From Bacteroides cellulosilyticus (GTDB lineage: Bacteria > Bacteroidota > Bacteroidia > Bacteroidales > Bacteroidaceae): a stretch of DNA of 64,000 bases. This document shows, one piece after another, positions 1 through 64,000 of the stretch (the first letter of the stretch is position 1; the number at the start of each line of letters is the position of its first letter). A program made the translations under genes and the position numbers. Location: positions 1,116,001-1,180,000 of the forward strand of contig NZ_CP081903.1 of the NCBI RefSeq assembly GCF_020091405.1. The letters run 5' to 3'. The notes under the pieces are model-generated. The model saw nothing but the letters and a program-made list of their open reading frames with translations, made no database searches and was not told the origin of the DNA.

Positions 1-321
1 GCCATATCTATCTGTATTTAAGTTCATTACCCTATACCGCAAAGCACTAATTCCAAGGCCGCGGAGAATAAGTTCCAAAACCGCCGGAAACAATTTTCTC
101 CGCTACTTCAAATCAGAAGGATGGCTACAACCAGCCCATCAGACGCTTATAAACATCCCATCGGCTGTATGCATACACCCGATGGGATGTATGCATACAG
201 CCGACCTATTTGTTACTGCAAAGATAATTGTTTCTGCCGATAAAAGAAATTATTTGATGGGAATATAGAACATGCCATATTCCTCTTTAACCTGCATTAT
301 TCATAGCAGGCTCAATCTTTT
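1..321. other. Non-coding stretch at the window edge
   Basis: No convincing gene is seen. The plus strand has an open frame from the window edge to about 270, but I recognise no family in it and it has no start inside the window. It could be the tail of a gene lying mostly outside, or chance. The only clear structure is the pair of overlapping inverted repeats at 154-204, listed separately. On the minus strand this is the region downstream of the GH3 gene. Confidence 0.5.
154..204 (-). terminator. Overlapping alternative hairpins downstream of the GH3 gene
   Basis: Bases 161-176 are the exact reverse complement of 189-204 (16-bp arms, 12-base loop). Bases 154-164 are the exact reverse complement of 179-189 (11-bp arms). 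The two stems share bases, so they cannot form together. The 12-mer TGTATGCATACA occurs at 166 and again at 188, 22 bases apart. Read on the minus strand, the shorter hairpin is followed by TTTAT about 120 bases past the GH3 stop, so a terminator is plausible. Confidence 0.5.
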
Positions 322-2655
322 CTACTTATTCGGCGTATCCCATTTCCTGGTATCCGTACAAGTAATATTCAAAGTTTGATTACCCGTCTGTATGCGGAAG
401 TCGCCTTTTTCCAGAATCCATTTGCCATCATAACCCACGAAAGCAAGGTCGGAACCTTTCACTTTCAGCGTAACGGTTTTCGTTTCTCCCGGTTGCAGTT
501 CTACTTTCTCGAAAGCACGCAGGCGGCGGATATCAGGAGTCAGGGAAGCGATCAGATCGCTGCTGAACAGCAGAACACTTTCCTTGCCGATACGGTTACC
601 GGTGTTCTTCACATCAACGGTGAAAGTAAGTACATCGTCAGCCGTAAAGTTGGTTTTATCCACTTTGAGATTACTGTAAGCATAGGTAGTGTAACTCAAT
701 CCGTAACCAAATGCCCATTGCACGGACATCACGGCATCGTAATCATAAGCACCCGACATCTTTTCAAGGTCTTCGCACGGCTTGTAGTCGTAAGTGAACA
801 GTGAATTGATTTCCTTCGGATAAGTATAGGGCATCTTACCGCTGAAGTTGGCGTCTCCTGCCACGAGGTTTGCCAAAGCATCGCCTCCATAGTTACCCGG
901 AAGCATGGTGTTGATAACAGCCTTTGCCAACGGTTCTATTTCGTTGACGATGCGCGGACGGCCTTCGTTCAGAACCAAAACAACCGGCTTTCCGGTGGCA
1001 GCCAATGCTTTCACCAGATTGAGTTGGCTTTCGGAGAGGAAGAGGTTGTTCAGGTTACCCGGAGTTTCGCAATAGGAGTTCTCACCCACACAAGCGATGA
1101 TATAATCCGCATTGGCGGCAGCAGCTACGGCTTTATCTATTTCCGGAGCATTTTCTTCCCACCATGCGCCACCTTCCTTATAAGTGACACCCGGCTCATA
1201 GATGATATTGGAAGCACCGAACTTCTGAGTGAACGATTCAAGAATGGTGTTATAATCCGCCGCTAATTCATCCGCCCTGTGTCCTTGCCAAGTGTAAGAC
1301 CAGCCACCGTTGAGCGTACGCATGGAGTTGGCATTAGGGCCTGTAATCAGCAGTTTTTTATCTTTAGGCAACGGCAAGATATGATCAGTATTCTTCAATA
1401 AGACCAGAGACTCTTCGGCAGCCTGCAAAGCGGCGGCGGCATGCTCTTTACCTCCGAACAGGGGGAAATCCTTGTGATTATAAGCAGGTGTTTCGAACAA
1501 GCCCAAGCGATACTTCATGCGCAGCACGCGGCGTACAGCATCGTCAATGCGGCTCATCGGCACTTCGCCTTCTTCCACCAACTCTTTCAGGTATGTACAG
1601 AAACTCCATTCATAAGGCACCATCGACATATCGATACCGGCATTGATAGCTATCTTGATAGCCTCTTTCTTGCTGCTTGCAATCTTATCGCGGGTGTAGA
1701 GGTTATTGATATCCGCCCAGTCGGTCACAATCATGCCATCCCAGTTCAAGTCCTCTTTCAGCCACTCGGTCAGCAGCTCGTAGTTGGCATGAAAAGGAAG
1801 CCCGTTGTTCATGGCAGAGTTCACCATAACAGACAAAGCACCAGCCTTGATACCTTCCAGGAACGGAGCGAAATGTTTCTCGCGCATATCCTGCACAGTG
1901 ATGGACGAAGGGGTACGGTCTTTACCGGAAACAGGGACACCGTAACCCATATAATGCTTGATGCAGGCGGCTACTTGCTGTTTTCCTATATGGTTAGGAT
2001 CACTGCCCTGAAAACCGAATACAGCTTCGCGCCCCATTTCGGCATTCACGTAGCAATCTTCACCGTAGTTCTCCCAATGACGGGGCCAGCGGGCATCACG
2101 TGCCAGGTCGAGCACCGGAGCATAGGTCCAGGGGATACTTCCGGCCTTGGTTTCATAAGCGGAGATGCGGGCGCCTTCACGCACCAGTTCGCGGTTGAAG
2201 GTAGCTGCCATATTGATGCCCTGGGGAAAGAAAGTTCCGCCCAATGTATAAGTTGTCCCGTGTATCTGGTCTACACCATAAATACAAGGAATACCCATTA
2301 CTTTCATCGATTTGTCCTGTATCTTCCGGATGATTTCTTCCCACTTCTCTTTGGATTGTGCAACGCCCTGGGGTACATTCAGAATAGAGCCGACTTTGTA
2401 CTTGCCGATAACGGTATCCAGCAAAGCATCGTCTATCTGAAATTCTTGGGTCGAATTATCACGTTTGGTAATGACGTCAATGGTAAGCTCTGTCATCTGC
2501 CCAATCTTCTCTTCAAGGGTCATCTTCTTGAGCAAGGCTTCCACCTTCTTTTCTATTTTCCCGTCTCTTGGGATGGCAGGAGCCACTGTAGTTTGCGCCG
2601 TAGCGGTTAACATCAGCCCGGAGAGGGCTGCGGATAAGATTAATTTTCTATTCAT
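322..2655 (-). CDS. Glycoside hydrolase family 3 beta-glucosidase (BglX-like), secreted
   Basis: The product is predicted to hydrolyse terminal beta-linked glucose or xylose from oligosaccharides in the periplasm. The chosen start gives a signal peptide ([14 protein letters not shown], ending TATAQ); an in-frame start 54 bases upstream would put a poor leader before it. The GH3 barrel follows, with KHYMGYG (substrate-binding Lys-His) and the nucleophile Asp in VTDWAD near residue 335. The second alpha/beta domain and a C-terminal fibronectin-III-like domain complete a normal 777-residue GH3 protein. It lies downstream of two secreted esterase/hydrolase genes on the same strand but has its own likely promoter at 2681-2709, so it may be transcribed separately. 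Exact sugar specificity cannot be read from the sequence. Confidence 0.9.
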
Positions 2656-2680
2656 GGTATTGTTTTTGGGTTTCAGCAGG

Positions 2681-2709
2681 CAAAGGTAAGAACATCCTGT
2701 TATCCTCAA
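2681..2709 (-). promoter_or_regulatory. Bacteroides-type promoter of the GH3 gene
   Basis: On the minus strand TACCTTTG (2681-2688) matches the -7 consensus TAnnTTTG. TTG at 2707-2709 lies 18 bases upstream as a -33 element. The implied transcript starts about 20 bases before the ATG. The promoter overlaps the hairpin at 2693-2724. Confidence 0.55.
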
Positions 2710-2724
2710 GGGTATAACAGGATG
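2693..2724 (-). terminator. Hairpin between the esterase and GH3 genes
   Basis: CATCCTGTTAT (2693-2703) pairs perfectly with 2714-2724 around a 10-base loop. It follows the esterase stop on the minus strand. The clear T-run (CTTTTT) is on the plus-strand side, so termination of the minus-strand transcript is uncertain. It also covers the -33 region of the GH3 promoter. Confidence 0.45.
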
Positions 2725-2761
2725 CTTTTTAGGTATTGTTTTGTTATTTCCTGTATTTCTC

Positions 2762-3943
2762 TTACCTGAACAACATCGGAACGAACTCCGTCAGATAAAT
2801 ACGCCAGTTCCTCCAGATATGTCCTTCATCCGATTCGTAATAGGTATATTTATATCCCTTTTTATCCAGCAGTTTACGGTACTCCTCATTGGCTTTATAG
2901 AGGAAATCCGTCTTACCGATGGCAATCCAGTAAAGGGCGGGGTTCTTGTCAAACTGCACTTTCAGTTTTCCTTCCATGTTCTCGTATATCGGTGAAGATG
3001 CCTCTTTATTAGGCATAATGGCAGCGGAAAACAGTCCGACATAATTGAACATATCGGGATATTGCTTGGAAATATGCAAAGAATGGAAGCCACCCATAGA
3101 CAAACCGGCTATGGCACGACCGGATTTACTCTTTACCGTACGATAGTTTTTATCGATGAACTTCACGATCTCGGGGAACGCCTGTTCATAAGATCCCTCC
3201 ATCGTCTTGGGCAACTGCATTGTCGGGGGAACCATTCCACGGGATGACTCTCCGGGAGCAGCTTCCTGTGAAGCATTACCGTTCGGCATTACTACAATCA
3301 TGGGCTTTGCTTTACCCTGTGCAATCAGGTTATCCAATATCTGTGCAGTACGGCCCAGAGAAATCCATGCTTCTTCATCGCCACCCATTCCGTGAAGGAG
3401 ATAAAGCACGGGATAGCGTTTGCCGCCGGTTTCATAACCGGCAGGAGTATAGACCGTCATGCGACGTTCCAGGCCAAGTGCCGGACTATCATACCATACT
3501 CGGGAGACAGTTCCGTGAGGCACCGGATTGACTTTATAAAAATCGGCACGGTCGCCGCCAATGATAAATACGTTGGTTAAGGTGGACACATCACGGATCA
3601 GGTAGACATTGGCGGGATCGTTCACCCGCAAGCCATCTACTATAAAAGAGTAGCTGTAAAGCTCCGGTTTCAGAGGTTCGGGAGTAGTATATTCCCATAC
3701 ACCCTCCTGCCCTTCCTTCAGGTCCACAATTCCGGGAGCCTCAAACTTAGCATTCTTTTGTACAGGCAGGAAGTCTCCTGTAAGCTGTACTCTCACCGCT
3801 TTCGGTGCTTTAAAGCGGAAGGTTACGGTATTGTTGCCATGAATCTCGGGAGATACCACGGGAGCACTTCCCCAAAGGGCTTGTTGTGCAAACATCGTCA
3901 CACCAATCAGCAAGGCGACGATCAAAGCTGTTAATCTTTTCAT
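2762..3943 (-). CDS. Secreted esterase with N-terminal CBM48-like domain (esterase D / feruloyl esterase type)
   Basis: The signal peptide ([20 protein letters not shown]) supports the start at 3943. An Ig-like CBM48/E-set domain fills about residues 30-110, with [17 protein letters not shown] typical of esterases that carry this module. The esterase D alpha/beta-hydrolase domain follows, with [11 protein letters not shown] (oxyanion region), GLSMGGFHS (Ser nucleophile), a late Asp (GKTDFLY) and catalytic His in DEGHIWRNW. Such enzymes remove feruloyl or acetyl groups from plant glycans. It starts 13 bases after the stop of the hydrolase gene at 3957-4757, so the two are probably co-transcribed. 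The ester substrate is an inference from family resemblance. Confidence 0.85.
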
Positions 3944-3956
3944 AAGTATGTATATA

Positions 3957-4757
3957 TCAATGTTCACGGATATAGTTTATAATCAGGAAACAGGCAGGTT
4001 CGAGTACTGTGCCGTGATTGAAGCCTTGCAACTCATACAGAGCCACCTTCTTATTGCCGATATTCTTCGCTACGGAAGCGAATAAAGCGTTCTCTTCCCA
4101 TCGATCCGCCATTTCCAGATTGCGGTCTCCGGTAATCAGTATGACAGGAGGAGTATCTTTACGCACACGGTTCACCGGGGCATATTCATCTATAATAGGA
4201 ATACCGTTTGGCAACCCGCGTTCTTTACGAATCGTGAAATGAGTCACCGTCTGTCCGCTGACGGGAAGATAAGCAGCCACTTTATCGGCATCCGCACCAT
4301 AAGCTTCCATGTACTTCTTATCCATAGCCAATATCAGTGTAAGGTAGCCGCCTGCGGAATGTCCGGAAACAAATATCTTGTCTTTACTGCCGCCGTATTC
4401 TTCTATATGGTTGAATGTCCATGCCACAGCTGCCGCAGCATCTTCAATATAAGCGGGATTCTTGGCCTTGGGACTCAGACGGTAGTTCACCGCCACCACT
4501 GCAAAGCCTCTGTTCATCAGTTCCTGGGGGATATGCTTTCCACCGCCTTCCAGACCACCGCCATGAAACCATACGATAGTGGGAAAATCTTTTTTGTCCA
4601 CCGGATAGTAGACATCCAGTTTGCAACGTTCCTTTCGGTAAGCGTCAGTCTCGGACTTGGCAATATACGGCAGGTCTTTTACGGTTTTATATACTTCCTG
4701 CGCATGCAGGGTTAACATACAGAATAATAGCAACAGAAGTGTCACTTTCCTTTTCAT
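3957..4757 (-). CDS. Secreted alpha/beta hydrolase (carboxylesterase / BD-FAE-like)
   Basis: The N-terminus (MKRKVTLLLLLFCMLTLHAQ) is a signal peptide. The protein carries HGGG (WFHGGGLEGG, oxyanion hole), GHSAGGYL (Ser nucleophile), TGDRNLEM (Asp) and GFNHGT (His), the full catalytic set of the hormone-sensitive-lipase/carboxylesterase fold. At 266 residues it is a complete single-domain enzyme. It is first of a tight pair with the CBM48 esterase, and with the downstream GH3 enzyme suggests removal of side groups from a plant polysaccharide before sugar release. No SusC/SusD pair accompanies this group, so its import partner is not visible here. Confidence 0.82.
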   Translation of the reverse strand: MKRKVTLLLLLFCMLTLHAQEVYKTVKDLPYIAKSETDAYRKERCKLDVYYPVDKKDFPTIVWFHGGGLEGGGKHIPQELMNRGFAVVAVNYRLSPKAKNPAYIEDAAAAVAWTFNHIEEYGGSKDKIFVSGHSAGGYLTLILAMDKKYMEAYGADADKVAAYLPVSGQTVTHFTIRKERGLPNGIPIIDEYAPVNRVRKDTPPVILITGDRNLEMADRWEENALFASVAKNIGNKKVALYELQGFNHGTVLEPACFLIINYIREH

Positions 4758-4866
4758 GGCATATTTGTTTAAAGGTTTGTAGCTGCAATATTAGGCAAAT
4801 AATTTCAAAGAGCAGCTTCTTAATTGTTGAAAAGATTGTCTGTACGTTCAAAATCAATCATTTTTC

Positions 4867-6120
4867 TCATTCCGGACTTATATGGCTTACATCAACAGAA
4901 AAAACATTTTCAGGTTCGATTCTAGGCTCCAGGTCGTCAGAAAATGAAGGTTGTTGACGACCACCTACGACATAAAGCTTTCCGTCAGCATAGAACAATC
5001 CAGAGTTCTCCGAACCGTCCGTAAAATAATAGGCATTCACAGTATTCGTTCTGATATTATATATCTGCAAGCTCATATTTTCATAAATATAAATCAGATT
5101 TCCATTGGTTGTAACTCCCAGGCAACAGACTCCTTCCTTTAAATTACATAAGTCGTTCCAGGCACCTGTCTCCAAATCATAACTTCTGACTTTCCACATT
5201 GAAGCCGTATATTGACCACCAAAGAAATAAGCAACATGTCCCACCAAAACACATTTCATAAAATCCCTTCTTTCTTTTGGAATAACGATTCCGGCATCAT
5301 ACCAAACACCGGTTTTAAGATCGAGTATATGCACTTTATCAGAGTACACGTTCTTTTTTATGGTGCCACCCATCATATACAGACAATCATCATAAATGAA
5401 TGTAGCTGGATCTACCGCCTGATGAGGATTCACCCAATCCACATACAGAGTATCTCTATCTAAATCGTAAATTTCAATCTGAGGTGCCGTATATTCCAAC
5501 TTACGGTTGATGGATAAATACTTTCCCCCCACGATGAATACCTTTCCTTTATAATAATGCGCTCTATGCCCATTACGTCGGGCAAACTTTTGCAGACTTT
5601 CTGTCCAAGTATCTGTAGCAATGTCATAAACATACATTTTATCAGAAAGACTACTGCCGGGTGCCAGAGTCTTTTCATCTCCTGATACGATATATATCTT
5701 GCCATTTTGGATGAAGGAGCCAGAAGAAACAACAGCTACAGGCAAATCCTTCAAAGGTTCATAATTGAGAAAAATGCGTCCTCGTTCCCCCTTCACACTT
5801 ACTTCCGGCAATTGCTGAGAATAAGTATACATTGTTACGCGATAGGCCGAATATCTCAAATCCTTAAGGGTAAGTTTAAGAGAAAGATATCCCACATACG
5901 AGAAAACAATCGTATCACTTCCTGCAATATTCTCCACATCCTCAATATTGAAATACCCATTTTTATCAGTCACACCTATTCCTACAGAATCTTTTTGCAG
6001 ATATATATTTACTCCGGATAATGGACTATTGTCTTTTCCATCTATGACATATCCCTGTGATTGAGATTTCATCGGCAGGGAACAAGTTATTATAAGAAAC
6101 AAGAATATAATTATCTTCAT
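4867..6120 (-). CDS. Exported protein with carboxypeptidase-regulatory-like domain and kelch repeats
   Basis: A signal peptide (MKIIIFLFLIITCSLPMKSQ) is followed by an Ig-like CarboxypepD_reg domain at about residues 22-95 (GYVIDGKDNSPLSGVNIYL is the usual opening). The rest consists of kelch-type beta-propeller blades, seen as repeated YDLxTxxW and GGxY motifs (for example IYIVSGD, VFIVGGK, LYMMGGT, AYFFGGQ, LYVVGGR). Kelch propellers usually bind proteins or glycans; no catalytic residues are apparent. It is on the same strand as the hydrolase genes but 109 bases away. Its role is unknown; an outer-membrane or periplasmic binding role is an inference. Confidence 0.75.
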   Translation of the reverse strand: MKIIIFLFLIITCSLPMKSQSQGYVIDGKDNSPLSGVNIYLQKDSVGIGVTDKNGYFNIEDVENIAGSDTIVFSYVGYLSLKLTLKDLRYSAYRVTMYTYSQQLPEVSVKGERGRIFLNYEPLKDLPVAVVSSGSFIQNGKIYIVSGDEKTLAPGSSLSDKMYVYDIATDTWTESLQKFARRNGHRAHYYKGKVFIVGGKYLSINRKLEYTAPQIEIYDLDRDTLYVDWVNPHQAVDPATFIYDDCLYMMGGTIKKNVYSDKVHILDLKTGVWYDAGIVIPKERRDFMKCVLVGHVAYFFGGQYTASMWKVRSYDLETGAWNDLCNLKEGVCCLGVTTNGNLIYIYENMSLQIYNIRTNTVNAYYFTDGSENSGLFYADGKLYVVGGRQQPSFSDDLEPRIEPENVFSVDVSHISPE

Positions 6121-6683
6121 ATATGAATATTAAACATTTAACATAAAAAAGGAGAAAGGACAAACATTCTTTCTCTGCACTTACAGAACTTTATTTCGCA
6201 TAGTTTCTTTTTGGACTATTCGCAACAGAGAATCCAACATTTTCTTATTAATGCATTATCCGCTTTTTTATATAATAAATAGGCTTCTGATAGTAACCAA
6301 AAGACTGTTTATTCATAGCATTCAGAACAGAGTTCTCATTCCTGACAACCAAAGATACGAATATGTAGTTTAATAACATACAAAAACAAGGGAAAAAGCA
6401 CTCAATCATATAAAATAATTACCACCATTTCTAAAGCGAAATATTATCCACTCCAAGGCTACACCCTTTCCCAAAAAGGGCTACACCTTTTATCGGAAAG
6501 AGTGTAGCCATTCCAACCAAAGGGTGTAGCCCTAGGAAAAAGACCTTGTAGCTATCTGTACACAGGATAGTAATTACACATTTGCCCAATGATGAGTGCA
6601 TTCATCAGGTACAAAATTCTTAAAATATTACCTAATATAGGGTTTATTCATTACATTTGTACCATTCTTAAAACTTTATCCTT
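6121..6683. other. Long divergent intergenic region with phased repeat array
   Basis: No gene is seen between two divergent genes. A TATCTTTG box on the minus strand (6350-6357) could serve the kelch gene with a leader of over 200 bases, although no well-spaced -33 is clear. TACATTTG (6652-6659) is a plausible -7 box for the plus-strand gene at 6684. The central part holds the 22-bp phased array listed separately. Confidence 0.5.
6457..6553. repeat. 22-bp phased inverted repeat array
   Basis: GGCTACACC occurs at 6457 and 6479, and its reverse complement (A/G)GTGTAGCC at 6501 and 6523, all exactly 22 bases apart. A degenerate fifth unit (CTTGTAGCT) sits at 6545, again 22 bases on. The first three 22-mers end in AAAG. 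Two copies are therefore in one orientation and three in the other. Known repeat families were not matched. Confidence 0.8.
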
Positions 6684-7082
6684 ATGGCACACCACTTGAA
6701 TACCAACAAACAGTTTATGGTAGGCAACGGCATCCTGGCCTTTGCAGTTATTTTCGTTGTCGTCATCTTCGTTTACATGAGCCTGCGGCTGCAGAAGCAG
6801 AAAGATGAAGACCGGAACTTTATCGAAACGTACACCATCACCCTGGAAAAAGGATTTATTGGAGATTCCCTGTCACTAATGATTAATGACAGCGTGCTGG
6901 TGAATAAGAAAATAACCGAAGAACCATTCAGTATGGATGTGAAACGTTTTGCCGAGCAGAGCGCATTGTTGATTGTGGATAAAGCAACAGATCAACTATC
7001 CCTGTTCGAACTGAGTGAGAAAGGCGGTAACTACCGGTTTGAAAAAGAGAATGGGGAAGTAAAGCAGCTGGCTCAAAAATAG
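6684..7082 (+). CDS. Small membrane-anchored protein of unknown function
   Basis: The product has 132 residues. After a short hydrophilic N-terminus, residues 17-34 form one transmembrane helix (ILAFAVIFVVVIFVYMSL). The remainder is a soluble domain rich in Glu and Lys with alternating beta-like segments (YTITLEKGFIGDSLSLMIND). The likely topology is a cytoplasmic N-terminus and an exported C-terminal domain. A TACATTTG box 24 bases upstream supports transcription. The 3' end overlaps the convergent LPP20-like gene by 10 bases. I do not recognise the family. Confidence 0.7.
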   Translation: MAHHLNTNKQFMVGNGILAFAVIFVVVIFVYMSLRLQKQKDEDRNFIETYTITLEKGFIGDSLSLMINDSVLVNKKITEEPFSMDVKRFAEQSALLIVDKATDQLSLFELSEKGGNYRFEKENGEVKQLAQK

Positions 7083-8008
7083 AACTTATGCTTCAGTGAT
7101 TTTCCCGGCATCTTAAATGTCAATTCCACAAAGTTCTCTTCGTCTTCCAGACAGTCTTCGCTATTATAAGTTATCAGAATGTCTTCGCCACATGGCACAG
7201 CTTTCAGTTGGGAAGCGCAGTTAGAAGTAAGTTTCGGCATAGCAGCCGTAGTTATCTTCTTTCCTTTTATAAATAAGGAGACTATGTAAGCATCCTTGCC
7301 GTCCGACTTTCCTTCGGCAGTGATAAAGGTTGGCAATTTCCGGTAGTTCTGAACAACACCTTCCGCCCATTCGCGACGTGTCTTATCGAAGAAATATTCT
7401 GCGGCGGGACGCATTTTTGTGATGCACTGGTCTATTTCTTCCACCGAAGAGATATCGGAAATACGCTCTTCCATCTTCTTTATCAAGTCTTCCATTGCAC
7501 GATCCTGCTCTTCGAACTGACGAACCAACGCTTTATGTTCACTTTCAGGGAAGGGATAGCGTATCGCATAAGCGTACGTTATCTTACCGGACTTCTTATC
7601 ACGGCGTTTCTCCCAATACGAACCATCGACTTTAGAAAGTGAGATCCCCTTGATAAAAGGCAAAGAAGCCGCACGGGTAGAACCTTCGGCCATATACTGA
7701 TCGACAAACTCCGTGATACGGTCACCGTTACCGGAAGTCTGTTTCACTGTATGCGAATCCGAGAACTCGATATTCTGTGCCACAGCCTGAATAATCTGGC
7801 GCTTCACACTTTCCAGACATTGCTGGCGTGCCTCTTCCATCGAACCAGTCTCCGCAGAAGCCACGATATAGCCGGACTCCGCAGACTCATACCAGACGGG
7901 AGCTTTCTTATCGCTCTTTTCAACGACTTTATATGCCTGGGCAAATAATGAAACTGTTCCCATGCAGAAAAGCAAAGCAACCGTAATTCCTATTCTTTTC
8001 ATCTTCAT
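7073..8008 (-). CDS. LPP20-like secreted protein
   Basis: The start at 8008 gives a standard signal peptide (MKMKRIGITVALLFCMGTVSLFAQ). A longer frame beginning at 8035 would overlap the upstream gene. The region after the signal (PVWYESAESGYIVASAETGS, then MEEARQQCLESVKRQI) resembles the LPP20 family, periplasmic or outer-membrane proteins in which an Ala-rich helix follows a 'P-x-W' opening. A coiled segment (about residues 155-185) and a C-terminal beta domain follow. It is the last gene of a four-gene operon headed by a CsgG-like protein. LPP20, FlgT and CsgG folds often occur together in envelope assemblies, so a structural role is inferred. No lipobox is present. Confidence 0.65.
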   Translation of the reverse strand: MKMKRIGITVALLFCMGTVSLFAQAYKVVEKSDKKAPVWYESAESGYIVASAETGSMEEARQQCLESVKRQIIQAVAQNIEFSDSHTVKQTSGNGDRITEFVDQYMAEGSTRAASLPFIKGISLSKVDGSYWEKRRDKKSGKITYAYAIRYPFPESEHKALVRQFEEQDRAMEDLIKKMEERISDISSVEEIDQCITKMRPAAEYFFDKTRREWAEGVVQNYRKLPTFITAEGKSDGKDAYIVSLFIKGKKITTAAMPKLTSNCASQLKAVPCGEDILITYNSEDCLEDEENFVELTFKMPGKSLKHKFYF

Positions 8009-8025
8009 AAGCGGTTTTCCTTTCT

Positions 8026-9159
8026 TTATTTCCAATCAACGGGCAGATTATGGATAATCACTTTACAGTTATCCACCGTCATTTCTACATACGAAAGTGT
8101 GGCACAAGGAGTACTGACACCTTTGATTTCGAACACCTTACCTATTCTGACACCTTTCGGCATCTTGTTTCCATAAGTCCAGGAAGTACAGCCATTCGTC
8201 TCTATCTGAGAGAAATTAGTAAAGGTCGCACCATCCGGATCAATTGCCGAAGTCATACGAATAGTCGCACTGTTATTCGTCACACCTGTATTGGTGAAGC
8301 GGGCATAGACACGAATACTTTCAGCCGTTTCATTGCCTTCACAAGACACCAGTTCGAAAGAAAGGTCATTGCAGGAAACCGAAATCTTACATTCGGGCAA
8401 AGGAGCCTTCTCCGGCTGCACGGCAACCGGTTCGGAAGACGTCACGGGCTCTGCGACAGGAGTAGGTTGCACTTCCGGAGCAGGTTCCGGGGAAGCCGGT
8501 TCTTCGGGAGCCGGTTCAGGAATAACAGGCGATTCTTGCGGCTCCCGCTTCCCTATCTTTTGCAATATACCCAACACTTCATCGTAGCAAGGTACCGTTT
8601 CGGGAACTATAGACAAATAATCCGCAGCTTCATTCAAGAGCCTGGCATCTATCAGCACCTCCGCTTTCTTAATGATGACAGGACAATTCTGCTGGTAGAA
8701 ATCAGCAATACGCTTACGTGTAGTGCGGATGAAACGTACAAAAGCCGGATCGGTAACCTTGATGCCGGAGATAAGCGAAGCAATCGCATTGTCCTTACTT
8801 CCGGTAGCGTCTCCCTGTACCTCGATAACGGCCGTTCCATATACACTGTCATCATACTTATTGCGGGCAGTCAATGAAAATTCACCTGTAACCAGCGTCA
8901 CATCCCGCAGCAATCCTTCCGTCTTCTTCGTCTCTCCGAGAACAAGCTCGGGCTGAATGACGAACGCATTGTAAAGTGAAGCAGTTCCGGCATTATTGCG
9001 GGCAATAATTTGCTCCACTTTCAGTTTCAGTGCATCCATGTTCTTCTGGCTTAAACCCTTCTGCGCGGGCGTACCCGCCACAAAATGAATGTTATCCTGC
9101 GCCGCCGCACCCAGCGAAACGAGCAACAGTAAAGCCCATAGAAATCTATTCTTCTTCAT
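8026..9159 (-). CDS. Exported protein with proline-rich linker, unknown function
   Basis: A signal peptide (MKKNRFLWALLLLVSLGAAAQ) precedes an N-terminal domain of about 190 residues with alternating helices and strands (residues 22-205). A low-complexity linker rich in Pro, Glu, Ala and Val follows at about 205-252 (repeats of PEPAPE type). The C-terminal beta-rich domain contains several cysteines (CKISVSCNDLSFELVSCEG) and resembles a binding or adhesion module. It lies 17 bases from its downstream neighbour and 11 from its upstream one, so co-transcription is near certain. The linker probably separates an envelope-facing domain from a partner-binding domain. I cannot assign a family. Confidence 0.7.
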   Translation of the reverse strand: MKKNRFLWALLLLVSLGAAAQDNIHFVAGTPAQKGLSQKNMDALKLKVEQIIARNNAGTASLYNAFVIQPELVLGETKKTEGLLRDVTLVTGEFSLTARNKYDDSVYGTAVIEVQGDATGSKDNAIASLISGIKVTDPAFVRFIRTTRKRIADFYQQNCPVIIKKAEVLIDARLLNEAADYLSIVPETVPCYDEVLGILQKIGKREPQESPVIPEPAPEEPASPEPAPEVQPTPVAEPVTSSEPVAVQPEKAPLPECKISVSCNDLSFELVSCEGNETAESIRVYARFTNTGVTNNSATIRMTSAIDPDGATFTNFSQIETNGCTSWTYGNKMPKGVRIGKVFEIKGVSTPCATLSYVEMTVDNCKVIIHNLPVDWK

Positions 9160-9170
9160 AAAATGCAGAT

Positions 9171-10433
9171 TTATTTAATGGTTACAGTCAACCCTTGCCC
9201 CATTGTAACTACAGAGGCAACATATTCTCCCCCTAATTTCTCATCGAGGAAGTTCTTCAGTTCTGTACTGAAGCGGGAAATGGTATAAGCGCGTCCCTGC
9301 GCTTCATCCCAAATTGGCACTTGTACGGACATATCGATCACCTTGTCGTTGCTGCGGCTCATATCGTAAACGCCATTCAAGGCGTGAGCCTGCAACCAGT
9401 CTTCCAATACGGTCTTGAAACTTGCGCTTCCATCGGGCAACGGCTGGTCAAAGTCCCAGTCGGTGATGGATTTCGCCAGTACCATTTGGATAGCCATCTC
9501 ACGACCGTTCTTCACAATGTCATTGAAAGAAGCCTGCAACTTGGTAAAGAACTCATCTTTTACCTTTTTGAGAGCATAGTCCGTCAGCTTAATGGTATCT
9601 GTAGTGACATACTTACCACTTTGGAAAGTGGCGCTTGCCAGATTGCCTGCCGTCTGAAACTCAGTTGCCGTCAGTTCCAGCGACACTTCGCTTTGACGTC
9701 TTGTATCAGTGGTTGTCATCACTTTGGCAGTCACAATGATATCCGCACCCATATTCTGAATCATCTTAGTTACGGCATCAGACTGAGTACCGGCTGTCAG
9801 CACGTCATTCCGTTTCGCCCGTTTCAGTTGGGCAAGGAAATCTTTCGTCTTATATCCGCGTGAACTGAACTCACTGGTCATCTTGCTCACGGCATAACTC
9901 AACATCTGATTGTGATCCAGGATAGCACGTATATCTTCATCTTCTCTGGTATAAGGAACCACCGTCACCGTAGGCAAACTTACCTGGCTGTTGGGAGTGC
10001 CCACTGCCATACCAAGATTAGTCTGCACCTTATTCCGGTTCAGATCTTTCTGCAAAGCATCGAACAAAATAGTCATTTCCACCGTGCAGCGGTATTGCTT
10101 ACCTTGTTTTTCCGGTCCCTCCGTAATTGTATAGTCCTTAACAAACACAGAATAACGGTTTTCATCGAAAAAGCGGCGGTCATAGTCAGGTTTTGCAGTA
10201 GAAATCATCGGATTTCCTTTATTGACTCCATCCACCCCCGTATAGAATAAGGTATAGAAGGCAGACTTCAATGCCATATTTGCCGCCTCTTTCTTCTTCT
10301 CACTGATACCCAGGGCACGGACAGTCAATGTGTTTCCCTGCTGTTGCAGAAAGACCACTTCACTGGAATAATTCTGTCCGCAAAGAGTGGCGGACAGAAA
10401 TATTCCCAAAAGAAACATAAAACAATGCTTCAT
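9171..10433 (-). CDS. Exported protein of a CsgG-associated operon (possibly DUF6175)
   Basis: The signal peptide (MKHCFMFLLGIFLSATLCGQ) precedes a domain opening with repeated short strands (EVVFLQQQGNTLTVRALGIS) and an Ala/Lys helix (SEKKKEAANMALKSAFYTLF), an arrangement also seen in LPP20/FlgT-type proteins. The middle part (VTVVPYTREDEDIRAILDHN onward) resembles the nucleotide-independent alpha/beta fold used in TolB-N/CsgG-like subunits. Bacteroides annotations often call such a protein DUF6175; this is from memory and unchecked. It is the second gene of the operon, 18 bases after the CsgG-like gene, and probably works with it in the periplasm or outer membrane. Confidence 0.65.
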   Translation of the reverse strand: MKHCFMFLLGIFLSATLCGQNYSSEVVFLQQQGNTLTVRALGISEKKKEAANMALKSAFYTLFYTGVDGVNKGNPMISTAKPDYDRRFFDENRYSVFVKDYTITEGPEKQGKQYRCTVEMTILFDALQKDLNRNKVQTNLGMAVGTPNSQVSLPTVTVVPYTREDEDIRAILDHNQMLSYAVSKMTSEFSSRGYKTKDFLAQLKRAKRNDVLTAGTQSDAVTKMIQNMGADIIVTAKVMTTTDTRRQSEVSLELTATEFQTAGNLASATFQSGKYVTTDTIKLTDYALKKVKDEFFTKLQASFNDIVKNGREMAIQMVLAKSITDWDFDQPLPDGSASFKTVLEDWLQAHALNGVYDMSRSNDKVIDMSVQVPIWDEAQGRAYTISRFSTELKNFLDEKLGGEYVASVVTMGQGLTVTIK

Positions 10434-10451
10434 AATAACTGTATGGTTTTA

Positions 10452-11333
10452 TTAGTTGAAAATCCCGCCCATCAATGTCTGTTCGCGGGAAACGATCTTT
10501 ATCGGTTGCTCATCACGGATGGCTTTCATGATTTCTTCACCACCCTTCTGCACCTTACACAAAGAGATATCATCTCCTTCAACCGCCTTCACGGTCAAAC
10601 GGCCGATTTCCTTCTTGGCTTCGCGTCCGGCAACTTCACGTATGGCATAAACAGTAAATTTCTGGGCCTCTTTCACACCATTCATGGAGCCGAGGTTAAT
10701 GTACACTTCCTCTGCCTTGCCCTTCTTCTCGCTATTTACTTCAAGGATAGTTCCTTCCATTTTGAAGTATTCATCCACAAAGTCGCGCATGCTGTATACC
10801 GCACTTTTGATAGTGTTGGCAATGGCTTCTTCCTTATTGCCACCGGTTCCTCCGGTCAGTCCGCTGTGCTGAAACGTCTTGGTACCGATCAATGTACCGT
10901 TCTTCGGATTGATAACTTTCAGTGTATAAGATACTGAGCCATCATAATATCCTTTTCCATCTCTTGTCTTATAAGCAGCAGTCATAGAAGATACCTGACC
11001 TGTAATGATGAACTGCGCCCCCAATTCTTCCATCACTGAGAGGCGGTCCATTTCATTATCGTCACCCGAAGAGATATTAGCAGATGAGCGACGTTGCGAT
11101 TCAATACGCAAGGCATCCTGTGCATCCACATCAATCAGAATCACACGTTCCATCTTCTGTATACCCTCAATCACCGTATTACGCAAGCCCTCTACCCACG
11201 AGAACGGCGCATCGCCGGAGCGTTTGAAATAGTCAATGAATACCGTAGGCTTTCCCTTCGGCTCATCAAAGTTCTGGCAATAACCGGCAAGTGAATATAC
11301 CACACAAAACACTAAGAGTACAATCTTTCTCAT
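10452..11333 (-). CDS. CsgG/HfaB-like envelope assembly protein
   Basis: A signal peptide (MRKIVLLVFCVVYSLAGYCQ) is followed by a CsgG-like domain: PTVFIDYFKRSGDAPFSWVE, LRNTVIEGIQKMERVILID, and ELGAQFIITGQVSS, which match the strand-helix-strand pattern of CsgG and TolB-N. The C-terminal part (ILEVNSEKKGKAEEVYINLG, then GVKEAQKFTVYAIRE and IGRLTVKAVEGDD) resembles the FlgT C-terminal domain. In curli systems CsgG forms the outer-membrane secretion pore as a lipoprotein. Here there is no lipobox and no curli subunit nearby, so pore formation is not supported. It heads an operon running down to 7073 with three other secreted proteins. Confidence 0.75.
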   Translation of the reverse strand: MRKIVLLVFCVVYSLAGYCQNFDEPKGKPTVFIDYFKRSGDAPFSWVEGLRNTVIEGIQKMERVILIDVDAQDALRIESQRRSSANISSGDDNEMDRLSVMEELGAQFIITGQVSSMTAAYKTRDGKGYYDGSVSYTLKVINPKNGTLIGTKTFQHSGLTGGTGGNKEEAIANTIKSAVYSMRDFVDEYFKMEGTILEVNSEKKGKAEEVYINLGSMNGVKEAQKFTVYAIREVAGREAKKEIGRLTVKAVEGDDISLCKVQKGGEEIMKAIRDEQPIKIVSREQTLMGGIFN

Positions 11334-11516
11334 AAACTTCTTGAATTATATAATTTAAACTTCTGAACTTGCATCTTACTTTAATTTTTCAAAAATAAAC
11401 ATTTGTTATCAAACCGCAAGAGCGTTTACGTTTATTAACTCAAAAAAGAAATACAATCACGGAAAACAGTGACAACTCCTATACCATGTATTGATTGTAT
11501 CAGAATCATGTCTGCA

Positions 11517-11630
11517 TCGTACCCGAACCGTATCTGCACCGTACTTGCTCCGTACATTCTCCACTCAGAGGTACCTCTGACCGAAGGAACTACGGAGTTG
11601 GTACGGAGCAAGTACGGCTCAGATACGGTT
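11517..11630. repeat. 11-bp phased inverted repeat array with central palindrome
   Basis: The word TCGTA/CCGTA occurs at 11517, 11528, 11539 and 11550; its inverse TACGG occurs at 11591, 11602, 11613 and 11624. Both sets have an exact 11-bp period. Bases 11526-11555 match the reverse complement of 11601-11630 at 28 of 30 positions. At the centre, 11565-11580 is a perfect 16-bp palindrome containing GGTACC. The array fills the gap (11334-11651) between the CsgG-like gene's start and the metallopeptidase gene's stop. I see no gene in this gap. Confidence 0.8.
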
Positions 11631-11651
11631 TAAGGGTGATCCAAGTCGTGG

Positions 11652-12455
11652 TTAAAACTCCGTGCGATATTGCCTCAATTCTTTCCGCAAAGCTTGGGCT
11701 TTTCCTTCCGTCAATTCATCGAGAAGTGCCCAGAAACGCTCTCCGTGATTCATCTCACGAGTATGAGACAATTCGTGCAGAAGTACATAGTCTATCAGAT
11801 GTTTCGGCAACAAAACCAGATAGTAAGACAGGTTGATTGTGCGCCGTGCCGAACAACTCCCCCAGCGCCCACTGCTGGAATTGATTTTTACACTTTGGTA
11901 AGGCAGATTGTGTTTCTGTGAAAGCATATACAGACGGGGTGGAAGAATGATCTTTGCATTACGACGCAGAGCCTCCTCGATGACTTTACGTAGCCATGCT
12001 TGTAATTCCGCATCAGCAAAATTGGCTCCCGGCGGACAGATAATCTGCATCTCTCCCAACTCGGAGCGTGAAAGGAAACGTTCGCGCTGTCCGCTTACAA
12101 GACTTAATTTGAAGAACTCCGTATCAATCCGAAAGTTTAAGTCTATCAGAGGACGAGTATGTTTTTTCCGGGCCACCCGCAAACGGGGACGCAGTTCTTC
12201 TATCGCATTCTTTATCTCTTTAAGTGTAGTTCCCGGCGGAATGGTTACATAGATAGCATCTTCCCGCGTACGGAAAGTCAAACGCCGCGCACGGGGATTC
12301 ACTTTAATAAGAAAGCATCCAAGTTCATTATCTTCCAATACATTTTCCAAAACGACAAAACCTCCCAATGAATAAACAGACAAATAAACGAAATATCGTT
12401 CGAATATACAAATGACTAGATATCCAAAAACGGACAAGTGTCCGAAAATGAACAC
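11652..12455 (-). CDS. YgjP/WLM-type zinc metallopeptidase (M48-like, DUF45)
   Basis: The core contains HELSH in VLLHELSHTREMNHGERFW, where the two His and the following downstream His form the zinc site typical of YgjP/SprT-like peptidases. The Arg-rich strand region NPRARRLTFRTREDAIYVTI and WGSCSARRTINLSYYLVLLP are family hallmarks. The protein is predicted to be cytoplasmic. The coordinates use the first ATG, but the first 35 residues are aromatic, hydrophobic and unlike the family. A TTG codon at 12350, nine bases after GGAGG, gives 232 residues, the usual family length, and is the more likely start. The substrate is unknown. Confidence 0.82.
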   Translation of the reverse strand: MFIFGHLSVFGYLVICIFERYFVYLSVYSLGGFVVLENVLEDNELGCFLIKVNPRARRLTFRTREDAIYVTIPPGTTLKEIKNAIEELRPRLRVARKKHTRPLIDLNFRIDTEFFKLSLVSGQRERFLSRSELGEMQIICPPGANFADAELQAWLRKVIEEALRRNAKIILPPRLYMLSQKHNLPYQSVKINSSSGRWGSCSARRTINLSYYLVLLPKHLIDYVLLHELSHTREMNHGERFWALLDELTEGKAQALRKELRQYRTEF

Positions 12456-12650
12456 CTTTCCTAGAAGAATACATGCTAATTATCAGCGCTTTATAAAACT
12501 GGCATGAATATTGACCTATAGAATGCAACCGGACGTTGCCAAAAGGATTTCTGAAAAAAGAGAAAAAAGTATGCAACCTTTTTTAAGCAACTTACGTCTA
12601 ATAGATAAACAGGAATAATATAAATGAATAATTATAAAACTAAAAAAGTT

Positions 12651-13514
12651 ATGAAAAAGTTAGCAAGCCTCCTCACATGTATCTGTTTAATCCTTAGTAC
12701 AACAGCGTGCTCACAAAGCAAGAACTACAGTTCAGGTAACTGGGGTAGTAAAAAAGTGATAGCCAGCAATAAATACGTAACGAAGGATATCAAGGTAGAT
12801 AACTTCAAAAAGATCAGTGTAGCCGGTAGCCCTGATGTTACGTTTACTCAGAAGTCGGGACGCCCCGAAGTAGAAGTCTACACCTCGGACAACATTATTG
12901 ACTTGCTGGATATTAAAGTAAAGGACAACACCTTATATATAGGTTTCAAGAAGGACGTCAATGTGTCTTACAAGAAACTCGAAGTACGTGTATCCGCCGA
13001 AACTCTGAATGGGATTTCTGTTGCCGGTTCAGGAGATATCTTCCTGAAAAACGGTCTCCAGACTAATGACAATTTATCAATCAATGTTGCCGGTTCAGGA
13101 GATATCAAAGGCAGCGGCATCAAATGCAATGATATGAAAGTGTCTGTAGCAGGATCGGGCGATATCAATGCTGATAATATTACTTGTAACAACCTGAAAG
13201 TATCCGTTGCAGGATCGGGTGACATGGTATTAAGAAATGTAACAGCTACGGGCACGGAAGCAAGTGTGGCCGGATCAGGCTCGGCAACTATTACCGGTAC
13301 AACCCAAACAGCTACTTACAGCGTAGCCGGATCAGGCGATTTGCTTACAGAAGGTTACGAGGCTCAACGCGTCACCGCCAGTGTAGCAGGCTCGGGCAGC
13401 ATCAAATGTTTCGCAACCGAGTTCCTGAAAGCACGCACCAGCGGCAGCGGAAAGATAGGCTACAAAGGAAATCCGGAACTGGATTACCCGAAGAAGAGCC
13501 TGTACAAACTTTAA
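12651..13514 (+). CDS. DUF2807 (GIN-domain) lipoprotein, adhesin-like beta-helix
   Basis: The start at 12651 places a lipoprotein signal at the N-terminus (MKKLASLLTCICLILSTTAC). The mature protein opens with the DUF2807 pattern (VDNFKKISVAGSPDVTFTQK). A right-handed beta-helix is then built from at least eight V-A-G-S-G motifs spaced about 20 residues apart, several followed by D-I or D-M. This matches the 'head GIN' autotransporter-adhesin-like family, which is common in Bacteroidetes and of poorly known function. The protein probably sits on the outer membrane. The gene stands alone on the plus strand and ends in a clear terminator at 13566. The 27-base in-frame extension upstream adds no plausible signal. 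Confidence 0.85.
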   Translation: MKKLASLLTCICLILSTTACSQSKNYSSGNWGSKKVIASNKYVTKDIKVDNFKKISVAGSPDVTFTQKSGRPEVEVYTSDNIIDLLDIKVKDNTLYIGFKKDVNVSYKKLEVRVSAETLNGISVAGSGDIFLKNGLQTNDNLSINVAGSGDIKGSGIKCNDMKVSVAGSGDINADNITCNNLKVSVAGSGDMVLRNVTATGTEASVAGSGSATITGTTQTATYSVAGSGDLLTEGYEAQRVTASVAGSGSIKCFATEFLKARTSGSGKIGYKGNPELDYPKKSLYKL

Positions 13515-13565
13515 GATTCTCTCTTATGACTACTATAAAAAGGATAGTTTAACACAAAATTCAAG

Positions 13566-13602
13566 CGAAAGGGTTTCCGGGAGGAAGCCCTTCGTTGTTT
13601 TT
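13566..13602 (+). terminator. Rho-independent terminator of the DUF2807 gene
   Basis: CGAAAGGGTTT (13566-13576) pairs with AAGCCCTTCG (13585-13594), allowing one bulge and a G-U pair. TTGTTTTT follows. It lies 50 bases past the DUF2807 stop. Confidence 0.8.
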
Positions 13603-13656
13603 ATCCAATGGTGTTATTTCAAACGAAGATGATTCGTTTTTGAGCGGTTTTGAACA

Positions 13657-13761
13657 AAGAGTGATAAGGCGGTAAGGTGATAAGGTGATAGCGGGATAAC
13701 GCTCCGTGATATATAGCGCAGCTACTTTATCACCCTATCACCTTACCACCTTATCACTCTT
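13657..13761. repeat. 34-bp long-stem inverted repeat with 8-bp units
   Basis: Bases 13657-13690 match the reverse complement of 13728-13761 at 32 of 34 positions. Both mismatches become G-U pairs in a minus-strand RNA but A-C mismatches in a plus-strand RNA. The arm is built of 8-bp units (TAAGG at 13665, 13673, 13681). It lies in the convergent gap (13515-13908) between the DUF2807 and GH97 genes. The rest of that gap holds only the two terminators listed. Confidence 0.75.
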
Positions 13762-13817
13762 TTCCTTCTTTTCTGCACTAAAATGAATTAATTTCTCAAA
13801 AGGCTTCCCTAAGGCAC

Positions 13818-13850
13818 AAAAAAATAGGGAAACCTCCCGGCCTCCCTATT
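13818..13850 (-). terminator. Rho-independent terminator of the GH97 gene
   Basis: On the minus strand ATAGGGAGG pairs with TTTCCCTAT (with G-U pairs) and is followed by seven T (13824-13818). It begins about 60 bases past the GH97 stop and closes the Sus-like locus. Confidence 0.8.
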
Positions 13851-13908
13851 CGTATTGTTAACTTTAATATTAAATGCAGAGTATATCTCCATTTAATGCC
13901 TTTATGCC

Positions 13909-16053
13909 TTAGCGGATGGTTTTCAAACCTTTCATCTCCGTCTTATCAGCCTCTTTGATGCTGATGGCAACGCCGCCGCTGGCGGCTAATTTCTGTTTCA
14001 GCACACTCTTAGGTGTCACTACTACCTTACGTATACGATAACTTTGGGGATTGGTATCCCAATCTGCATCCTTGCCATCTTCGTAAATGGTAGCGATATA
14101 TTGTTTTCCTTCCGGAAGCCAAGAGAAAGGAATCGTTGCCGTACGACTGTTCTCATCGGTAATGCCGCCAACGAACCATTCGTTTTTACCTTTTGCCTTG
14201 CGGGCTACGGTGATGTAATCTCCCGGTTCGGCTTCCAGATACCAGCTGTTGTCCCAGTCTACCGCAACGTCTTCAATGAAGCGGAAGGCATCCGGGAAAC
14301 GGGCGTAATTGGAAGGCAAGTCGGCTACCATCTGGATAGGAGAAGGCATGGTCATGTAGAGTGCCATTTGCTTCACCAAAGTGGTGTGCACGCGTTCGTT
14401 GGGTTTCTCACCGTTGTAATAAGACAGTCTTGTCTCGAAAATACCCGGGGTATAGTCCATCGGACCACCTTTCAGGCGGGTAAAAGGCAGGATACAGGTA
14501 TGATCGGGATCATTGCCGCCCATTGTTTCGAACTCTCCGCCACGGGCCGATTCCTGAGCCAGCCAGTTGGGGTAAGTACGGCACAAACCGGTGGGGCGTA
14601 CTGCCTCGTGGCTATTAACCATTACTTTATAATCAGCAGCGCGACGGGCTACATGGATGTAATGGTTGTTCATCCATTGGGAAGAATGATATTCATTACG
14701 GGGAATGATGTAACCTACGTAACCGGTTTTTACGGCATGATAGCCATTGTCTACCATGAACTGGAAGGCCTCATCCAATTGGCGTTCGTAGTCGGCAGCA
14801 TTGGCGGCTGTTTCGTGATGCATTACCATTTGCACGCCTTTTTCTTTGGCATAACGTTGCAGTTCTTTGACATCGAAGTCGGGATAGGCTTTATTGAAAA
14901 GGAACTGACGGTCTTTCCGGTAGGAAGCCCAGTCTTCCCAACCTTCGTTCCAGCCTTCCACCAGTATTCCGTCGATGCCATGGGCGGAGGCGAAGTCGAT
15001 ATATTCCTTCACATGGGCGGTATTGGCGGGGTGATGGCCGTTGGGTTTCAGTTTTGCATAATCTGTAATGCCGGGTTTGGCCTGATAGAAATCACTATAC
15101 GCCCAGGTCTTTCCTTCGCCTGTGAACATTTCCCACCACACGCCGACGAATTTCATCGGACGAATCCAGGAGGTATCTTCATATTGGCAAGGTTCGTTCA
15201 GATTATAAATCAATTGAGAAGCAAGAATGTCGCGGGCATCATCACTGACAATAACAGTACGCCAAGGAGACAGCACGGGCAGTTGCAAGTAGCCTTTCTT
15301 ACCCAATTTATCGGGAGTCAGGTGGGCGCTCAGTTTAAACTGTTTGTCGTCCACATTCAGCAACATACCGGCATAATCCACTAAAGCGGCTTCATGGATA
15401 TTCAGATAGATACCATCTTCGCTTTTCATCATTAACGGGGTTTGCACTGTCAAACCGCCTTCGGCTTTCGATTCATAAGATTTCTTGGCGATTCTTTTCT
15501 CCATATCCACTGCTATTTCCGATAGAGGGGCGGTGGTATAGGCAAACTCATTGGTATCATAATCGCCGGGGATACAGAAAGCTTTGTGATTTCCCGTGAG
15601 ATTGAATTCGGTTACTTCATCTTTTACGGTGAGGTAGTTCATCTTGCGTTGCAAAGGCAGTTCGTAGCGAAAGCCCAGGCCATCATCGAACAGACGGAAA
15701 CGGATATTTAGGATCCGTCCTGTTTCCGGTTGTTCCAAGGTGACGGTCATCTCGTTATAATGATTCCGTACACGGTTGTACTCACCCCAGACGGGATTCC
15801 AGTAGTTATCAACAGAGGCACGTTCAAGGTTTGTTTGTTTGAATCCTCGGGTCAGGTCGGCTTCTTCCGTCAGGAGACCTAAACGACCGGAAGTTAAAAC
15901 GGGTTTGCCTTTATAGTCCAGCCGGTATGCCGGAACGCCGTCTGCCTGCTCCATAAACTCCAATGACAGGTTACCGTCAGGAGAAGTGAGTTGCTGGGCC
16001 GAGGCGAACGAGCCGAGGCAAAGGAAAAAGGCAATAAAAAGAGAATGTTTCAT
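13909..16053 (-). CDS. GH97 alpha-glucosidase, SusB-type inverting enzyme
   Basis: The product has 714 residues with a signal peptide (MKHSLFIAFFLCLGSFASAQ), so it is periplasmic. It hydrolyses alpha-glucosidic bonds in maltooligosaccharides. An N-terminal beta-sandwich precedes the catalytic barrel. Glu414 (MHHETAANAADYE), Glu483 (NSHEAVRPTG) and Glu507 (ARGGEFE) lie at a constant offset of 25 from the SusB catalytic residues Glu439, Glu508 and Glu532 as I recall them. The retaining subtype would carry an Asp nucleophile where this protein reads VKTGYVG. It is the last gene of the Sus-like locus, about 100 bases after the GH13 gene, and ends at a strong terminator. Confidence 0.92.
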   Translation of the reverse strand: MKHSLFIAFFLCLGSFASAQQLTSPDGNLSLEFMEQADGVPAYRLDYKGKPVLTSGRLGLLTEEADLTRGFKQTNLERASVDNYWNPVWGEYNRVRNHYNEMTVTLEQPETGRILNIRFRLFDDGLGFRYELPLQRKMNYLTVKDEVTEFNLTGNHKAFCIPGDYDTNEFAYTTAPLSEIAVDMEKRIAKKSYESKAEGGLTVQTPLMMKSEDGIYLNIHEAALVDYAGMLLNVDDKQFKLSAHLTPDKLGKKGYLQLPVLSPWRTVIVSDDARDILASQLIYNLNEPCQYEDTSWIRPMKFVGVWWEMFTGEGKTWAYSDFYQAKPGITDYAKLKPNGHHPANTAHVKEYIDFASAHGIDGILVEGWNEGWEDWASYRKDRQFLFNKAYPDFDVKELQRYAKEKGVQMVMHHETAANAADYERQLDEAFQFMVDNGYHAVKTGYVGYIIPRNEYHSSQWMNNHYIHVARRAADYKVMVNSHEAVRPTGLCRTYPNWLAQESARGGEFETMGGNDPDHTCILPFTRLKGGPMDYTPGIFETRLSYYNGEKPNERVHTTLVKQMALYMTMPSPIQMVADLPSNYARFPDAFRFIEDVAVDWDNSWYLEAEPGDYITVARKAKGKNEWFVGGITDENSRTATIPFSWLPEGKQYIATIYEDGKDADWDTNPQSYRIRKVVVTPKSVLKQKLAASGGVAISIKEADKTEMKGLKTIR

Positions 16054-16155
16054 ATTCTATTATGGCTTTAGTATTATATATAAACTGATAATTTGCAAGA
16101 CGAACATTGAAAAATCGAGCTTGATAAATTATCATTTATTCATATTATCATATTA

Positions 16156-17379
16156 TCAATACTTAAAGATTCGATACTGATAAGGGCACAGACTCAGTTC
16201 TGCTTCCAGCTTCTCTTCTGTTCCGCTATACATATCTTTACTTGGATGTCCGTTCCACTCTTGCGGAAGCGTCACATTTACTTCACGATTACGTACATTT
16301 ACAGCAACCAACACACGGTCTTTACCATCCTGTTTTTCAAAGAGCAGCACATCGGGTTGCGGATATGTCTTCAATCCCCCTTTACGGATAGCCGGATACT
16401 CGTTGTAAAGAGCCATCAAACGACAGTATTCCTGATACAGTTCACTGTTCCCCGTCCAATCCACCGGAACATACGTAAAGAAGTTGATAGCTTCGGGATA
16501 ACCCGCCTCTTGTGAACCATAAATCAACGCTCCTCCATGCAGATAAGTAGTCAGTACGAAAGCTGCCATAGAGCCGCGCACATCTCCGAATTCTTTAGTA
16601 GGCGACATCTTTGCCGACTCATCATGATTGGTGGTAAAACGCAGTTTCACTTTTCCTACGGGGATAGTGTCATACTCCGCTTTATCCGTAGCAAACAGTT
16701 CCTGTGCCGGAGCATCTTTTACGAATACATCGCGAAGTGACTCCAGAAAGTCCCAGGAATAATTCATATCGAAACCAGCATCAAAGTGGTCGCGTCTTTT
16801 CCCTTCAGCCAGCATCAGCAACGAACGCTCTGGGATGGCACGCAAAGAGTCGAGCGCCTGTTTCCAGAAGTCGAAGGGAACAAAGTCCGCCGCATCACAA
16901 CGGAAGCCATCGATGCCGATTTCTGTAACCCAAAACCTCATGGCTTCAATCATTGCCAGGCGCATCTCCTGATTATCAAAGTTTAAGTCGGCCACATCCT
17001 TCCAACCGGTTCCGGCAGGAAAGATTATGTTTCCGGCCTCATCCTGCGTATACCATTCTTTGTTGGCAATCCATGCATTGTCCCAGGAAGTATGATTGGC
17101 TACCCAGTCGATAATTACATTTATCCCCTTCTGATGGCAAGTGGCAACCAAGGCCTTAAACTCATCCAGTGTACCGAACTCCGGATTCACTCCTTTATAG
17201 TCCTTCACACAATAGGGGGAATTCACAGATTTCTCCTGCCCCACTTCATTGATCGGCATGAACCACACCACGTTGATTCCCAATGTCTGAATGGAATCTA
17301 AGCGACGTTCCACCGCCTTAAATGACTTCTCAGGAGCAAACAACGGCAACATAAACAGCCAATAAACTATCTTTTTCAT
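16156..17379 (-). CDS. GH13 alpha-amylase-type enzyme lacking the first barrel strand
   Basis: The conserved GH13 regions are present: DWVANHTS (region I), GFRCDAADF with Arg160 and nucleophile Asp162, Glu192 in MLAEGKR (acid/base), and TTNHDES with Asp253. A C-terminal beta domain completes the protein. The N-terminus is odd. A signal-like MKKIVYWLFMLPLFA runs straight into PEKSFKAVERRLDSIQTLG. In relatives, 50-60 residues intervene, including the first barrel strand ('VIYQVN-R-F'). Only 18 bases separate the ATG from the SusD stop, so no longer start exists. This looks like an in-frame deletion; folding and activity are in doubt. The expected role is starch or maltodextrin cleavage with SusC/D. 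Confidence 0.85.
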   Translation of the reverse strand: MKKIVYWLFMLPLFAPEKSFKAVERRLDSIQTLGINVVWFMPINEVGQEKSVNSPYCVKDYKGVNPEFGTLDEFKALVATCHQKGINVIIDWVANHTSWDNAWIANKEWYTQDEAGNIIFPAGTGWKDVADLNFDNQEMRLAMIEAMRFWVTEIGIDGFRCDAADFVPFDFWKQALDSLRAIPERSLLMLAEGKRRDHFDAGFDMNYSWDFLESLRDVFVKDAPAQELFATDKAEYDTIPVGKVKLRFTTNHDESAKMSPTKEFGDVRGSMAAFVLTTYLHGGALIYGSQEAGYPEAINFFTYVPVDWTGNSELYQEYCRLMALYNEYPAIRKGGLKTYPQPDVLLFEKQDGKDRVLVAVNVRNREVNVTLPQEWNGHPSKDMYSGTEEKLEAELSLCPYQYRIFKY

Positions 17380-17397
17380 GGATTTTCTGTTTTTGAG

Positions 17398-19194
17398 TTA
17401 TTTATAATTCGGGTTCTGTATCAGTCCTTGATTGACAAGCAATGCAGAAGCAGGCAACGGATACCACTCATATTTACGATCACGCTTGGCGGGATAAAGT
17501 TGACCATTGTCCGTGGCACGTCCGAAGAACCACCACTGTCCTTGCGTGAATTTGTCGAAGCGACGCAGGTCTGTACGGCGGCGGCGACCTTCATTCAGGA
17601 ACTCAACACCCCACTGGCTCAACATCCAGTCCATATCGAAGGCGGTGAAGCCACGCCCCGGTTTGTCTTTCACGTCTGCCCAGTCGCCGGCACTGAAGTA
17701 ACGTTTACGTACTTCGTTCACCAATTCCTTGGCCTTGTCGGCTTGTCCGGCACGCATTTCACACTCTGCCAGCATATAATACACTTCGCTCAGGCGGAAT
17801 TCCACCTCGTCGATGTTCTGGAAGTCGATGGCTGCGGAAGTAGGATATACCGGATACTTCACCAGACGAAGGCCGGAGTTCGTCTCTCCCCAACGCGGTG
17901 ACATGACGGTTTCCAAATTGCGTCCCAGATTCATGAACGTACCTACCTGATCCACATACGCCAGGTCTTGTCCGTCACGGTCGGCATCGGCTTTCAAAGG
18001 CTCACCTTTACCATAGTTAGCTTTTATGGCACCTTTCAGGAAGATACCGCTGTAGCCGTTCTTTTTGTCATAGCTATAATTCTTTTTACGGATGTCGCGG
18101 TCGTCGAAGCGTTCGTAGACTGCGCCCAGTTTGTCACCGTAAGCCGCATCGAGGAAGCAGGTAGCTCCCTGTGTACCTCCCAGTTCATTCACCGTTCCCG
18201 CATTGTCATACGAAGGAACCAGACAAGTACAGTTCCAACCGCTCTGGCTGTAAGTACCTCCGAAATAGTCCCAGATATTATAAGGGTAGAAAGTCATGCG
18301 CATCCATCCCATATTCAGTTTACCGTCTTCGCAGGCAAAAGCCATGATGACTTCGGGACACTCGGTATTATTGATAGAGTAAATATCACGGTAATCCTTT
18401 GCCAATTCATAGTTACCATATTTACCACTGATTATTTCACGGCACAATTCGGCACATTCGGTATAATGGTTTTCTTTGATGAACACTTCGGCATTCAGCA
18501 ACAGGCGGGCCTTGATCATACGGTTCACGGCCTTGTTCATGCGGTTCACCTGATTTTCGACCATTCCTTCGTAGCAATCATCCAGCTCGGTAGCAATGAA
18601 GTTATAAATCTTCTTGCAACTTGTATCGAAGTCCGGATCGGCAGTGGGTGGCAATTCACCGTCTACTGTGGCCGGTTCAATATTCAGCGGCAATGCACCA
18701 CCCCAGATTTCGAAGATATTGTAATAAGCCCAGGCACGGAGTGTACGTACTTCGCCTTCATAAGCTTTCAGTTTCTCATCGGTCATCTTCAGGTCGGCAG
18801 AAGTTAACCTCCCCATATCAGCCAATAAAGTGTTACACAGGCCGATAGTGGTCCATGCATTCTCCCAGGCACTGCGGATAATCTTGGCATCGGGAGTCCA
18901 GTTCTGGATGGAGAAGATGAACTTTTCACCCTCATCATATCCCCACTGACCGCCATTCCATACACGCCAGGTCACCTGATCGGCAGGAAATTCCTGCATG
19001 TACCAGAAGTATTCGGCATAACTGGTAGCCCCTGTGGAGTAGATGGTAGCTACCGCACTCTTCACACTATTCTCGTCCTGATAATAGACGCCGGAGTCTA
19101 CACGGTCGAACACTTCTTCCGTAAGGTCGAAGCAACCGCTCAATGAACAACCCAGAATGATTGCCAACAGACATTTATATTTCAGATATTTCAT
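17398..19194 (-). CDS. SusD/RagB-like surface glycan-binding lipoprotein
   Basis: The lipoprotein signal (LLAIILGCSLSGC, Cys at about 21) is followed by FDLTEEVFDRVD, the usual opening of mature SusD-like proteins. The SusD alpha-helical scaffold of TPR-like helices is visible (ALRAWAYYNIFEIWGGALPL is the conserved 'R-A-W-x-Y-x-x-x-x-x-G-x-P' region). The C-terminus ends in the family's 'WYPLPASALLVNQGLIQNPNYK' type; only the first part need be matched. It binds glycan at the cell surface and caps the SusC transporter. It follows SusC by 35 bases and is co-transcribed with it. Length (598 residues) is normal. Co-occurring GH13 and GH97 genes suggest an alpha-glucan ligand. Confidence 0.95.
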   Translation of the reverse strand: MKYLKYKCLLAIILGCSLSGCFDLTEEVFDRVDSGVYYQDENSVKSAVATIYSTGATSYAEYFWYMQEFPADQVTWRVWNGGQWGYDEGEKFIFSIQNWTPDAKIIRSAWENAWTTIGLCNTLLADMGRLTSADLKMTDEKLKAYEGEVRTLRAWAYYNIFEIWGGALPLNIEPATVDGELPPTADPDFDTSCKKIYNFIATELDDCYEGMVENQVNRMNKAVNRMIKARLLLNAEVFIKENHYTECAELCREIISGKYGNYELAKDYRDIYSINNTECPEVIMAFACEDGKLNMGWMRMTFYPYNIWDYFGGTYSQSGWNCTCLVPSYDNAGTVNELGGTQGATCFLDAAYGDKLGAVYERFDDRDIRKKNYSYDKKNGYSGIFLKGAIKANYGKGEPLKADADRDGQDLAYVDQVGTFMNLGRNLETVMSPRWGETNSGLRLVKYPVYPTSAAIDFQNIDEVEFRLSEVYYMLAECEMRAGQADKAKELVNEVRKRYFSAGDWADVKDKPGRGFTAFDMDWMLSQWGVEFLNEGRRRRTDLRRFDKFTQGQWWFFGRATDNGQLYPAKRDRKYEWYPLPASALLVNQGLIQNPNYK

Positions 19195-19229
19195 AATTCT
19201 TTTCTGTATTAATGATTAAAACGATAGCC

Positions 19230-22208
19230 TTATTTGAAACGGATATTCAAGCCTACGCTCAACTGGGTAGCCGAAGGATAGGCGCTGTTTGTATCTACAC
19301 CCGGAGTCAGTCCGTTGATGGCAACGGCTGAGGGATCGTTACCGGAATAACCGGTCAGCGTAAACAGATTCTTAGCTGTCAGATAAACTCTCATACCCTT
19401 GATGAACTTGTTTTCTTTCGGGGTGATGGTATATCCCAGAGTCAGGTTATCCAGTTTAAAGTAATCGCCCTTTTCAAGGAAGAAGGAAGAGATCACACCG
19501 CCACCGGTTGTAATATCCGCATCTTTTCCATAAGCATCGCGCAGCACATTGTCCGTACCGCAACCTTTCAGCCCCATTCCGTAACGACGCATATTGAAGA
19601 TCTCAAAACCGAAAGCACCGTTGAACATCAGGCTCAGGTCGAAATTCTTATAACGGATCGTGTTGCTCCAGGAGAGATAAGAGGTCGGCGTACCATTGCC
19701 TATATAGCGTTTGTACTTCACATCCGCCTTGGACACGGGAACCTTTTCGCCTTCATCGGTATAAATCATCATATCACCATTCTCTACACCGGCATACTCA
19801 TAGCCATAGAACTGGCCGATCTTGCTGCCCTCTTCCACACGGAAGAAGTATTCGCTGGTACCTACGCCCGGTTTCTGATACAGTTCCACATAAGAAGCTT
19901 TGTACAGGCTGTTGGAGAGTTTATCCAGTTTTGTAGTACCGTAAGAGTAGTTGATGCCGGATGTCCATTCTACGGGAGTTCCTTTGAAAACGTCGCCTTC
20001 CAGAGACACTTCGATACCACGGTTCACAGTGGTTCCTACGTTTACCAGAATTGTAGAGTAGATGTAGGGAGGCTGTGGAGCCGTATAGTTGTAAAGCAAG
20101 TCGCGTGACTGGCGGTCAAACCATTCGACAGAACCGCGCAACCTGTTCCACAAGGCAAAGTCAACACCAATGTTCATACTGACACTCTTCTCCCAGCCCA
20201 GTTTGGAGTTGGCATTCACCGAAGGGGCATAACCTGTTACCCAGGCACCATCCATCAGATAGGTATCCGTAACATTCAGCTGGGCATTTTTATGAGAGCC
20301 GTAAGTGGCCAATGACTGATAGCAATCGAAGTCCGAACGACCTGTCACACCATAAGAGACACGGGGCTTCAAACTCTGGACGACGTTTTGATGGTCTTTC
20401 AGGAAACCCATATTCGCCATTTCCCAGGCAAGGGAAAGAGACGGGAAAGCGCCCCATTTATGATCTGCACCGAATTTGGTAGAGCCTTCGTAACGGATAG
20501 AAGCGGAAGCAATCAACAGATTCTTCCAGTTATAGTTAACACGTCCGAAGACACCGATCAGTTTGGCAAGAGATTTACCGGTACCCATGCTTGCTTTTCC
20601 TTTGGCAAGATAAGAACCGCTTCCAAGGTTATTCCAGAGAATATCATCGAAATTGAAGTCACTGTTTCCGGCTTGCAGGCGTTCCCAGGTGGTTTGCTCG
20701 TAGTTGTAGCCTACCATTGCCTTGAAGTTGTGGTCACCCAGATCCAGCGAGTAGTTACCCAACCACTCCAGGCGGGAAGTGTACCATTTCTGGTAAGTCA
20801 CTTCTGCACGTCCGTTATAACCGTTCCAGTATGATTCACCGGCGGTGGAAGGGGTATAATAGTGCTGTTTCAGATCGTTGTAGTGCAAAGAGTAGCTCAA
20901 TGAAGTATTCAGCATTTGCTTTTCCGAACGGATCAGGTTGACTTTTACCTCAGCAGTACCCAACAGGTAAACGCGCTGCCCGTTATTGTCGATCTCTTTC
21001 AGTTCCTGCACCGGATTGCGTGCTCCGGTAGGAGAAGTAGGCTGGAAGTAAGTTCCGTCCTCGTTATACAAAGGCATGGTAGGGTTCATGCTCAGGGCAG
21101 TATCGAACATACCGTCGTTGCCCCATACTTCATTCACGCGACGGGCGTTGAGTGAACCGTTCAGTTCTACGATTCCATCCATCATACGCTGGTTCAGGAC
21201 AAAGCGTCCGCCAAATTCTTCGCGGCTGCTGTTCAGATCGAGACCGGTTGCTTTCTTATAATTGAAAGAAGCGCCATAATATCCGTTCTTGGTACTGCCG
21301 TCGATAGAAAGATATTGGTTGTTATCATACGAGAAGTCGCGCAGCAACAGGTCGTACCAATCAGTAGAATACCCATAGTCCGTTGCACGGCGGGAACGAC
21401 GGAATTCGTCTGCGCTCAAGATATCCGGGCCACTCTTTGCCAGGTTCACACCGAACCAGCTGTCGTAAGTCACTTGGGCGCGTCCGGCTTCTCCGGCTCC
21501 CTTACGGGTAGTAATCAGGATTACACCATTGGCACCACGTGTTCCGTAGATAGCGGCGGAAGCGGCATCTTTCAGTACGGTCATCGACTCAATGTCCTGT
21601 GCTGCCAGGTTGCGGATATCGCCACCTGCCACACCATCAATTACCACTAACGGGTCATTGGATGCCGAAATAGAGGTTGCACCACGAATCTGAAGGGAGG
21701 AACTTGCATTCGGATTGGCTGCCGCCGTATTGTTTACGGTCAAACCGGCTACTTTACCGGTCAGCATCTCCATCGGATTGTTCATGGAACCTTGCAGGAA
21801 CTTCGATCTGTCTACCTGCACAATGGAACTGGAAAGTTCTTTCTTGCTCAATGAACCGTAGCCCACTACCACAACTTCATCCAGTGCCTGAGCGTCTTCC
21901 GACAGCACTACATTGATTTCTTTGCGTCCGCTACAGGGGATTTCTTGTGTTTTGTAGCCAATAAAGGAGAAAACAAGGACGGAAGAAGGTTTCACTCCCG
22001 ACAAAGTATAGTTACCGTCAATATCGGTAATGATACCATTAGTCGTACCTTTCACGGTTACGTTGGCACCGATTACAGTTTCGCCCGTGGTATCCGTTAC
22101 TTTTCCTTTCACGGTTAAATCCTGGGCAAAGGATGCCACTGCAAAAAGTAATCCGGCCATAAGAAGAAGAGACCGGCACAAACATAACTTTGTTCTTTTT
22201 ACATTCAT
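19230..22208 (-). CDS. SusC-like TonB-dependent outer-membrane transporter
   Basis: The start at 22208 gives the signal peptide (MNVKRTKLCLCRSLLLMAGL, ending ASFAQ); an upstream in-frame start at 22265 adds an unlikely leader. The order is a CarboxypepD_reg-like domain (VKGKVTDTTGETVIGANVTV), the TonB-box region (DEVVVVGYG), a plug domain (SMNNPMEMLTGKVAGLTVNN, then IRGATSISASNDPLVVIDG), and a 22-strand barrel ending SVGLNIRFK with terminal Phe-Arg-Phe-type residues. At 992 residues it is full length. There is no FecR-type N-terminal extension, so sigma/anti-sigma control is not expected; the SusR-like regulator upstream is the likely controller. It imports maltooligosaccharides, by inference from its partners. 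Confidence 0.95.
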   Translation of the reverse strand: MNVKRTKLCLCRSLLLMAGLLFAVASFAQDLTVKGKVTDTTGETVIGANVTVKGTTNGIITDIDGNYTLSGVKPSSVLVFSFIGYKTQEIPCSGRKEINVVLSEDAQALDEVVVVGYGSLSKKELSSSIVQVDRSKFLQGSMNNPMEMLTGKVAGLTVNNTAAANPNASSSLQIRGATSISASNDPLVVIDGVAGGDIRNLAAQDIESMTVLKDAASAAIYGTRGANGVILITTRKGAGEAGRAQVTYDSWFGVNLAKSGPDILSADEFRRSRRATDYGYSTDWYDLLLRDFSYDNNQYLSIDGSTKNGYYGASFNYKKATGLDLNSSREEFGGRFVLNQRMMDGIVELNGSLNARRVNEVWGNDGMFDTALSMNPTMPLYNEDGTYFQPTSPTGARNPVQELKEIDNNGQRVYLLGTAEVKVNLIRSEKQMLNTSLSYSLHYNDLKQHYYTPSTAGESYWNGYNGRAEVTYQKWYTSRLEWLGNYSLDLGDHNFKAMVGYNYEQTTWERLQAGNSDFNFDDILWNNLGSGSYLAKGKASMGTGKSLAKLIGVFGRVNYNWKNLLIASASIRYEGSTKFGADHKWGAFPSLSLAWEMANMGFLKDHQNVVQSLKPRVSYGVTGRSDFDCYQSLATYGSHKNAQLNVTDTYLMDGAWVTGYAPSVNANSKLGWEKSVSMNIGVDFALWNRLRGSVEWFDRQSRDLLYNYTAPQPPYIYSTILVNVGTTVNRGIEVSLEGDVFKGTPVEWTSGINYSYGTTKLDKLSNSLYKASYVELYQKPGVGTSEYFFRVEEGSKIGQFYGYEYAGVENGDMMIYTDEGEKVPVSKADVKYKRYIGNGTPTSYLSWSNTIRYKNFDLSLMFNGAFGFEIFNMRRYGMGLKGCGTDNVLRDAYGKDADITTGGGVISSFFLEKGDYFKLDNLTLGYTITPKENKFIKGMRVYLTAKNLFTLTGYSGNDPSAVAINGLTPGVDTNSAYPSATQLSVGLNIRFK

Positions 22209-22404
22209 ACTATTAGTTTTTAGATTAGCAATCATTCTGTTCACCTCCACAGGTTGAGGCGACAATGCAAATGTCTGTAAAAAGAAGGGGGAAGAAAAAG
22301 AGGACTAAAGAAAATCTAGATTAACAAAAGAATCAAAATATTATATATCAGTAAGATAAAGCAAATAAAGGGCGTTAAAAAACTAAATGAAAACAAAGAA
22401 AGCT

Positions 22405-24060
22405 CTAACCAGCAAAAGACCCAATCTTCATCACCTCTTCTTCAAAATTATCACGGCAAAGAGAGCGATTCTTCAATTTGGAACGGTAGGTATAAATAGT
22501 AGTAATGGAATAACGCAGGAAACCTGCAATCTTGGCACTGTCCGTAATTCCCAAACGAATTAAGGCGAATATACGAAGCTCTGTTGTCAGCCGTTCATCC
22601 TGTTTAGGAATAATTCTTTCTTCTTCCGGCAACAGCTCATTAAAGCGTTTCACAAAATCAGGGAAGATACTAAGGAATGAATTATCGAAGTTCTGATAGA
22701 ATTCTTTCAGCTCCTCATCGATGAAACGGGAGGATTTCAACGTTTTGTAGAGTTCCTCCACCTTTCCCGAAGCAGCCTGTTTGTTAAGCATCCGGCGGTA
22801 TCCCTCCAACTTATCAATGTATGTGGAGCACAACCCCATAAACCGGCCGACATACTCCTCCTTAATATGATTAGCCTCCGTCAGTGAGTTATTCGTTTCG
22901 TGCTGTCTCTGATTTACTTCGATCAATCTTTCATTCAGAAGTTTCAGCTCTTCATTCATAGCCAGCAAATCCTGTCGCGCACGGGCCAGCTTCTTCACCT
23001 GACGAATTACATACCACACCGCACATGCCAGAAACAGCGTCAGTAAACTGGTAACAACCAGGAAGATCTGTAACACCTGCTGATGCTTCTGTTTCTCCAC
23101 CTGATAGGCATGGTCTATGACCGGGAGCATCCTTGAAGCCTGCACATTCCGGAGACGGGCATTGTAGAAATTGGCATCTTCCATACTGCGCTTCATATAA
23201 ACATCCGCCCGTTGCAATTGTCCCTCTTCATATAGCAGTTCCGCCAATGCACGCAAGGAATTATTCTCTTTCACCACACCACGAATATCAGCAATCGCGC
23301 TCTTTATCAAGTACTCTTTTTGCTTTTCCCGCTGTCCCGTACTCTGATAGATAAAAGCTAGAATAGAAGTCACCACTGCATAATCCCGTGTATCCGGTGA
23401 AAGCTTTTGCTGATAGGCTTCCAACATTTCAATGGCTTCCTCTCCTCTTCCTTGTTGCAGAAGTTCGGGAGTATAAGCTATGACATACTGATAAGACCCC
23501 TCTTCTACCATCTGCAATACAGAGTCGCGGTAGGTATACAGGTTATTCAGATATTCGATCTGATATTCGTCGTCCATCGCATACTCTGCATGATAGAGAT
23601 AAATATCCTCAAAAGTGATGTAATATTCAATGAGTTGTTCTCTGGAAAGTTGCTTGCTATCTATAGACTTCAACAAGGCCACGCCTTCTGCATACAGACC
23701 TGTCTTTCCCAGGATGCTTGCCTTCTTCAGTTTGGCTTCATCCAGCCAATCTTGATTGTTGTGCTGAAGGGCAATCTCGATATTGCGATTGATATAATGT
23801 CTTGCTGAATCGCAAATATACGCTTCATATTCATCAAAAAGTTGTTGATTGATTTGGTATTCCTCGGAAGGAGAAGTACTCTTACGAGTCCGGAAATATT
23901 CTTTGATCTGATCAATGCGTTTCAGTCTGGCTTGCTCGTATTGAACGGTGTTTTCAATTGTCCTGTCCAGAACCACCAGTAAAGAATCTATTTTCTCCTG
24001 CGCTTGCAGAAGGCAACAGAACAGCAAAGAGATTACAAAAAGCAGGTACCGGTTTTTCAT
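22405..24060 (-). CDS. SusR-like membrane-spanning transcriptional regulator (DUF6377 type)
   Basis: A signal or anchor segment (MKNRYLLFVISLLFCCLLQAQ) precedes a periplasmic helical region of TPR type (about 25-330). One transmembrane helix follows at about 335-356 (IFLVVTSLLTLFLACAVWYVI), then a coiled coil and a cytoplasmic domain. The C-terminal helix-turn-helix reads LRIFALIRLGITDSAKIAGF and YSITTIYTYRSKLKNRSL, the pattern of the SusR/DUF6377 family. SusR senses maltose-type sugars and activates starch-utilisation genes; the same role here is inferred from the SusC/SusD, GH13 and GH97 genes immediately downstream. Unlike the classical sus locus, the regulator is on the same strand as its presumed targets, about 200 bases upstream of SusC. 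Confidence 0.82.
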   Translation of the reverse strand: MKNRYLLFVISLLFCCLLQAQEKIDSLLVVLDRTIENTVQYEQARLKRIDQIKEYFRTRKSTSPSEEYQINQQLFDEYEAYICDSARHYINRNIEIALQHNNQDWLDEAKLKKASILGKTGLYAEGVALLKSIDSKQLSREQLIEYYITFEDIYLYHAEYAMDDEYQIEYLNNLYTYRDSVLQMVEEGSYQYVIAYTPELLQQGRGEEAIEMLEAYQQKLSPDTRDYAVVTSILAFIYQSTGQREKQKEYLIKSAIADIRGVVKENNSLRALAELLYEEGQLQRADVYMKRSMEDANFYNARLRNVQASRMLPVIDHAYQVEKQKHQQVLQIFLVVTSLLTLFLACAVWYVIRQVKKLARARQDLLAMNEELKLLNERLIEVNQRQHETNNSLTEANHIKEEYVGRFMGLCSTYIDKLEGYRRMLNKQAASGKVEELYKTLKSSRFIDEELKEFYQNFDNSFLSIFPDFVKRFNELLPEEERIIPKQDERLTTELRIFALIRLGITDSAKIAGFLRYSITTIYTYRSKLKNRSLCRDNFEEEVMKIGSFAG

Positions 24061-24162
24061 GCTTACAAACGTTTACGAACAGGACAAAGATATAAAATCC
24101 TACTATAATAACCATCTTACCGGTTCGTTTTTAATAAATCGCCTCAGCTTTGAAGAGTATAT

Positions 24163-24197
24163 ATGCATAAAAGGGACGCTGCATCTCGCGGCGTCCC
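24163..24197 (-). terminator. Terminator downstream of the sigma/anti-sigma pair
   Basis: On the minus strand GGGACGC (24197-24191) pairs with GCGTCCC (24179-24173) and is followed by TTTTAT. It lies about 140 bases past the anti-sigma gene stop, just upstream of the SusR-like gene. Confidence 0.65.
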
Positions 24198-24335
24198 ATC
24201 TATCTTAGTTAGTTTTTATAAGAATTTGAGAGAATTGAAACTTCACAGCCTCAATTTGTTGTTTTAATAAAGCACACTAACTATATTTATGTTTAAAGCA
24301 AATGAAAATGTTATTCTTAAAAGCAAATGAAAACG

Positions 24336-24824
24336 TTACTTCTTCAGTTCCACCTTCTTGTCTACCCGTTGCAGACTATCCAGAATCTGTTGTTCGTGGG
24401 TAATCGTCACGTCTCCCGAAAGAGCTACCGAAGGTGTGGTAATTTGTTTGCCTATCGTATCGGCTGCGGCCACTTCTTTTACATCACTATAGAATGAATG
24501 CTGCATCACATTCCCTAATGAAAGTACCACTGCCACTACTGCGGCGGCCTTGAACAGCGGAACGAAGCGTGCGGTAAGCGTCAAGCGTTTTGCCTTTACC
24601 ACCGGAGTCTCCACTTCTGCAAGCACACGGGCGTCGAAATCTGCTCCCAACCCCACTTCTTGTTGCAGTTGCTGATATACGAACAAGTCTTTGTAGCGAA
24701 GCAAATGCTCCGGAACGTCGCTTCCGTTAAAGAAAGCACGCAATTGCGCTTCTTCCTCAAGGGAAGTCTCACACTGCCAGTAGCGTTCTAAAAGTTGTTC
24801 TATATATTTACAGTCCATAACCAT
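24336..24824 (-). CDS. Probable anti-sigma factor partner of the ECF sigma factor
   Basis: The product has 162 residues. The cytoplasmic N-terminal part starts MDCKYIEQLLERYWQCETSL and contains helices like anti-sigma N-terminal domains, including EHLLRYKDLFVYQQLQ. A transmembrane segment is present at about residues 89-108 (LFKAAAVVAVVLSLGNVM), followed by a short periplasmic tail. The gene starts inside the end of the upstream sigma gene (17-base overlap), so the two are translationally coupled. No zinc-binding HxxxCxxC motif is seen. The anti-sigma role is inferred from position and topology, not from a recognised domain. Confidence 0.65.
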   Translation of the reverse strand: MVMDCKYIEQLLERYWQCETSLEEEAQLRAFFNGSDVPEHLLRYKDLFVYQQLQQEVGLGADFDARVLAEVETPVVKAKRLTLTARFVPLFKAAAVVAVVLSLGNVMQHSFYSDVKEVAAADTIGKQITTPSVALSGDVTITHEQQILDSLQRVDKKVELKK

Positions 24825-25317
24825 CTATATCTAAATACCGTTGTTTTACTTTTTGCCTCGCCCTGAAGAGGTTCACTTTTACCTGTTCCTCCGTCAAATG
24901 CAGGACGACCGCGATTTCTTTATAACTCTTACCCTCTATATCCCGAAGCTGCATGATCAGCCTTTGTTTATCGGGGAGTTCATTGACCAGACGATGGATG
25001 AGTGTCATTTGCTCTTTATCCACCAAGTGATCGTAAGGGTTGGATGCTCCGGAAGTCTGTTCCATTTCAGGTGTCAGTTCCACGGTCTGAGCGTCTTTTC
25101 TTTCGCTACGGTCTATTGCCAGATTCTTTGCCACTGTCAGGCAATAAGCCTCGATAGAACCGAATTTCGTCCACTCATCACGTTTGTTCCAGACTCTTAT
25201 CAGCGTTTCCTGCACAACGTCTTCTGCCTCTGCTCTGTCGAAAGTAATCCGGAGAGCCAACCGAAAGAGTTTGTCTTTCAGAGGGAGAATGTCATTCCGA
25301 AAACTGATTTCTTGCAT
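24808..25317 (-). CDS. ECF-type RNA polymerase sigma factor
   Basis: The 169-residue protein contains region 2 (ITFDRAEAEDVVQETLIRVW is the conserved 2.2-2.4 segment) and region 4 (LPDKQRLIMQLRDIEGKSYK and EIAVVLHLTEEQVKVNLFRA, with the helix-turn-helix). No extra domain is present. It overlaps the putative anti-sigma gene. No SusC/FecA-type receptor with a signalling extension lies next to it, so its stimulus is not evident. The SusC at 19230 has no such extension and is probably unrelated in control. Confidence 0.92.
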   Translation of the reverse strand: MQEISFRNDILPLKDKLFRLALRITFDRAEAEDVVQETLIRVWNKRDEWTKFGSIEAYCLTVAKNLAIDRSERKDAQTVELTPEMEQTSGASNPYDHLVDKEQMTLIHRLVNELPDKQRLIMQLRDIEGKSYKEIAVVLHLTEEQVKVNLFRARQKVKQRYLDIDGYGL

Positions 25318-25378
25318 CTCTATTAATAATGACGGTTAAGTATATGGAAAGTTACAGTTGATCACTACTTTTTTTGAA

Positions 25379-26152
25379 TTATTTTTTGATGCGGGTTCCG
25401 CTATTCTCGTTAATTGCTGACGCTAAGGTAATTACCACTTCAGTTACTCCCGCATTCAAAGCTTCAAAAGAATTCTCCAGCTTGGGTATCATACCTCCTT
25501 GAATAACACCGTCCGCTACGTATTGTTTGAATTCGGCAGGAGTGATCTGGGGTATCACGCTATCGTCATCGTTCTCGTCACGAAGCACCCCCTTCTTCTC
25601 AAAACAGAATACCAATGTCACATCGAACAAAGCAGCAAGGGCTTTTGCAGTCTCTCCTGCAATAGTATCGGCATTTGTATTCAGCAGATTGCCTGCACCG
25701 TCGTGCGTCAGCGGAGCCATAACGGGCACTACTCCTTTATGGATCAAATCACCCAGAAACTCTGCATTCACTTGCTTTACATCACCCACAAAGCCATAGT
25801 CAACGTCTTTCACCGGGCGCTTTACGGAACGGATCACATCCATATCCGCGCCTGTCAATCCCAGTGCATTGACACCACGCGCCTGAAGTCCGGCTACAAT
25901 ATTCTTGTTCACCAGCCCGCCGTACACCATCGTCACTACTTTCAGCGTTTCGGCATCCGTGATACGACGCCCGTTTACCATCTGACTTTCAATGCCCAGT
26001 CGGGCAGCCAATTTTGTGGCCGAACGGCCACCTCCGTGTACCAAGACTTTGTAGCCCTCGATAGCTGCAAAGTCATCCAACAACTTATGGAGGGTAGCTT
26101 CTTCCTCCACGATTTTGCCACCCACCTTTATTACTGTCAGTTTTTCTCTCAT
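25379..26152 (-). CDS. argB: Acetylglutamate (or succinylglutamate) kinase
   Basis: The product phosphorylates N-acylglutamate in arginine synthesis. The amino-acid-kinase fold is clear: VIKVGGKIVEE (phosphate loop Lys), VLVHGGGRSATKLA (substrate loop), NTNADTIAGETAKAL, and GGMIPKLENS near the C-terminus. At 257 residues it has normal length. Bacteroides fragilis is known to use N-succinyl rather than N-acetyl intermediates in this pathway, so the natural substrate may be N-succinylglutamate; this is recalled, not read here. The gene follows speA on the same strand across a gap filled by a 24-bp inverted repeat. Confidence 0.95.
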   Translation of the reverse strand: MREKLTVIKVGGKIVEEEATLHKLLDDFAAIEGYKVLVHGGGRSATKLAARLGIESQMVNGRRITDAETLKVVTMVYGGLVNKNIVAGLQARGVNALGLTGADMDVIRSVKRPVKDVDYGFVGDVKQVNAEFLGDLIHKGVVPVMAPLTHDGAGNLLNTNADTIAGETAKALAALFDVTLVFCFEKKGVLRDENDDDSVIPQITPAEFKQYVADGVIQGGMIPKLENSFEALNAGVTEVVITLASAINENSGTRIKK

Positions 26153-26166
26153 GGTTATAAGTTTTT

Positions 26167-26238
26167 AGCTACGAGCTACAAGCTACGAGTGGCTGCGCAA
26201 ACATGCTGCATAGTACTCGTAGCTTGTAGCTCGTAGCT
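26167..26238. repeat. Perfect 24-bp inverted repeat between speA and argB
   Basis: Bases 26167-26190 are the exact reverse complement of 26215-26238, with a 24-base spacer. Each arm is itself a 7-bp repeat (AGCTACG, AGCTACA, AGCTACG). No T-run follows on the minus strand, so a terminator role is uncertain. It occupies nearly the whole 96-base gap. Confidence 0.8.
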
Positions 26239-26248
26239 CGTAACTAAT

Positions 26249-28141
26249 TCACTCCAAATAAGTATATCCGTACAGACCGGAACGATAATTGGAAAGGAAT
26301 TCTTTTCCTTCTTCCAACGAAATACGTCCCTCTTTTACTGATTGAGTCACCCAAGTCTCCAGTGTACGCACCAGTTTCTTAGGACTATATTGAACATAGT
26401 CAAGCACTTCCGCTACAGTTTCGCCATCAATCACTTGTTCGATGGTATATCCTTTCTCATTAACAGATACATGCACAGCATTCGTATCACCGAAAAGATT
26501 ATGCATATCACCCAGAATCTCCTGATAGGCACCTACCAGGAACACACCCATATAATAAGGTTCCTTACTCTTTAAAGAATGAGTGGGCAGATAGTGTGCC
26601 ACATTCTTAGTCGAGATAAAGTTAGCGATCTTTCCATCCGAGTCACAAGTGATGTCCTGCAAGGTTGCCGCACGGTCGGGACGTTCGTCCAGACGCTGAA
26701 TGGGCATAATCGGGAATATCTGGTCGATAGCCCAGGAATCCGGCAGGGACTGGAACAGCGAGAAGTTACAGAAATATTTATCCGCCAACAGTTTCGGCAG
26801 TCCGCGAAGTTCATCGGGAGCATGCTTCAAGCCGCCTGCAATCTGGTTCACCTCACGCATAACAGACCAGTAAAGACGCTCAATCTGTGCACGTGTTTTC
26901 AAATCCACAATTCCATGACTGAACAAGTCGAGCGCTTCTTCACGAATTTGCTGTGCATCGTGCCAGGCTTCCAGCATCTTATTTTGATTCAATGTATCCC
27001 AAATGCCATAAAGTTCCTGCACCAATTCATGGTCTTCCTCAGTTACTTCTTCATCATCGTCCCATTCGGGCAAAGTGGTGGTTTCCAACACTTCAAAAAT
27101 AAGCACGGAATGATGGGCAGTCAGCGCGCGTCCACTTTCCGTAATAATATTGGGATGGGGAATATCATTTTTATCACTGGCATCCACCAAAGTGGAAATA
27201 GAGTCATTCACATATTCCTGAATGGAATAATTGACGCTGCTTTCGCTGCTGGACGAGCGTGTTCCATCGTAGTCTACGCCCAAGCCACCACCGATATCAA
27301 CGAATTCTACTTTGAATCCCATAGAGTGAAGCTGCACATAGAATTGAGACGCTTCGCGCAAGGCTGTCTTAATGCGACGGATTTTTGTAACCTGGCTTCC
27401 GATATGGAAATGTATCAATTTCAGACAATCTTTCAGTCCTTTTGAGTCTAAAAAGTCGAGTGCTTCGAGCAATTCACTGGAACTGAGTCCGAACTTGCTT
27501 GCATCGCCGCCTGAGTCTTCCCATTTGCCGCTTCCTGAAGAAGCCAGCTTGATACGAATACCAATGTTAGGCATAACATTCAACTGCTTCGCCATCTTGG
27601 CTATCAGCTTTAGCTCGTTCATTTTTTCTACTACAAGGAAAATGCGCTTTCCCATCTTCTGGGCAAGCAAAGCCAACTCTATATAGCTCTCATCCTTATA
27701 GCCGTTGCAGATAATCAACGAGTCAGAATCTGAGTTAATAGCAATCACGGCATGAAGTTCAGGCTTCGACCCGGCTTCCAACCCGAGATTGAATTTCTTT
27801 CCATGGCTGATAATCTCCTCAACCACAGGGCGCATCTGATTAACCTTGATAGGATAGATGATAAAGTTCTGCGCTTTATAGCCGTATTCCTCAGCGGCCT
27901 GCCTAAAACATGAAGAAGTCTTCTCAATCCGGTTGTCCAGAATATCGGGAAAACGTATCAGCATAGGAGCCGCCACGTCTCGCAATTGCAACTCATCCAC
28001 CAATTCTTTCAAATCGACGCCGACACCGTTTTTACGAGGTGTCACCACTACATGACCTTTGTCATTGATACCAAAGTACGAAGTGCCCCAACCTGTAATG
28101 TTGTAAAGCTCTTCTGAATCTTCAATACGCCATTTTCTCAT
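26249..28141 (-). CDS. speA: Biosynthetic arginine decarboxylase
   Basis: The product converts arginine to agmatine, the first step of polyamine synthesis, using pyridoxal phosphate. It belongs to the SpeA branch of fold III decarboxylases: IYPIKVNQMRPVVEEI carries the PLP Lys, FHIGSQV and VDIGGGLGVDYDG are cofactor-phosphate and substrate regions, and a C-terminal SpeA-type domain ends the protein. Length is 630 residues, as in this family. It is followed by argB, and both belong to arginine/polyamine metabolism. No regulatory site beyond the inverted repeat is evident. Confidence 0.95.
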   Translation of the reverse strand: MRKWRIEDSEELYNITGWGTSYFGINDKGHVVVTPRKNGVGVDLKELVDELQLRDVAAPMLIRFPDILDNRIEKTSSCFRQAAEEYGYKAQNFIIYPIKVNQMRPVVEEIISHGKKFNLGLEAGSKPELHAVIAINSDSDSLIICNGYKDESYIELALLAQKMGKRIFLVVEKMNELKLIAKMAKQLNVMPNIGIRIKLASSGSGKWEDSGGDASKFGLSSSELLEALDFLDSKGLKDCLKLIHFHIGSQVTKIRRIKTALREASQFYVQLHSMGFKVEFVDIGGGLGVDYDGTRSSSSESSVNYSIQEYVNDSISTLVDASDKNDIPHPNIITESGRALTAHHSVLIFEVLETTTLPEWDDDEEVTEEDHELVQELYGIWDTLNQNKMLEAWHDAQQIREEALDLFSHGIVDLKTRAQIERLYWSVMREVNQIAGGLKHAPDELRGLPKLLADKYFCNFSLFQSLPDSWAIDQIFPIMPIQRLDERPDRAATLQDITCDSDGKIANFISTKNVAHYLPTHSLKSKEPYYMGVFLVGAYQEILGDMHNLFGDTNAVHVSVNEKGYTIEQVIDGETVAEVLDYVQYSPKKLVRTLETWVTQSVKEGRISLEEGKEFLSNYRSGLYGYTYLE

Positions 28142-28248
28142 TTTTTGTAACTCAGATGTTTGTTGTTTGATTTTAATAGGGCGACAAAAATACGATAATT
28201 CTCGATATTTATTGCGTTTTCCTCCTAAAATTACACATTTACAAGCGG

Positions 28249-28776
28249 TTAAATGCCCAGCAAGTTACGTAATTGCTGCACAGAATCCGCAATTTGCCGG
28301 CGGCTTTCCAACTGTCCGGCATCAAAACGGTACCTTGCCTTGCCATAGTGCGGCGCACGTTTTTCCAAGGCTTCTACAATAAAAGCTCGCAAGTCTTCGT
28401 CCGTTTTCCCTTGCAGAATGGGGCGTTGCTGCGTAGCCACACGCAGCCGGCGGAACAAAACGTCAGGATGAACATCCAGAAAAACGGTCTGTCCGTGTTC
28501 GTTCATATACTCCATGTTATCGAAGAAGCAAGGAGTGCCGCCTCCGGTCGAAATAATGACGTTTTCAAACTCAGCCACTTCGTGCAGCATGGTTCGTTCC
28601 AGTTCACGAAAAGAGGCCTCTCCCCGCTCGGTGAACAGTTCACGTATGGATTTGTGAAGACGTTCTTCGATATACCAGTCCAGATCTATGAACGGTATAT
28701 TCAGTTCGCGGGCAAAAGCCTTTCCTAAAGTGGTTTTACCGGCTCCCATGTAGCCGGTTAAAAAAATACGTATCAT
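28249..28776 (-). CDS. aroK: Shikimate kinase
   Basis: The enzyme phosphorylates shikimate at the 3-OH with ATP in chorismate synthesis. It has the Walker A motif GYMGAGKTT (residues 8-16), the shikimate-binding DLDWYIE with a following FTERGEASFRELE, STGGGTPCF, and the lid region RPILQG. At 175 residues it is complete. A palindrome carrying a TACCTTTG promoter box lies only 5 bases upstream of its ATG, giving a very short leader. Confidence 0.95.
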   Translation of the reverse strand: MIRIFLTGYMGAGKTTLGKAFARELNIPFIDLDWYIEERLHKSIRELFTERGEASFRELERTMLHEVAEFENVIISTGGGTPCFFDNMEYMNEHGQTVFLDVHPDVLFRRLRVATQQRPILQGKTDEDLRAFIVEALEKRAPHYGKARYRFDAGQLESRRQIADSVQQLRNLLGI

Positions 28777-28780
28777 AAGC

Positions 28781-28806
28781 GCTTACCTTTGCGTACAAAG
28801 GTAAGC
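28781..28806. promoter_or_regulatory. Palindrome with outward-facing -7 boxes upstream of aroK
   Basis: GCTTACCTTTG (28781-28791) is the exact reverse complement of 28796-28806, separated by CGTA. Each arm holds TACCTTTG, the Bacteroides -7 consensus, one per strand. The minus-strand box could drive aroK with a leader of roughly 10-12 bases. I could not find a well-spaced -33 element. The palindrome may also be an operator. Confidence 0.5.
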
Positions 28807-28830
28807 AATTCTATCCTGAGAGATTTACTA

Positions 28831-29439
28831 TCAGATAAAAATTTTAATGCGTTCGCTCAAATCATCAAATTCTTTCCCGCCCGGTTCGGCAACAGGAGTA
28901 CCGAAAGGCATCTGTGCAATCAACTGCCAGGTTTCGGGAAGACGCCACGTGCTGCGTACATCTTCGTCAATCAACGGGTTATAGTGTTGCAGGGAAGCGC
29001 CCAGGCCTTTATCTTCGAGCATAGTCCAGATGGCCAGCTGATGCATGGCAGAGGTATGTTGCGACCACGTCGGGAAATTCTCACGATAAGTAGGGAATTG
29101 TTTTTGCAGTCCTTCCACAATGGAGCGGTCTTCAAAGAAAAGTATCGTGCCATATCCGCAAGAAAACGAAGTATCGATCTTCTTCTCCGACTGGCGATAT
29201 TGTTCTTCGGACAGGCGTTCTTCCAGCTGATCCTTCACAATTCTCCATAGTTTCTGATGTTCGTCGCCCAGTAACAACACAACACGTGTAGTCTGCGAGT
29301 TAAATGCCGAAGGCACATGCTTTACTGCTGTACGGATGATGTGTACAATTTCCTCGTCCTGAACCGGAGAGTCGTTACTGATGGAATAATAGCTGCGGCG
29401 ATGTTCCAATGCCTCAGCAAATGTCCGTTCTCTGATCAT
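28831..29439 (-). CDS. Nitroreductase family protein
   Basis: The product is an FMN-dependent NAD(P)H oxidoreductase by family. The start at 29439 is chosen because RTFAEALEHRRSYYSISNDS is the standard family opening (the 'R-R-S' FMN contact); 21 extra residues upstream are unlike it. Other markers are VKHVPSAFNSQTTRVVLLLG and the late QLAIWTMLEDKGLGASLQHY with GKEFDDLSERI. It is a 202-residue cytoplasmic protein of the subgroup that degrades or reduces small nitro or quinone compounds. It is a single gene upstream of aroK on the same strand. Confidence 0.88.
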   Translation of the reverse strand: MIRERTFAEALEHRRSYYSISNDSPVQDEEIVHIIRTAVKHVPSAFNSQTTRVVLLLGDEHQKLWRIVKDQLEERLSEEQYRQSEKKIDTSFSCGYGTILFFEDRSIVEGLQKQFPTYRENFPTWSQHTSAMHQLAIWTMLEDKGLGASLQHYNPLIDEDVRSTWRLPETWQLIAQMPFGTPVAEPGGKEFDDLSERIKIFI

Positions 29440-29524
29440 ATTTAATCCTTTCTTTTGGTATTTAATTTTTGCTTCATATAAGGAAACAAATGAAAGGAGC
29501 AAGTTGTTCGGGAGAACTAGAATG

Positions 29525-29980
29525 TTAAAGAACTTCCCCTCTTATATATGACTGGTACAAATAATCAGGATTTTCAAAATACAGACTACTATTAAAATCC
29601 TCAATCTTTCGTGAAAGCCATGAGTTATACACTTCAATCAAGGCTTCAACTGGCTCTTTATCCTGCTTATCACAGAGTTCAATGATTAATCGTTTGTATA
29701 CTTTCCCTATATCCCAATAAGTAGGGATTGCATATTTAGCATCGGCAACATTATCAAACACACCTGTTTCAATATGATAACCATCAATAAGTTCATCTGT
29801 TACCTTATCTATGTTTTCGCTGTGATAAACGTCAGCCAATTCATAAATGCGCAGCAGTTTTTCTTTTCCTATCGCATTCACGACGACATTCCGGTGGTTT
29901 TTAGTTTTTCGACCAATATATTCAACCAAACTGCAAACAAAAAACAAATCATTATACTCTTTCTTTTCTCTTCCTATCAT
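29525..29980 (-). CDS. Partner protein of the DUF3990 gene, possible antitoxin
   Basis: The 151-residue protein has no signal peptide. The N-terminal part (EYNDLFFVCSLVEYIGRKTK) and the downstream helices (EKLLRIYELADVYHSENIDK) are faintly like DUF3791, a small family often beside DUF3990. The C-terminal part contains YAIPTYWDIGKVYKRLIIEL. Its ATG overlaps the stop of the upstream DUF3990 gene by four bases (29977-29980), so the two are translationally coupled. An antitoxin or modified-target role is inferred from this arrangement; no DNA-binding motif is seen. Confidence 0.6.
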   Translation of the reverse strand: MIGREKKEYNDLFFVCSLVEYIGRKTKNHRNVVVNAIGKEKLLRIYELADVYHSENIDKVTDELIDGYHIETGVFDNVADAKYAIPTYWDIGKVYKRLIIELCDKQDKEPVEALIEVYNSWLSRKIEDFNSSLYFENPDYLYQSYIRGEVL

Positions 29981-30432
29981 ACTTTAATCTCCTCGCTCTT
30001 AATAAAAGTGAGACATTCCAAAGCTTCCGGTGTACAAAAGTTTATCTGGTGGGTAGGATGCTTGAACTTTGCCAGCACCCAGAATTGCTCCCTTGTTAGA
30101 ACTCCGCTAATAAAATCTGATATGTAATTATAAATCTGGTCATTCGCCATCGCTCCGATTACAATATCATAATGATGCTTCATCCCATTACGGCAGTTCA
30201 CAATAAAATCAAGCCAGTCTTCTGTCATCTCTGTAAAACATAAAACATTCAATGCCGGATTTAGTTTAAAATCATAAATATTGACCACCGATGCATCATA
30301 GCGTCTTGCCCAACGGACAGCTTGCTCTTTCAATTCCGTACAGTAAAAGCCCGTACCAAAATCTTTAGCATATCTACCTTCAATAATTCCAGGAGTCTCT
30401 ACCGGGCAGTATCCACCGTGATATATTTCCAT
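29977..30432 (-). CDS. DUF3990 protein, ADP-ribosyltransferase-like
   Basis: The 151-residue product begins MEIYHGGYCPVETP and continues DFGTGFYCTELKEQAVRWA at about residues 24-42, the signature of DUF3990. The Y-H-G opening and the later G-F-Y-x-T strand resemble the NAD-binding core of ADP-ribosyltransferases. The C-terminal half (YDIVIGAMANDQIYNYISDF, and HQINFCTPEAL) is also typical. Neither catalysis nor toxicity is proven for the family to my knowledge. It is first in a two-gene overlapping unit with its own promoter (30463-30493). The pair has the layout of a toxin-antitoxin or effector-modifier module. Confidence 0.75.
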   Translation of the reverse strand: MEIYHGGYCPVETPGIIEGRYAKDFGTGFYCTELKEQAVRWARRYDASVVNIYDFKLNPALNVLCFTEMTEDWLDFIVNCRNGMKHHYDIVIGAMANDQIYNYISDFISGVLTREQFWVLAKFKHPTHQINFCTPEALECLTFIKSEEIKV

Positions 30433-30462
30433 AATTTTTAAATATTAGCTTGATAACACAGC

Positions 30463-30493
30463 GAAAGATAAGGATTATCCGATTTGCAGCAAA
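30463..30493 (-). promoter_or_regulatory. Promoter of the DUF3990 pair
   Basis: On the minus strand TTTG (30490-30493) and TATCTTTC (30463-30470) are separated by 19 bases. The -7 box differs from TAnnTTTG only in its last base. The start site would lie about 25 bases before the ATG. Confidence 0.45.
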
Positions 30494-30583
30494 GTATTTA
30501 CCACTTTTTCTCTACACAATCATCTTTCTCCACTTCCAAAATAAGCCAAGCTACATCTTAACATTAAAAATTAAGCAAGCTTA

Positions 30584-30615
30584 TTTTGTACTGCCTCCGG
30601 TTTGCATTACCTTTG
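30584..30615 (+). promoter_or_regulatory. Promoter of the RNase H gene, nearly leaderless
   Basis: TTTTG (30584-30588) and TACCTTTG (30608-30615) are separated by 19 bases and fit the Bacteroides consensus well. The ATG is at 30624, only 8 bases after the -7 box, so the transcript would start within a few bases of the start codon. Confidence 0.6.
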
Positions 30616-30623
30616 TCCCCGAT

Positions 30624-31259
30624 ATGGGAAAGGAGAAATTTTACGTTGTATGGTCAGGCGTCAATCCGGGCATTTATACTTCCTGGACGGACTGTCAGTT
30701 ACAAATCAAAGGCTACGAAGGAGCGAAATACAAATCGTTCGAGACGCGCGAAGAAGCGGAAAAGGCCTTCGCCTCCTCTCCGTATGAATATATCAAACGG
30801 GCACCCGCCGCTGCTCATGCTCCCAAGAAAGATGCCGACGCCCCTCTCCCCACCTGTGTAACAGAGAATAGTCTCGCCGTAGACGCTGCCTGTAGCGGTA
30901 ATCCCGGAGCTATGGAATATCGCGGTGTACACGTAGCCAGCCGACAAGAAATATTCCATTTCGGACCGGTATATGGTACGAATAATATCGGTGAGTTTCT
31001 TGCTATCGTCCACGGACTCGCCCTGTTGAAACAGAAAGGCTTCGATATGCCCATCTACAGCGACAGTGTGAATGCCATCAGCTGGATAAAACAGAAAAAA
31101 TGCAAGACAAAACTGCCACGTGAACCCAAAACAGAAGAGCTATTCAAGCTGATAGAGCGCGCCGAAAAGTGGCTGCGCGAAAACACCTACACCACCAAAA
31201 TCATGAAGTGGGAAACTAAACAGTGGGGAGAAATACCTGCCGATTTCGGAAGAAAATAA
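30624..31259 (+). CDS. Ribonuclease H with N-terminal RNA/DNA-hybrid-binding domain
   Basis: The protein cleaves RNA in RNA-DNA hybrids. Residues 1-50 form the viroplasmin/RNase H1 hybrid-binding domain (KFYVVWSGVNPGIYTSWTDC, ending YKSFETREEAEKAF). After a Pro/Ala linker, the RNase H domain carries the catalytic Asp in LAVDAACSGNPGA, Glu in NNIGEFLAI and Asp in PIYSDSVNA. The chosen ATG at 30624 is the natural start of the hybrid-binding domain; a 58-residue upstream extension is not family-like and would begin before the promoter. Length is 211 residues. It is divergent from the DUF3990 pair. Confidence 0.9.
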   Translation: MGKEKFYVVWSGVNPGIYTSWTDCQLQIKGYEGAKYKSFETREEAEKAFASSPYEYIKRAPAAAHAPKKDADAPLPTCVTENSLAVDAACSGNPGAMEYRGVHVASRQEIFHFGPVYGTNNIGEFLAIVHGLALLKQKGFDMPIYSDSVNAISWIKQKKCKTKLPREPKTEELFKLIERAEKWLRENTYTTKIMKWETKQWGEIPADFGRK

Positions 31260-31318
31260 GCCTTTCCATTCCCCTTTCCTCTATTCATTAAGGTCAACAA
31301 AACAAGCTTCGGTATCCG

Positions 31319-31457
31319 TTCCCAACAGAGGAAACGAGCGTTTCCACAAAGAGATACGAGCATTCCCATTAAGAGAAACGACAGTTCCCATTAAGAGTAA
31401 CGAGCGTTCCCATTAAGGGAAACGATAATTCCCATTAAGGGAAACGTTCGTTTCCAA
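31319..31457. repeat. 22-bp tandem array of near-palindromic units
   Basis: TTCCCA words occur at 31319, 31363, 31385, 31407 and 31429, with degenerate copies near 31341 and 31451, giving a 22-bp period. GAAACGA-type words occur at 31331, 31353, 31375, 31397, 31419 and 31441, also 22 bp apart. Each unit reads about CGTTCCCATTAAGGGAAACG, which is nearly its own reverse complement. The array lies in the convergent gap 31260-31743 between RNase H and the ABC exporter; no gene is seen there. Confidence 0.8.
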
Positions 31458-31602
31458 ATGCAGGAAGGCAAGTTCCCTAGCGCCAGATAGTCGTAAAACA
31501 CTGTATTCCAACAAGATGTTAGTTTATATTATAAAGAAAGGAGTAGCCCTAATGTCGTTGCAATCACCTATCGCCACTCCAATAAAGAAAAGTAAAAAAG
31601 CC

Positions 31603-31707
31603 GGTGTAGGCAAACCAATTGCCTACACCTACCTACACCGTTACCTATACCACATAACATGCTATGAATGAAAATCTTACCCTCCCGGGTGTAGGTAGTG
31701 TAGGTAA
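31603..31707. repeat. GGTGTAGG / CCTACACC inverted repeat cluster
   Basis: GGTGTAGGCAA (31603-31613) pairs perfectly with 31619-31629 around a 5-base loop. CCTACACC recurs at 31632, and the inverse GTGTAGGTA occurs twice in tandem at 31689 and 31698. Several alternative stems are therefore possible. It lies just past the ABC exporter stop and may terminate that minus-strand transcript, although no T-run is clear. Confidence 0.65.
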
Positions 31708-31743
31708 AACTGACAAAAACTTATTGTTGTATCAGCTTTCTGT

Positions 31744-33585
31744 TTAAGACAGAGACTGCATATCATTCAATCGCTTATAGTATCCATTCTTCTCCAACAA
31801 AGCCTCGTGCCTGCCGCGTTCCACAATTTCGCCTTCATAGAGTACGCAGATTTCATCTGCATTTTTAATAGTAGAAAGACGGTGGGCAATAGCAATTGTA
31901 GTACGGGTTTTCATCAAACGCTCCAGAGCTTCCTGCACCAGACGTTCGGATTCCGTATCGAGAGCAGAAGTAGCCTCATCAAGAATAAGAATAGGCGGAT
32001 TCTTCAAAATAGCGCGGGCAATACTGATACGCTGACGCTGTCCTCCGGAAAGCTTGCCACCACGATCACCGATATTTGTGTTGTATCCATGCTCTGTCTC
32101 CATAATGAAATCGTGCGCATTGGCAATCTTCGCCGCCTCCATTACCTGCTCCAGTGTGGCGTTTTCCACACCAAATGCTATGTTATTAAAGAATGTATCA
32201 TTAAACAGGATCGCTTCCTGATTTACATTTCCTATCAGGCCACGCAAATCATGAATACGGAAATTCTTGGTACTAACGCCATCAATCATGATTTCACCGA
32301 AATGTATGTCATGGTAACGCGGAAGCAAATCTACCAGCGTAGATTTTCCCGATCCGGACTGCCCAACCAACGCAATCGTCTGCCCCTTCGGAACAACCAG
32401 ATTGATATGTTTCAGAACTTCCCTCTTCCCATCATAACTGAAGGAAACATCCCTAAACTCGATTTGCCGATTCATACCATGCAAAGGAAGCGGGTTTACG
32501 GGTTCCTTAATAGGATTCTCAGCCTTCAGAATCTTATCCACACGTTCCATGGAGGCCAGACCTTTCGGAATGTTGTATCCTGCTTTTGCAAAATCCTTCA
32601 ACGGATTTATGATGCTATACAGAATAACCATATAGAAAATAAACGTCGGAGCTTCCAGCGAAGAATGCTCATCACCCAAAATCAGCATACCGCCAAACCA
32701 AAGCACCAATACAATCAAAAGCGTTCCCAGGAACTCACTCATCGGATGAGCCAACGCCTGACGAACGGCCACTTTATTGGTCGCATCACGCAGTTCATTA
32801 CTACATCTGGTAAAGCGATCCACCATTTTATCTTCTGCAATAAAGGCTTTAATGATACGCAAGCCACCCAGAGTTTCTTCCAGCTGTGACATGGTGTCAC
32901 TCCATTTGCCCTGCGCTTCCAAAGATTGGCGTTTCAGCTTCTTGCCGACCTTCCCCATCAGCCAGCCCATTCCGGGAAGTACTACGATGGTGAACAGGGT
33001 CAACTGCCAACTGGTTATAATCAGTGTTGTAAAATAGAACAGAATCAAAATCGGATTTTTCAGCAACATATCCAGCGAACTGGTAATGGAGTTTTCTATT
33101 TCTCCCACATCACCACTCATACGGGCAATAATATCTCCTTTCCGTTCCTGAGAGAAGAAGCCAAGCGGCAAGTGCATTACTTTAGAATAAACCATGATAC
33201 GTATATCACGAACAACTCCCGTACGCAAAGGGATCATTACCGCAGAAGAACCGAAGTAGCAGGAAGTTTTCAGCATCGTCATGAGAGCAAGGAAAAGCCC
33301 CATAAACAGAAGCGTCATTATCGGGCCATGCACCTCTATCAACCGAGTAACATAGTAATAGAAGTTATTTATTGCTACATCTTTCAAATCATCGCTGCCC
33401 CACTCCATATAATGGTATACTTTCTCCCCGCTACCTGTCTTGAACAGGATATTCAGGATTGGAATCAACAAAGTGAATGAGAATACATTGAAAACAGCCG
33501 ATAAAACATTGAGCACGATTGCCCATCCTATATACTTCTTATACGGCGACACAAAACGTCGCATCAATTGCAGGAATTCCTTCAT
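31744..33585 (-). CDS. MsbA-like ABC exporter (fused permease and ATPase)
   Basis: The 613-residue half-transporter has about six transmembrane helices in residues 1-330. The ATPase domain follows, with Walker A GQSGSGKST, signature LSGGQRQR, Walker B ILILDEATSALD and the His switch (IAHRLST). Such homodimers export lipids, glycolipids or peptides; MsbA flips lipid A-core across the inner membrane. It could serve the envelope or LPS pathway nearby, but the substrate cannot be read from sequence. It is divergent from the LTA-synthase-like gene, and both have the same 13-base box TATCTTTGCACCC upstream. Confidence 0.9.
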   Translation of the reverse strand: MKEFLQLMRRFVSPYKKYIGWAIVLNVLSAVFNVFSFTLLIPILNILFKTGSGEKVYHYMEWGSDDLKDVAINNFYYYVTRLIEVHGPIMTLLFMGLFLALMTMLKTSCYFGSSAVMIPLRTGVVRDIRIMVYSKVMHLPLGFFSQERKGDIIARMSGDVGEIENSITSSLDMLLKNPILILFYFTTLIITSWQLTLFTIVVLPGMGWLMGKVGKKLKRQSLEAQGKWSDTMSQLEETLGGLRIIKAFIAEDKMVDRFTRCSNELRDATNKVAVRQALAHPMSEFLGTLLIVLVLWFGGMLILGDEHSSLEAPTFIFYMVILYSIINPLKDFAKAGYNIPKGLASMERVDKILKAENPIKEPVNPLPLHGMNRQIEFRDVSFSYDGKREVLKHINLVVPKGQTIALVGQSGSGKSTLVDLLPRYHDIHFGEIMIDGVSTKNFRIHDLRGLIGNVNQEAILFNDTFFNNIAFGVENATLEQVMEAAKIANAHDFIMETEHGYNTNIGDRGGKLSGGQRQRISIARAILKNPPILILDEATSALDTESERLVQEALERLMKTRTTIAIAHRLSTIKNADEICVLYEGEIVERGRHEALLEKNGYYKRLNDMQSLS

Positions 33586-33607
33586 TGCTTGGGATTTAAC
33601 GAATTAA

Positions 33608-33759
33608 GGGTGCAAAGATACAAGAAATATCTTTAAGTTAAAGAAGATATATCCAATATTAACGAGATTTATCCATACAAGCCCCGACAAATAAGTTCTG
33701 TAGTTCATTTATATAGCACACGGAGTGATATCGGAAAAATATATCGTATCTTTGCACCC
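33608..33759. promoter_or_regulatory. Divergent promoter pair with identical -7 regions
   Basis: TATCTTTGCACCC occurs on the minus strand (33620-33608, upstream of the ABC gene) and on the plus strand (33747-33759, upstream of the gene at 33783). TATCTTTG fits the -7 consensus in both cases. The -33 elements are weak. The plus-strand start would lie about 20-25 bases before the ATG. Confidence 0.5.
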
Positions 33760-33782
33760 GGATATAAAACAAACGCTTTATT

Positions 33783-35546
33783 ATGACAAAGATCGATAAG
33801 TCCATGCTGACGTTCGGAATCACTATTTTTCTGAAATTCATGTTATTCGATATATTATGGTGTATCCCGACTACTTTCGCCTCTCTTTCTACAGTTGAAT
33901 GTTATACAACAAAACTGATAGCCACACTTATATTGCTTATCCCCTACGCCCTTTTCCGCATGTGGAAAACAGAGACGTTCATCATGCTCCTGCTGGATCT
34001 CCTGCTGATAGCCAATCTTATGTACTTCAGAACCTATTACACCGCCATTCCTCTGAACAGCTACGGATTATCAGGAAACTTAGCCGATTTCACCGGAAGC
34101 GTTTTCGACTCTCTTCGCTGGTATGATATACTTTTCCCATTATCCACCCTTGCGGCTGCCGTCATTCATTGGCGTACAAAAACCGCACACCAGAAGCGTC
34201 CCGCACCGGTACTTGCTTATTCGGTGGTACTTGCAGTCATCATCTGTATCTTTGGCACAGTGACCCTGATTAAAGGCGGATTTTCAAATGCATACAAGGA
34301 GTATCGCGACAAAGCATATTTCTGCTCAAGCGGACCTTCTCTCTATACCATTTTCGGTAGCCTTTGCTATGATCTGGTAGGTCAGCAGCAAAAGTTAACT
34401 CCTGAACTGGAAGCAAAGATAGAAAAATGGTTAAGTGAAAAGCCCAAACATGAAGTTGCCCTGCCGGACAGTAGTATTAATCGCCGCACCAATTGTATCA
34501 TCATTCTGGCAGAATCATTGGAGAGCTGGGTATTGGAGAAAGAAGTGGAAGGACAAGAAATCACCCCTTACCTGAACAAACTTCTGAAAGACTCCACCAC
34601 CATCTATGCCCCACACGTACTGACACAGGTAAAAGGCGGACGCTCCATAGATGCCCAACTTATGCTCTGTACCGGATTGCTGCCCATCAACAGTGGCACG
34701 TACAGCAGCCAATACCCCAATCATGTCTATCCTTCGTTGCAGAAAGCCATGCACGAAAAGAGCCATTCGCGCAACTATCTGCTCACCATAGATAAGATAT
34801 CCACCTGGAATCAAGGTCCCATAGCCCAAAGTTTCGGTATGGATACCATTATCGCCTATCACGACTTCGAACTGACGGAAGCTTTCGGCACGCACAAACG
34901 TACCGGAGACGGCTCATTCTTTGCCCAATGCCAGGAAAAGATAGAAAAAGGGGAGATCTGGAAAGAAGGGGAAAATGCATATATGCAGCTTATTACCTAT
35001 TCCGGTCATGCTCCATTCATATTACCGGAATATTTGAGAGAGATTTCATTCTCCTCCAACATTCCGGAAAAGATGGGTAATTATATGATCACTGCCCGCT
35101 ACACGGATAAGGCTATCGGTAAATTCGTAGAGTATCTGAAAACGCTCCCTCAATATAAGGAAACGCTGATTGTAATTACAGGAGATCACGAAGGTTTAGC
35201 GTCTTATCGTGCAGAGCTATGCGAAAGTCCCGGTGGCAAAGGGATCGTGTCCGACAAGCAGTTTACTCCTTTCATCGTTGTCAACTCTCCCATAGGTATG
35301 CGTTACGATGAAGTGATGGGGCAAATAGATATGTATCCCACCCTGCTGAACTTACTCCAACTTGACGATTATTATTGGACCGGACTGGGAGAAAGTATTC
35401 TCAATCCTAAAAAGAAAGGATTCGCCGTAGGTTCACAGATGAACGTGGAAGGGAAAGGGTATAGTCCGGAAGATGTGGAGTTTGCAAAGAAGGCATATGA
35501 TATTTCGGATGAGATGATACGGTTTAATTATTTCGGAGGAAAGTAA
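33783..35546 (+). CDS. LTA-synthase-family membrane phosphotransferase/sulfatase
   Basis: About five transmembrane helices fill residues 1-165. The periplasmic alkaline-phosphatase-superfamily domain follows. Its metal and catalytic residues are visible: Glu in IIILAESLESW, a nucleophile Ser in KGGRSIDAQ (Thr in Gram-positive LtaS), and Asp-His in VITGDHEG, with YTDKAIGKFVEYL typical of the family. In Gram-negative bacteria, relatives transfer phosphoglycerol or phosphoethanolamine to envelope glycans. The acceptor is unknown here; the LPS-type locus 8 kb away is a possible client. Length is 587 residues. It is divergent from an MsbA-like exporter. Confidence 0.85.
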   Translation: MTKIDKSMLTFGITIFLKFMLFDILWCIPTTFASLSTVECYTTKLIATLILLIPYALFRMWKTETFIMLLLDLLLIANLMYFRTYYTAIPLNSYGLSGNLADFTGSVFDSLRWYDILFPLSTLAAAVIHWRTKTAHQKRPAPVLAYSVVLAVIICIFGTVTLIKGGFSNAYKEYRDKAYFCSSGPSLYTIFGSLCYDLVGQQQKLTPELEAKIEKWLSEKPKHEVALPDSSINRRTNCIIILAESLESWVLEKEVEGQEITPYLNKLLKDSTTIYAPHVLTQVKGGRSIDAQLMLCTGLLPINSGTYSSQYPNHVYPSLQKAMHEKSHSRNYLLTIDKISTWNQGPIAQSFGMDTIIAYHDFELTEAFGTHKRTGDGSFFAQCQEKIEKGEIWKEGENAYMQLITYSGHAPFILPEYLREISFSSNIPEKMGNYMITARYTDKAIGKFVEYLKTLPQYKETLIVITGDHEGLASYRAELCESPGGKGIVSDKQFTPFIVVNSPIGMRYDEVMGQIDMYPTLLNLLQLDDYYWTGLGESILNPKKKGFAVGSQMNVEGKGYSPEDVEFAKKAYDISDEMIRFNYFGGK

Positions 35547-35585
35547 GATAATCAAGAAAGTGTACCGTGTTTTTAAGAATCTTTG

Positions 35586-35617
35586 TTTGGAGAAATAGCG
35601 GAAAGGGCGTACCTTTG
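35586..35617 (+). promoter_or_regulatory. Promoter of the AAA/PD-(D/E)XK gene
   Basis: TTTG (35586-35589) and TACCTTTG (35610-35617) are separated by 20 bases, a full match to the Bacteroides consensus. The ATG is at 35656. Confidence 0.65.
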
Positions 35618-35655
35618 TTTGCATTCAAAGCAAACTTTTAAAAAGGGCATCAGCT

Positions 35656-37410
35656 ATGGAAGAATATATAGCACCCAGAAGGAAGCACATCCCCTACGGC
35701 ATGATGAACTTCGCCGTGATTCGCCGTGACGATTGTTATTATGTAGACAAAACCCGCTTTATTCCCATAATAGAAGACGCGGATAAGTTTTTCTTCTTTA
35801 ACCGTCCTCGTCGTTTCGGCAAAAGCCTGACAGTAAGCATGCTGCAACACTATTACGATATAGCTGCCAAGGACAAGTTTGATGCTTTGTTTGGCGATCT
35901 TTACATCGGGAAATATCCTACGCGTGATCGCAACAGCTATCTGGTGCTCTATCTCAACTTCTCAGGAATTGTTGGTGAACTGCACAATTATCGTAAAGGA
36001 CTGGATGCACATTGCCAAACTATGTTCGACTACTTTTGCGATATCTATGCCGATTATCTTCCTCAAGGTATCAAGGAAAAACTGGATGAGAAAGAAGGAG
36101 CGGTAGAGCAATTTGAATATTTGTTTACGGAATGTAACAAAACCAACCAACGAATCTATCTCTTCATCGACGAATACGACCACTTCACCAACGCCATCCT
36201 CGCCGATCCCGAAAGCTTGCACCGCTACACCAACGAGACACATGGCGAAGGCTATCTGCGCGCATTCTTCAACAAGGTGAAATCAGGAACCTATTCCAGC
36301 ATTGAACGTTGCTTTATCACAGGCGTCAGTCCTGTTACGATGGACGATCTCACCAGCGGATTCAATATCGGCACTAACTACTCGCTCTCTCCAAAATTCA
36401 ATGAAATGATAGGATTCACAGAGGAGGAAGTACGGCAAATGCTGACCTATTACTCCACCACCAGCCACTTCAACCACACTGTGGACGAGCTGTTGGACAT
36501 AATGAAACCATGGTACGACAACTATTGCTTCGCACAGGGACGTTACGGTGAAACCACCATGTACAACTCTAATATGGTACTCTATTTTGTCAAAAACTAC
36601 CTTGATAATGACGGCAAAGCACCGCAGAATATGATAGAGAGCAACATCCGTATCGACTATGAGAAGTTGCGCATGCTCATCCGCAAGGACAAGGAGTTCG
36701 CCCACGATGCTTCCATCATCCAGACTTTAGTGAACCAGGGTTATATTACCGGAGACTTAAAAGATAGTTTTCCTGCCACCAGCATCACCAATCCCGACAA
36801 CTTCGTGAGTCTACTCTATTATTTCGGTATGCTCACTATCAGTGGCACATATAAAGGTAAAACCAAACTCACCATTCCCAACCAAGTGGTTCGTGAGCAA
36901 CTCTACGCCTACCTGCTGAGCACCTACGATGAAGCTGACCTTAATTTCAGCAGTTACGAAAAGAGCGAACTATCCAGCTCCCTCGCCTATCGGGGAGATT
37001 GGCAAGCCTATTTCGGCTACATTGCCGACTGCCTGAAACGTTATGCCTCCCAGCGTGACAAACAGAAAGGAGAATTCTTTGTCCACGGCTTCACCCTTGC
37101 CATGACGGCTCAGAATCGTTTCTATCGTCCCATTTCAGAGCAGGATACGCAAGCCGGCTATGTCGATATATTTCTCTGCCCGTTGCTGGAAATCTACTCC
37201 GACATGAAACACAGTTACATTGTAGAACTGAAGTATGCCAAGTATAAAGATCCCGAAAGCCGTGTGGAGGAGTTGCGTCAGGAAGCAATTGCCCAAGCCA
37301 GCCGCTATGCCGATACGGAAACGGTGAAAAATGCTGTCGGCAACACAAAACTGCATAAAATTGTAGTGGTGTATAAAGGGATGGATATGCCTGTATGTGA
37401 AGAGGTATAA
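35656..37410 (+). CDS. AAA-like ATPase with C-terminal PD-(D/E)XK nuclease-like domain
   Basis: The 584-residue protein begins with the AAA-ATPase_like domain (GMMNFAVIRRDDCYYVDKTR). The phosphate loop is PRRFGKSL (residues 51-58) and a Walker B-like RIYLFIDEYDHF lies near 170. The C-terminal PD-(D/E)XK-type region (FVHGFTLAMTA, YVDIFLCPL, SYIVELKYAKYKD) keeps the Asp and the Glu-x-Lys catalytic pattern. This two-domain family occurs in many copies in Bacteroides and is often variable between strains. Its function is unknown; defence or mobile-element control is often suggested but not shown. It begins the accessory stretch ahead of the MACPF genes and has a strong promoter. Confidence 0.88.
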   Translation: MEEYIAPRRKHIPYGMMNFAVIRRDDCYYVDKTRFIPIIEDADKFFFFNRPRRFGKSLTVSMLQHYYDIAAKDKFDALFGDLYIGKYPTRDRNSYLVLYLNFSGIVGELHNYRKGLDAHCQTMFDYFCDIYADYLPQGIKEKLDEKEGAVEQFEYLFTECNKTNQRIYLFIDEYDHFTNAILADPESLHRYTNETHGEGYLRAFFNKVKSGTYSSIERCFITGVSPVTMDDLTSGFNIGTNYSLSPKFNEMIGFTEEEVRQMLTYYSTTSHFNHTVDELLDIMKPWYDNYCFAQGRYGETTMYNSNMVLYFVKNYLDNDGKAPQNMIESNIRIDYEKLRMLIRKDKEFAHDASIIQTLVNQGYITGDLKDSFPATSITNPDNFVSLLYYFGMLTISGTYKGKTKLTIPNQVVREQLYAYLLSTYDEADLNFSSYEKSELSSSLAYRGDWQAYFGYIADCLKRYASQRDKQKGEFFVHGFTLAMTAQNRFYRPISEQDTQAGYVDIFLCPLLEIYSDMKHSYIVELKYAKYKDPESRVEELRQEAIAQASRYADTETVKNAVGNTKLHKIVVVYKGMDMPVCEEV

Positions 37411-37463
37411 TCAATATAGAAAACCAACAATCCAGATTGGCAATTTATGCCGATAAGGGGTTT

Positions 37464-37625
37464 CTATATCATCTGCCAATATGAAAGTCCTTGCATCTCA
37501 TAGGAAATACAACACTTGGATAAGTCGGCAACCGCATTCAGTATATTAAATAAAGAAGATGTACTAAATACAACTCGCAAATCAGGATACATATCATAAA
37601 TCTCCTTTATTTCTTTGCTCCATTC
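37464..37625 (-). pseudogene. Relic of an AAA/DUF4143-type ATPase
   Basis: A 53-codon open stretch on the minus strand reads EWSKEIKEIYDMYPDLRVVF, then STSSLFNILNAVADLSKCCI and SYEMQGLSYWQMI before a stop. This matches the Walker B-to-sensor part of AAA ATPases with DUF4143 domains (usual form 'YPDLKVVFTGSSLLEILNARADLSRR'). Stop codons cut it off on both sides, and neither the Walker A nor the C-terminal domain is present. No start codon or promoter is visible. The recognition is from memory of the family pattern. Confidence 0.6.
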
Positions 37626-37658
37626 TTATATTATAAATTCAGACTACAATTACAAGCA

Positions 37659-37711
37659 TTTGCTGTTTGCAAACAGCAAAAAAAGAAGAATTTTGCTGTT
37701 TACAGACAGCA
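37659..37711. repeat. 22-bp perfect palindrome with a second half-copy
   Basis: Bases 37659-37680 equal their own reverse complement (TTTGCTGTTTGC and its inverse). A related, imperfect copy (TTTTGCTGTTTACAGACAGC) begins at 37691. It lies directly downstream of the subtilase relic on the minus strand and could be an old terminator or a protein-binding site. The rest of 37411-37718 holds only the ATPase relic. Confidence 0.6.
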
Positions 37712-37718
37712 CTTACCA

Positions 37719-38057
37719 TTATTCCTCCTGCATAGCCTCAATTAAATCTATGGCTTTCTGAATATCAACAATACCACAACCATAAGGCAGTTCCGGAACA
37801 TCATATCTATTTGCTGACTTTTTCAAAATTTCCAATAATTCTTGATTAGTCAGCCAAGGGTAAGCTTGCCATAAACAGGCATACCATATGTCGTAAAAAT
37901 CACCTATCCCACCAGTTATGGCAACAGAGCCTACCACCAATATATTAGGAGAGTCTGTCAGAATCCCAACCCAACTCCCATCATTACCAGCACAACATGT
38001 AATAAAAATCCTCTTGCTTACAGCAATAATATCAGTCCGTGACGCAAATTTTACTAA
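37719..38057 (-). pseudogene. Relic of an S8 (subtilisin-type) peptidase
   Basis: An open stretch of about 112 codons, without a credible start, reads KRIFITCCAGNDGSWVGILT, then DSPNILVVGSVAI, and ends LTNQELLEILKKSANRYDVP with GCGIVDIQKAIDLIEAMQ. These match the late part of subtilases: the Asn oxyanion region (AGNDG), the following VxVGSV strand, and the C-terminal helices. The GTSxAxP block with the catalytic Ser is missing; only about 25 residues separate flanking parts that are normally 60-70 apart. The Asp and His regions are also absent. It is therefore a dead fragment next to the MACPF genes. Confidence 0.7.
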
Positions 38058-38130
38058 TTAATAGTAAGAAAAAGGTAGCTCATTTGGCTACCTTCTCAAC
38101 AAAATATGACATAACTCATAGTAAAATCAT

Positions 38131-39561
38131 TTAGTTGGGAACATAACATTCGATATATTCACATTTCCATTCACCTTCCCCATAAGTTGGACTATAATTT
38201 GTATTATAATAATGATCCCTACCATTCCAAGCTTGGTACAATGGAAGAGCACCATCAGTAGGCCTATCATAAACATAACCAAGTACTCCTTCAAAGTTAT
38301 ACCCTTGATATCCTCCAGGATGATAACCAACTGTATAGTAATGATCTTTTCCATTCCAATACTGATAAAAAGGGACAGTTCCTTGAACCGGTTTTGAAAA
38401 TATACAAAAAGCGACATACTCATACTTCCAATCATTCTTTGCCCCATAAGTTGGGCTATAATTCGTATTATAATAATGATCTTTTCCATTCCACGATTGA
38501 TATACCGGTACAATAGGTAATATTTCTATCTTTTTGCTATCAATATATCTGAATACAGCTTCCTTTATTTGCTGTTTTTTCACAGGATCAGAAATTAGAT
38601 CATAAATAGGATACGTAGCATTCCAGTTGACATCAAACAATCTAGAATGCTGGTCATCAACCGATTCTGTCCATGCTCCCAAATTAATTGTAAAAGTTGG
38701 TCCTTGTTCGGGTACGAGCGTAATAGTAGTACCAGAAGTAGAACCACCAAGAGCCTTAATATAGCATTCCCAATTAGAATTTTTCTTATTGCGTTCCTCT
38801 ACTTCCGTTTTGCTCCATGAACCGTGAGCATCAAGTCCAATATTACTTAGATTATATTTTGCCCCAGCACTGACAATCTCTGTCTTTTCCGTACTACTAT
38901 TCTCTTCTATTATAGCAGATTTATAATATGCAGTATATTTTCCTCCAACTATTATATTAGTCAGAACATGCGTTCCATACATTTCCACAATTCGATCCGC
39001 AGAATACTTATTTAAATCTTCAATAAAAGAAGACAACAAATATTTAGATAAGGTTTCAATATCTGTATTCAGCAAATATCTTCTTTGCTTTTTAAAAACC
39101 TCCGCTCTAGCAAATGAGTATTTTGAAGAATAAGAATATTTTGAACTTGTTTTGAATCCCGTCGTTATAGTCCCTGAGAAAAAACCTTCTTTATCCTTTT
39201 TCTCTGGTAAAGAACCTACAGAACCACTAAAATTCGTATCGGTTATTATCTGAGATAAAAAAGATTGCGCATTTGCTCCTGCAAAACATCTTTGATCAAT
39301 TACCCCTGAAAATTGCTTATCAAATCTATTAGGATTTGCTTTCACAAATGCTTCTACATCTAAGATTTTCAACCTTGTTGAATTCTCGCCCATGTATTCA
39401 TCGGTTATATCATAGCCATAACCTAATACATCATACACTCCATCTCCAGCCGCCCTTGTTGTTACATTTGACACTAAAGATTCAACCTTTGGTAAATCCT
39501 CTATTTCTGAACAAGAATAGAAAAGAGGCAAAAAGCCCAATAAATAATAAGATTTCTTCAT
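38131..39561 (-). CDS. MACPF-domain lipoprotein with triple C-terminal repeat (BSAP-like)
   Basis: A lipoprotein signal (MKKSYYLLGFLPLFYSC, Cys17) is followed by SEIEDL, an acidic stretch that in Bacteroides favours surface export. The MACPF domain fills about residues 40-345. Its signature is YGTH (195-198) followed by GG (206-207), preceded by KKQRRYLLNTDIETLSKYL. The C-terminus holds three repeats of about 45 residues with W-N-G-[KR]-D-H-Y-Y cores. MACPF proteins form pores; Bacteroidales versions (BSAPs) kill related strains by binding an outer-membrane protein or LPS glycan. The gene is divergent from a close paralogue and 2 kb from a glycosyltransferase locus. Antimicrobial activity is inferred. 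Confidence 0.88.
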   Translation of the reverse strand: MKKSYYLLGFLPLFYSCSEIEDLPKVESLVSNVTTRAAGDGVYDVLGYGYDITDEYMGENSTRLKILDVEAFVKANPNRFDKQFSGVIDQRCFAGANAQSFLSQIITDTNFSGSVGSLPEKKDKEGFFSGTITTGFKTSSKYSYSSKYSFARAEVFKKQRRYLLNTDIETLSKYLLSSFIEDLNKYSADRIVEMYGTHVLTNIIVGGKYTAYYKSAIIEENSSTEKTEIVSAGAKYNLSNIGLDAHGSWSKTEVEERNKKNSNWECYIKALGGSTSGTTITLVPEQGPTFTINLGAWTESVDDQHSRLFDVNWNATYPIYDLISDPVKKQQIKEAVFRYIDSKKIEILPIVPVYQSWNGKDHYYNTNYSPTYGAKNDWKYEYVAFCIFSKPVQGTVPFYQYWNGKDHYYTVGYHPGGYQGYNFEGVLGYVYDRPTDGALPLYQAWNGRDHYYNTNYSPTYGEGEWKCEYIECYVPN

Positions 39562-39590
39562 GGTATTAATATTTAAAGTTTAACAATTAC

Positions 39591-39621
39591 CAAAAGTAAG
39601 AATATTCAATATTTAATCCAA
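39591..39621 (-). promoter_or_regulatory. Promoter of the minus-strand MACPF gene
   Basis: On the minus strand TTGG (39621-39618) and TACTTTTG (39598-39591) are separated by 19 bases, a full -7 match. The sequence after -33 (ATTAAAT) resembles the same place in the opposite promoter. Confidence 0.65.
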
Positions 39622-39764
39622 TTCAAAGAGTGTGTTTAGAAACATGAAATCAGAATGCGCCCTTGTCTTACATAACAATAGAAAAACCAACCTTCTGCAT
39701 GACAAATAGTTAGATTACATTTATTATTAAAATGAAATTCATGTTTATAAGCATGTTTAATTAA

Positions 39765-39795
39765 TTGGATTTAATCGCCAATATGCATACCTTCG
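39765..39795 (+). promoter_or_regulatory. Promoter of the plus-strand MACPF gene
   Basis: TTGG (39765-39768) and TACCTTCG (39788-39795) are separated by 19 bases, as in the opposite promoter. The -7 box has C in place of T in the TTTG part, so it is predicted to be weaker. Confidence 0.55.
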
Positions 39796-39824
39796 ATAAT
39801 TGTTAAACTTTAAATATTAATACC

Positions 39825-41267
39825 ATGAAGAAATTTTATTTTTTATTGGCAGTATTGCCTCTTCTTTATTCTTGTTCCCAAGAATATGAAGAATTAGATT
39901 CATTTTTAAATGAAAAGGTAGATCAAATTAACACACGAACTACCGGTGATGAAAAATATGATGTTTTAGGATATGGCTATGACATCACTGATGAATATTT
40001 AGGTGAAAATGCTGTAAAGCTACAGGTCATAAATGTCCAAGCATTTGTGAATGATGGTGACAATAAATATCGATTTGACAATCCATTTATTGGCATTATC
40101 GAGCAGAACTGTTATGCAGGGGAAAATGCTTACTCGTTTCTTGAGGACATAAGAACTAAAACTGATTTTAGTGGATCTGTAGCTTCTTTAATAGATGTGA
40201 AAAAAGATGGTTTTTTCTCAGGTACAGTTTCTACTAAACTTGAGTCTGATAAAAGATATTCATTTTCTACCAAATTTTCATATGCAAAAGCAGAAGTTAT
40301 AAAAAAGCAAAGAAGATACCTTCTAAACACAGATATAAACTCATTATCCAAATATTTAACCCCATCATTCTTATCAGATATTCAAAAATATTCAGCAGAC
40401 AAAATTGTACTCAAATATGGAACACATGTCTTGACAAACTTCACTGTTGGTGGGAAATACACAGGATTATATAAATCTGCTATCGTAGAAGAGAATAACC
40501 ATACTGAAAAAACAAAAACTGTAAGTGCAGGTGCTAAAGCTAATTTTTCAGGCATTGGACTTGATGCCAATGGATCATGGAGTACAACTAGCATACAAGA
40601 AAGCAATACTAAAAACTCCAATTGGCAACTTTTCATAAAATCACACGGTGGCTCCACATCAGGCACATCAATGACTATAAGTTCAACTCCAACATTCACC
40701 ATAAACTTAGGAGAATGGACAAATTCTGTGGATGACGCACATTCGGTATTGATATCTGTCAATTGGAACGCAACCTATCCAATCTATGATTTAGTCGAGG
40801 ACCCAGTAAAAAAAGAACAACTAAAAACAGCAGTTATTAATTACATTAATAGCAAGAGCGTTGAAGCTCTTGAAATAGTTCCTTTTTATCGATATTGGGG
40901 AAATGGAGAACATTATTTTGCGCAAGAGTATGCCCCAAAATTATGGTATGACCAATATACTTATGAACAAGTAGCATGCTATTTGTTAGCAAAGCAACAA
41001 AATGGAAGTGTACCTCTAAACCGATACTGGGGTGACGGAGAACATTATTATACTTTAGACTCAACGCCAACCTTATTAAACGGAAAATATAAACTTGAAG
41101 GAGTTGTTGGATACATTTATAGAAATCAAGTACCAGGTACTGTTCCTTTATACGTCTATTGGGGAAATGGTGAGCATCACTATGACTTACAATATGCACC
41201 TAAATTATGGTATGGTCAATATAAATATGAAGGAATTACTGGATACGTATACCCCATCAACGATTAG
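39825..41267 (+). CDS. MACPF-domain lipoprotein, paralogue of the divergent MACPF gene
   Basis: The product has 480 residues with lipoprotein signal MKKFYFLLAVLPLLYSC and acidic residues after Cys17 (SQEYEELD), favouring the cell surface. The MACPF signature is YGTH (198-201) then GG (209-210), with long stretches nearly identical to the neighbour (VLGYGYDITDEY, KKQRRYLLNTDI, WNATYPIYDL). The C-terminus again has three repeats, but the core is W-G-x-G-E-H instead of W-N-G-K-D-H, so the likely target-binding part has diverged more than the pore-forming part. A pore-forming antimicrobial role is inferred from BSAPs. A terminator lies 160 bases downstream, before the glycosyltransferase genes. 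Confidence 0.88.
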   Translation: MKKFYFLLAVLPLLYSCSQEYEELDSFLNEKVDQINTRTTGDEKYDVLGYGYDITDEYLGENAVKLQVINVQAFVNDGDNKYRFDNPFIGIIEQNCYAGENAYSFLEDIRTKTDFSGSVASLIDVKKDGFFSGTVSTKLESDKRYSFSTKFSYAKAEVIKKQRRYLLNTDINSLSKYLTPSFLSDIQKYSADKIVLKYGTHVLTNFTVGGKYTGLYKSAIVEENNHTEKTKTVSAGAKANFSGIGLDANGSWSTTSIQESNTKNSNWQLFIKSHGGSTSGTSMTISSTPTFTINLGEWTNSVDDAHSVLISVNWNATYPIYDLVEDPVKKEQLKTAVINYINSKSVEALEIVPFYRYWGNGEHYFAQEYAPKLWYDQYTYEQVACYLLAKQQNGSVPLNRYWGDGEHYYTLDSTPTLLNGKYKLEGVVGYIYRNQVPGTVPLYVYWGNGEHHYDLQYAPKLWYGQYKYEGITGYVYPIND

Positions 41268-41695
41268 TTTGCAATAAATAAGAAACACCCTAAAAGTTTC
41301 CTAAAATAAAATACGCCCCAGTTCATGCCAGGGGAGGTTTCTTAAAATAAATTCATACAAGTTTACAACTCTTATGTCTTTTTACCTTCCACTTAATCGG
41401 GGATATTCTCAAAAGCCACAAAGTTAAAGCCAACTAATTCATTGGGAGTTAGCTGGCTTTTTGTATCTTTAGATATTTCCCAAACAACACTGTTTGATAT
41501 AAAATGTCTTTATTATTAAAGCAAAATACATTAATTGTATCCACAAATATTTTATCTTTGCCAAATTAAGGTCAAAGTACTGTTTAGGCTCATTTATAGA
41601 CTAACAATATAAATGATATATCTAAGTTTACATTTGACATGTCTGACCCAATTACAACCATTACATTTAAGTAACCCAGTTTAAAACAATACGAT
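41268..41695. other. Gap between the MACPF and glycosyltransferase genes
   Basis: No gene is seen. A near-perfect 15-bp direct repeat (GTTTCCTAAAATAAA / GTTTCTTAAAATAAA) lies at 41296 and 41337. A terminator at 41426-41463 is followed by a -7-like TATCTTTG at 41553-41560 that may start the glycosyltransferase operon with a leader of about 130 bases; no clear -33 was found. Confidence 0.55.
41426..41463 (+). terminator. Terminator after the plus-strand MACPF gene
   Basis: AAAGCCAACTAA (41426-41437) pairs with TTAGCTGGCTTT (41449-41460) at 11 of 12 positions and runs into a T-stretch (41458-41462). Confidence 0.7.
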
Positions 41696-42658
41696 ATGAT
41701 TCGAAGCTTAAAAAACTATTTCGAAAGAAAAAATGAATTCTATACTGAAAGTCTGGAGTCCAGTTATACAAATTGGAACATTTTAGAACGTAAAGATTTA
41801 TATCTCAAAAAAATATCAGATCTTCAAAGAGAACAATCATCTCAGTTACTTGCTGAAAGAACTATTTTCCACGCTTACTGGCATGGAACCTTTGGTATCA
41901 AGCAAGCTTTCTCTATTAAAAGTCTGTTGTGTACACAAAATATGGAAAGTATAGAAATATGGCTATGGTTGGACTCAGAAAATGGATATACACAAATCGA
42001 GAGCAACTCATATCTACAAGAACTAAAAGGTCACATAAAAATATTGTCGTGGAACGTTGAAGACGAAATTAGTGATACTCCCTTTTCCAAAATTAAGACA
42101 TATATTAATGCCCCCAAGAATCTTGCAGCCAAGGGGGACGATTTTCGAATTATCTCTCTTTACAAATATGGAGGTTTATATTTCGATCTTGATGTTATGT
42201 TTTTGAAAGACTTCACTCCCCTATTAAAAGGCCATGAGTTTGTCTATGCATGGGAATACCAATCATATGCCAACAGTGCCATTCTATATTTACGCAAGAA
42301 TAGCTATATAACTAATTACTTAGCAAAGAAATTACAAAAAAGGAAAGCAGCAATGCCTTGGGTACTATTCAATTACAAAGATAAGAAATTAGAAAATCTA
42401 AGAAATTACCCTTGCGCTTTCTTTGATCCACTATGGGGAGGATATTGTGAGGGAATGCCTTTTAGAGAATTCTCTGACTTCTTTAGGGAATTCGACAAAG
42501 ATTATGCCAAAGATCCCAATATCAATAGTTACAAAGATTTCTTTCCGGGGGCATTCGCATATCATTGGCACAATAAGTGGGATGCTAAAGAGGTTGAAAA
42601 CTCATATTTTGGCCTATTCAATCATGAATTTAACAATATATTTACACTTCTACATTAA
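41696..42658 (+). CDS. GT32-type glycosyltransferase with DXD motif
   Basis: The 320-residue cytoplasmic protein resembles the Gly_transf_sug / OCH1 family. Diagnostic is KGDDFRIISLYKYGGLYFDL followed by DVMFLKDF, with DLD as the metal- and nucleotide-sugar-binding DXD motif. IFHAYWHGTF near residue 60 is the usual opening of this domain, and FFPGAFAYHWHNKW is a late conserved segment. It probably adds a hexose in glycan assembly. It is the first of four plus-strand genes that converge on the large minus-strand cluster at 45970. The sequence around it is AT-rich, suggesting acquired DNA. Confidence 0.85.
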   Translation: MIRSLKNYFERKNEFYTESLESSYTNWNILERKDLYLKKISDLQREQSSQLLAERTIFHAYWHGTFGIKQAFSIKSLLCTQNMESIEIWLWLDSENGYTQIESNSYLQELKGHIKILSWNVEDEISDTPFSKIKTYINAPKNLAAKGDDFRIISLYKYGGLYFDLDVMFLKDFTPLLKGHEFVYAWEYQSYANSAILYLRKNSYITNYLAKKLQKRKAAMPWVLFNYKDKKLENLRNYPCAFFDPLWGGYCEGMPFREFSDFFREFDKDYAKDPNINSYKDFFPGAFAYHWHNKWDAKEVENSYFGLFNHEFNNIFTLLH

Positions 42659-42776
42659 TATATTTCAAATATAATATTTACGTTTCTTAAAAGTGAATAT
42701 CCCTTATCTTTTTTAAGAACTCTTTTATCAACATAGATTTAGGTCGCAATTACACTATTATCATTGGATATTTTTA

Positions 42777-42784
42777 TATCTTTG
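42777..42784 (+). promoter_or_regulatory. Possible -7 box upstream of the second plus-strand glycosyltransferase
   Basis: TATCTTTG matches TAnnTTTG but no -33 lies at the right spacing. The 233-base gap also has a weak hairpin with T-rich sequence at 42684-42719. The four plus-strand genes may thus be more than one transcript. Confidence 0.3.
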
Positions 42785-42891
42785 TTCTTTGAATATAATT
42801 AAGATATGTTTTATTTATAGTATTAAACATCTTTATAAGACATGTACTTCAGCTTTATCTAAATAAAAATATTCTAAAAACGAATTTATCC

Positions 42892-44025
42892 ATGAAACTC
42901 AGAATATTCAGAAGAAACAAGAAACGTCACTTTCTCTACTCCCTATTTAATAGAAAATGGGTATATATTTCATATATTCCCGATGTATATTACAATAAAA
43001 ATAATATAAAATACATGCTATCTCACCAGAATAAAAGAGAAGCGCTAGTTGTTGGCAATATATTTTACAGTTTAGGATATAATGTTAAGATTGCACTTTT
43101 CAATGCCCCTGAAGAATGCGATACTCGAAAGTATGATATCATATTTGGTTTAGAACCAAACTTCATAACCATGAGCCAAAGAAATCCCCAAGCTCTTAAA
43201 ATATACTATGCGACAGGAGCTTATTGGAAACATCAACTCACAATGGTAAAAAACAGGACAGACCTATTTAATACAAAACATGGAACACATTTACCATATT
43301 CGCGTTTAGTGGATGCGCATAACAGTTGCGAGATAGCTGACGTTATTTTTCAAATAGGAAGCTCATTTACTATCCAAACATATCCTTCCAAATTGCAGAG
43401 CAAAATTAATATAATTAATCAGTCTAGCAATTTTGTTCAAGAGTGTGCTCTAAAACATAAATTGCAAAGTGTCTCAATGAAGGATTTCATGTGGTTTGGC
43501 TCTAGTGGAAGTATTTTGAAAGGTTTAGATTTAGTTTTAGAGTATTTCATAGAGAACCCCCAATACAATTTGCATGTAGTCGGACCACTTGATGAGGAAT
43601 TCATAAGGTTCTATCAAAAGCAAATAGAAAAATGCCTCAATATAACATTTTACAATTTTCTCGATACCAGCTCCAAAGAGTTCATGGACTTAGCCTATCT
43701 TTGTGCTTTCAATATCTTTCCATCTGGTAGTGAAGGCTGCCCTGGCTCCGTCATAACTTTAATGCAAATGGGTGTCATCCCTATCACCTCTCAATGGGGA
43801 GCAATAGACCAAATAGAACATTACGGATATCTGTTACCTGAGTTATCCGTTGAAGCTATAAGCAAGGCCATTGAATGGGGAGTTACACTTCCCCAGGAAG
43901 AGTTCCATAAAATTATAGAGGAAAACATATCATATTCAAAAAATACTTGGAATTTAAAACGATTTGAGAATGAATTCCGCTCTCTATTACTAACATTTAT
44001 AGAAAAAAGTAATCAAAAAGCATGA
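42892..44025 (+). CDS. Glycosyltransferase, GT4-like (GT-B fold)
   Basis: The product has 377 residues. The N-terminal half binds acceptor (NKREALVVGNIFYSLGYNVK) and the C-terminal half binds the nucleotide sugar: FMWFGSSGSILKGLDLVLEY and FNIFPSGSEGCPGSVITLMQ with the E-G-x-P/C-G-S loop. This fits group-1 glycosyltransferases, though the E-x7-E motif is less standard than in its neighbours. The stop overlaps the next gene's ATG by four bases, so the two are coupled. Donor and acceptor sugars cannot be read. Confidence 0.75.
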   Translation: MKLRIFRRNKKRHFLYSLFNRKWVYISYIPDVYYNKNNIKYMLSHQNKREALVVGNIFYSLGYNVKIALFNAPEECDTRKYDIIFGLEPNFITMSQRNPQALKIYYATGAYWKHQLTMVKNRTDLFNTKHGTHLPYSRLVDAHNSCEIADVIFQIGSSFTIQTYPSKLQSKINIINQSSNFVQECALKHKLQSVSMKDFMWFGSSGSILKGLDLVLEYFIENPQYNLHVVGPLDEEFIRFYQKQIEKCLNITFYNFLDTSSKEFMDLAYLCAFNIFPSGSEGCPGSVITLMQMGVIPITSQWGAIDQIEHYGYLLPELSVEAISKAIEWGVTLPQEEFHKIIEENISYSKNTWNLKRFENEFRSLLLTFIEKSNQKA

Positions 44026-45161
44026 ATCAACCATATATCTTGTACGATTCTCAGATATTTGATTATCAGATATTCGGAGGTATCTCACGATATTTCTGTG
44101 AAATAATCCCCAGAATGAATATCACATTCGATATATCTGTACGATATTCTGAAAATATCTATTTGAAAGAATCTAAACTGTGCAAGCATCGCCTGCCTAT
44201 TCCAAAGTGGATATTCAATAAGTACAAAAATAAACTTCTCCAGAAGAATAGAAAATTCTCCGAGCACATGCTTAGATCATCTTCTGAATATTTGCTGCAT
44301 GCAACTTATTATGAACCATACTTCCTTGACTGGATAGGAAATAACCCTTATGTCATTACCGTACATGACATGATCTATGAAAAGTTGCCTGAATTCTTTT
44401 CAAAAGAAGACAGGGAGTTAAGCTTTGAGCAAAAGAAAAAAGTTGTTACGCAAGCGGATAGAGTTATTGCAATAAGCCAAAACACCAAGCAAGATATCAT
44501 AGATTTACTACATATTGCACCCGAAAAAATTGACGTCATATACCATGGAACCAATATGCAAAAGCCTACTCGAAAGGATTCCGTAACACTTCCCAAAAGA
44601 TTTATCTTATATGTTGGTACCAGATATTCCTACAAGAATTTCGCCCGTTTTGTCAAAGCCTTTTCTTTATTATCATCTAAAGACAAAGAGTTATATGCAA
44701 TATGTACTGGTAGCTCCTTTACTATGGATGAAAAGAAATTATTTGAATCACTAAATATCTCCCAAAAGCTTATGCACATTCAGGCTGCTGATACCTTACT
44801 ATATACGCTCTACAATCAGGCAGAAGCTTTCGTATTTCCATCGCTTTATGAAGGTTTTGGCATTCCTATCATAGAAGCTTACGCCTGTCTTTGTCCGGCT
44901 ATCATAAGCAATACCAGCTGCTTTCCTGAGATAGCAGCAGATGCTGCTGCATATTTTAATCCATATTCCGAGATAGAAATGGCAGATACCATTGCAAGTG
45001 TTATATACAACCACGCTCTGCGCGCAGAGCTTATCCATAAAGGATCCGAACAATTGAAATTATATTCTTGGGAAAAAGCTGCGTCTCAAACAAAAGAAGT
45101 ATATTTGAAGGCCTTGAAAGAAAACAAAAGCAAAAAAGAAAGAAAAGAAGAGATATGGTAA
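44022..45161 (+). CDS. Glycosyltransferase family 4
   Basis: The 379-residue GT-B enzyme shows the standard group-1 pattern: YVITVHDMIYEKLPEFF, DRVIAISQNTKQDIIDLL, RFILYVGTRYSYKNFARFVK, and AFVFPSLYEGFGIPIIEAYA containing the E-x7-E motif (E-G-F-G-I-P-I-I-E). It resembles mannosyltransferase-type enzymes in polysaccharide loci. It overlaps its neighbours on both sides (4 bases upstream, 7 downstream), so it belongs to one operon. Confidence 0.9.
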   Translation: MNQPYILYDSQIFDYQIFGGISRYFCEIIPRMNITFDISVRYSENIYLKESKLCKHRLPIPKWIFNKYKNKLLQKNRKFSEHMLRSSSEYLLHATYYEPYFLDWIGNNPYVITVHDMIYEKLPEFFSKEDRELSFEQKKKVVTQADRVIAISQNTKQDIIDLLHIAPEKIDVIYHGTNMQKPTRKDSVTLPKRFILYVGTRYSYKNFARFVKAFSLLSSKDKELYAICTGSSFTMDEKKLFESLNISQKLMHIQAADTLLYTLYNQAEAFVFPSLYEGFGIPIIEAYACLCPAIISNTSCFPEIAADAAAYFNPYSEIEMADTIASVIYNHALRAELIHKGSEQLKLYSWEKAASQTKEVYLKALKENKSKKERKEEIW

Positions 45162-45970
45162 AGCCAGTGCTTAGTATTATTACAGTCAATTTTAACAACA
45201 ATTTGGGGCTACAAGAAACATTACGTAGCATTCAATCACAATCATTTACAGATTATGAGCATATCATCATAGATGCCAACTCTACAGACGGAAGTGCAGA
45301 AACTATTGCTAAGTATGCTGCAGAAACTCCTCACCTATCATACTGGGTATCCGAACCAGACAAAGGAGTCTATGACGGCATGAATAAAGGAATCGCACAT
45401 GCCAAAGGAGAATATATCTTCTTTCTAAACTCCGGAGACTTTCTATTTGACGGCAATGTCTTAGATTCCATCCCTTTTGATGGAACCAACTATATTTGTG
45501 GGAATCTAAGAATGGTGTATTCAAATACAGAATATGAAGATATAATTCCTCCCGAAGAAGTAGATGGTTTGTTTTTGCTAAAAAGTTTTCTACCACACCC
45601 TGCCTCTTTTATACATCACTCGCTATTCGAAAGCCAAACTTACAGAACAGATTATAGAATCGTATCAGACTGGATACATATGGTTGACAATATCGTATTA
45701 AAAGGATGCAGCTATAAGCATGTCAACATCCTGATATCCAACTTCGATAGTACAGGACTTAGCTCCACCAACGGTTCCATTGGACTCTATGAGCGCAACA
45801 GATGGATAAAAGAAAATATTCCCGCCCGTATCTATGCTTCCTTAATGGAACTGGACAACCTCAAAAATTCAATATTAGGAAGCATCATTCCAATGGCCAA
45901 TGAAAAGAAACGTCGTACACAAAAGCGAATGAAAAAGGCGGTCCTATTGCTCTCAAAAATACTTAAATAA
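45155..45970 (+). CDS. Glycosyltransferase family 2
   Basis: The start at 45155 yields MVKPVLSIITVNFNNNLGLQ, the usual GT2 opening; a longer frame from 45068 lies inside the previous gene. IIDANSTDGSAETI is the nucleotide-binding part and GEYIFFLNSGD the variant DXD region (NSGD). At 271 residues it is a single GT-A domain without membrane helices, similar to the WcaA/PgaC-like sugar transferases in O-antigen clusters. It is the last plus-strand gene; only 9 bases separate its stop from the stop of the convergent cluster. Confidence 0.88.
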   Translation: MVKPVLSIITVNFNNNLGLQETLRSIQSQSFTDYEHIIIDANSTDGSAETIAKYAAETPHLSYWVSEPDKGVYDGMNKGIAHAKGEYIFFLNSGDFLFDGNVLDSIPFDGTNYICGNLRMVYSNTEYEDIIPPEEVDGLFLLKSFLPHPASFIHHSLFESQTYRTDYRIVSDWIHMVDNIVLKGCSYKHVNILISNFDSTGLSSTNGSIGLYERNRWIKENIPARIYASLMELDNLKNSILGSIIPMANEKKRRTQKRMKKAVLLLSKILK

Positions 45971-45979
45971 AATATAGAC

Positions 45980-47107
45980 TCAAATAATTTCATAGAATCG
46001 CGCCATTGTCTCATCAATATTGAAGATATTGGAGCGAGATAAACTTTTTTCCTGATATTCCTTGCAAAGGGTGGTACTATCGACCAGTTTCTTTATAGCT
46101 TCATATATAGATGCATCATCATGTTCTGTTAATATGCCATATTTACCATTTTCCAGCAACTCCATCCCTCCTGAGGTTTTTGTAGCAACCACTGGAATTC
46201 CAAGCACCAAAGCTTCACATATCACATAAGAAAGCCCTTCGGACAGCGAAGTACTAACAAATATATCTGATTGCCTTAAATAAGGATAAGGGTTTTCTTC
46301 AAATCCTAAAAATACCACATCTTCCTGTAAGCCCAATTCATCACGCATTCGAAGCAAAGATTCAAATTCCTTCCCTTGCCCCAGAATTTGAAAACGTAAA
46401 GCATAACCTTTATCTTTAAATAGCTTAGCTACTCTTACCAGACGATCATATCCCTTAACTTTATAGAGGCTACCAATAGAAGTTATTGTAAATCTATCGT
46501 GCATCACGACCTTTTGCTTAGCCAACCTGCGGATATTCTCCGCATCTACAATATTGTATAGATGCATTTTATCATTTGACGTTTCGTACAATCTATTAAA
46601 AGACTCCATTGAGTTACGAGAAACAAACACGATCTTATCCATCTTCTCATAGCATCGTTTTTCATCATGATCGCTATGATAATAGGCCGTCGTCCAATGC
46701 TGGTAATATAAATCGCAATGAATCCAACTAATATTGAGTTTAGCCCATTTACAAATGGTACTATGAAACAATATAGGATAACCTTCTATGAACGATATTA
46801 TAGTATCAAAATGATGTTTCTTACATTTCTGCCTAAATAAAAACTTTAGCAGCCAAGTATTACCATACTTCTTACAATATCTTAACGCCTTTCTTCTCAA
46901 AGAAGATTCAAAAGAAGTCTCATTATCAGAAAAGATATGAAAAAGGTTAACTTGAGAAGGAATCTCCTTAGTATATATTCCACCAGCAAATACGACTCCT
47001 AAAGTAACATTATATCGGGCATAGTCTATATGCTTCAACAATTCAACCAAAGCTCGCTCTGCTCCACCGCCAAACAACCCTTCTATTATAAATAAAACAT
47101 CTTTCAT
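45980..47107 (-). CDS. Glycosyltransferase family 4, tandem copy 2
   Basis: The 375-residue GT-B enzyme opens MKDVLFIIEGLFGGGAERAL, with the glycine-rich acceptor loop. The donor-binding part contains FTITSIGSLYKVKGYDRLVR and FVSTSLSEGLSYVICEALVL with the E-x7-E motif. It is a close paralogue of the upstream gene at 47117-48223: whole motifs such as SIGSLYKVKGYDRLLR and FLGFEENPYPYL are shared. The two are 9 bases apart and clearly arose by tandem duplication, probably now adding different or repeated sugars. It is the last gene of the minus-strand cluster. Confidence 0.9.
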   Translation of the reverse strand: MKDVLFIIEGLFGGGAERALVELLKHIDYARYNVTLGVVFAGGIYTKEIPSQVNLFHIFSDNETSFESSLRRKALRYCKKYGNTWLLKFLFRQKCKKHHFDTIISFIEGYPILFHSTICKWAKLNISWIHCDLYYQHWTTAYYHSDHDEKRCYEKMDKIVFVSRNSMESFNRLYETSNDKMHLYNIVDAENIRRLAKQKVVMHDRFTITSIGSLYKVKGYDRLVRVAKLFKDKGYALRFQILGQGKEFESLLRMRDELGLQEDVVFLGFEENPYPYLRQSDIFVSTSLSEGLSYVICEALVLGIPVVATKTSGGMELLENGKYGILTEHDDASIYEAIKKLVDSTTLCKEYQEKSLSRSNIFNIDETMARFYEII

Positions 47108-47116
47108 ATCTTCTCC

Positions 47117-48223
47117 CTAAATTAAGCTATACACACTCTTCATTGCTTCATCTACATTGAACATCTCCGCCCGAATTAGTGATTTCAAGTGATATTCGTC
47201 TCTTGATTCTTCGTTATCAATCAGCTTCCTAAGCCCTTCATAAATTGAAATATCATCCTGTCCTGTCAGAATTCCATATTTGCCATTATCTAAAAGTTCA
47301 ATAGCACCGGCTGTTTCAGTAGCTACTACAGGTATACCCAAAACAAAGGCTTCACAAATCACATAAGGAAGACCTTCAGACAATGAAGTACTGACAAATA
47401 GATCTGTTTTTTTCAAATAAGGATAAGGATTCTCCTCAAATCCTAAAAAAAGCACCTCTTCTTCTAACCCCAATTCGTTCCGCAAGGTCAGCAGATTATC
47501 CAATTCTGATCCGCAACCTAGTATTTGGAAAGAAAGGGAATAACCATTGTTTTTTAACATTTTTGCAACACGAAGCAAGCGGTCATATCCCTTCACTTTA
47601 TATAAGCTACCAATAGAAGTTATAGTGAATACATTTCCAGTAACATTTTCTTCTCCAGCTTTTTCTTTAATTTCTTTTGCATCAACCACATTGTATAAGC
47701 ACTCTTTAGGCGTATTCACCAGATACAACTTATCAAAGTTCTCCTTTGCAGTATTAGAAACAAAAATTACGCAATCAACATCTTCATAACATTTTCTTTC
47801 CAAACTCGAACTATAAAAACAGTCAGAAGTCGGGTAGTTCAACAAGTCACGATGTACCCATGTTACATTCCTATCAGCTCTCTTCATTACAAAACTATGA
47901 AATAATAAAGGCCAGCCTTCCATAAAAGAGATAATTGTATCATAATGCCGTTGTAACTTACGCCTTATCTGAAAAGACATAAGCCAAGAATTATGATATT
48001 TTCGATAATAACGAAAAGACTTTCTTCGAAAAGAGTTGTTTTGGGTATATAACGGAATAACCGTAACGTTTTCAGGAATATCCTTTAAATAAAGACCTTG
48101 ATAGAACAAGAGACAAAGCGATACACGATAACGTGTATAATCAAAATTTTTAAGATATTCAATCAAAGCCTTTTCCGCTCCTCCTCCATCCAAGGATTCC
48201 ATAATGAATAATACATCTTTCAT
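47117..48223 (-). CDS. Glycosyltransferase family 4, tandem copy 1
   Basis: The 368-residue GT-B enzyme opens MKDVLFIMESLDGGGAEKAL and carries VFTITSIGSLYKVKGYDRLL and DLFVSTSLSEGLPYVICEAF, the E-x7-E donor region. It shares most conserved blocks with its downstream copy but has diverged in the N-terminal acceptor half. Its ATG overlaps the stop of the upstream GT2 gene by four bases. Confidence 0.9.
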   Translation of the reverse strand: MKDVLFIMESLDGGGAEKALIEYLKNFDYTRYRVSLCLLFYQGLYLKDIPENVTVIPLYTQNNSFRRKSFRYYRKYHNSWLMSFQIRRKLQRHYDTIISFMEGWPLLFHSFVMKRADRNVTWVHRDLLNYPTSDCFYSSSLERKCYEDVDCVIFVSNTAKENFDKLYLVNTPKECLYNVVDAKEIKEKAGEENVTGNVFTITSIGSLYKVKGYDRLLRVAKMLKNNGYSLSFQILGCGSELDNLLTLRNELGLEEEVLFLGFEENPYPYLKKTDLFVSTSLSEGLPYVICEAFVLGIPVVATETAGAIELLDNGKYGILTGQDDISIYEGLRKLIDNEESRDEYHLKSLIRAEMFNVDEAMKSVYSLI

Positions 48224-49197
48224 TTTTTCTTAGAGCAATGGGTTAAATAGTACAGAGGCCAAAAATAGGATATTTTCCGTAAGCGCTTATAACTCTGAGG
48301 ATCAACAACATCCTTGGATAAAGAAAGGAAATCATGCAACCGTAACTTCATAGCTTTCATTTCTTGCTTATATAAAGTATGATTAGGTTTTCGAATAAAC
48401 GTATTGAAAATCCACAAACAATGCCCTACTACTCTAGCTGTTAATATCCCGCGTTCTTTAGTATTAAAGAGAGTTGTGTTCTCAACAAAAGCTAATCTGT
48501 CATATTCTGCTAAAAAATAATCATACAACTTCCTCAAATCTGGACTATGGCAAATACTTCCTTCCCTCTGCAAATAATTATAATATGACTTATCTATCCA
48601 ACCTATTTTTTTACATTTTGAAGCCCATTTATAAACAGTTAAATGATCTTCATAACATACGCCTTCAGGGAAAGTAAATGAATCGAACAAATCCCTTTTA
48701 AATAGTTTTGTACAAGAAGAACTACTAACTTTATCTAGTAAGATATCTCGTACAACATCTTTAGGCATCAAAGAGTATATTTTACCAGAATTTGGATACA
48801 ACTGTTCTTTATGTCCATCTGCATATTCATAACAATAATTACAATAGGACATATCAGCTCCACAAGAAACCAATGTCTTTAACAAATCTTCATACATTGT
48901 CGCTTCAATCCAGTCATCGCTATCAACAAAACCAATATAAGGAGCTACACTGGCAGCAATGCCAGCATTTCTTGCAACAGAAAGGCCAGCAACAGTTAAA
49001 TGAAGTGTCCTTATACGAGAATCCACTAAAACGTAATCATCACAAATCTGTGCTGATCCATCACTAGAAAGATTATCTACTAAAATAATCTCAATATCTT
49101 TCAAAGTCTGATTACGAACAGATTCCACACAACGCTTTAGATAAGCCGCTGTATTATGTACCGGTATAATTATAGCAACCTGAGGCATACTTTTCAA
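48220..49197 (-). CDS. Glycosyltransferase family 2
   Basis: The 325-residue enzyme opens with QVAIIIPVHNTAAYLKRCVE and has IEIILVDNLSSDGSAQICDD and PYIGFVDSDDWIEATMYEDL, the DXD-type metal site. The C-terminal region (KRDLFDSFTFPEGVCYEDHL, then YLQREGSICHSPDL) matches the GT2 subgroup common in Bacteroides surface-glycan loci. It belongs to the same subgroup as the genes at 50345 and 51360. It is translationally coupled to the GT4 gene downstream. Confidence 0.88.
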   Translation of the reverse strand: MKSMPQVAIIIPVHNTAAYLKRCVESVRNQTLKDIEIILVDNLSSDGSAQICDDYVLVDSRIRTLHLTVAGLSVARNAGIAASVAPYIGFVDSDDWIEATMYEDLLKTLVSCGADMSYCNYCYEYADGHKEQLYPNSGKIYSLMPKDVVRDILLDKVSSSSCTKLFKRDLFDSFTFPEGVCYEDHLTVYKWASKCKKIGWIDKSYYNYLQREGSICHSPDLRKLYDYFLAEYDRLAFVENTTLFNTKERGILTARVVGHCLWIFNTFIRKPNHTLYKQEMKAMKLRLHDFLSLSKDVVDPQSYKRLRKISYFWPLYYLTHCSKKK

Positions 49198-49228
49198 CTT
49201 TATCTTTTACAAAAACAACAATTAATAT

Positions 49229-50314
49229 TCAAACGATACTGATATATTTTTTTATCACTTCCAAATAACGCTTTCCATAGCGCAAATCCGGCTCCAGATA
49301 ATTTCCTTCCCCCCACTCATTCCATGATTTCACAAAAGCAAGACGATGCTCCAAAGGTTTATTTTCAATACGTGCAATCACATCTTTCACATGCCGGTCA
49401 AAATAGGCTGGTTCTGCATGATTCAATACCAATGCCTTATTTAAAGAACGAGGTGAATGATCCCAATTGGGAATGATTGTTGGTATAATTTCAGGGGCAT
49501 ACTCTTCATCTCCAACAAAAAAACGACTCACTTTCTTGTACTCCATAATTTTAGGACAACGAAAAATCCGATGCCTCCACTTGGCACATTTATAAAGAAA
49601 CTTTGCTTTCTTTTCAAAATCAAACAAACGTGTTACATTAATAGCATCAAATCCCATATCCATCAATTCGGTTCTTTCCTCCGTCAAATGATATGTTTGA
49701 CCTATGAAAAAAATACCTTTCAAACCATTATTCATAGCTAATTTCTGCCACAAAGCCATAAACTCTTTTATCTGCGGATGTTGAAAAGGTTGATAAATCA
49801 TGAAAACAGGTTTATCATCTACTGTTATGTAACGAGGATCTTTAAAAGCAGGCAACACTGTTTCAAAGTGGGCTATATAATCGTCTTCTCCTGGATAAAG
49901 CTGGGTAATCAACGCCTGTTTGGTTTTTACTCCATGAAAAAAGCCTTTCCACGACTCATTGGCCCAAGCTAGGCAAAAAGGAAAATCTGGCTTACCAGAA
50001 GCCAATACCTCATTAAAAGGACGTTCTAATAATCGCTTACCATTCCCAAACCAATAGTGCCAATAACAAAATCCTTCTATGCCGTATTCTCTCGCCATAT
50101 CAGCCTGAGCCTGACGAGTCTCGGGAACTCTCAAATCATAATAACCTAAGTCTGCCGGAACTTTAGGCTGATAATGCCCCGGAAATAATGATCGTGCTTT
50201 CCCTACATTAGTCCATTCGGTAAAACCCTTCATCCACCATTCATCATTTTCAGGTATCGGATGAAACTGGGGGAGATAAAATGCAATAACTCTTGCTTTA
50301 TTTATTGTATTCAT
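49229..50314 (-). CDS. WbsX-like (GH99-type fold) glycan-locus protein
   Basis: The 361-residue protein opens ARVIAFYLPQFHPIPENDEW and continues GFTEWTNVGKARSLFPGHYQ, the WbsX signature. FLPF-type strands and FVKSWNEWGEGNYLEPD near the end complete the GH99-like barrel. WbsX proteins are frequent in O-antigen and capsule loci; they are called glycosyltransferases or hydrolases, but their reaction is unproven. It lies between GT2 genes on the minus strand and is probably part of one transcript. Confidence 0.88.
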   Translation of the reverse strand: MNTINKARVIAFYLPQFHPIPENDEWWMKGFTEWTNVGKARSLFPGHYQPKVPADLGYYDLRVPETRQAQADMAREYGIEGFCYWHYWFGNGKRLLERPFNEVLASGKPDFPFCLAWANESWKGFFHGVKTKQALITQLYPGEDDYIAHFETVLPAFKDPRYITVDDKPVFMIYQPFQHPQIKEFMALWQKLAMNNGLKGIFFIGQTYHLTEERTELMDMGFDAINVTRLFDFEKKAKFLYKCAKWRHRIFRCPKIMEYKKVSRFFVGDEEYAPEIIPTIIPNWDHSPRSLNKALVLNHAEPAYFDRHVKDVIARIENKPLEHRLAFVKSWNEWGEGNYLEPDLRYGKRYLEVIKKYISIV

Positions 50315-50344
50315 TATATCTTAATTTCCTTTAGTAATCTATTA

Positions 50345-51331
50345 TTATGCTTGAGGTATCTTCTTCCCAGACTTAAAAAATAAGTTCATCGAACGATAAA
50401 CACTCAGATTTTGATATAGCAGACAGCGTTTCAAAAGAAATAGGAAATCCACTTGAGGCCATCTTACATCCTTAAATTCCTGCATTTTAGCTATTATATC
50501 TTTTATTATGGAATCAAGTTGTGGAGAAGAAGGAAGCATGAGAATTTTATCAATCGAATGTATTCCATATTTATGTACATAACGAGGTGCCTTATGCCAT
50601 ATTCCATTTGCTTGCACAAACTTCACCTGCTCATATATCCGCAAGAACCACAAATATTCTTTTTGTGGATCATACTGCTTATCCAGAACTGTACTCCCCT
50701 CACGACGCAAATAATGATATTTCGGACAATCTTGCATGACTATCCGGCGTACCTTATGAAAAACACGGTAGCAAACGGCCATATCTTCAAATATCTGATT
50801 TTCAGGAAAGCGTATTCCAGAAAATGCTTGTCGTTTAAACAATTTATCCCATATATAATTCCTTACCCGCTTATCAATAACTAAGGCTCGTATGGCCTCA
50901 TCACTTGAAAAAGAAGTGAGTGTCCCCGATGAATAGCGTACTTTAGTCCGGGTAGTCGTCTCTATATAATGAGCACACACGGATATATCTGCATCATTAT
51001 CTACCAACAAATGATATAGAAATTCATACATATCAGGATCAATCCAGTCATCACTATCCACAAAACCAATATATTCGCCTCGGGCAATGGTCAATCCTTC
51101 ATTTCTCGCACAACTTTGCCCTTTGTTTACCTGATGAATCACTTTGATCCGACTATCTGTTTCAGCAAACATATCACATATTTCTCCCGATCCATCAGTA
51201 GACCCATCATCCACCACAATAATCTCAAGATTCTGATAGGTCTGTCCACAGACTGAACGTAAACACTTTTCCAAGTATTCGTTTACGTTATATACTGGTA
51301 TGATAATACTTATTAAAGGTAAACCTTCCAT
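50345..51331 (-). CDS. Glycosyltransferase family 2, tandem copy
   Basis: The start at 51331 (MEGLPLISIIIPVYNVNEYL) is chosen over one at 51400, which lies inside the upstream gene. The GT-A domain has IIVVDDGSTDGSGEICDMFA and YIGFVDSDDWIDPDMYEFLY, with the DXD-type D-S-D-D. The C-terminus (FEDMAVCYRVFHKVRRIV, YHYLRREGST) is shared with the next gene upstream, and the two are tandem paralogues. The length is 328 residues. No membrane segment is present. Sugar specificity is unknown. Confidence 0.9.
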   Translation of the reverse strand: MEGLPLISIIIPVYNVNEYLEKCLRSVCGQTYQNLEIIVVDDGSTDGSGEICDMFAETDSRIKVIHQVNKGQSCARNEGLTIARGEYIGFVDSDDWIDPDMYEFLYHLLVDNDADISVCAHYIETTTRTKVRYSSGTLTSFSSDEAIRALVIDKRVRNYIWDKLFKRQAFSGIRFPENQIFEDMAVCYRVFHKVRRIVMQDCPKYHYLRREGSTVLDKQYDPQKEYLWFLRIYEQVKFVQANGIWHKAPRYVHKYGIHSIDKILMLPSSPQLDSIIKDIIAKMQEFKDVRWPQVDFLFLLKRCLLYQNLSVYRSMNLFFKSGKKIPQA

Positions 51332-51359
51332 ATTACTCACTTTATTTGCAGACAAATTC

Positions 51360-52358
51360 TCAAAAGCGATGACTTTTCGACTTAAATATTGACCTGACAA
51401 AACGATAGACAGAACGATATCTCGAAAGATTATGATAAATAGCCCAACGCTTTATAGCAATAGCCATACCAATCTGTCGAAACGAAATATCATTGTACTG
51501 ATGCATTTTACTGAGCACATCTCTTACTATTTCTTCTGCAACAGGCGAAAGAGGCACAAGCATTATATGATCTATAAGATGTACTCCACTCCGAATAATA
51601 AATACAGGTGCTTTATTCCACAACTGTTTTTCCTGAATAAAAGTACATTGTTCGTATACAGCCAGAAACATATGATATTCTTTTTCGGGATTATATTTAC
51701 TTCCTGTTATACTATTAGTACGCACCATATAATGATACTTGGGATGCCCTTTCATTACAATTTTCCGTGCTTGATAAAACACCTTGTACATGACAGCAAT
51801 GTCCTCAAAATAACGCCCCTGCGGAAATCTCAATTCACGAAACAAAGTCCTTCTGTAAAGTTTATCCCACGCAAAATTTCGAATAATATCATCCTCAACT
51901 AAAAGGCGCATAGCATCGCGAGGCACTAAATTCAAAACCTCATCCGAGTTATATTTTATCTTTGTCCTACCCGATCTTTCAATATAATGTGAACAGATTG
52001 ATATATCCGCCTCCTCTGTCTCCAGCAGCTCATACAAAAACTTGAACATATCAAGATCAATCCAGTCATCACTATCTACGAAACCGAGAAACTCTCCCGT
52101 AGCTGCATCCAAACCTTCATTCCGGGCTGCACTCAAACCTCCGTTTTTACGATGAATTACCTTTATCCGTCTATCTTTTGAAGCATAAGTATCACAGATT
52201 TCCCCGGAGCCATCAGTCGAACCATCGTCCACCACAACTATCTCCAGATTCTTATAAGTTTGCCCACAGATAGAGTCAAGACATTTCTCCACATAATCCT
52301 TCACATTATAAACCGGTACTATAATGCTTATTAAAGGTAATGCTCTCGTTTCATCCAT
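51360..52358 (-). CDS. Glycosyltransferase family 2, tandem copy
   Basis: The 332-residue enzyme opens with LPLISIIVPVYNVKDYVEKC and carries VVVDDGSTDGSGEICDTYAS and FLGFVDSDDWIDLDMFKFLY. The C-terminal half has FPQGRYFEDIAVMYKVFYQA and YHYMVRTNSITGSKYNPEKE. It is a tandem paralogue of the following gene; the catalytic domains are far more alike than the C-termini, suggesting divergence in acceptor choice. Its start overlaps the upstream GT2 stop by eight bases. Confidence 0.9.
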   Translation of the reverse strand: MDETRALPLISIIVPVYNVKDYVEKCLDSICGQTYKNLEIVVVDDGSTDGSGEICDTYASKDRRIKVIHRKNGGLSAARNEGLDAATGEFLGFVDSDDWIDLDMFKFLYELLETEEADISICSHYIERSGRTKIKYNSDEVLNLVPRDAMRLLVEDDIIRNFAWDKLYRRTLFRELRFPQGRYFEDIAVMYKVFYQARKIVMKGHPKYHYMVRTNSITGSKYNPEKEYHMFLAVYEQCTFIQEKQLWNKAPVFIIRSGVHLIDHIMLVPLSPVAEEIVRDVLSKMHQYNDISFRQIGMAIAIKRWAIYHNLSRYRSVYRFVRSIFKSKSHRF

Positions 52359-53166
52359 TATTCTCTTTATATGCTTTATCTTCTTTCACGATCCCATTCT
52401 CACACCATATCGTCTTCTCCTCAATAACTTGTCTCAACACCTGTTCGTGATATTCCAAATTCTCCCGTGAAGCAAATTTGTGATAGAGATGAAATTGTAC
52501 CCCCCCCATCTTCAATTGCTTCTTTTGGATACCTGCATGGATTAATCGATAGGAAATTTCCACATCTTCCTGTCCCCACATCTCCAGAGACTCATTATAA
52601 CCGTTAACACGGAACAAATCTTCTTTCCAGAAAGCCATATTACAGCCCCGGATTCTCAGCATGCTATTCTTGGCATAACGATTTGCCAAATACAAACGTA
52701 AAGTGTGTGAACGGAAAGCGTTCAACAAAAAGCTAAGGTCTTGTTTAAAAAGTGCAGGATGAGTTTCCACCCCTCTAAGTAACCGGGCAGTAGCCATTCT
52801 CCCCAAAAGCACCCGACTGCCACATACAAAGTATCCCTTCTCCGCCAATTCCAGATGGTCAGCGATAAAGTGCCTATCCAAAAGGATATCACCATCAATC
52901 TGGATAATATAATCCCCCTTCGCCCTTTCAATGGAGCGATTACGGATAGCGGAAAGACGGAAACCTTTGTCCTCGTGCCATACATGCACAATAGGAATAT
53001 CGGTCTTTGCCCGCATCTTATCAATCAGCTGCTTGGTGTCGTCACGTGAGCCATCATCTGCAATCAGAATCTCACAAGGCTTCACGGTCTGAGCGAAAGC
53101 GCTGTACAGACATAGGGACAAGGCCTCTTTCCAATTATATGTAGATATCATTAATGAGACTAACAT
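52351..53166 (-). CDS. Glycosyltransferase family 2 (galactosyltransferase-like C-terminus)
   Basis: The 271-residue protein opens VSLMISTYNWKEALSLCLYS, with ILIADDGSRDDTKQLIDKMR and DYIIQIDGDILLDRHFIADH (DGD metal site). NMAFWKEDLFRVNGYNESLE and WGQEDVEISYRLIHAG form the C-terminal Glyco_transf_7C-like block with the catalytic E-D. Enzymes of this type in LPS loci often add hexoses to the core. It is 22 bases downstream of the cytidylyltransferase gene. Confidence 0.9.
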   Translation of the reverse strand: MLVSLMISTYNWKEALSLCLYSAFAQTVKPCEILIADDGSRDDTKQLIDKMRAKTDIPIVHVWHEDKGFRLSAIRNRSIERAKGDYIIQIDGDILLDRHFIADHLELAEKGYFVCGSRVLLGRMATARLLRGVETHPALFKQDLSFLLNAFRSHTLRLYLANRYAKNSMLRIRGCNMAFWKEDLFRVNGYNESLEMWGQEDVEISYRLIHAGIQKKQLKMGGVQFHLYHKFASRENLEYHEQVLRQVIEEKTIWCENGIVKEDKAYKENNG

Positions 53167-53188
53167 GTATCAATTCTTTAATTCAACT

Positions 53189-53683
53189 TCATTTTTTCTG
53201 ATCTTCCGGCCAATTATAATCTAATTCAGCCTCACGTTGTAGCGCTGCCCTGATAATCTCACTTGTACTCTCTATTATTTTCTTCTTAATACCTGTAGTG
53301 CTTACATCGGGAGTATAAGGAAAATAAACCACTTCCTTACCGGGCTGTTGCTTCATCCACTCAAGCCCCTCCAGATACTTATTTATCCAATCATCCCCAA
53401 TGGTTACTATATCAATATCTTCTCTCTGTAATTGTGCCACCTCAGTAAGCTTCACTTGCTTCACAGCTTTAGTCACACACTTCAAAGACGAGATAATCCG
53501 GAAACGTTGTTCAAAGGGAATAATAGGCGGCATTCCTTTGTAATGCTGTATCAGCTCATCTGTGCTTACGCCGACTATAAGTTCATCGCCCAATGCCGCC
53601 GAACGTTCCAATATGTTCAGATGCCCGATATGAAACAGGTCAAAACTACCGGATGTGAATACTCTGATTTTCTTTCTTTCCAT
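53189..53683 (-). CDS. TagD-like cytidylyltransferase
   Basis: The 164-residue enzyme is expected to join CTP with a phospho-alcohol (glycerol-3-phosphate in TagD) to give a CDP-alcohol. The HxGH motif is in FTSGSFDLFHIGHLNILERS, and ELIVGVSTDELI, PFEQRFRIISSLKCV and DVSTTGIKKKI (variant of R-T-x-G-I-S-T-S) follow family order. It lies between a class V aminotransferase and GT2 genes. Together with the aminotransferase and the CDP-glycerol-transferase-like gene it may form a cassette for adding a phospho-(amino)alcohol to the glycan. The true substrate may differ from glycerol phosphate. Confidence 0.85.
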   Translation of the reverse strand: MERKKIRVFTSGSFDLFHIGHLNILERSAALGDELIVGVSTDELIQHYKGMPPIIPFEQRFRIISSLKCVTKAVKQVKLTEVAQLQREDIDIVTIGDDWINKYLEGLEWMKQQPGKEVVYFPYTPDVSTTGIKKKIIESTSEIIRAALQREAELDYNWPEDQKK

Positions 53684-53694
53684 ATTATATAGAT

Positions 53695-54768
53695 TTATCG
53701 GTATTCTATTTCTTTAATTCTCTTTGCCAGATCATCCAGATCCTCTTCACTTTGAACTCCCAAATGAGAAACCCTGAAATAACAAGGAGTGCCACCCGGC
53801 ATAATGAATATGTCTTGCTTCAACAATTCATTAAAGAGAATATCCCCATTCCGGCGGACAAAGAACCCCGTAATGCAATTGGATGGTACTTCCGCCGGAA
53901 CTTCCCAACCATTCTGTCTGCACAGCTCACGAAAATACAGTGCTTTAGCACGCACGGAAGCAATGATTTTGTCAACCCCAAGGAGTACATTCTCCTTTAA
54001 ACGGGCATGCAATTGCATAAACAAACTGGTGGCCGGACTGTAAGGTGTCTGACCGCGTTCCAGATTCTTCAGATTCTCAGCAAAATCAAAATAATAAGAT
54101 TTATGCAAAAAATCAGTCTGTAGGATTCTAGGCGAAAGAAACAGAAACGACAAACCCGGGGCTATATTCAGCCCCTTCTGACTACTGGTAATACAGATGT
54201 CAATATTCAACTCTTCCATATCCAAATCATCGGACAAGAAAGAACTAATAGCATCAACAACCAGCGAAACATTATGTTTCCTGCAAATAGCAGAAATTTT
54301 CTTTAAATCAAACAGTTGACCGGTAGAGGTTTCATGATGTTGACATAAAAACACATCCGGACGCGAAGCAGCCACAGCATTTTCCAGCCGGGCATAATCA
54401 ATATCACGAGCAAAAGGAACTTCAAAAACTTCATTCTGAACCTGATAGTACTCGCAGAGACTCTTCCAGCGGTAGCCGAATGAACCGCCGGCTATAATAA
54501 AAGCTTTCTTTTTCAGGGAAACATAATTGGTAACCACAGCATCCATCGCACCGGTTCCTGAAGCAGTATAGAAGATAACACGACCGCCTGGACAATGTAT
54601 CAGCTCCAGCAACATACGCTCTGAGTCTTTCACTATTTCAGAAAACAAAGCAGTGCGCATATACGGAAAAGGTTCTCCTGCGATTCGAAGAATCCGCTCT
54701 TCTATATTTCCCGGAAAAACATAAGATTTCATATTTCTGCTTTTTAATAATTCTACATTACTTTTCAT
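53695..54768 (-). CDS. Class V PLP-dependent aminotransferase
   Basis: The 357-residue protein resembles alanine-glyoxylate and 2-aminoethylphosphonate transaminases. IFYTASGTGAMDAVVTNYVS is the PLP-phosphate region, FLCQHHETSTGQLFDLKKIS and VVDAISSFLSDDLD the cofactor-binding part (Asp), and ITSSQKGLNIAPGLSF holds the PLP-Lys. The ATG at 54768 is used; a GTG one codon earlier is possible. The start shares one base with the upstream stop (TGATG), so it is coupled to the CDP-glycerol-transferase-like gene. No phosphonate-forming PEP mutase is in the window, so aminoethylphosphonate is not supported directly. Confidence 0.85.
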   Translation of the reverse strand: MKSNVELLKSRNMKSYVFPGNIEERILRIAGEPFPYMRTALFSEIVKDSERMLLELIHCPGGRVIFYTASGTGAMDAVVTNYVSLKKKAFIIAGGSFGYRWKSLCEYYQVQNEVFEVPFARDIDYARLENAVAASRPDVFLCQHHETSTGQLFDLKKISAICRKHNVSLVVDAISSFLSDDLDMEELNIDICITSSQKGLNIAPGLSFLFLSPRILQTDFLHKSYYFDFAENLKNLERGQTPYSPATSLFMQLHARLKENVLLGVDKIIASVRAKALYFRELCRQNGWEVPAEVPSNCITGFFVRRNGDILFNELLKQDIFIMPGGTPCYFRVSHLGVQSEEDLDDLAKRIKEIEYR

Positions 54769-55817
54769 CACTTCTTTATCCTTCCGAACGTCTTTATACT
54801 CGTATATTTTCTCCAGAGGTTCAACTTCCGCTCTCTCGGAACACCATGACGGCGAATATAATCTTCAGCCGCTTCCAGCATTCGCCTGGCTACATTCCCA
54901 TCCAGGTACGGATCGTAGTTATCAACCACCCATCGTCTTTTCGCAATAGCGCTTTCATCATGCTGCACACTTTCAAAGGCGTCCACCAATTGGGATGTAT
55001 CCGTTATATCAGTCCAGTAAATGTCTTTCGCTATGGTGCGATAAGTGATTACCGGACGTCCCAGAAGCAAGAATTCATATACCGTTGAGGAAGTGTCACT
55101 TATCATGACATCGGACATTAACTGATACTTTGTAACATTAAAGCCGTCTTCCCATATAATGTGTTCTTCTTGTTCTGCCAGTTGTTTATATTCATCCACC
55201 CACTCTTTTTTAGTCAACGGATGCAACTTCAATAACAGAACGATATCCCTCATCTTTACTAAATGCAGCAAAGCCTCTTTTAATGCAGGAAGAGATGTTA
55301 AACTTGGTGAAAAAGTAGGCGCATATAATACAATTTGACTTTTTCCATGCAGTTTCAACAGTTCTTCACGTTCCCGGTCAAAATCATGCCAATGATTTTT
55401 TATCCAATCCTGCTTGGGCCAGCCGGTCTCCACGACCTCAAAATCTTTATATTCGGCTGCTAATTCCTTAAACTTTTTCGTAAAAAAAGGACCTTGGGTG
55501 AAATAGGTGTCAAAATAGCGACGGATGATCCAATGATCTTTCTTTTCTGCCGCATAGCCATGAAAAACCTGTATCTTCACACCCGGTAAATAATAGGGAA
55601 CAATATTACCCGGCACAAATATAGCTTCCGGAGAAAAATCATAAACCTCCTGCATCGAATGTGTATAAACAACTTTTCCATCCAGTGGAAAAACCGGGAT
55701 CTTCGGAAGATGCACATACCACAAGATATGATTCGCCTCCGACTTTACCGCTTCCTGATATATAGGCAATAATATATCAACAGCATACTTATTTTCACAG
55801 AATAAGACAATACGCAT
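54768..55817 (-). CDS. CDP-glycerol glycerophosphotransferase-like protein
   Basis: The 349-residue GT-B protein resembles TagB/TagF. Seen are IFVPGNIVPYYLPGVKIQVF and HGYAAEKKDHWIIRRYFDTY (the 'HG' motif), IVLYAPTFSPSLTSLPALKE, and VMISDTSSTVYEFLLLGRPV (S-D-x-S-S-x-x-x-E). In Gram-positives this family builds teichoic acid from CDP-glycerol; in Gram-negative glycan loci it transfers phospho-polyols. The adjacent aminotransferase and cytidylyltransferase would make and activate the group it transfers. It is nine bases from the upstream kinase-like gene. Confidence 0.85.
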   Translation of the reverse strand: MRIVLFCENKYAVDILLPIYQEAVKSEANHILWYVHLPKIPVFPLDGKVVYTHSMQEVYDFSPEAIFVPGNIVPYYLPGVKIQVFHGYAAEKKDHWIIRRYFDTYFTQGPFFTKKFKELAAEYKDFEVVETGWPKQDWIKNHWHDFDREREELLKLHGKSQIVLYAPTFSPSLTSLPALKEALLHLVKMRDIVLLLKLHPLTKKEWVDEYKQLAEQEEHIIWEDGFNVTKYQLMSDVMISDTSSTVYEFLLLGRPVITYRTIAKDIYWTDITDTSQLVDAFESVQHDESAIAKRRWVVDNYDPYLDGNVARRMLEAAEDYIRRHGVPRERKLNLWRKYTSIKTFGRIKK

Positions 55818-55825
55818 ACTTCTCT

Positions 55826-56572
55826 CTATAGCTCCAGTTTATACTTCACTTGATGTTTCTTTGCAAAATAAATCCAGAACTTCTTCCGGTGTGCAAGCAC
55901 TTTATCAACGCAGTATTGTTCATCAGCATTGCGTGCCCGTGCATATTCTCTGGCAAGTAATTCAAAAAAGGCTTTCTGTCCCCATAAACGGGCAAAATTG
56001 GCACACCCCATATCAATACTGATCTTACCGAAGCTCATGCGATTGATATCCACTAACATAAAATGATATTCACCGTCTATCTTATCGAACAGGATATTTC
56101 CGGGAGAATAATCCCGATGCATAATATCGGATTCATGCAGGCGAGCCGTATAACGGGCAAAGGCTATAACAACATCCCGGCAATCGTTAACATCGGCATT
56201 GCCGAATTCATAAAAGTTTCTTCGATAGGAAGATTGAAGACTGATAAAATAAGAGTATTTGATCAAACCGCACTTGCACTCTTCGATATAAGCGATAGGA
56301 ACCGGGGTCTCAAAGCCTCTCTGAAGCAGTATATTGGGATATGAAAAGGCGCGCCTTCCTTTCGGGGCACGAAAAAAAGAATAAGCAATCCGATTTACCA
56401 AAGCCGGAACCCCATAACGTTTTATATTGATCTCCAATCCATCGTCCACCGTCATCACCTTGATGAGGTTTCTTCCAGAGTAGATCACCCTTCCCTCACT
56501 TTCAAAGATATCAGGAATGCTTTCTACAAATTTCCGCAAATGTTCGTATGCAGGATTTACTATTATTTTCAT
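55826..56572 (-). CDS. LPS-core kinase-like protein (WaaP/KdkA/InaA type)
   Basis: The 248-residue protein has the kinase catalytic loop HRDYSPGNILFDK (His-Arg-Asp, then Asn) and the metal-binding Asp in MLVDINRM. IVNPAYEHLRKFVESIPDIF is a common opening in the Bacteroides version. Such kinases phosphorylate heptose or Kdo in the LPS inner core in the cytoplasm. Bacteroides lipid A carries a phosphorylated Kdo, so a Kdo kinase is plausible here. It lies between GT9 and the CDP-glycerol-transferase-like gene, which supports an LPS-core locus. Confidence 0.82.
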   Translation of the reverse strand: MKIIVNPAYEHLRKFVESIPDIFESEGRVIYSGRNLIKVMTVDDGLEINIKRYGVPALVNRIAYSFFRAPKGRRAFSYPNILLQRGFETPVPIAYIEECKCGLIKYSYFISLQSSYRRNFYEFGNADVNDCRDVVIAFARYTARLHESDIMHRDYSPGNILFDKIDGEYHFMLVDINRMSFGKISIDMGCANFARLWGQKAFFELLAREYARARNADEQYCVDKVLAHRKKFWIYFAKKHQVKYKLEL

Positions 56573-56632
56573 ATTTTACTCTGCCTTCACCTTTTTAGAC
56601 GGTCCCGTCATTCTAAAATATTTATCCATCAT

Positions 56633-57664
56633 TTACCTTATATTCTCTTCAATCTTCGCAATAATCTCTTCAGGTTTTATCTCCCTCAGGCAAGCATAAT
56701 CGCCACGCCAGCAGGGCTTCTGCCCGTAAACCGAACATGGACGGCAGGACAAGTCAAGCTGCACCGTATTGGCCGGCAACTGTTTCCACCCCATGAATCC
56801 GGCATAAGGATGCGTAGCACCCCATACGGAAACAACAGGCACATTGACCAGAGACGCCAAATGCATATTAGCGGAGTCCATGGAAAGAATCACATCCAAA
56901 TGACTCATCAGATTCAATTCCGTATCCATTTTCAGCTTACCAATCAACGATATGACGGAAGGATACTTAGCGGTCCAGCGGTCGAATACCTCCTTTTCAC
57001 TCTTCCCTCCACCCAAAAGGAAAACTTTCACATCCGGCATTGCGGCAAAATGGGCAACAACCCGTTCCTGCTGCTCTACCGGATAAATCTTACCCTTGTG
57101 TTTAGCAAAAGGAGCAATACCTATCCATTTATTATTCCCTTTCGGGCCTACTACCGGTTCTATTTGCGAGAAATCACCTTTTCCCTCTCCATAGATGGAG
57201 GTGAACTTCAATTGAACCGGAAGTCCCAGCTTTTCCAGCACATCAGCATAGCGCCGGAAAGAGCTTTCCTGCTTTTCAAAAACCTTATGATGACGGCGAA
57301 CCAGTTTCTTCTTACCTGCCCGCCCCTTGCATATTGCAGCTACAGGCACGCCATCCAACCGAAAACGCCATCGTAAGTATTTCGCGCGAAGTATATCATG
57401 AAAATCGGCCACATAATCAAAATGTAGCCCTTTTAGTTCTGCATACAAACTGTTTAATCCTCGTAATCCTTTATGTTTCCCCGACAAATCGGCACCGTAA
57501 AAGCTTACATTCTCAGGCAACTTCAGAAAAAGAGGTTGCAATGCAGTACGACTCAGCACTATGATTTCATGCTGAGGATATTCGGCTGCCAGCGAATGCA
57601 CTACCGGAATCGTCATGGCTACATCGCCAAGCGCAGAGAAACGGATAATGAGGATACGTGCCAT
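56633..57664 (-). CDS. Glycosyltransferase family 9 (heptosyltransferase-like)
   Basis: The 343-residue GT-B enzyme opens ARILIIRFSALGDVAMTIPV, the GT9 hallmark, and carries GIAPFAKHKGKIYPVEQQER, KVFLLGGGKSEKEVFDRW and VILSMDSANMHLASLVNVPV with VSVWGATHPYAGF (the donor-binding 'D-S-x-x-x-H-L-A'). GT9 enzymes add heptose or related sugars to LPS core. It is three bases from DUF4254 upstream, and the two are often paired in Bacteroides LPS loci. It supports assignment of the cluster to LPS, not capsule. Confidence 0.92.
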   Translation of the reverse strand: MARILIIRFSALGDVAMTIPVVHSLAAEYPQHEIIVLSRTALQPLFLKLPENVSFYGADLSGKHKGLRGLNSLYAELKGLHFDYVADFHDILRAKYLRWRFRLDGVPVAAICKGRAGKKKLVRRHHKVFEKQESSFRRYADVLEKLGLPVQLKFTSIYGEGKGDFSQIEPVVGPKGNNKWIGIAPFAKHKGKIYPVEQQERVVAHFAAMPDVKVFLLGGGKSEKEVFDRWTAKYPSVISLIGKLKMDTELNLMSHLDVILSMDSANMHLASLVNVPVVSVWGATHPYAGFMGWKQLPANTVQLDLSCRPCSVYGQKPCWRGDYACLREIKPEEIIAKIEENIR

Positions 57665-57667
57665 TCG

Positions 57668-58273
57668 TTATCTTTTTGCATAAAGCACCGGATTCAAGGC
57701 CGGGTCATTATACATCTTCATCTGTTTATATACTTTCATATATTTTTTTCCGGATTCAATATCAGCCAGCAATTGGTCAATGGCCGACGAAAGATCTTGC
57801 TTTTGTTCCAGAAGGATGTCCAGTTTAGCCTGGCATTGAGCATGATGTTCGGGAGTAGTATCCGTACGTTCCACCTCCTTTTGCATGTGATAGATCTTTA
57901 ATGCAAGAATAGAAAGACGGTCTATCGCCCATGCGGGACTTTCCGTATTAATGGTAGCCTCCGCCATCGGTTTCACATCTTTATATTTATCCAGGAAATA
58001 GCTATCGATCAGTTCTACCAAGTCTGTTCTGTCCTGATTAGACTTGTCTATTCTTCGTTTCAAAATCAATGCCGCATTCGGTTCAATCTGCGGATCACGT
58101 ATAATATCTTCAAAATGCCATTGCACGGCATCAATCCAATTCTTCAAATACAGATAATACTCAATCGTCTTCAACTCGTAAGGATTGTTCATCGGCGCAT
58201 CCACGCTATCCGTTACATGATAATCCGCGACTGACTTTTCAAAAATGCTGTTGCAAAGGTTACTAAATGCCAT
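57668..58273 (-). CDS. DUF4254 protein, first gene of the LPS operon
   Basis: The start at 58273 gives MAFSNLCNSIFEKSVADYHV; an extension to 58348 would cross the promoter. The 201-residue protein is highly helical, with YYLYLKNWIDAVQWHFEDII, IDQSNQDRT-type polar helices and a C-terminal coiled region (ILLEQKQDLSSAIDQLLADI). DUF4254 has no known reaction. Its constant position next to a GT9 gene suggests a role in LPS core synthesis. It leads a cluster of 13 same-strand genes with gaps of 60 bases or less and a clear promoter. Confidence 0.85.
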   Translation of the reverse strand: MAFSNLCNSIFEKSVADYHVTDSVDAPMNNPYELKTIEYYLYLKNWIDAVQWHFEDIIRDPQIEPNAALILKRRIDKSNQDRTDLVELIDSYFLDKYKDVKPMAEATINTESPAWAIDRLSILALKIYHMQKEVERTDTTPEHHAQCQAKLDILLEQKQDLSSAIDQLLADIESGKKYMKVYKQMKMYNDPALNPVLYAKR

Positions 58274-58306
58274 AATCTTAACGAACTTTACAGTTATACA
58301 ATAATA

Positions 58307-58337
58307 CAAAGTTATGCAATATTTCCCACACAAGCAA
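58307..58337 (-). promoter_or_regulatory. Promoter of the minus-strand LPS glycan operon
   Basis: On the minus strand TTG (58337-58335) and TAACTTTG (58314-58307) are separated by 20 bases. The start site would lie 25-30 bases before the DUF4254 ATG. The remaining gap to pdxB (to 58584) holds a plus-strand TAAATTTG (58553-58560), a possible -7 box for pdxB, and nothing else recognised. Confidence 0.55.
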
Positions 58338-58584
58338 CCGTTCCCCACTTTTTATTCCCATCTTGCTCCAAAAGCAAAATATCCTCTTCCTTATTTATTT
58401 CATATTTTTACTACCCCATAACACCTTCAATAAGATAAGATGAAAGGATTCGTATGAAGAATACGTTAACAAATCAAAGCAACTTTCATAAGAAAATAGA
58501 AACCAGCTATACTTTGTTACTATAACATAGCCCCATACATATAATTAATTTCTAAATTTGCCTATATTCAAAAAACAGAATTCC

Positions 58585-59628
58585 ATGAAAGTTATTGTTG
58601 ACAATAAAATACCTTTTATAAAGGAAGCTATCGGGAAAATAGCCGACGAAGTAATATATGTCCCCGGAAAAGACTTCACCCCTGCTTTAGTGAAAGATGC
58701 AGATGCACTAATAATCCGCACACGCACTCAATGCAACCGCGAATTACTACAAGGAAGCCGGGTACAATTCATTGCTACAGCCACAATCGGCTTCGATCAT
58801 ATAGATACGGAGTATTGCCACGAAGCGGGCATAACCTGGACTAATGCACCGGGATGCAACTCCGCTTCCGTAGCACAATACTTGCAATCCACACTCTTAT
58901 TGATAAATCTCCTGAAAGGAAAAAACTTATCAGAAATGACCATCGGCATTGTCGGAGTAGGAAACGTAGGCACCAAAGCGGCTAAAGTGGCTCGCGAATT
59001 AGGCATGCGGGTATTGCTGAATGACTTACCACGAGAAGAGAAAGAAGGAAGTACAGACTTCTGCTCTTTGCAGCTGCTTGCCGAAGAATGTGATGTTATC
59101 ACTTTCCACGTACCTTTATATAAGGAAGGGAAATATAAAACTTTTCATCTGGCCGATGAAGCTTTCTTCCGTTCCCTCAAACGTTCTCCCATCATCATCA
59201 ATACTTCCCGCGGAGAAGTAATAGAAACAGCCGCTTTATTGAAAGCTCTTCAAACCGGCCTGATTTCCGATGCCGTCATTGACGTATGGGAAAACGAGCC
59301 CGACATTAATCTCTCCTTATTATATAAGGTATTCATCGGCACCCCCCATATCGCCGGATACTCGGCAGACGGAAAAGCAAATGCTACGCGAATGTCTTTG
59401 GGCTCCCTGTGCCGGCACTTCGGCATACAAGCCGACTATCACATCAATCCGCCCAAACCCGAAAATCCGATCATCATAGCATCTACCCCTACAGAAGCCT
59501 ATTTAAAAATGTATGATCCGCGAAAAGACTGCGAAGCGTTGAAAGCTCACCCCGAACTATTTGAAAAGCTAAGAGGAGATTATCCGCTACGGAGAGAAAA
59601 GACAGCATTCTCCGTAATAACTCCGTAG
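58585..59628 (+). CDS. pdxB: Erythronate-4-phosphate dehydrogenase
   Basis: The enzyme oxidises 4-phosphoerythronate with NAD in pyridoxine 5'-phosphate synthesis. The start at 58585 (MKVIVDNKIPFIKEAIGKIA) is the family N-terminus. The 2-hydroxyacid-dehydrogenase core has GIVGVGNVGTKAAKVARELG (NAD loop), INTSRGEVIETAAL (Arg), DVWENEPDINLSLL (Glu), and GTPHIAGYSADGKAN (His), followed by a short C-terminal dimerisation part. At 347 residues it is complete. The first unit of the 11-bp array overlaps its last codons. Confidence 0.94.
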   Translation: MKVIVDNKIPFIKEAIGKIADEVIYVPGKDFTPALVKDADALIIRTRTQCNRELLQGSRVQFIATATIGFDHIDTEYCHEAGITWTNAPGCNSASVAQYLQSTLLLINLLKGKNLSEMTIGIVGVGNVGTKAAKVARELGMRVLLNDLPREEKEGSTDFCSLQLLAEECDVITFHVPLYKEGKYKTFHLADEAFFRSLKRSPIIINTSRGEVIETAALLKALQTGLISDAVIDVWENEPDINLSLLYKVFIGTPHIAGYSADGKANATRMSLGSLCRHFGIQADYHINPPKPENPIIIASTPTEAYLKMYDPRKDCEALKAHPELFEKLRGDYPLRREKTAFSVITP

Positions 59629-59741
59629 CATCTCCGTAAGTCCTCCGTAACAACTCCGTACCAGCTCCGTAGTAAGTCCGTACCAGCTCCATACTCTAAG
59701 ACACGGAGATGACACGGAGATAACACGGAGCAGATACGGCT
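59610..59741. repeat. 11-bp phased array, eight units then four inverted
   Basis: CTCCGTA (last units GTCCGTA and CTCCATA) occurs at 59610, 59621, 59632, 59643, 59654, 59665, 59676 and 59687: eight copies with an exact 11-bp period and variable 4-base linkers. The inverse ACGGAG then occurs at 59703, 59714 and 59725, with ACGGCT at 59736, again 11 bp apart. It starts within the end of pdxB and fills the convergent gap before purN. The core CCGTA is shared with the array at 11517. Confidence 0.88.
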
Positions 59742-59776
59742 CAGAACAGAACCGGGTATGATAAAGTTATAAAGTT

Positions 59777-60352
59777 TTAGCCTTCGGATTCAAGCAATTT
59801 TTCTATCACTTTGGGATAAGTGTCATATTCCAGCGCATGAATACGTTGTGCCAGATCATCCGGCGTATCTTCCGGCAACACCGGGCATTTCACCTGGCAA
59901 ATAATGGCACCCTCATCATAATGTTCATTAGTATAATGAATAGTGATACCACTTTCCTTCTCGCCCGCAGCAATCACCGCTTCGTGTACACGGTCGCCAT
60001 ACATGCCCTTTCCGCCGAACTTCGGCAACAACGAAGGATGTATATTTATCATTTTATTAGGATAAGCATGCAAAATAGTATCCGGCACGCGCGCCAGAAA
60101 ACCGGCCAGCACTACAAAATCAATATCATGCTCCCGCAACACCGATAAAATCGCCTCTCCATTCTCCCAGTCACTCTTCGGAAAATAAAAGCAAGGCACT
60201 TCCAGCCCACGAGAACGCTCTAAAACGAACGCATTCTGACGATTAGTTAAAACCAAGGCCACACAAGCCGAACTTTTTTCCCGGAAATAACGGATGATAT
60301 TTTCGGCATTTGTGCCGCTTCCCGATGCTAAAACTGCGATATTTTTCCTCAT
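59777..60352 (-). CDS. purN: Phosphoribosylglycinamide formyltransferase
   Basis: The enzyme transfers a formyl group from 10-formyltetrahydrofolate to GAR in purine synthesis. The start at 60352 gives MRKNIAVLASGSGTNAENII; an upstream extension of 17 residues is not family-like. Other markers are FVVLAGFLARVPDTILHAYP, the catalytic Asn-His in MINIHPSLLPKFGGKGMYGD, and GITIHYTNEHYDEGAIICQ with the catalytic Asp. It has 191 residues, normal for the family. It is divergent from acpP and convergent with pdxB. Confidence 0.95.
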   Translation of the reverse strand: MRKNIAVLASGSGTNAENIIRYFREKSSACVALVLTNRQNAFVLERSRGLEVPCFYFPKSDWENGEAILSVLREHDIDFVVLAGFLARVPDTILHAYPNKMINIHPSLLPKFGGKGMYGDRVHEAVIAAGEKESGITIHYTNEHYDEGAIICQVKCPVLPEDTPDDLAQRIHALEYDTYPKVIEKLLESEG

Positions 60353-60418
60353 ATTTCTTCTTTTTAGTGCACAAAACCGTGAAAAATGTGCAAAACATTG
60401 CATTTAATTCCCTAAATA

Positions 60419-60450
60419 TTTGCGAGTGACGATAAATATTTATTCCTTTG
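60419..60450 (+). promoter_or_regulatory. Promoter of the acpP-fabF-rnc operon
   Basis: TTTG (60419-60422) and TTCCTTTG (60443-60450) are separated by 20 bases; the -7 box has T for A at its second position. A 51-base AT-rich leader precedes the acpP ATG. Confidence 0.5.
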
Positions 60451-60501
60451 CCCCGCAAATTTAAAGAAATAAAACTAATTATTAATTAAAAACTTAAAGT
60501 T

Positions 60502-60738
60502 ATGTCTGAAATTGCATCAAGAGTGAAAGCGATCATCGTCGACAAGTTAGGCGTTGAAGAATCAGAAGTTACTAACGAAGCTAGCTTCACTAACGATTTA
60601 GGAGCTGATTCTCTTGACACCGTAGAGCTTATCATGGAATTCGAAAAGGAATTCGGCATCTCCATTCCGGATGACCAAGCTGAAAAGATTGGTACTGTAG
60701 GCGACGCCGTTTCTTACATCGAAGAACACGCTAAGTAA
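60502..60738 (+). CDS. acpP: Acyl carrier protein
   Basis: The 78-residue acidic helical protein carries growing acyl chains in fatty acid synthesis. The phosphopantetheine Ser is in [40 protein letters not shown] and [20 protein letters not shown] are the first and last helices. It is followed after 19 bases by fabF, the standard order. Confidence 0.97.
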
Positions 60739-60757
60739 TCCTATCCATCAATTTAAT

Positions 60758-62023
60758 ATGGAATTAAAAAGAGTTGTAGTAACAGGTCTCGGCGCCATTA
60801 CTCCCATTGGCAACAATGTTTCCGATTTTTGGGAAAACCTTGTGAATGGGGTTAGTGGAGCAGGACCTATTACTCATTTCGATGCTTCCCTTTTCAAGAC
60901 CCAATTTGCCTGCGAAGTGAAAGACTTCGAAGCTACCAAATATATCGACCGCAAAGAAGCCCGCAAGATGGACTTGTATACACAATATGCCATTGCCGTC
61001 GCAAAAGAAGCGGTTGAAGATTCCGGTCTTGACATCGAAAATGAGGATTTAAACAGAATTGGCGTCATTTTTGGCGCCGGTATCGGTGGTATCCGTACAT
61101 TCGAAGAAGAGGTAAGTAACTATGCCTTAACCGGTAAAGAAAACGGTCCTAAGTTCAATCCGTTCTTCATCCCCAAGATGATTTCGGATATTGCAGCCGG
61201 ACAGATTTCTATTATGTATGGTTTTCACGGTCCCAACTACGCAACTTGTTCTGCATGCGCTACTTCCACAAATGCTATTGCTGATGCCTTCAACCTGATC
61301 CGTTTGGGTAAGGCTAATATAATTGTGAGTGGTGGTTCGGAAGCTGCAATCACCGTTGGCGGTGTAGGCGGTTTCAATGCTATGCACGCATTATCAACAC
61401 GCAATGAATCTCCTACAACCGCATCTCGTCCGTTCAGCGCAAGCCGTGACGGTTTCGTGATGGGTGAAGGTGGCGGTTGCCTGGTTCTTGAAGAGCTGGA
61501 ACACGCCAAAGCACGTGGTGCTAAGATTTATGCAGAAGTTGCCGGTGTAGGAATGTCTGCCGACGCTCACCATCTGACCGCTTCTCATCCGGAAGGACTT
61601 GGAGCCAAGTTAGTGATGAGAAATGCGTTGGAAGATGCCGAGATGAGCCCCGAGGAAGTAGATTATATCAATGTTCACGGTACTTCTACTCCTGTAGGTG
61701 ATATATCGGAAGCTAAAGCTATTAAAGAAGTATTTGGCGAGCATGCATTTGAATTGAACATCAGTTCAACAAAATCCATGACTGGTCACTTGCTGGGCGC
61801 CGCCGGTGCGGTGGAAGCCATCGCAAGTATTCTTGCAATCAAGAATGGCATCGTACCTCCGACTATCAACCACGAAGAGGGTGATAACGACGAAAACATC
61901 GACTATGACCTTAACCTTACGTTCAACAAAGCTCAAAAACGCGAAGTGAACGTAGCCCTGTCCAATACATTTGGATTTGGCGGTCATAATGCATGTGTTA
62001 TTTTTAAGAAATACGCAGAATAA
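60758..62023 (+). CDS. fabF: Beta-ketoacyl-ACP synthase II
   Basis: The 421-residue thiolase-fold enzyme condenses malonyl-ACP with acyl-ACP. The active Cys lies in YATCSACATSTNAIADAFNL. The catalytic His residues are in NVHGTSTPVGDISEAKAIKE and STKSMTGHLLGAAGAVEAIA. The N-terminal KRVVVTGLGAITPIGNNVSD and C-terminal SNTFGFGGHNACVIFKKY are standard. It is between acpP and rnc, and six bases separate its stop from the rnc start. Confidence 0.97.
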   Translation: MELKRVVVTGLGAITPIGNNVSDFWENLVNGVSGAGPITHFDASLFKTQFACEVKDFEATKYIDRKEARKMDLYTQYAIAVAKEAVEDSGLDIENEDLNRIGVIFGAGIGGIRTFEEEVSNYALTGKENGPKFNPFFIPKMISDIAAGQISIMYGFHGPNYATCSACATSTNAIADAFNLIRLGKANIIVSGGSEAAITVGGVGGFNAMHALSTRNESPTTASRPFSASRDGFVMGEGGGCLVLEELEHAKARGAKIYAEVAGVGMSADAHHLTASHPEGLGAKLVMRNALEDAEMSPEEVDYINVHGTSTPVGDISEAKAIKEVFGEHAFELNISSTKSMTGHLLGAAGAVEAIASILAIKNGIVPPTINHEEGDNDENIDYDLNLTFNKAQKREVNVALSNTFGFGGHNACVIFKKYAE

Positions 62024-62029
62024 TCAGTC

Positions 62030-62920
62030 GTGTTACGTAATCAAATAGACAAAATAAGGCTCTTATTCCGTAAGGACAAAGAGTCTTATTTTTGTTTTTA
62101 TAAGATCCTGGGATTCTATCCCCACAACATCCAGCTCTACCAGCAGGCTTTGTTGCACAAATCCACCTCCATCCGCTCAGAAAAGGGACGCCCTTTGAAT
62201 AATGAACGACTGGAATTCCTGGGTGACGCCATTCTTGACGCCATCGTGGGAGATATTGTCTATAAGCATTTCGAAGGCCGTCGCGAAGGATTTCTCACAA
62301 ATACACGTTCCAAAATCGTGCAACGGGAAACTCTGAACAAGTTGGCAGTAGAAATAGGACTGGACAAGCTGGTAAAATATTCCACCCGTTCTTCCTCGCA
62401 CAATAGTTATATGTACGGAAATGCTTTCGAAGCATTTATCGGTGCCATCTATCTGGATCAAGGCTACGAGCGCTGCAAGCGGTTCATGGAAGAAAAGATA
62501 TTCAAGAATCACATTGACCTCGACAAGATGTCGCGTAAAGAGGTCAACTTCAAATCGAAGCTGATTGAATGGAGCCAGAAAAGCAAAGTTGAGGTCTCAT
62601 TTGAGCTTATCGAGCAATTCCTTGATGAAGATTATAACCCCATGTTTCATACCGAAATCCGCATAGAAGGTATTTCGGCTGGAAAAGGAACCGGATACTC
62701 TAAAAAGGAGTCTCAGCAAAATGCCGCACAGGCTGCCTTGAAGAAAATAAAGAATGATGCTGCATTCAAAGAACAAATAGAAGCCACAAAAGCGCAGAAT
62801 CATTTGTCTGAGAATACAGAAGAAACTGATGAACTCACAGAGGAGACTCTGATTGAAGAAAATCCTGAAACGATTCTGCCTGTAGAAAATCCTGAAATGG
62901 ACGAATGTAAGGGCGAATAA
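62030..62920 (+). CDS. rnc: Ribonuclease III
   Basis: The enzyme cleaves double-stranded RNA in rRNA and mRNA processing. The signature NNERLEFLGDAILDAIVGDI is present, with the second metal-binding Asp-Glu region in YGNAFEAFIGAIYLDQGY. A C-terminal double-stranded-RNA-binding domain follows (FKSKLIEWSQKSKVEVSFEL, SAGKGTGYSKKESQQNAAQA). The last 50 residues are an acidic tail rich in Glu and Thr, making the protein (296 residues) longer than E. coli RNase III. The start codon is GTG at 62030. It converges on pfkA with an 18-base gap. Confidence 0.94.
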   Translation: MLRNQIDKIRLLFRKDKESYFCFYKILGFYPHNIQLYQQALLHKSTSIRSEKGRPLNNERLEFLGDAILDAIVGDIVYKHFEGRREGFLTNTRSKIVQRETLNKLAVEIGLDKLVKYSTRSSSHNSYMYGNAFEAFIGAIYLDQGYERCKRFMEEKIFKNHIDLDKMSRKEVNFKSKLIEWSQKSKVEVSFELIEQFLDEDYNPMFHTEIRIEGISAGKGTGYSKKESQQNAAQAALKKIKNDAAFKEQIEATKAQNHLSENTEETDELTEETLIEENPETILPVENPEMDECKGE

Positions 62921-62938
62921 TCTTCGCCCACATCATCA

Positions 62939-63949
62939 TCAGCCGAAACAAATTCCCATCCGGCGTCCCTGAACAACCAGATCATTATCCTCCGTCACCA
63001 GTTTCAACTTCCCTGCAATTTCCTCCAGTGGCGCAGAAGAAATCTCATCCCCTTTCAACGTAATCATCCGGCCAAACTGTTCTGTTGCAATCAGTTCCGT
63101 AGCATGCCCACCCATGCGGGTAGACAGATTCCGGTCGAAAGGTGTGGGCGAACCTCCCCGCTGGATATAGCCAAGCACAGTTTCGCGGGTTTCAATACCC
63201 GTTTCGTATTCTATCTCCTGAGCAATGTACTCAGCGGCACGTTTCCGGCCATCCGTCTGTATGCCTTCGGCCACCACCACGATGGAATAAGGTTTCCCTT
63301 TCTTCAGTCGGTTCAGAATAGTCTCACCTATATTATGGATATTATAAGGAATCTCGGGTATCAGGATAACATCACCGCCACCTGCCATACCGGAATATAA
63401 TGCAATCCAGCCTGCCTTATGCCCCATTACCTCGATCACCATCACCCGCTTGTGCGAACTGGCAGTAGAGTGCAGGCGGTCAATGGCATCCGTAGCAATA
63501 CTTACAGCCGAATCAAATCCGAAAGAGAAATCCGTTCCCCAGATATCATTGTCGATAGTCTTAGGCACAGATACGATGTTCAGTCCCATGGCAGCCAGTT
63601 TGGCAGCAGTCTTCTGCGTACCGTTACCACCGATACAAACCACACAATCCAGCCCTAATTCCTTGATATTCTGTTCTATCAATGCCGGTTTATTGACATC
63701 GGATATCACACCGTTCTTCTTGAAAGGTTTCTCGCGGGAAGTGCCGAGCATTGTACCGCCCTGGTTCAACAAACCGGACAAAGATTTATCAGTAAACGAC
63801 TCCACATCCTTGGTAAGCAACCCCTGAAAGCCACTATGAATGCCCACAACTTCCATCCCGTAATGATTGATTGCAGTTTTGCACACTCCACGAATGGTGG
63901 CATTGATGCCGGGACAATCGCCCCCCGAAGTCAAAATACCGATTCTCAT
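62939..63949 (-). CDS. pfkA: 6-phosphofructokinase
   Basis: The 336-residue enzyme phosphorylates fructose-6-phosphate in glycolysis. TSGGDCPGINATIRGVCKTA is the phosphate loop; VVCIGGNGTQKTAAKLAAMG and SVPKTIDNDIWGTDFSFGFD hold the donor and catalytic residues (TIDND). VIEVMGHKAGWIALYSGMA and GYIQRGGSPTPFDRNLSTRM are also diagnostic. The donor motif combines Gly after GGN with Lys in PKTIDND. Classical ATP enzymes have Gly at both places and PPi enzymes Asp and Lys. The enzyme is probably ATP-dependent but of the mixed subgroup. It is convergent with rnc. Confidence 0.92.
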   Translation of the reverse strand: MRIGILTSGGDCPGINATIRGVCKTAINHYGMEVVGIHSGFQGLLTKDVESFTDKSLSGLLNQGGTMLGTSREKPFKKNGVISDVNKPALIEQNIKELGLDCVVCIGGNGTQKTAAKLAAMGLNIVSVPKTIDNDIWGTDFSFGFDSAVSIATDAIDRLHSTASSHKRVMVIEVMGHKAGWIALYSGMAGGGDVILIPEIPYNIHNIGETILNRLKKGKPYSIVVVAEGIQTDGRKRAAEYIAQEIEYETGIETRETVLGYIQRGGSPTPFDRNLSTRMGGHATELIATEQFGRMITLKGDEISSAPLEEIAGKLKLVTEDNDLVVQGRRMGICFG

Positions 63950-64000
63950 GACACTTTTGTTTGAATTATTGTTCTTTAGGTCCGTAAAGATAGAAAAAAA

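What the first reader, a model, noticed from the sequence alone, without database searches (positions are those of the whole stretch)
38131..41267. Divergent pair of MACPF lipoproteins next to an LPS glycan locus
Seen: two paralogous MACPF proteins (YGTH...GG signature, lipoprotein signal, acidic surface-export stretch) are transcribed away from each other, directly beside about 16 kb of LPS-type glycosyltransferase genes. Known: Bacteroidales secreted antimicrobial proteins (BSAPs) are MACPF proteins, and some target the LPS glycan, with MACPF genes exchanged together with LPS glycosyltransferase genes so that the producer is immune. Inference: this is a BSAP-type toxin locus with two toxins where usually one is described. 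The second copy may widen the target range.
Basis: partly seen in the sequence, partly recalled or inferred. Interest (0 to 1): 0.85.

Follow-up and report, generated by a model that had tools for sequence, protein, structure and literature searches.

The report
Paired antibacterial pore toxins, exchangeable tip
A gut Bacteroides carries two neighbouring pore-forming proteins beside the genes that build its own surface sugar coat; they look like members of a known class of weapons against close relatives, and comparison with sister genomes indicates that the recognition tip of one was exchanged by recombination while its pore-forming body stayed the same.

Summary
Observation confirmed. Two divergent MACPF lipoproteins, A (38131-39561, -) and B (39825-41267, +), 56% identical, lie beside an LPS-type glycan locus. 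Both end in DUF5648, the C-terminal class that includes the published O-antigen-targeting BSAP-2 and BSAP-3 (PMC12853789). Most likely they are new BSAPs aimed at LPS glycan; killing was not testable. Close genomes show two exchange modes. (1) B and a GT32-type glycosyltransferase fill about 39653-42637, where two relatives have a GT8 gene, matching the published toxin-plus-glycosyltransferase pattern. (2) A is in all four close genomes compared, each with a different outer glycosyltransferase set, so it is not tied to one LPS allele. Its body is 95-99% identical, but three tip types occur; near 38500-38610 identity falls sharply, and against two genomes dS rises from 0.02-0.09 to 1.17: replacement by recombination. 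A second lineage shows the same (body 92%, tip 34%). Several MACPF genes at one LPS locus occur in 3 of 13 linked genomes, so the pair is not exceptional. LPS-linked MACPFs are not one clade.

The parts
38131..39561 (-). MACPF gene A, 476 aa, lipoprotein with MACPF body and DUF5648 tip; present in 4 of 4 close genomes
38539..39441 (-). A residues 41-341: pore-forming body, 95-99% identical among the four genomes
38131..38538 (-). A residues 342-476 and stop: exchanged DUF5648 tip with three repeats
39825..41267 (+). MACPF gene B, 480 aa; same architecture
40851..41267 (+). DUF5648 tip of B (about residue 343 to end)
39509..39648 (-). leader of A, mirrored in 39738-39877 (140 nt, 81%); Bacteroides-type promoter about 39591-39621
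   Evidence: promoter consensus recalled
39738..39877 (+). leader of B, mirror of the A leader; Bacteroides-type promoter about 39765-39795
   Evidence: promoter consensus recalled
39740..39755 (+). palindrome CATGTTTATAAGCATG upstream of B; degenerate counterpart 39631-39646 upstream of A
39653..42637 (+). segment without close match in G153 and G006 between A leader and the gene at 42892; holds B and the GT32-type gene
   Evidence: identity ends at 39646, resumes at 42638
41696..42658 (+). glycosyltransferase with DXD motif (PF04488; GT32 label recalled), candidate self-protection gene for B
42892..52358 (.). variable outer glycosyltransferase genes
52351..58348 (-). conserved LPS block (GT2/7, cytidylyltransferase, aminotransferase, glycerophosphotransferase-like, kinase-like, GT9, DUF4254), 96.6-100% in the four genomes
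37720..38026 (-). remnant of the subtilase gene that follows A intact in G153 and G006

Best explanation
A and B are two Bacteroidales secreted antimicrobial proteins (BSAPs) of the DUF5648-tip class. Each is exported as a surface lipoprotein; its three-repeat tip binds a glycan on the LPS of sensitive relatives, and the MACPF body then assembles a pore in their outer membrane. The producer escapes because its own glycosyltransferases build a glycan that the tips do not bind. Two kinds of exchange shape the locus. B sits with a GT32-type glycosyltransferase where relatives have GT8, so toxin and changed glycan most likely arrived together. A is a resident toxin whose tip alone was exchanged by recombination on a nearly fixed pore body, which would give it another target. 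Shown by sequence: architecture, location, the B-GT32 segment, the tip replacement. Inferred: killing, the LPS receptor, immunity, the change of target.
Against: No activity data. A MACPF protein beside a B. uniformis O-antigen locus showed no activity (PMC4999547). LPS-linked MACPFs are not one clade (5 changes, 61 of 500 shuffles as low), and relatives of the same clade lie away from glycan genes (G145, G038). GT32 occurs at an LPS locus without MACPF in G040. The support for A tip with G060 tip is 94/87, under the tool's mark. The G143 gene of the second case has a stop near its start. B was found in one genome. Which tip of A is the older is unknown.
Confidence: 0.72

Rival explanations
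1. A and B are subunits of one hetero-oligomeric pore and work only together.
For: Divergent neighbours with mirrored leaders and similar promoters; MACPF genes of unequal length lie in tandem elsewhere in the genus (G153, L091).
Against: A occurs without B in 3 of 3 other close genomes, in two of them with no second MACPF gene at the locus; A and B have the same architecture, not complementary ones.
Confidence: 0.08
2. A and/or B are not LPS-directed killers: inactive remnants, or aimed at another surface molecule or at eukaryotic cells.
For: A similar MACPF beside an O-antigen locus had no detected activity; the 2025 paper considers capsules and protein glycans as further targets; A is not tied to an LPS allele.
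Against: Both frames are open; the A body is under constraint (dN 0.004-0.023); promoters are present; DUF5648 class and LPS locus.
Confidence: 0.2
3. The tip of A diverged by fast adaptive change and was not replaced.
For: Tips are the most variable part, and repeats within a tip change together.
Against: Synonymous sites jump as well (dS 1.17 against 0.02-0.09); the drop is sharp; the A tip is closer to that of a distant protein; the subtilase next to it is cut in the same stretch.
Confidence: 0.06
4. The stretch between A and B is an invertible switch that swaps promoters.
For: Inverted arms of 140 nt, 81%.
Against: Each gene has its own promoter at the same distance; the arms are homologous leaders of paralogues that run into the coding sequence. 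Whether a recombinase gene lies near was not examined.
Confidence: 0.04

Closest known systems
BSAP-2, BSAP-3, M068_0191 (BSAPs with DUF5648 C-terminal domain, CTD group 1 of PMC12853789)
   Same: MACPF lipoprotein with DUF5648 tip, gene at an LPS glycan locus (PMC12853789 section 9; PMC4999547 section 8 for BSAP-2).
   Different: Two such genes face away from each other at one locus, and the tip of A was exchanged on a fixed body. No sequence of these three was compared here; activity untested.
MACPF gene acquisition with replaced LPS glycosyltransferases (McEneany et al. 2018; not held; title seen in a reference list; content recalled)
   Same: B with a GT32-type gene in place of GT8.
   Different: A resident MACPF (A) is present with or without the passenger gene; GT32 also occurs without MACPF in G040.
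BACUNI_00959-type MACPF beside an O-antigen locus of B. uniformis (PMC4999547, section 8)
   Same: A MACPF gene beside an LPS locus.
   Different: It had no detected antimicrobial activity; relation by sequence not tested here.
3kk7, Bt_3439 MACPF protein of B. thetaiotaomicron
   Different: Its C-terminal domains belong to another group (PMC12853789 section 9).
9uj0 (Aegerolysin-L pore), C-terminal part
   Different: 11% identity, Foldseek E 0.31: at most a similar arrangement.

Membership tests
BSAP (Bacteroidales secreted antimicrobial proteins) | MACPF domain (PF01823) | tested here: met
   47.2 and 49.4 bits, cut-off 21.5; fold of A
BSAP (Bacteroidales secreted antimicrobial proteins) | surface-exposed lipoprotein with export signal | tested here: inconclusive
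   Cys17 and acidic residues after it by eye; no predictor or localisation run
BSAP (Bacteroidales secreted antimicrobial proteins) | kills related strains | not testable with these tools
   needs overlay assays
BSAP CTD group 1 (DUF5648) | C-terminal DUF5648 domain (PF18885) | tested here: met
   40.7 and 35.5 bits, cut-off 25; only these two matches in the own genome
BSAP CTD group 1 (DUF5648) | receptor is an O-antigen/LPS glycan | not testable with these tools
   inferred from class and location
BSAP with co-acquired resistant LPS genes | toxin gene beside LPS glycan genes that replace those of non-producers | tested here: inconclusive
   fits B (B+GT32 against GT8 in G153 and G006) but B is in one genome; A goes with four different sets in four genomes
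BSAP5a family (NCBIfam NF053771) | score over the curated cut-off of 500 bits | tested here: not met
   84 and 83 bits
two-component MACPF toxin | the two genes occur together | tested here: not met
   A without B in 3 of 3 other close genomes

The most novel reading that the evidence does not exclude
LPS-locus BSAPs are retargeted in nature by exchange of the C-terminal tip alone: recombination at the MACPF/DUF5648 boundary puts another glycan-binding tip on a fixed pore-forming body, independently of the toxin-plus-glycosyltransferase exchange that brings in new toxins. A locus can thus carry a resident, re-tippable toxin (A) and a changing passenger toxin (B here, an unrelated one in G032), possibly under a shared palindromic operator.
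Probability: 0.55. Interest if true: 0.62.

Novelty: new member of a known kind. Interest (0 to 1): 0.48.

Why it matters
If the tip exchange changes the target, a gut bacterium can re-aim a weapon without building a new one. Sister genomes then supply natural alleles (same body with different tips; identical tip with different LPS genes) that test the published proposal that the C-terminal domain chooses the receptor. It would also explain why toxin type and LPS type need not match one to one.

Tried and rejected
The first named-genome scan, with B alone, confirmed none; the second, with alignment A2, gave 25 loci and species names. A family-wide search gave 12 of 399 genomes at E <= 1e-20, nine of the same genus, with only 3 first-look candidates scored per genome; I did not look for further tip-exchange pairs there. 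No tblastn match with A in the plasmid or phage collection. A profile of the tips against solved-structure sequences gave only IFT122 entries at E 0.016 with no stretch passing alone: taken as chance. Foldseek with the tip model had no match at E <= 0.001. Silent tip cassettes in the own genome: the only two DUF5648 matches at E <= 0.1 are the tips of A and B. Invertible promoter: put low. The first repeat measure did not separate between-protein values from shuffles (34.2 and 32.6 against 33.9; within-protein 45.5) and was replaced. LPS linkage as one clade: not found. Operator: 14 of 22 MACPF upstream regions have 3 or more mismatches, and the pattern has no overall excess in the 158 genomes (18 forward matches against 19 for the backward control, my sums). 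Novelty: the working paper searches were made; in PMC12853789 recombination, swap, exchange, modular, horizontal, mosaic and shuffl do not occur. This does not show that natural tip exchange is unpublished; McEneany et al. 2018 could not be read.

Full report

The neighbourhood. From 41696 to 58348 there are 17 ORFs: 12 with glycosyltransferase families, then a cytidylyltransferase, an aminotransferase, a glycerophosphotransferase-like protein, a weak Kdo/WaaP-kinase-like match and DUF4254. In the gene maps that reached both flanks (G040, G060, G024, G146) and in the three closest relatives the locus lies between the gene at 31744 and pdxB. Searching 158 genomes of the genus with B gave 39 MACPF rows in 26 genomes. 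22 of these have a DUF4254 hit, and in 13 of the 22 a MACPF row lies within 40 kb of it (18 of 39 rows); five same-contig rows lie farther away and were counted. Three of the 13 carry more than one MACPF gene at the locus: the window's genome (2), G032 (2) and G060 (3); the two rows of G011 are pieces of one broken gene. Against a simple picture: LPS-linked genes are not one clade, and close relatives of the G032 passenger gene lie away from glycan genes in G145 and G038.

Four close genomes as a natural experiment. The outer glycosyltransferases differ. G153 and G006 share their first six genes at 92-96% and then part. G032 shares with G153, outside the block and A, one gene at 84% and two distant homologues. 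A is present in 4 of 4. B is only in the window's genome; at the same place G032 has another divergent MACPF gene, 37% identical to A, and G153 and G006 have none.

B sits with a glycosyltransferase. Identity to G153 and G006 ends at 39646, in the A leader, and resumes at 42638. Between lie B and the gene 41696-42658 (PF04488, called GT32 from recall); in G153 and G006 a 305-aa GT8 gene lies there. The GT32-type gene is rare: 3 of 158 genomes at E <= 1e-10, own included; in G040 it is 81% identical at an LPS locus with no MACPF in the stretch mapped, in G014 63% identical elsewhere. This fits the published pattern of toxin genes acquired with resistant LPS genes (PMC4999547 section 8; McEneany et al. 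2018 recalled, only its title seen). The G040 case shows that the glycosyltransferase can occur without the toxin.

A had its tip replaced. Residues 41-341 are 95-99% identical among the four genomes. The tip is 53% identical to those of G153 and G032, and 21% over 85 readable columns to that of G006, which is partly masked. Against G153 and G032, dS is 0.02-0.09 in the body and 1.17 in the tip; against G006 it is 0.22-0.27 and 1.10. In 50-bp windows against G153, identity is 92-100% from 39463 to 38614, then 90, 86 and 60%, and 54-74% in the tip. Synonymous sites change as much as the rest, so this is replacement and not only fast amino-acid change. The A tip is 71-72% identical in protein, and 74% in DNA over 469 bp, to that of a MACPF gene in G060 whose body is 36% identical. 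Trees conflict: body with G153 and G032 at 97/98, tip with G060 at 94/87. The direction of replacement is unknown. Next to it the subtilase gene that follows A in G153 and G006 is reduced to a remnant here and is absent in G032. A second pair shows the same: G024 (B. ihuae) and G143, body 92% over 280 columns, tip 34% over 143, DNA windows dropping from 84-100% to 32-56%; the G143 gene has a stop near its start. Over 231 pairs, body and tip identity correlate at 0.60, so tips usually travel with bodies and exchange is the exception.

Tip and LPS type are not locked. G153 and G032 have DNA-identical tips but different outer glycosyltransferases; G153 and G006 share six early genes but have different tips. 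Four genomes give a description, not a statistic.

Tip repeats. Within a protein the three repeats are more alike than repeats of different proteins in 17 of 19 proteins (three near-duplicates of 22 dropped; mean 0.39 against 0.16; shuffled 0.09). Three similar sites that change together fit a glycan-binding module; no ligand is known.

Regulation. A and B have mirrored leaders (140 nt, 81%) with Bacteroides-type promoters (consensus recalled) 29 nt from each start. The palindrome ATGTTTATAARCAT lies 83-85 nt upstream of six MACPF genes of two clades: A of G153, G032 and G006, B, the second gene of G032, and G038. By my count it has 24 distinct sites in 158 genomes, six at MACPF genes, with no overall excess over the backward control (18 against 19 forward matches). 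14 of 22 upstream regions examined lack a good copy, and A in the window has a degenerate one.

Literature. PMC12853789 (abstract, sections 9 and 10, and passages seen) shows that the C-terminal domain of BSAP-1 alone sets receptor binding and that DUF5648 tips form group 1, with BSAP-2, BSAP-3 and M068_0191, which target O-antigen; [quoted passage not shown] It says that C-terminal domains vary greatly between BSAPs, so modular architecture is known; natural exchange on one body is not mentioned in the words searched. PMC4999547 (abstract, section 8 and one passage seen) shows BSAP-2 beside the resistant O-antigen locus and another MACPF gene beside an O-antigen locus without detected activity.

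Verdict. The pair is real and belongs to a known kind: BSAP-type, LPS-linked MACPF toxins. What deserves attention is the resident toxin with an exchanged tip beside a passenger gene that most likely came with its glycosyltransferase.

Noticed in passing
window 37720-38026 (-); L037:11249-12895 (-); G006:C62:594630-596276 (-): A subtilase (Peptidase_S8, tested for the G153 copy) of 548 aa follows A intact in G153 and G006, is a remnant in the window and absent in G032. Whether a protease beside a MACPF gene has a role is open.
   Followed up: partly
window 39740-39755; G153:C42:34690; G006:C62:598130; G032:C1:1109116 and 1109641; G038:C9:162922: Palindrome ATGTTTATAARCAT at a fixed 83-85 nt upstream of six MACPF genes of two clades: a possible shared operator.
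   Followed up: partly
G000:C1:2090382-2091434 (L168); L091:7876-9414 and 9573-10619: The third MACPF gene of this genome (350 aa) is 95% identical to the second gene of a tandem MACPF pair in G153; the longer first gene of the pair was not seen in the 14-kb stretch here.
   Followed up: partly
   Followed up: no
   Followed up: no
L023 (G005), L024 (G154): MACPF proteins of 670 and 656 aa beside glycosyltransferase genes with a longer C-terminal part unlike DUF5648: another tip type in the same setting.
   Followed up: no
G040:C2:642106-658930 (L136, L137): LPS locus with the GT32-type gene (81%) directly after the gene matching 33783, and no MACPF gene in the stretch.
   Followed up: partly
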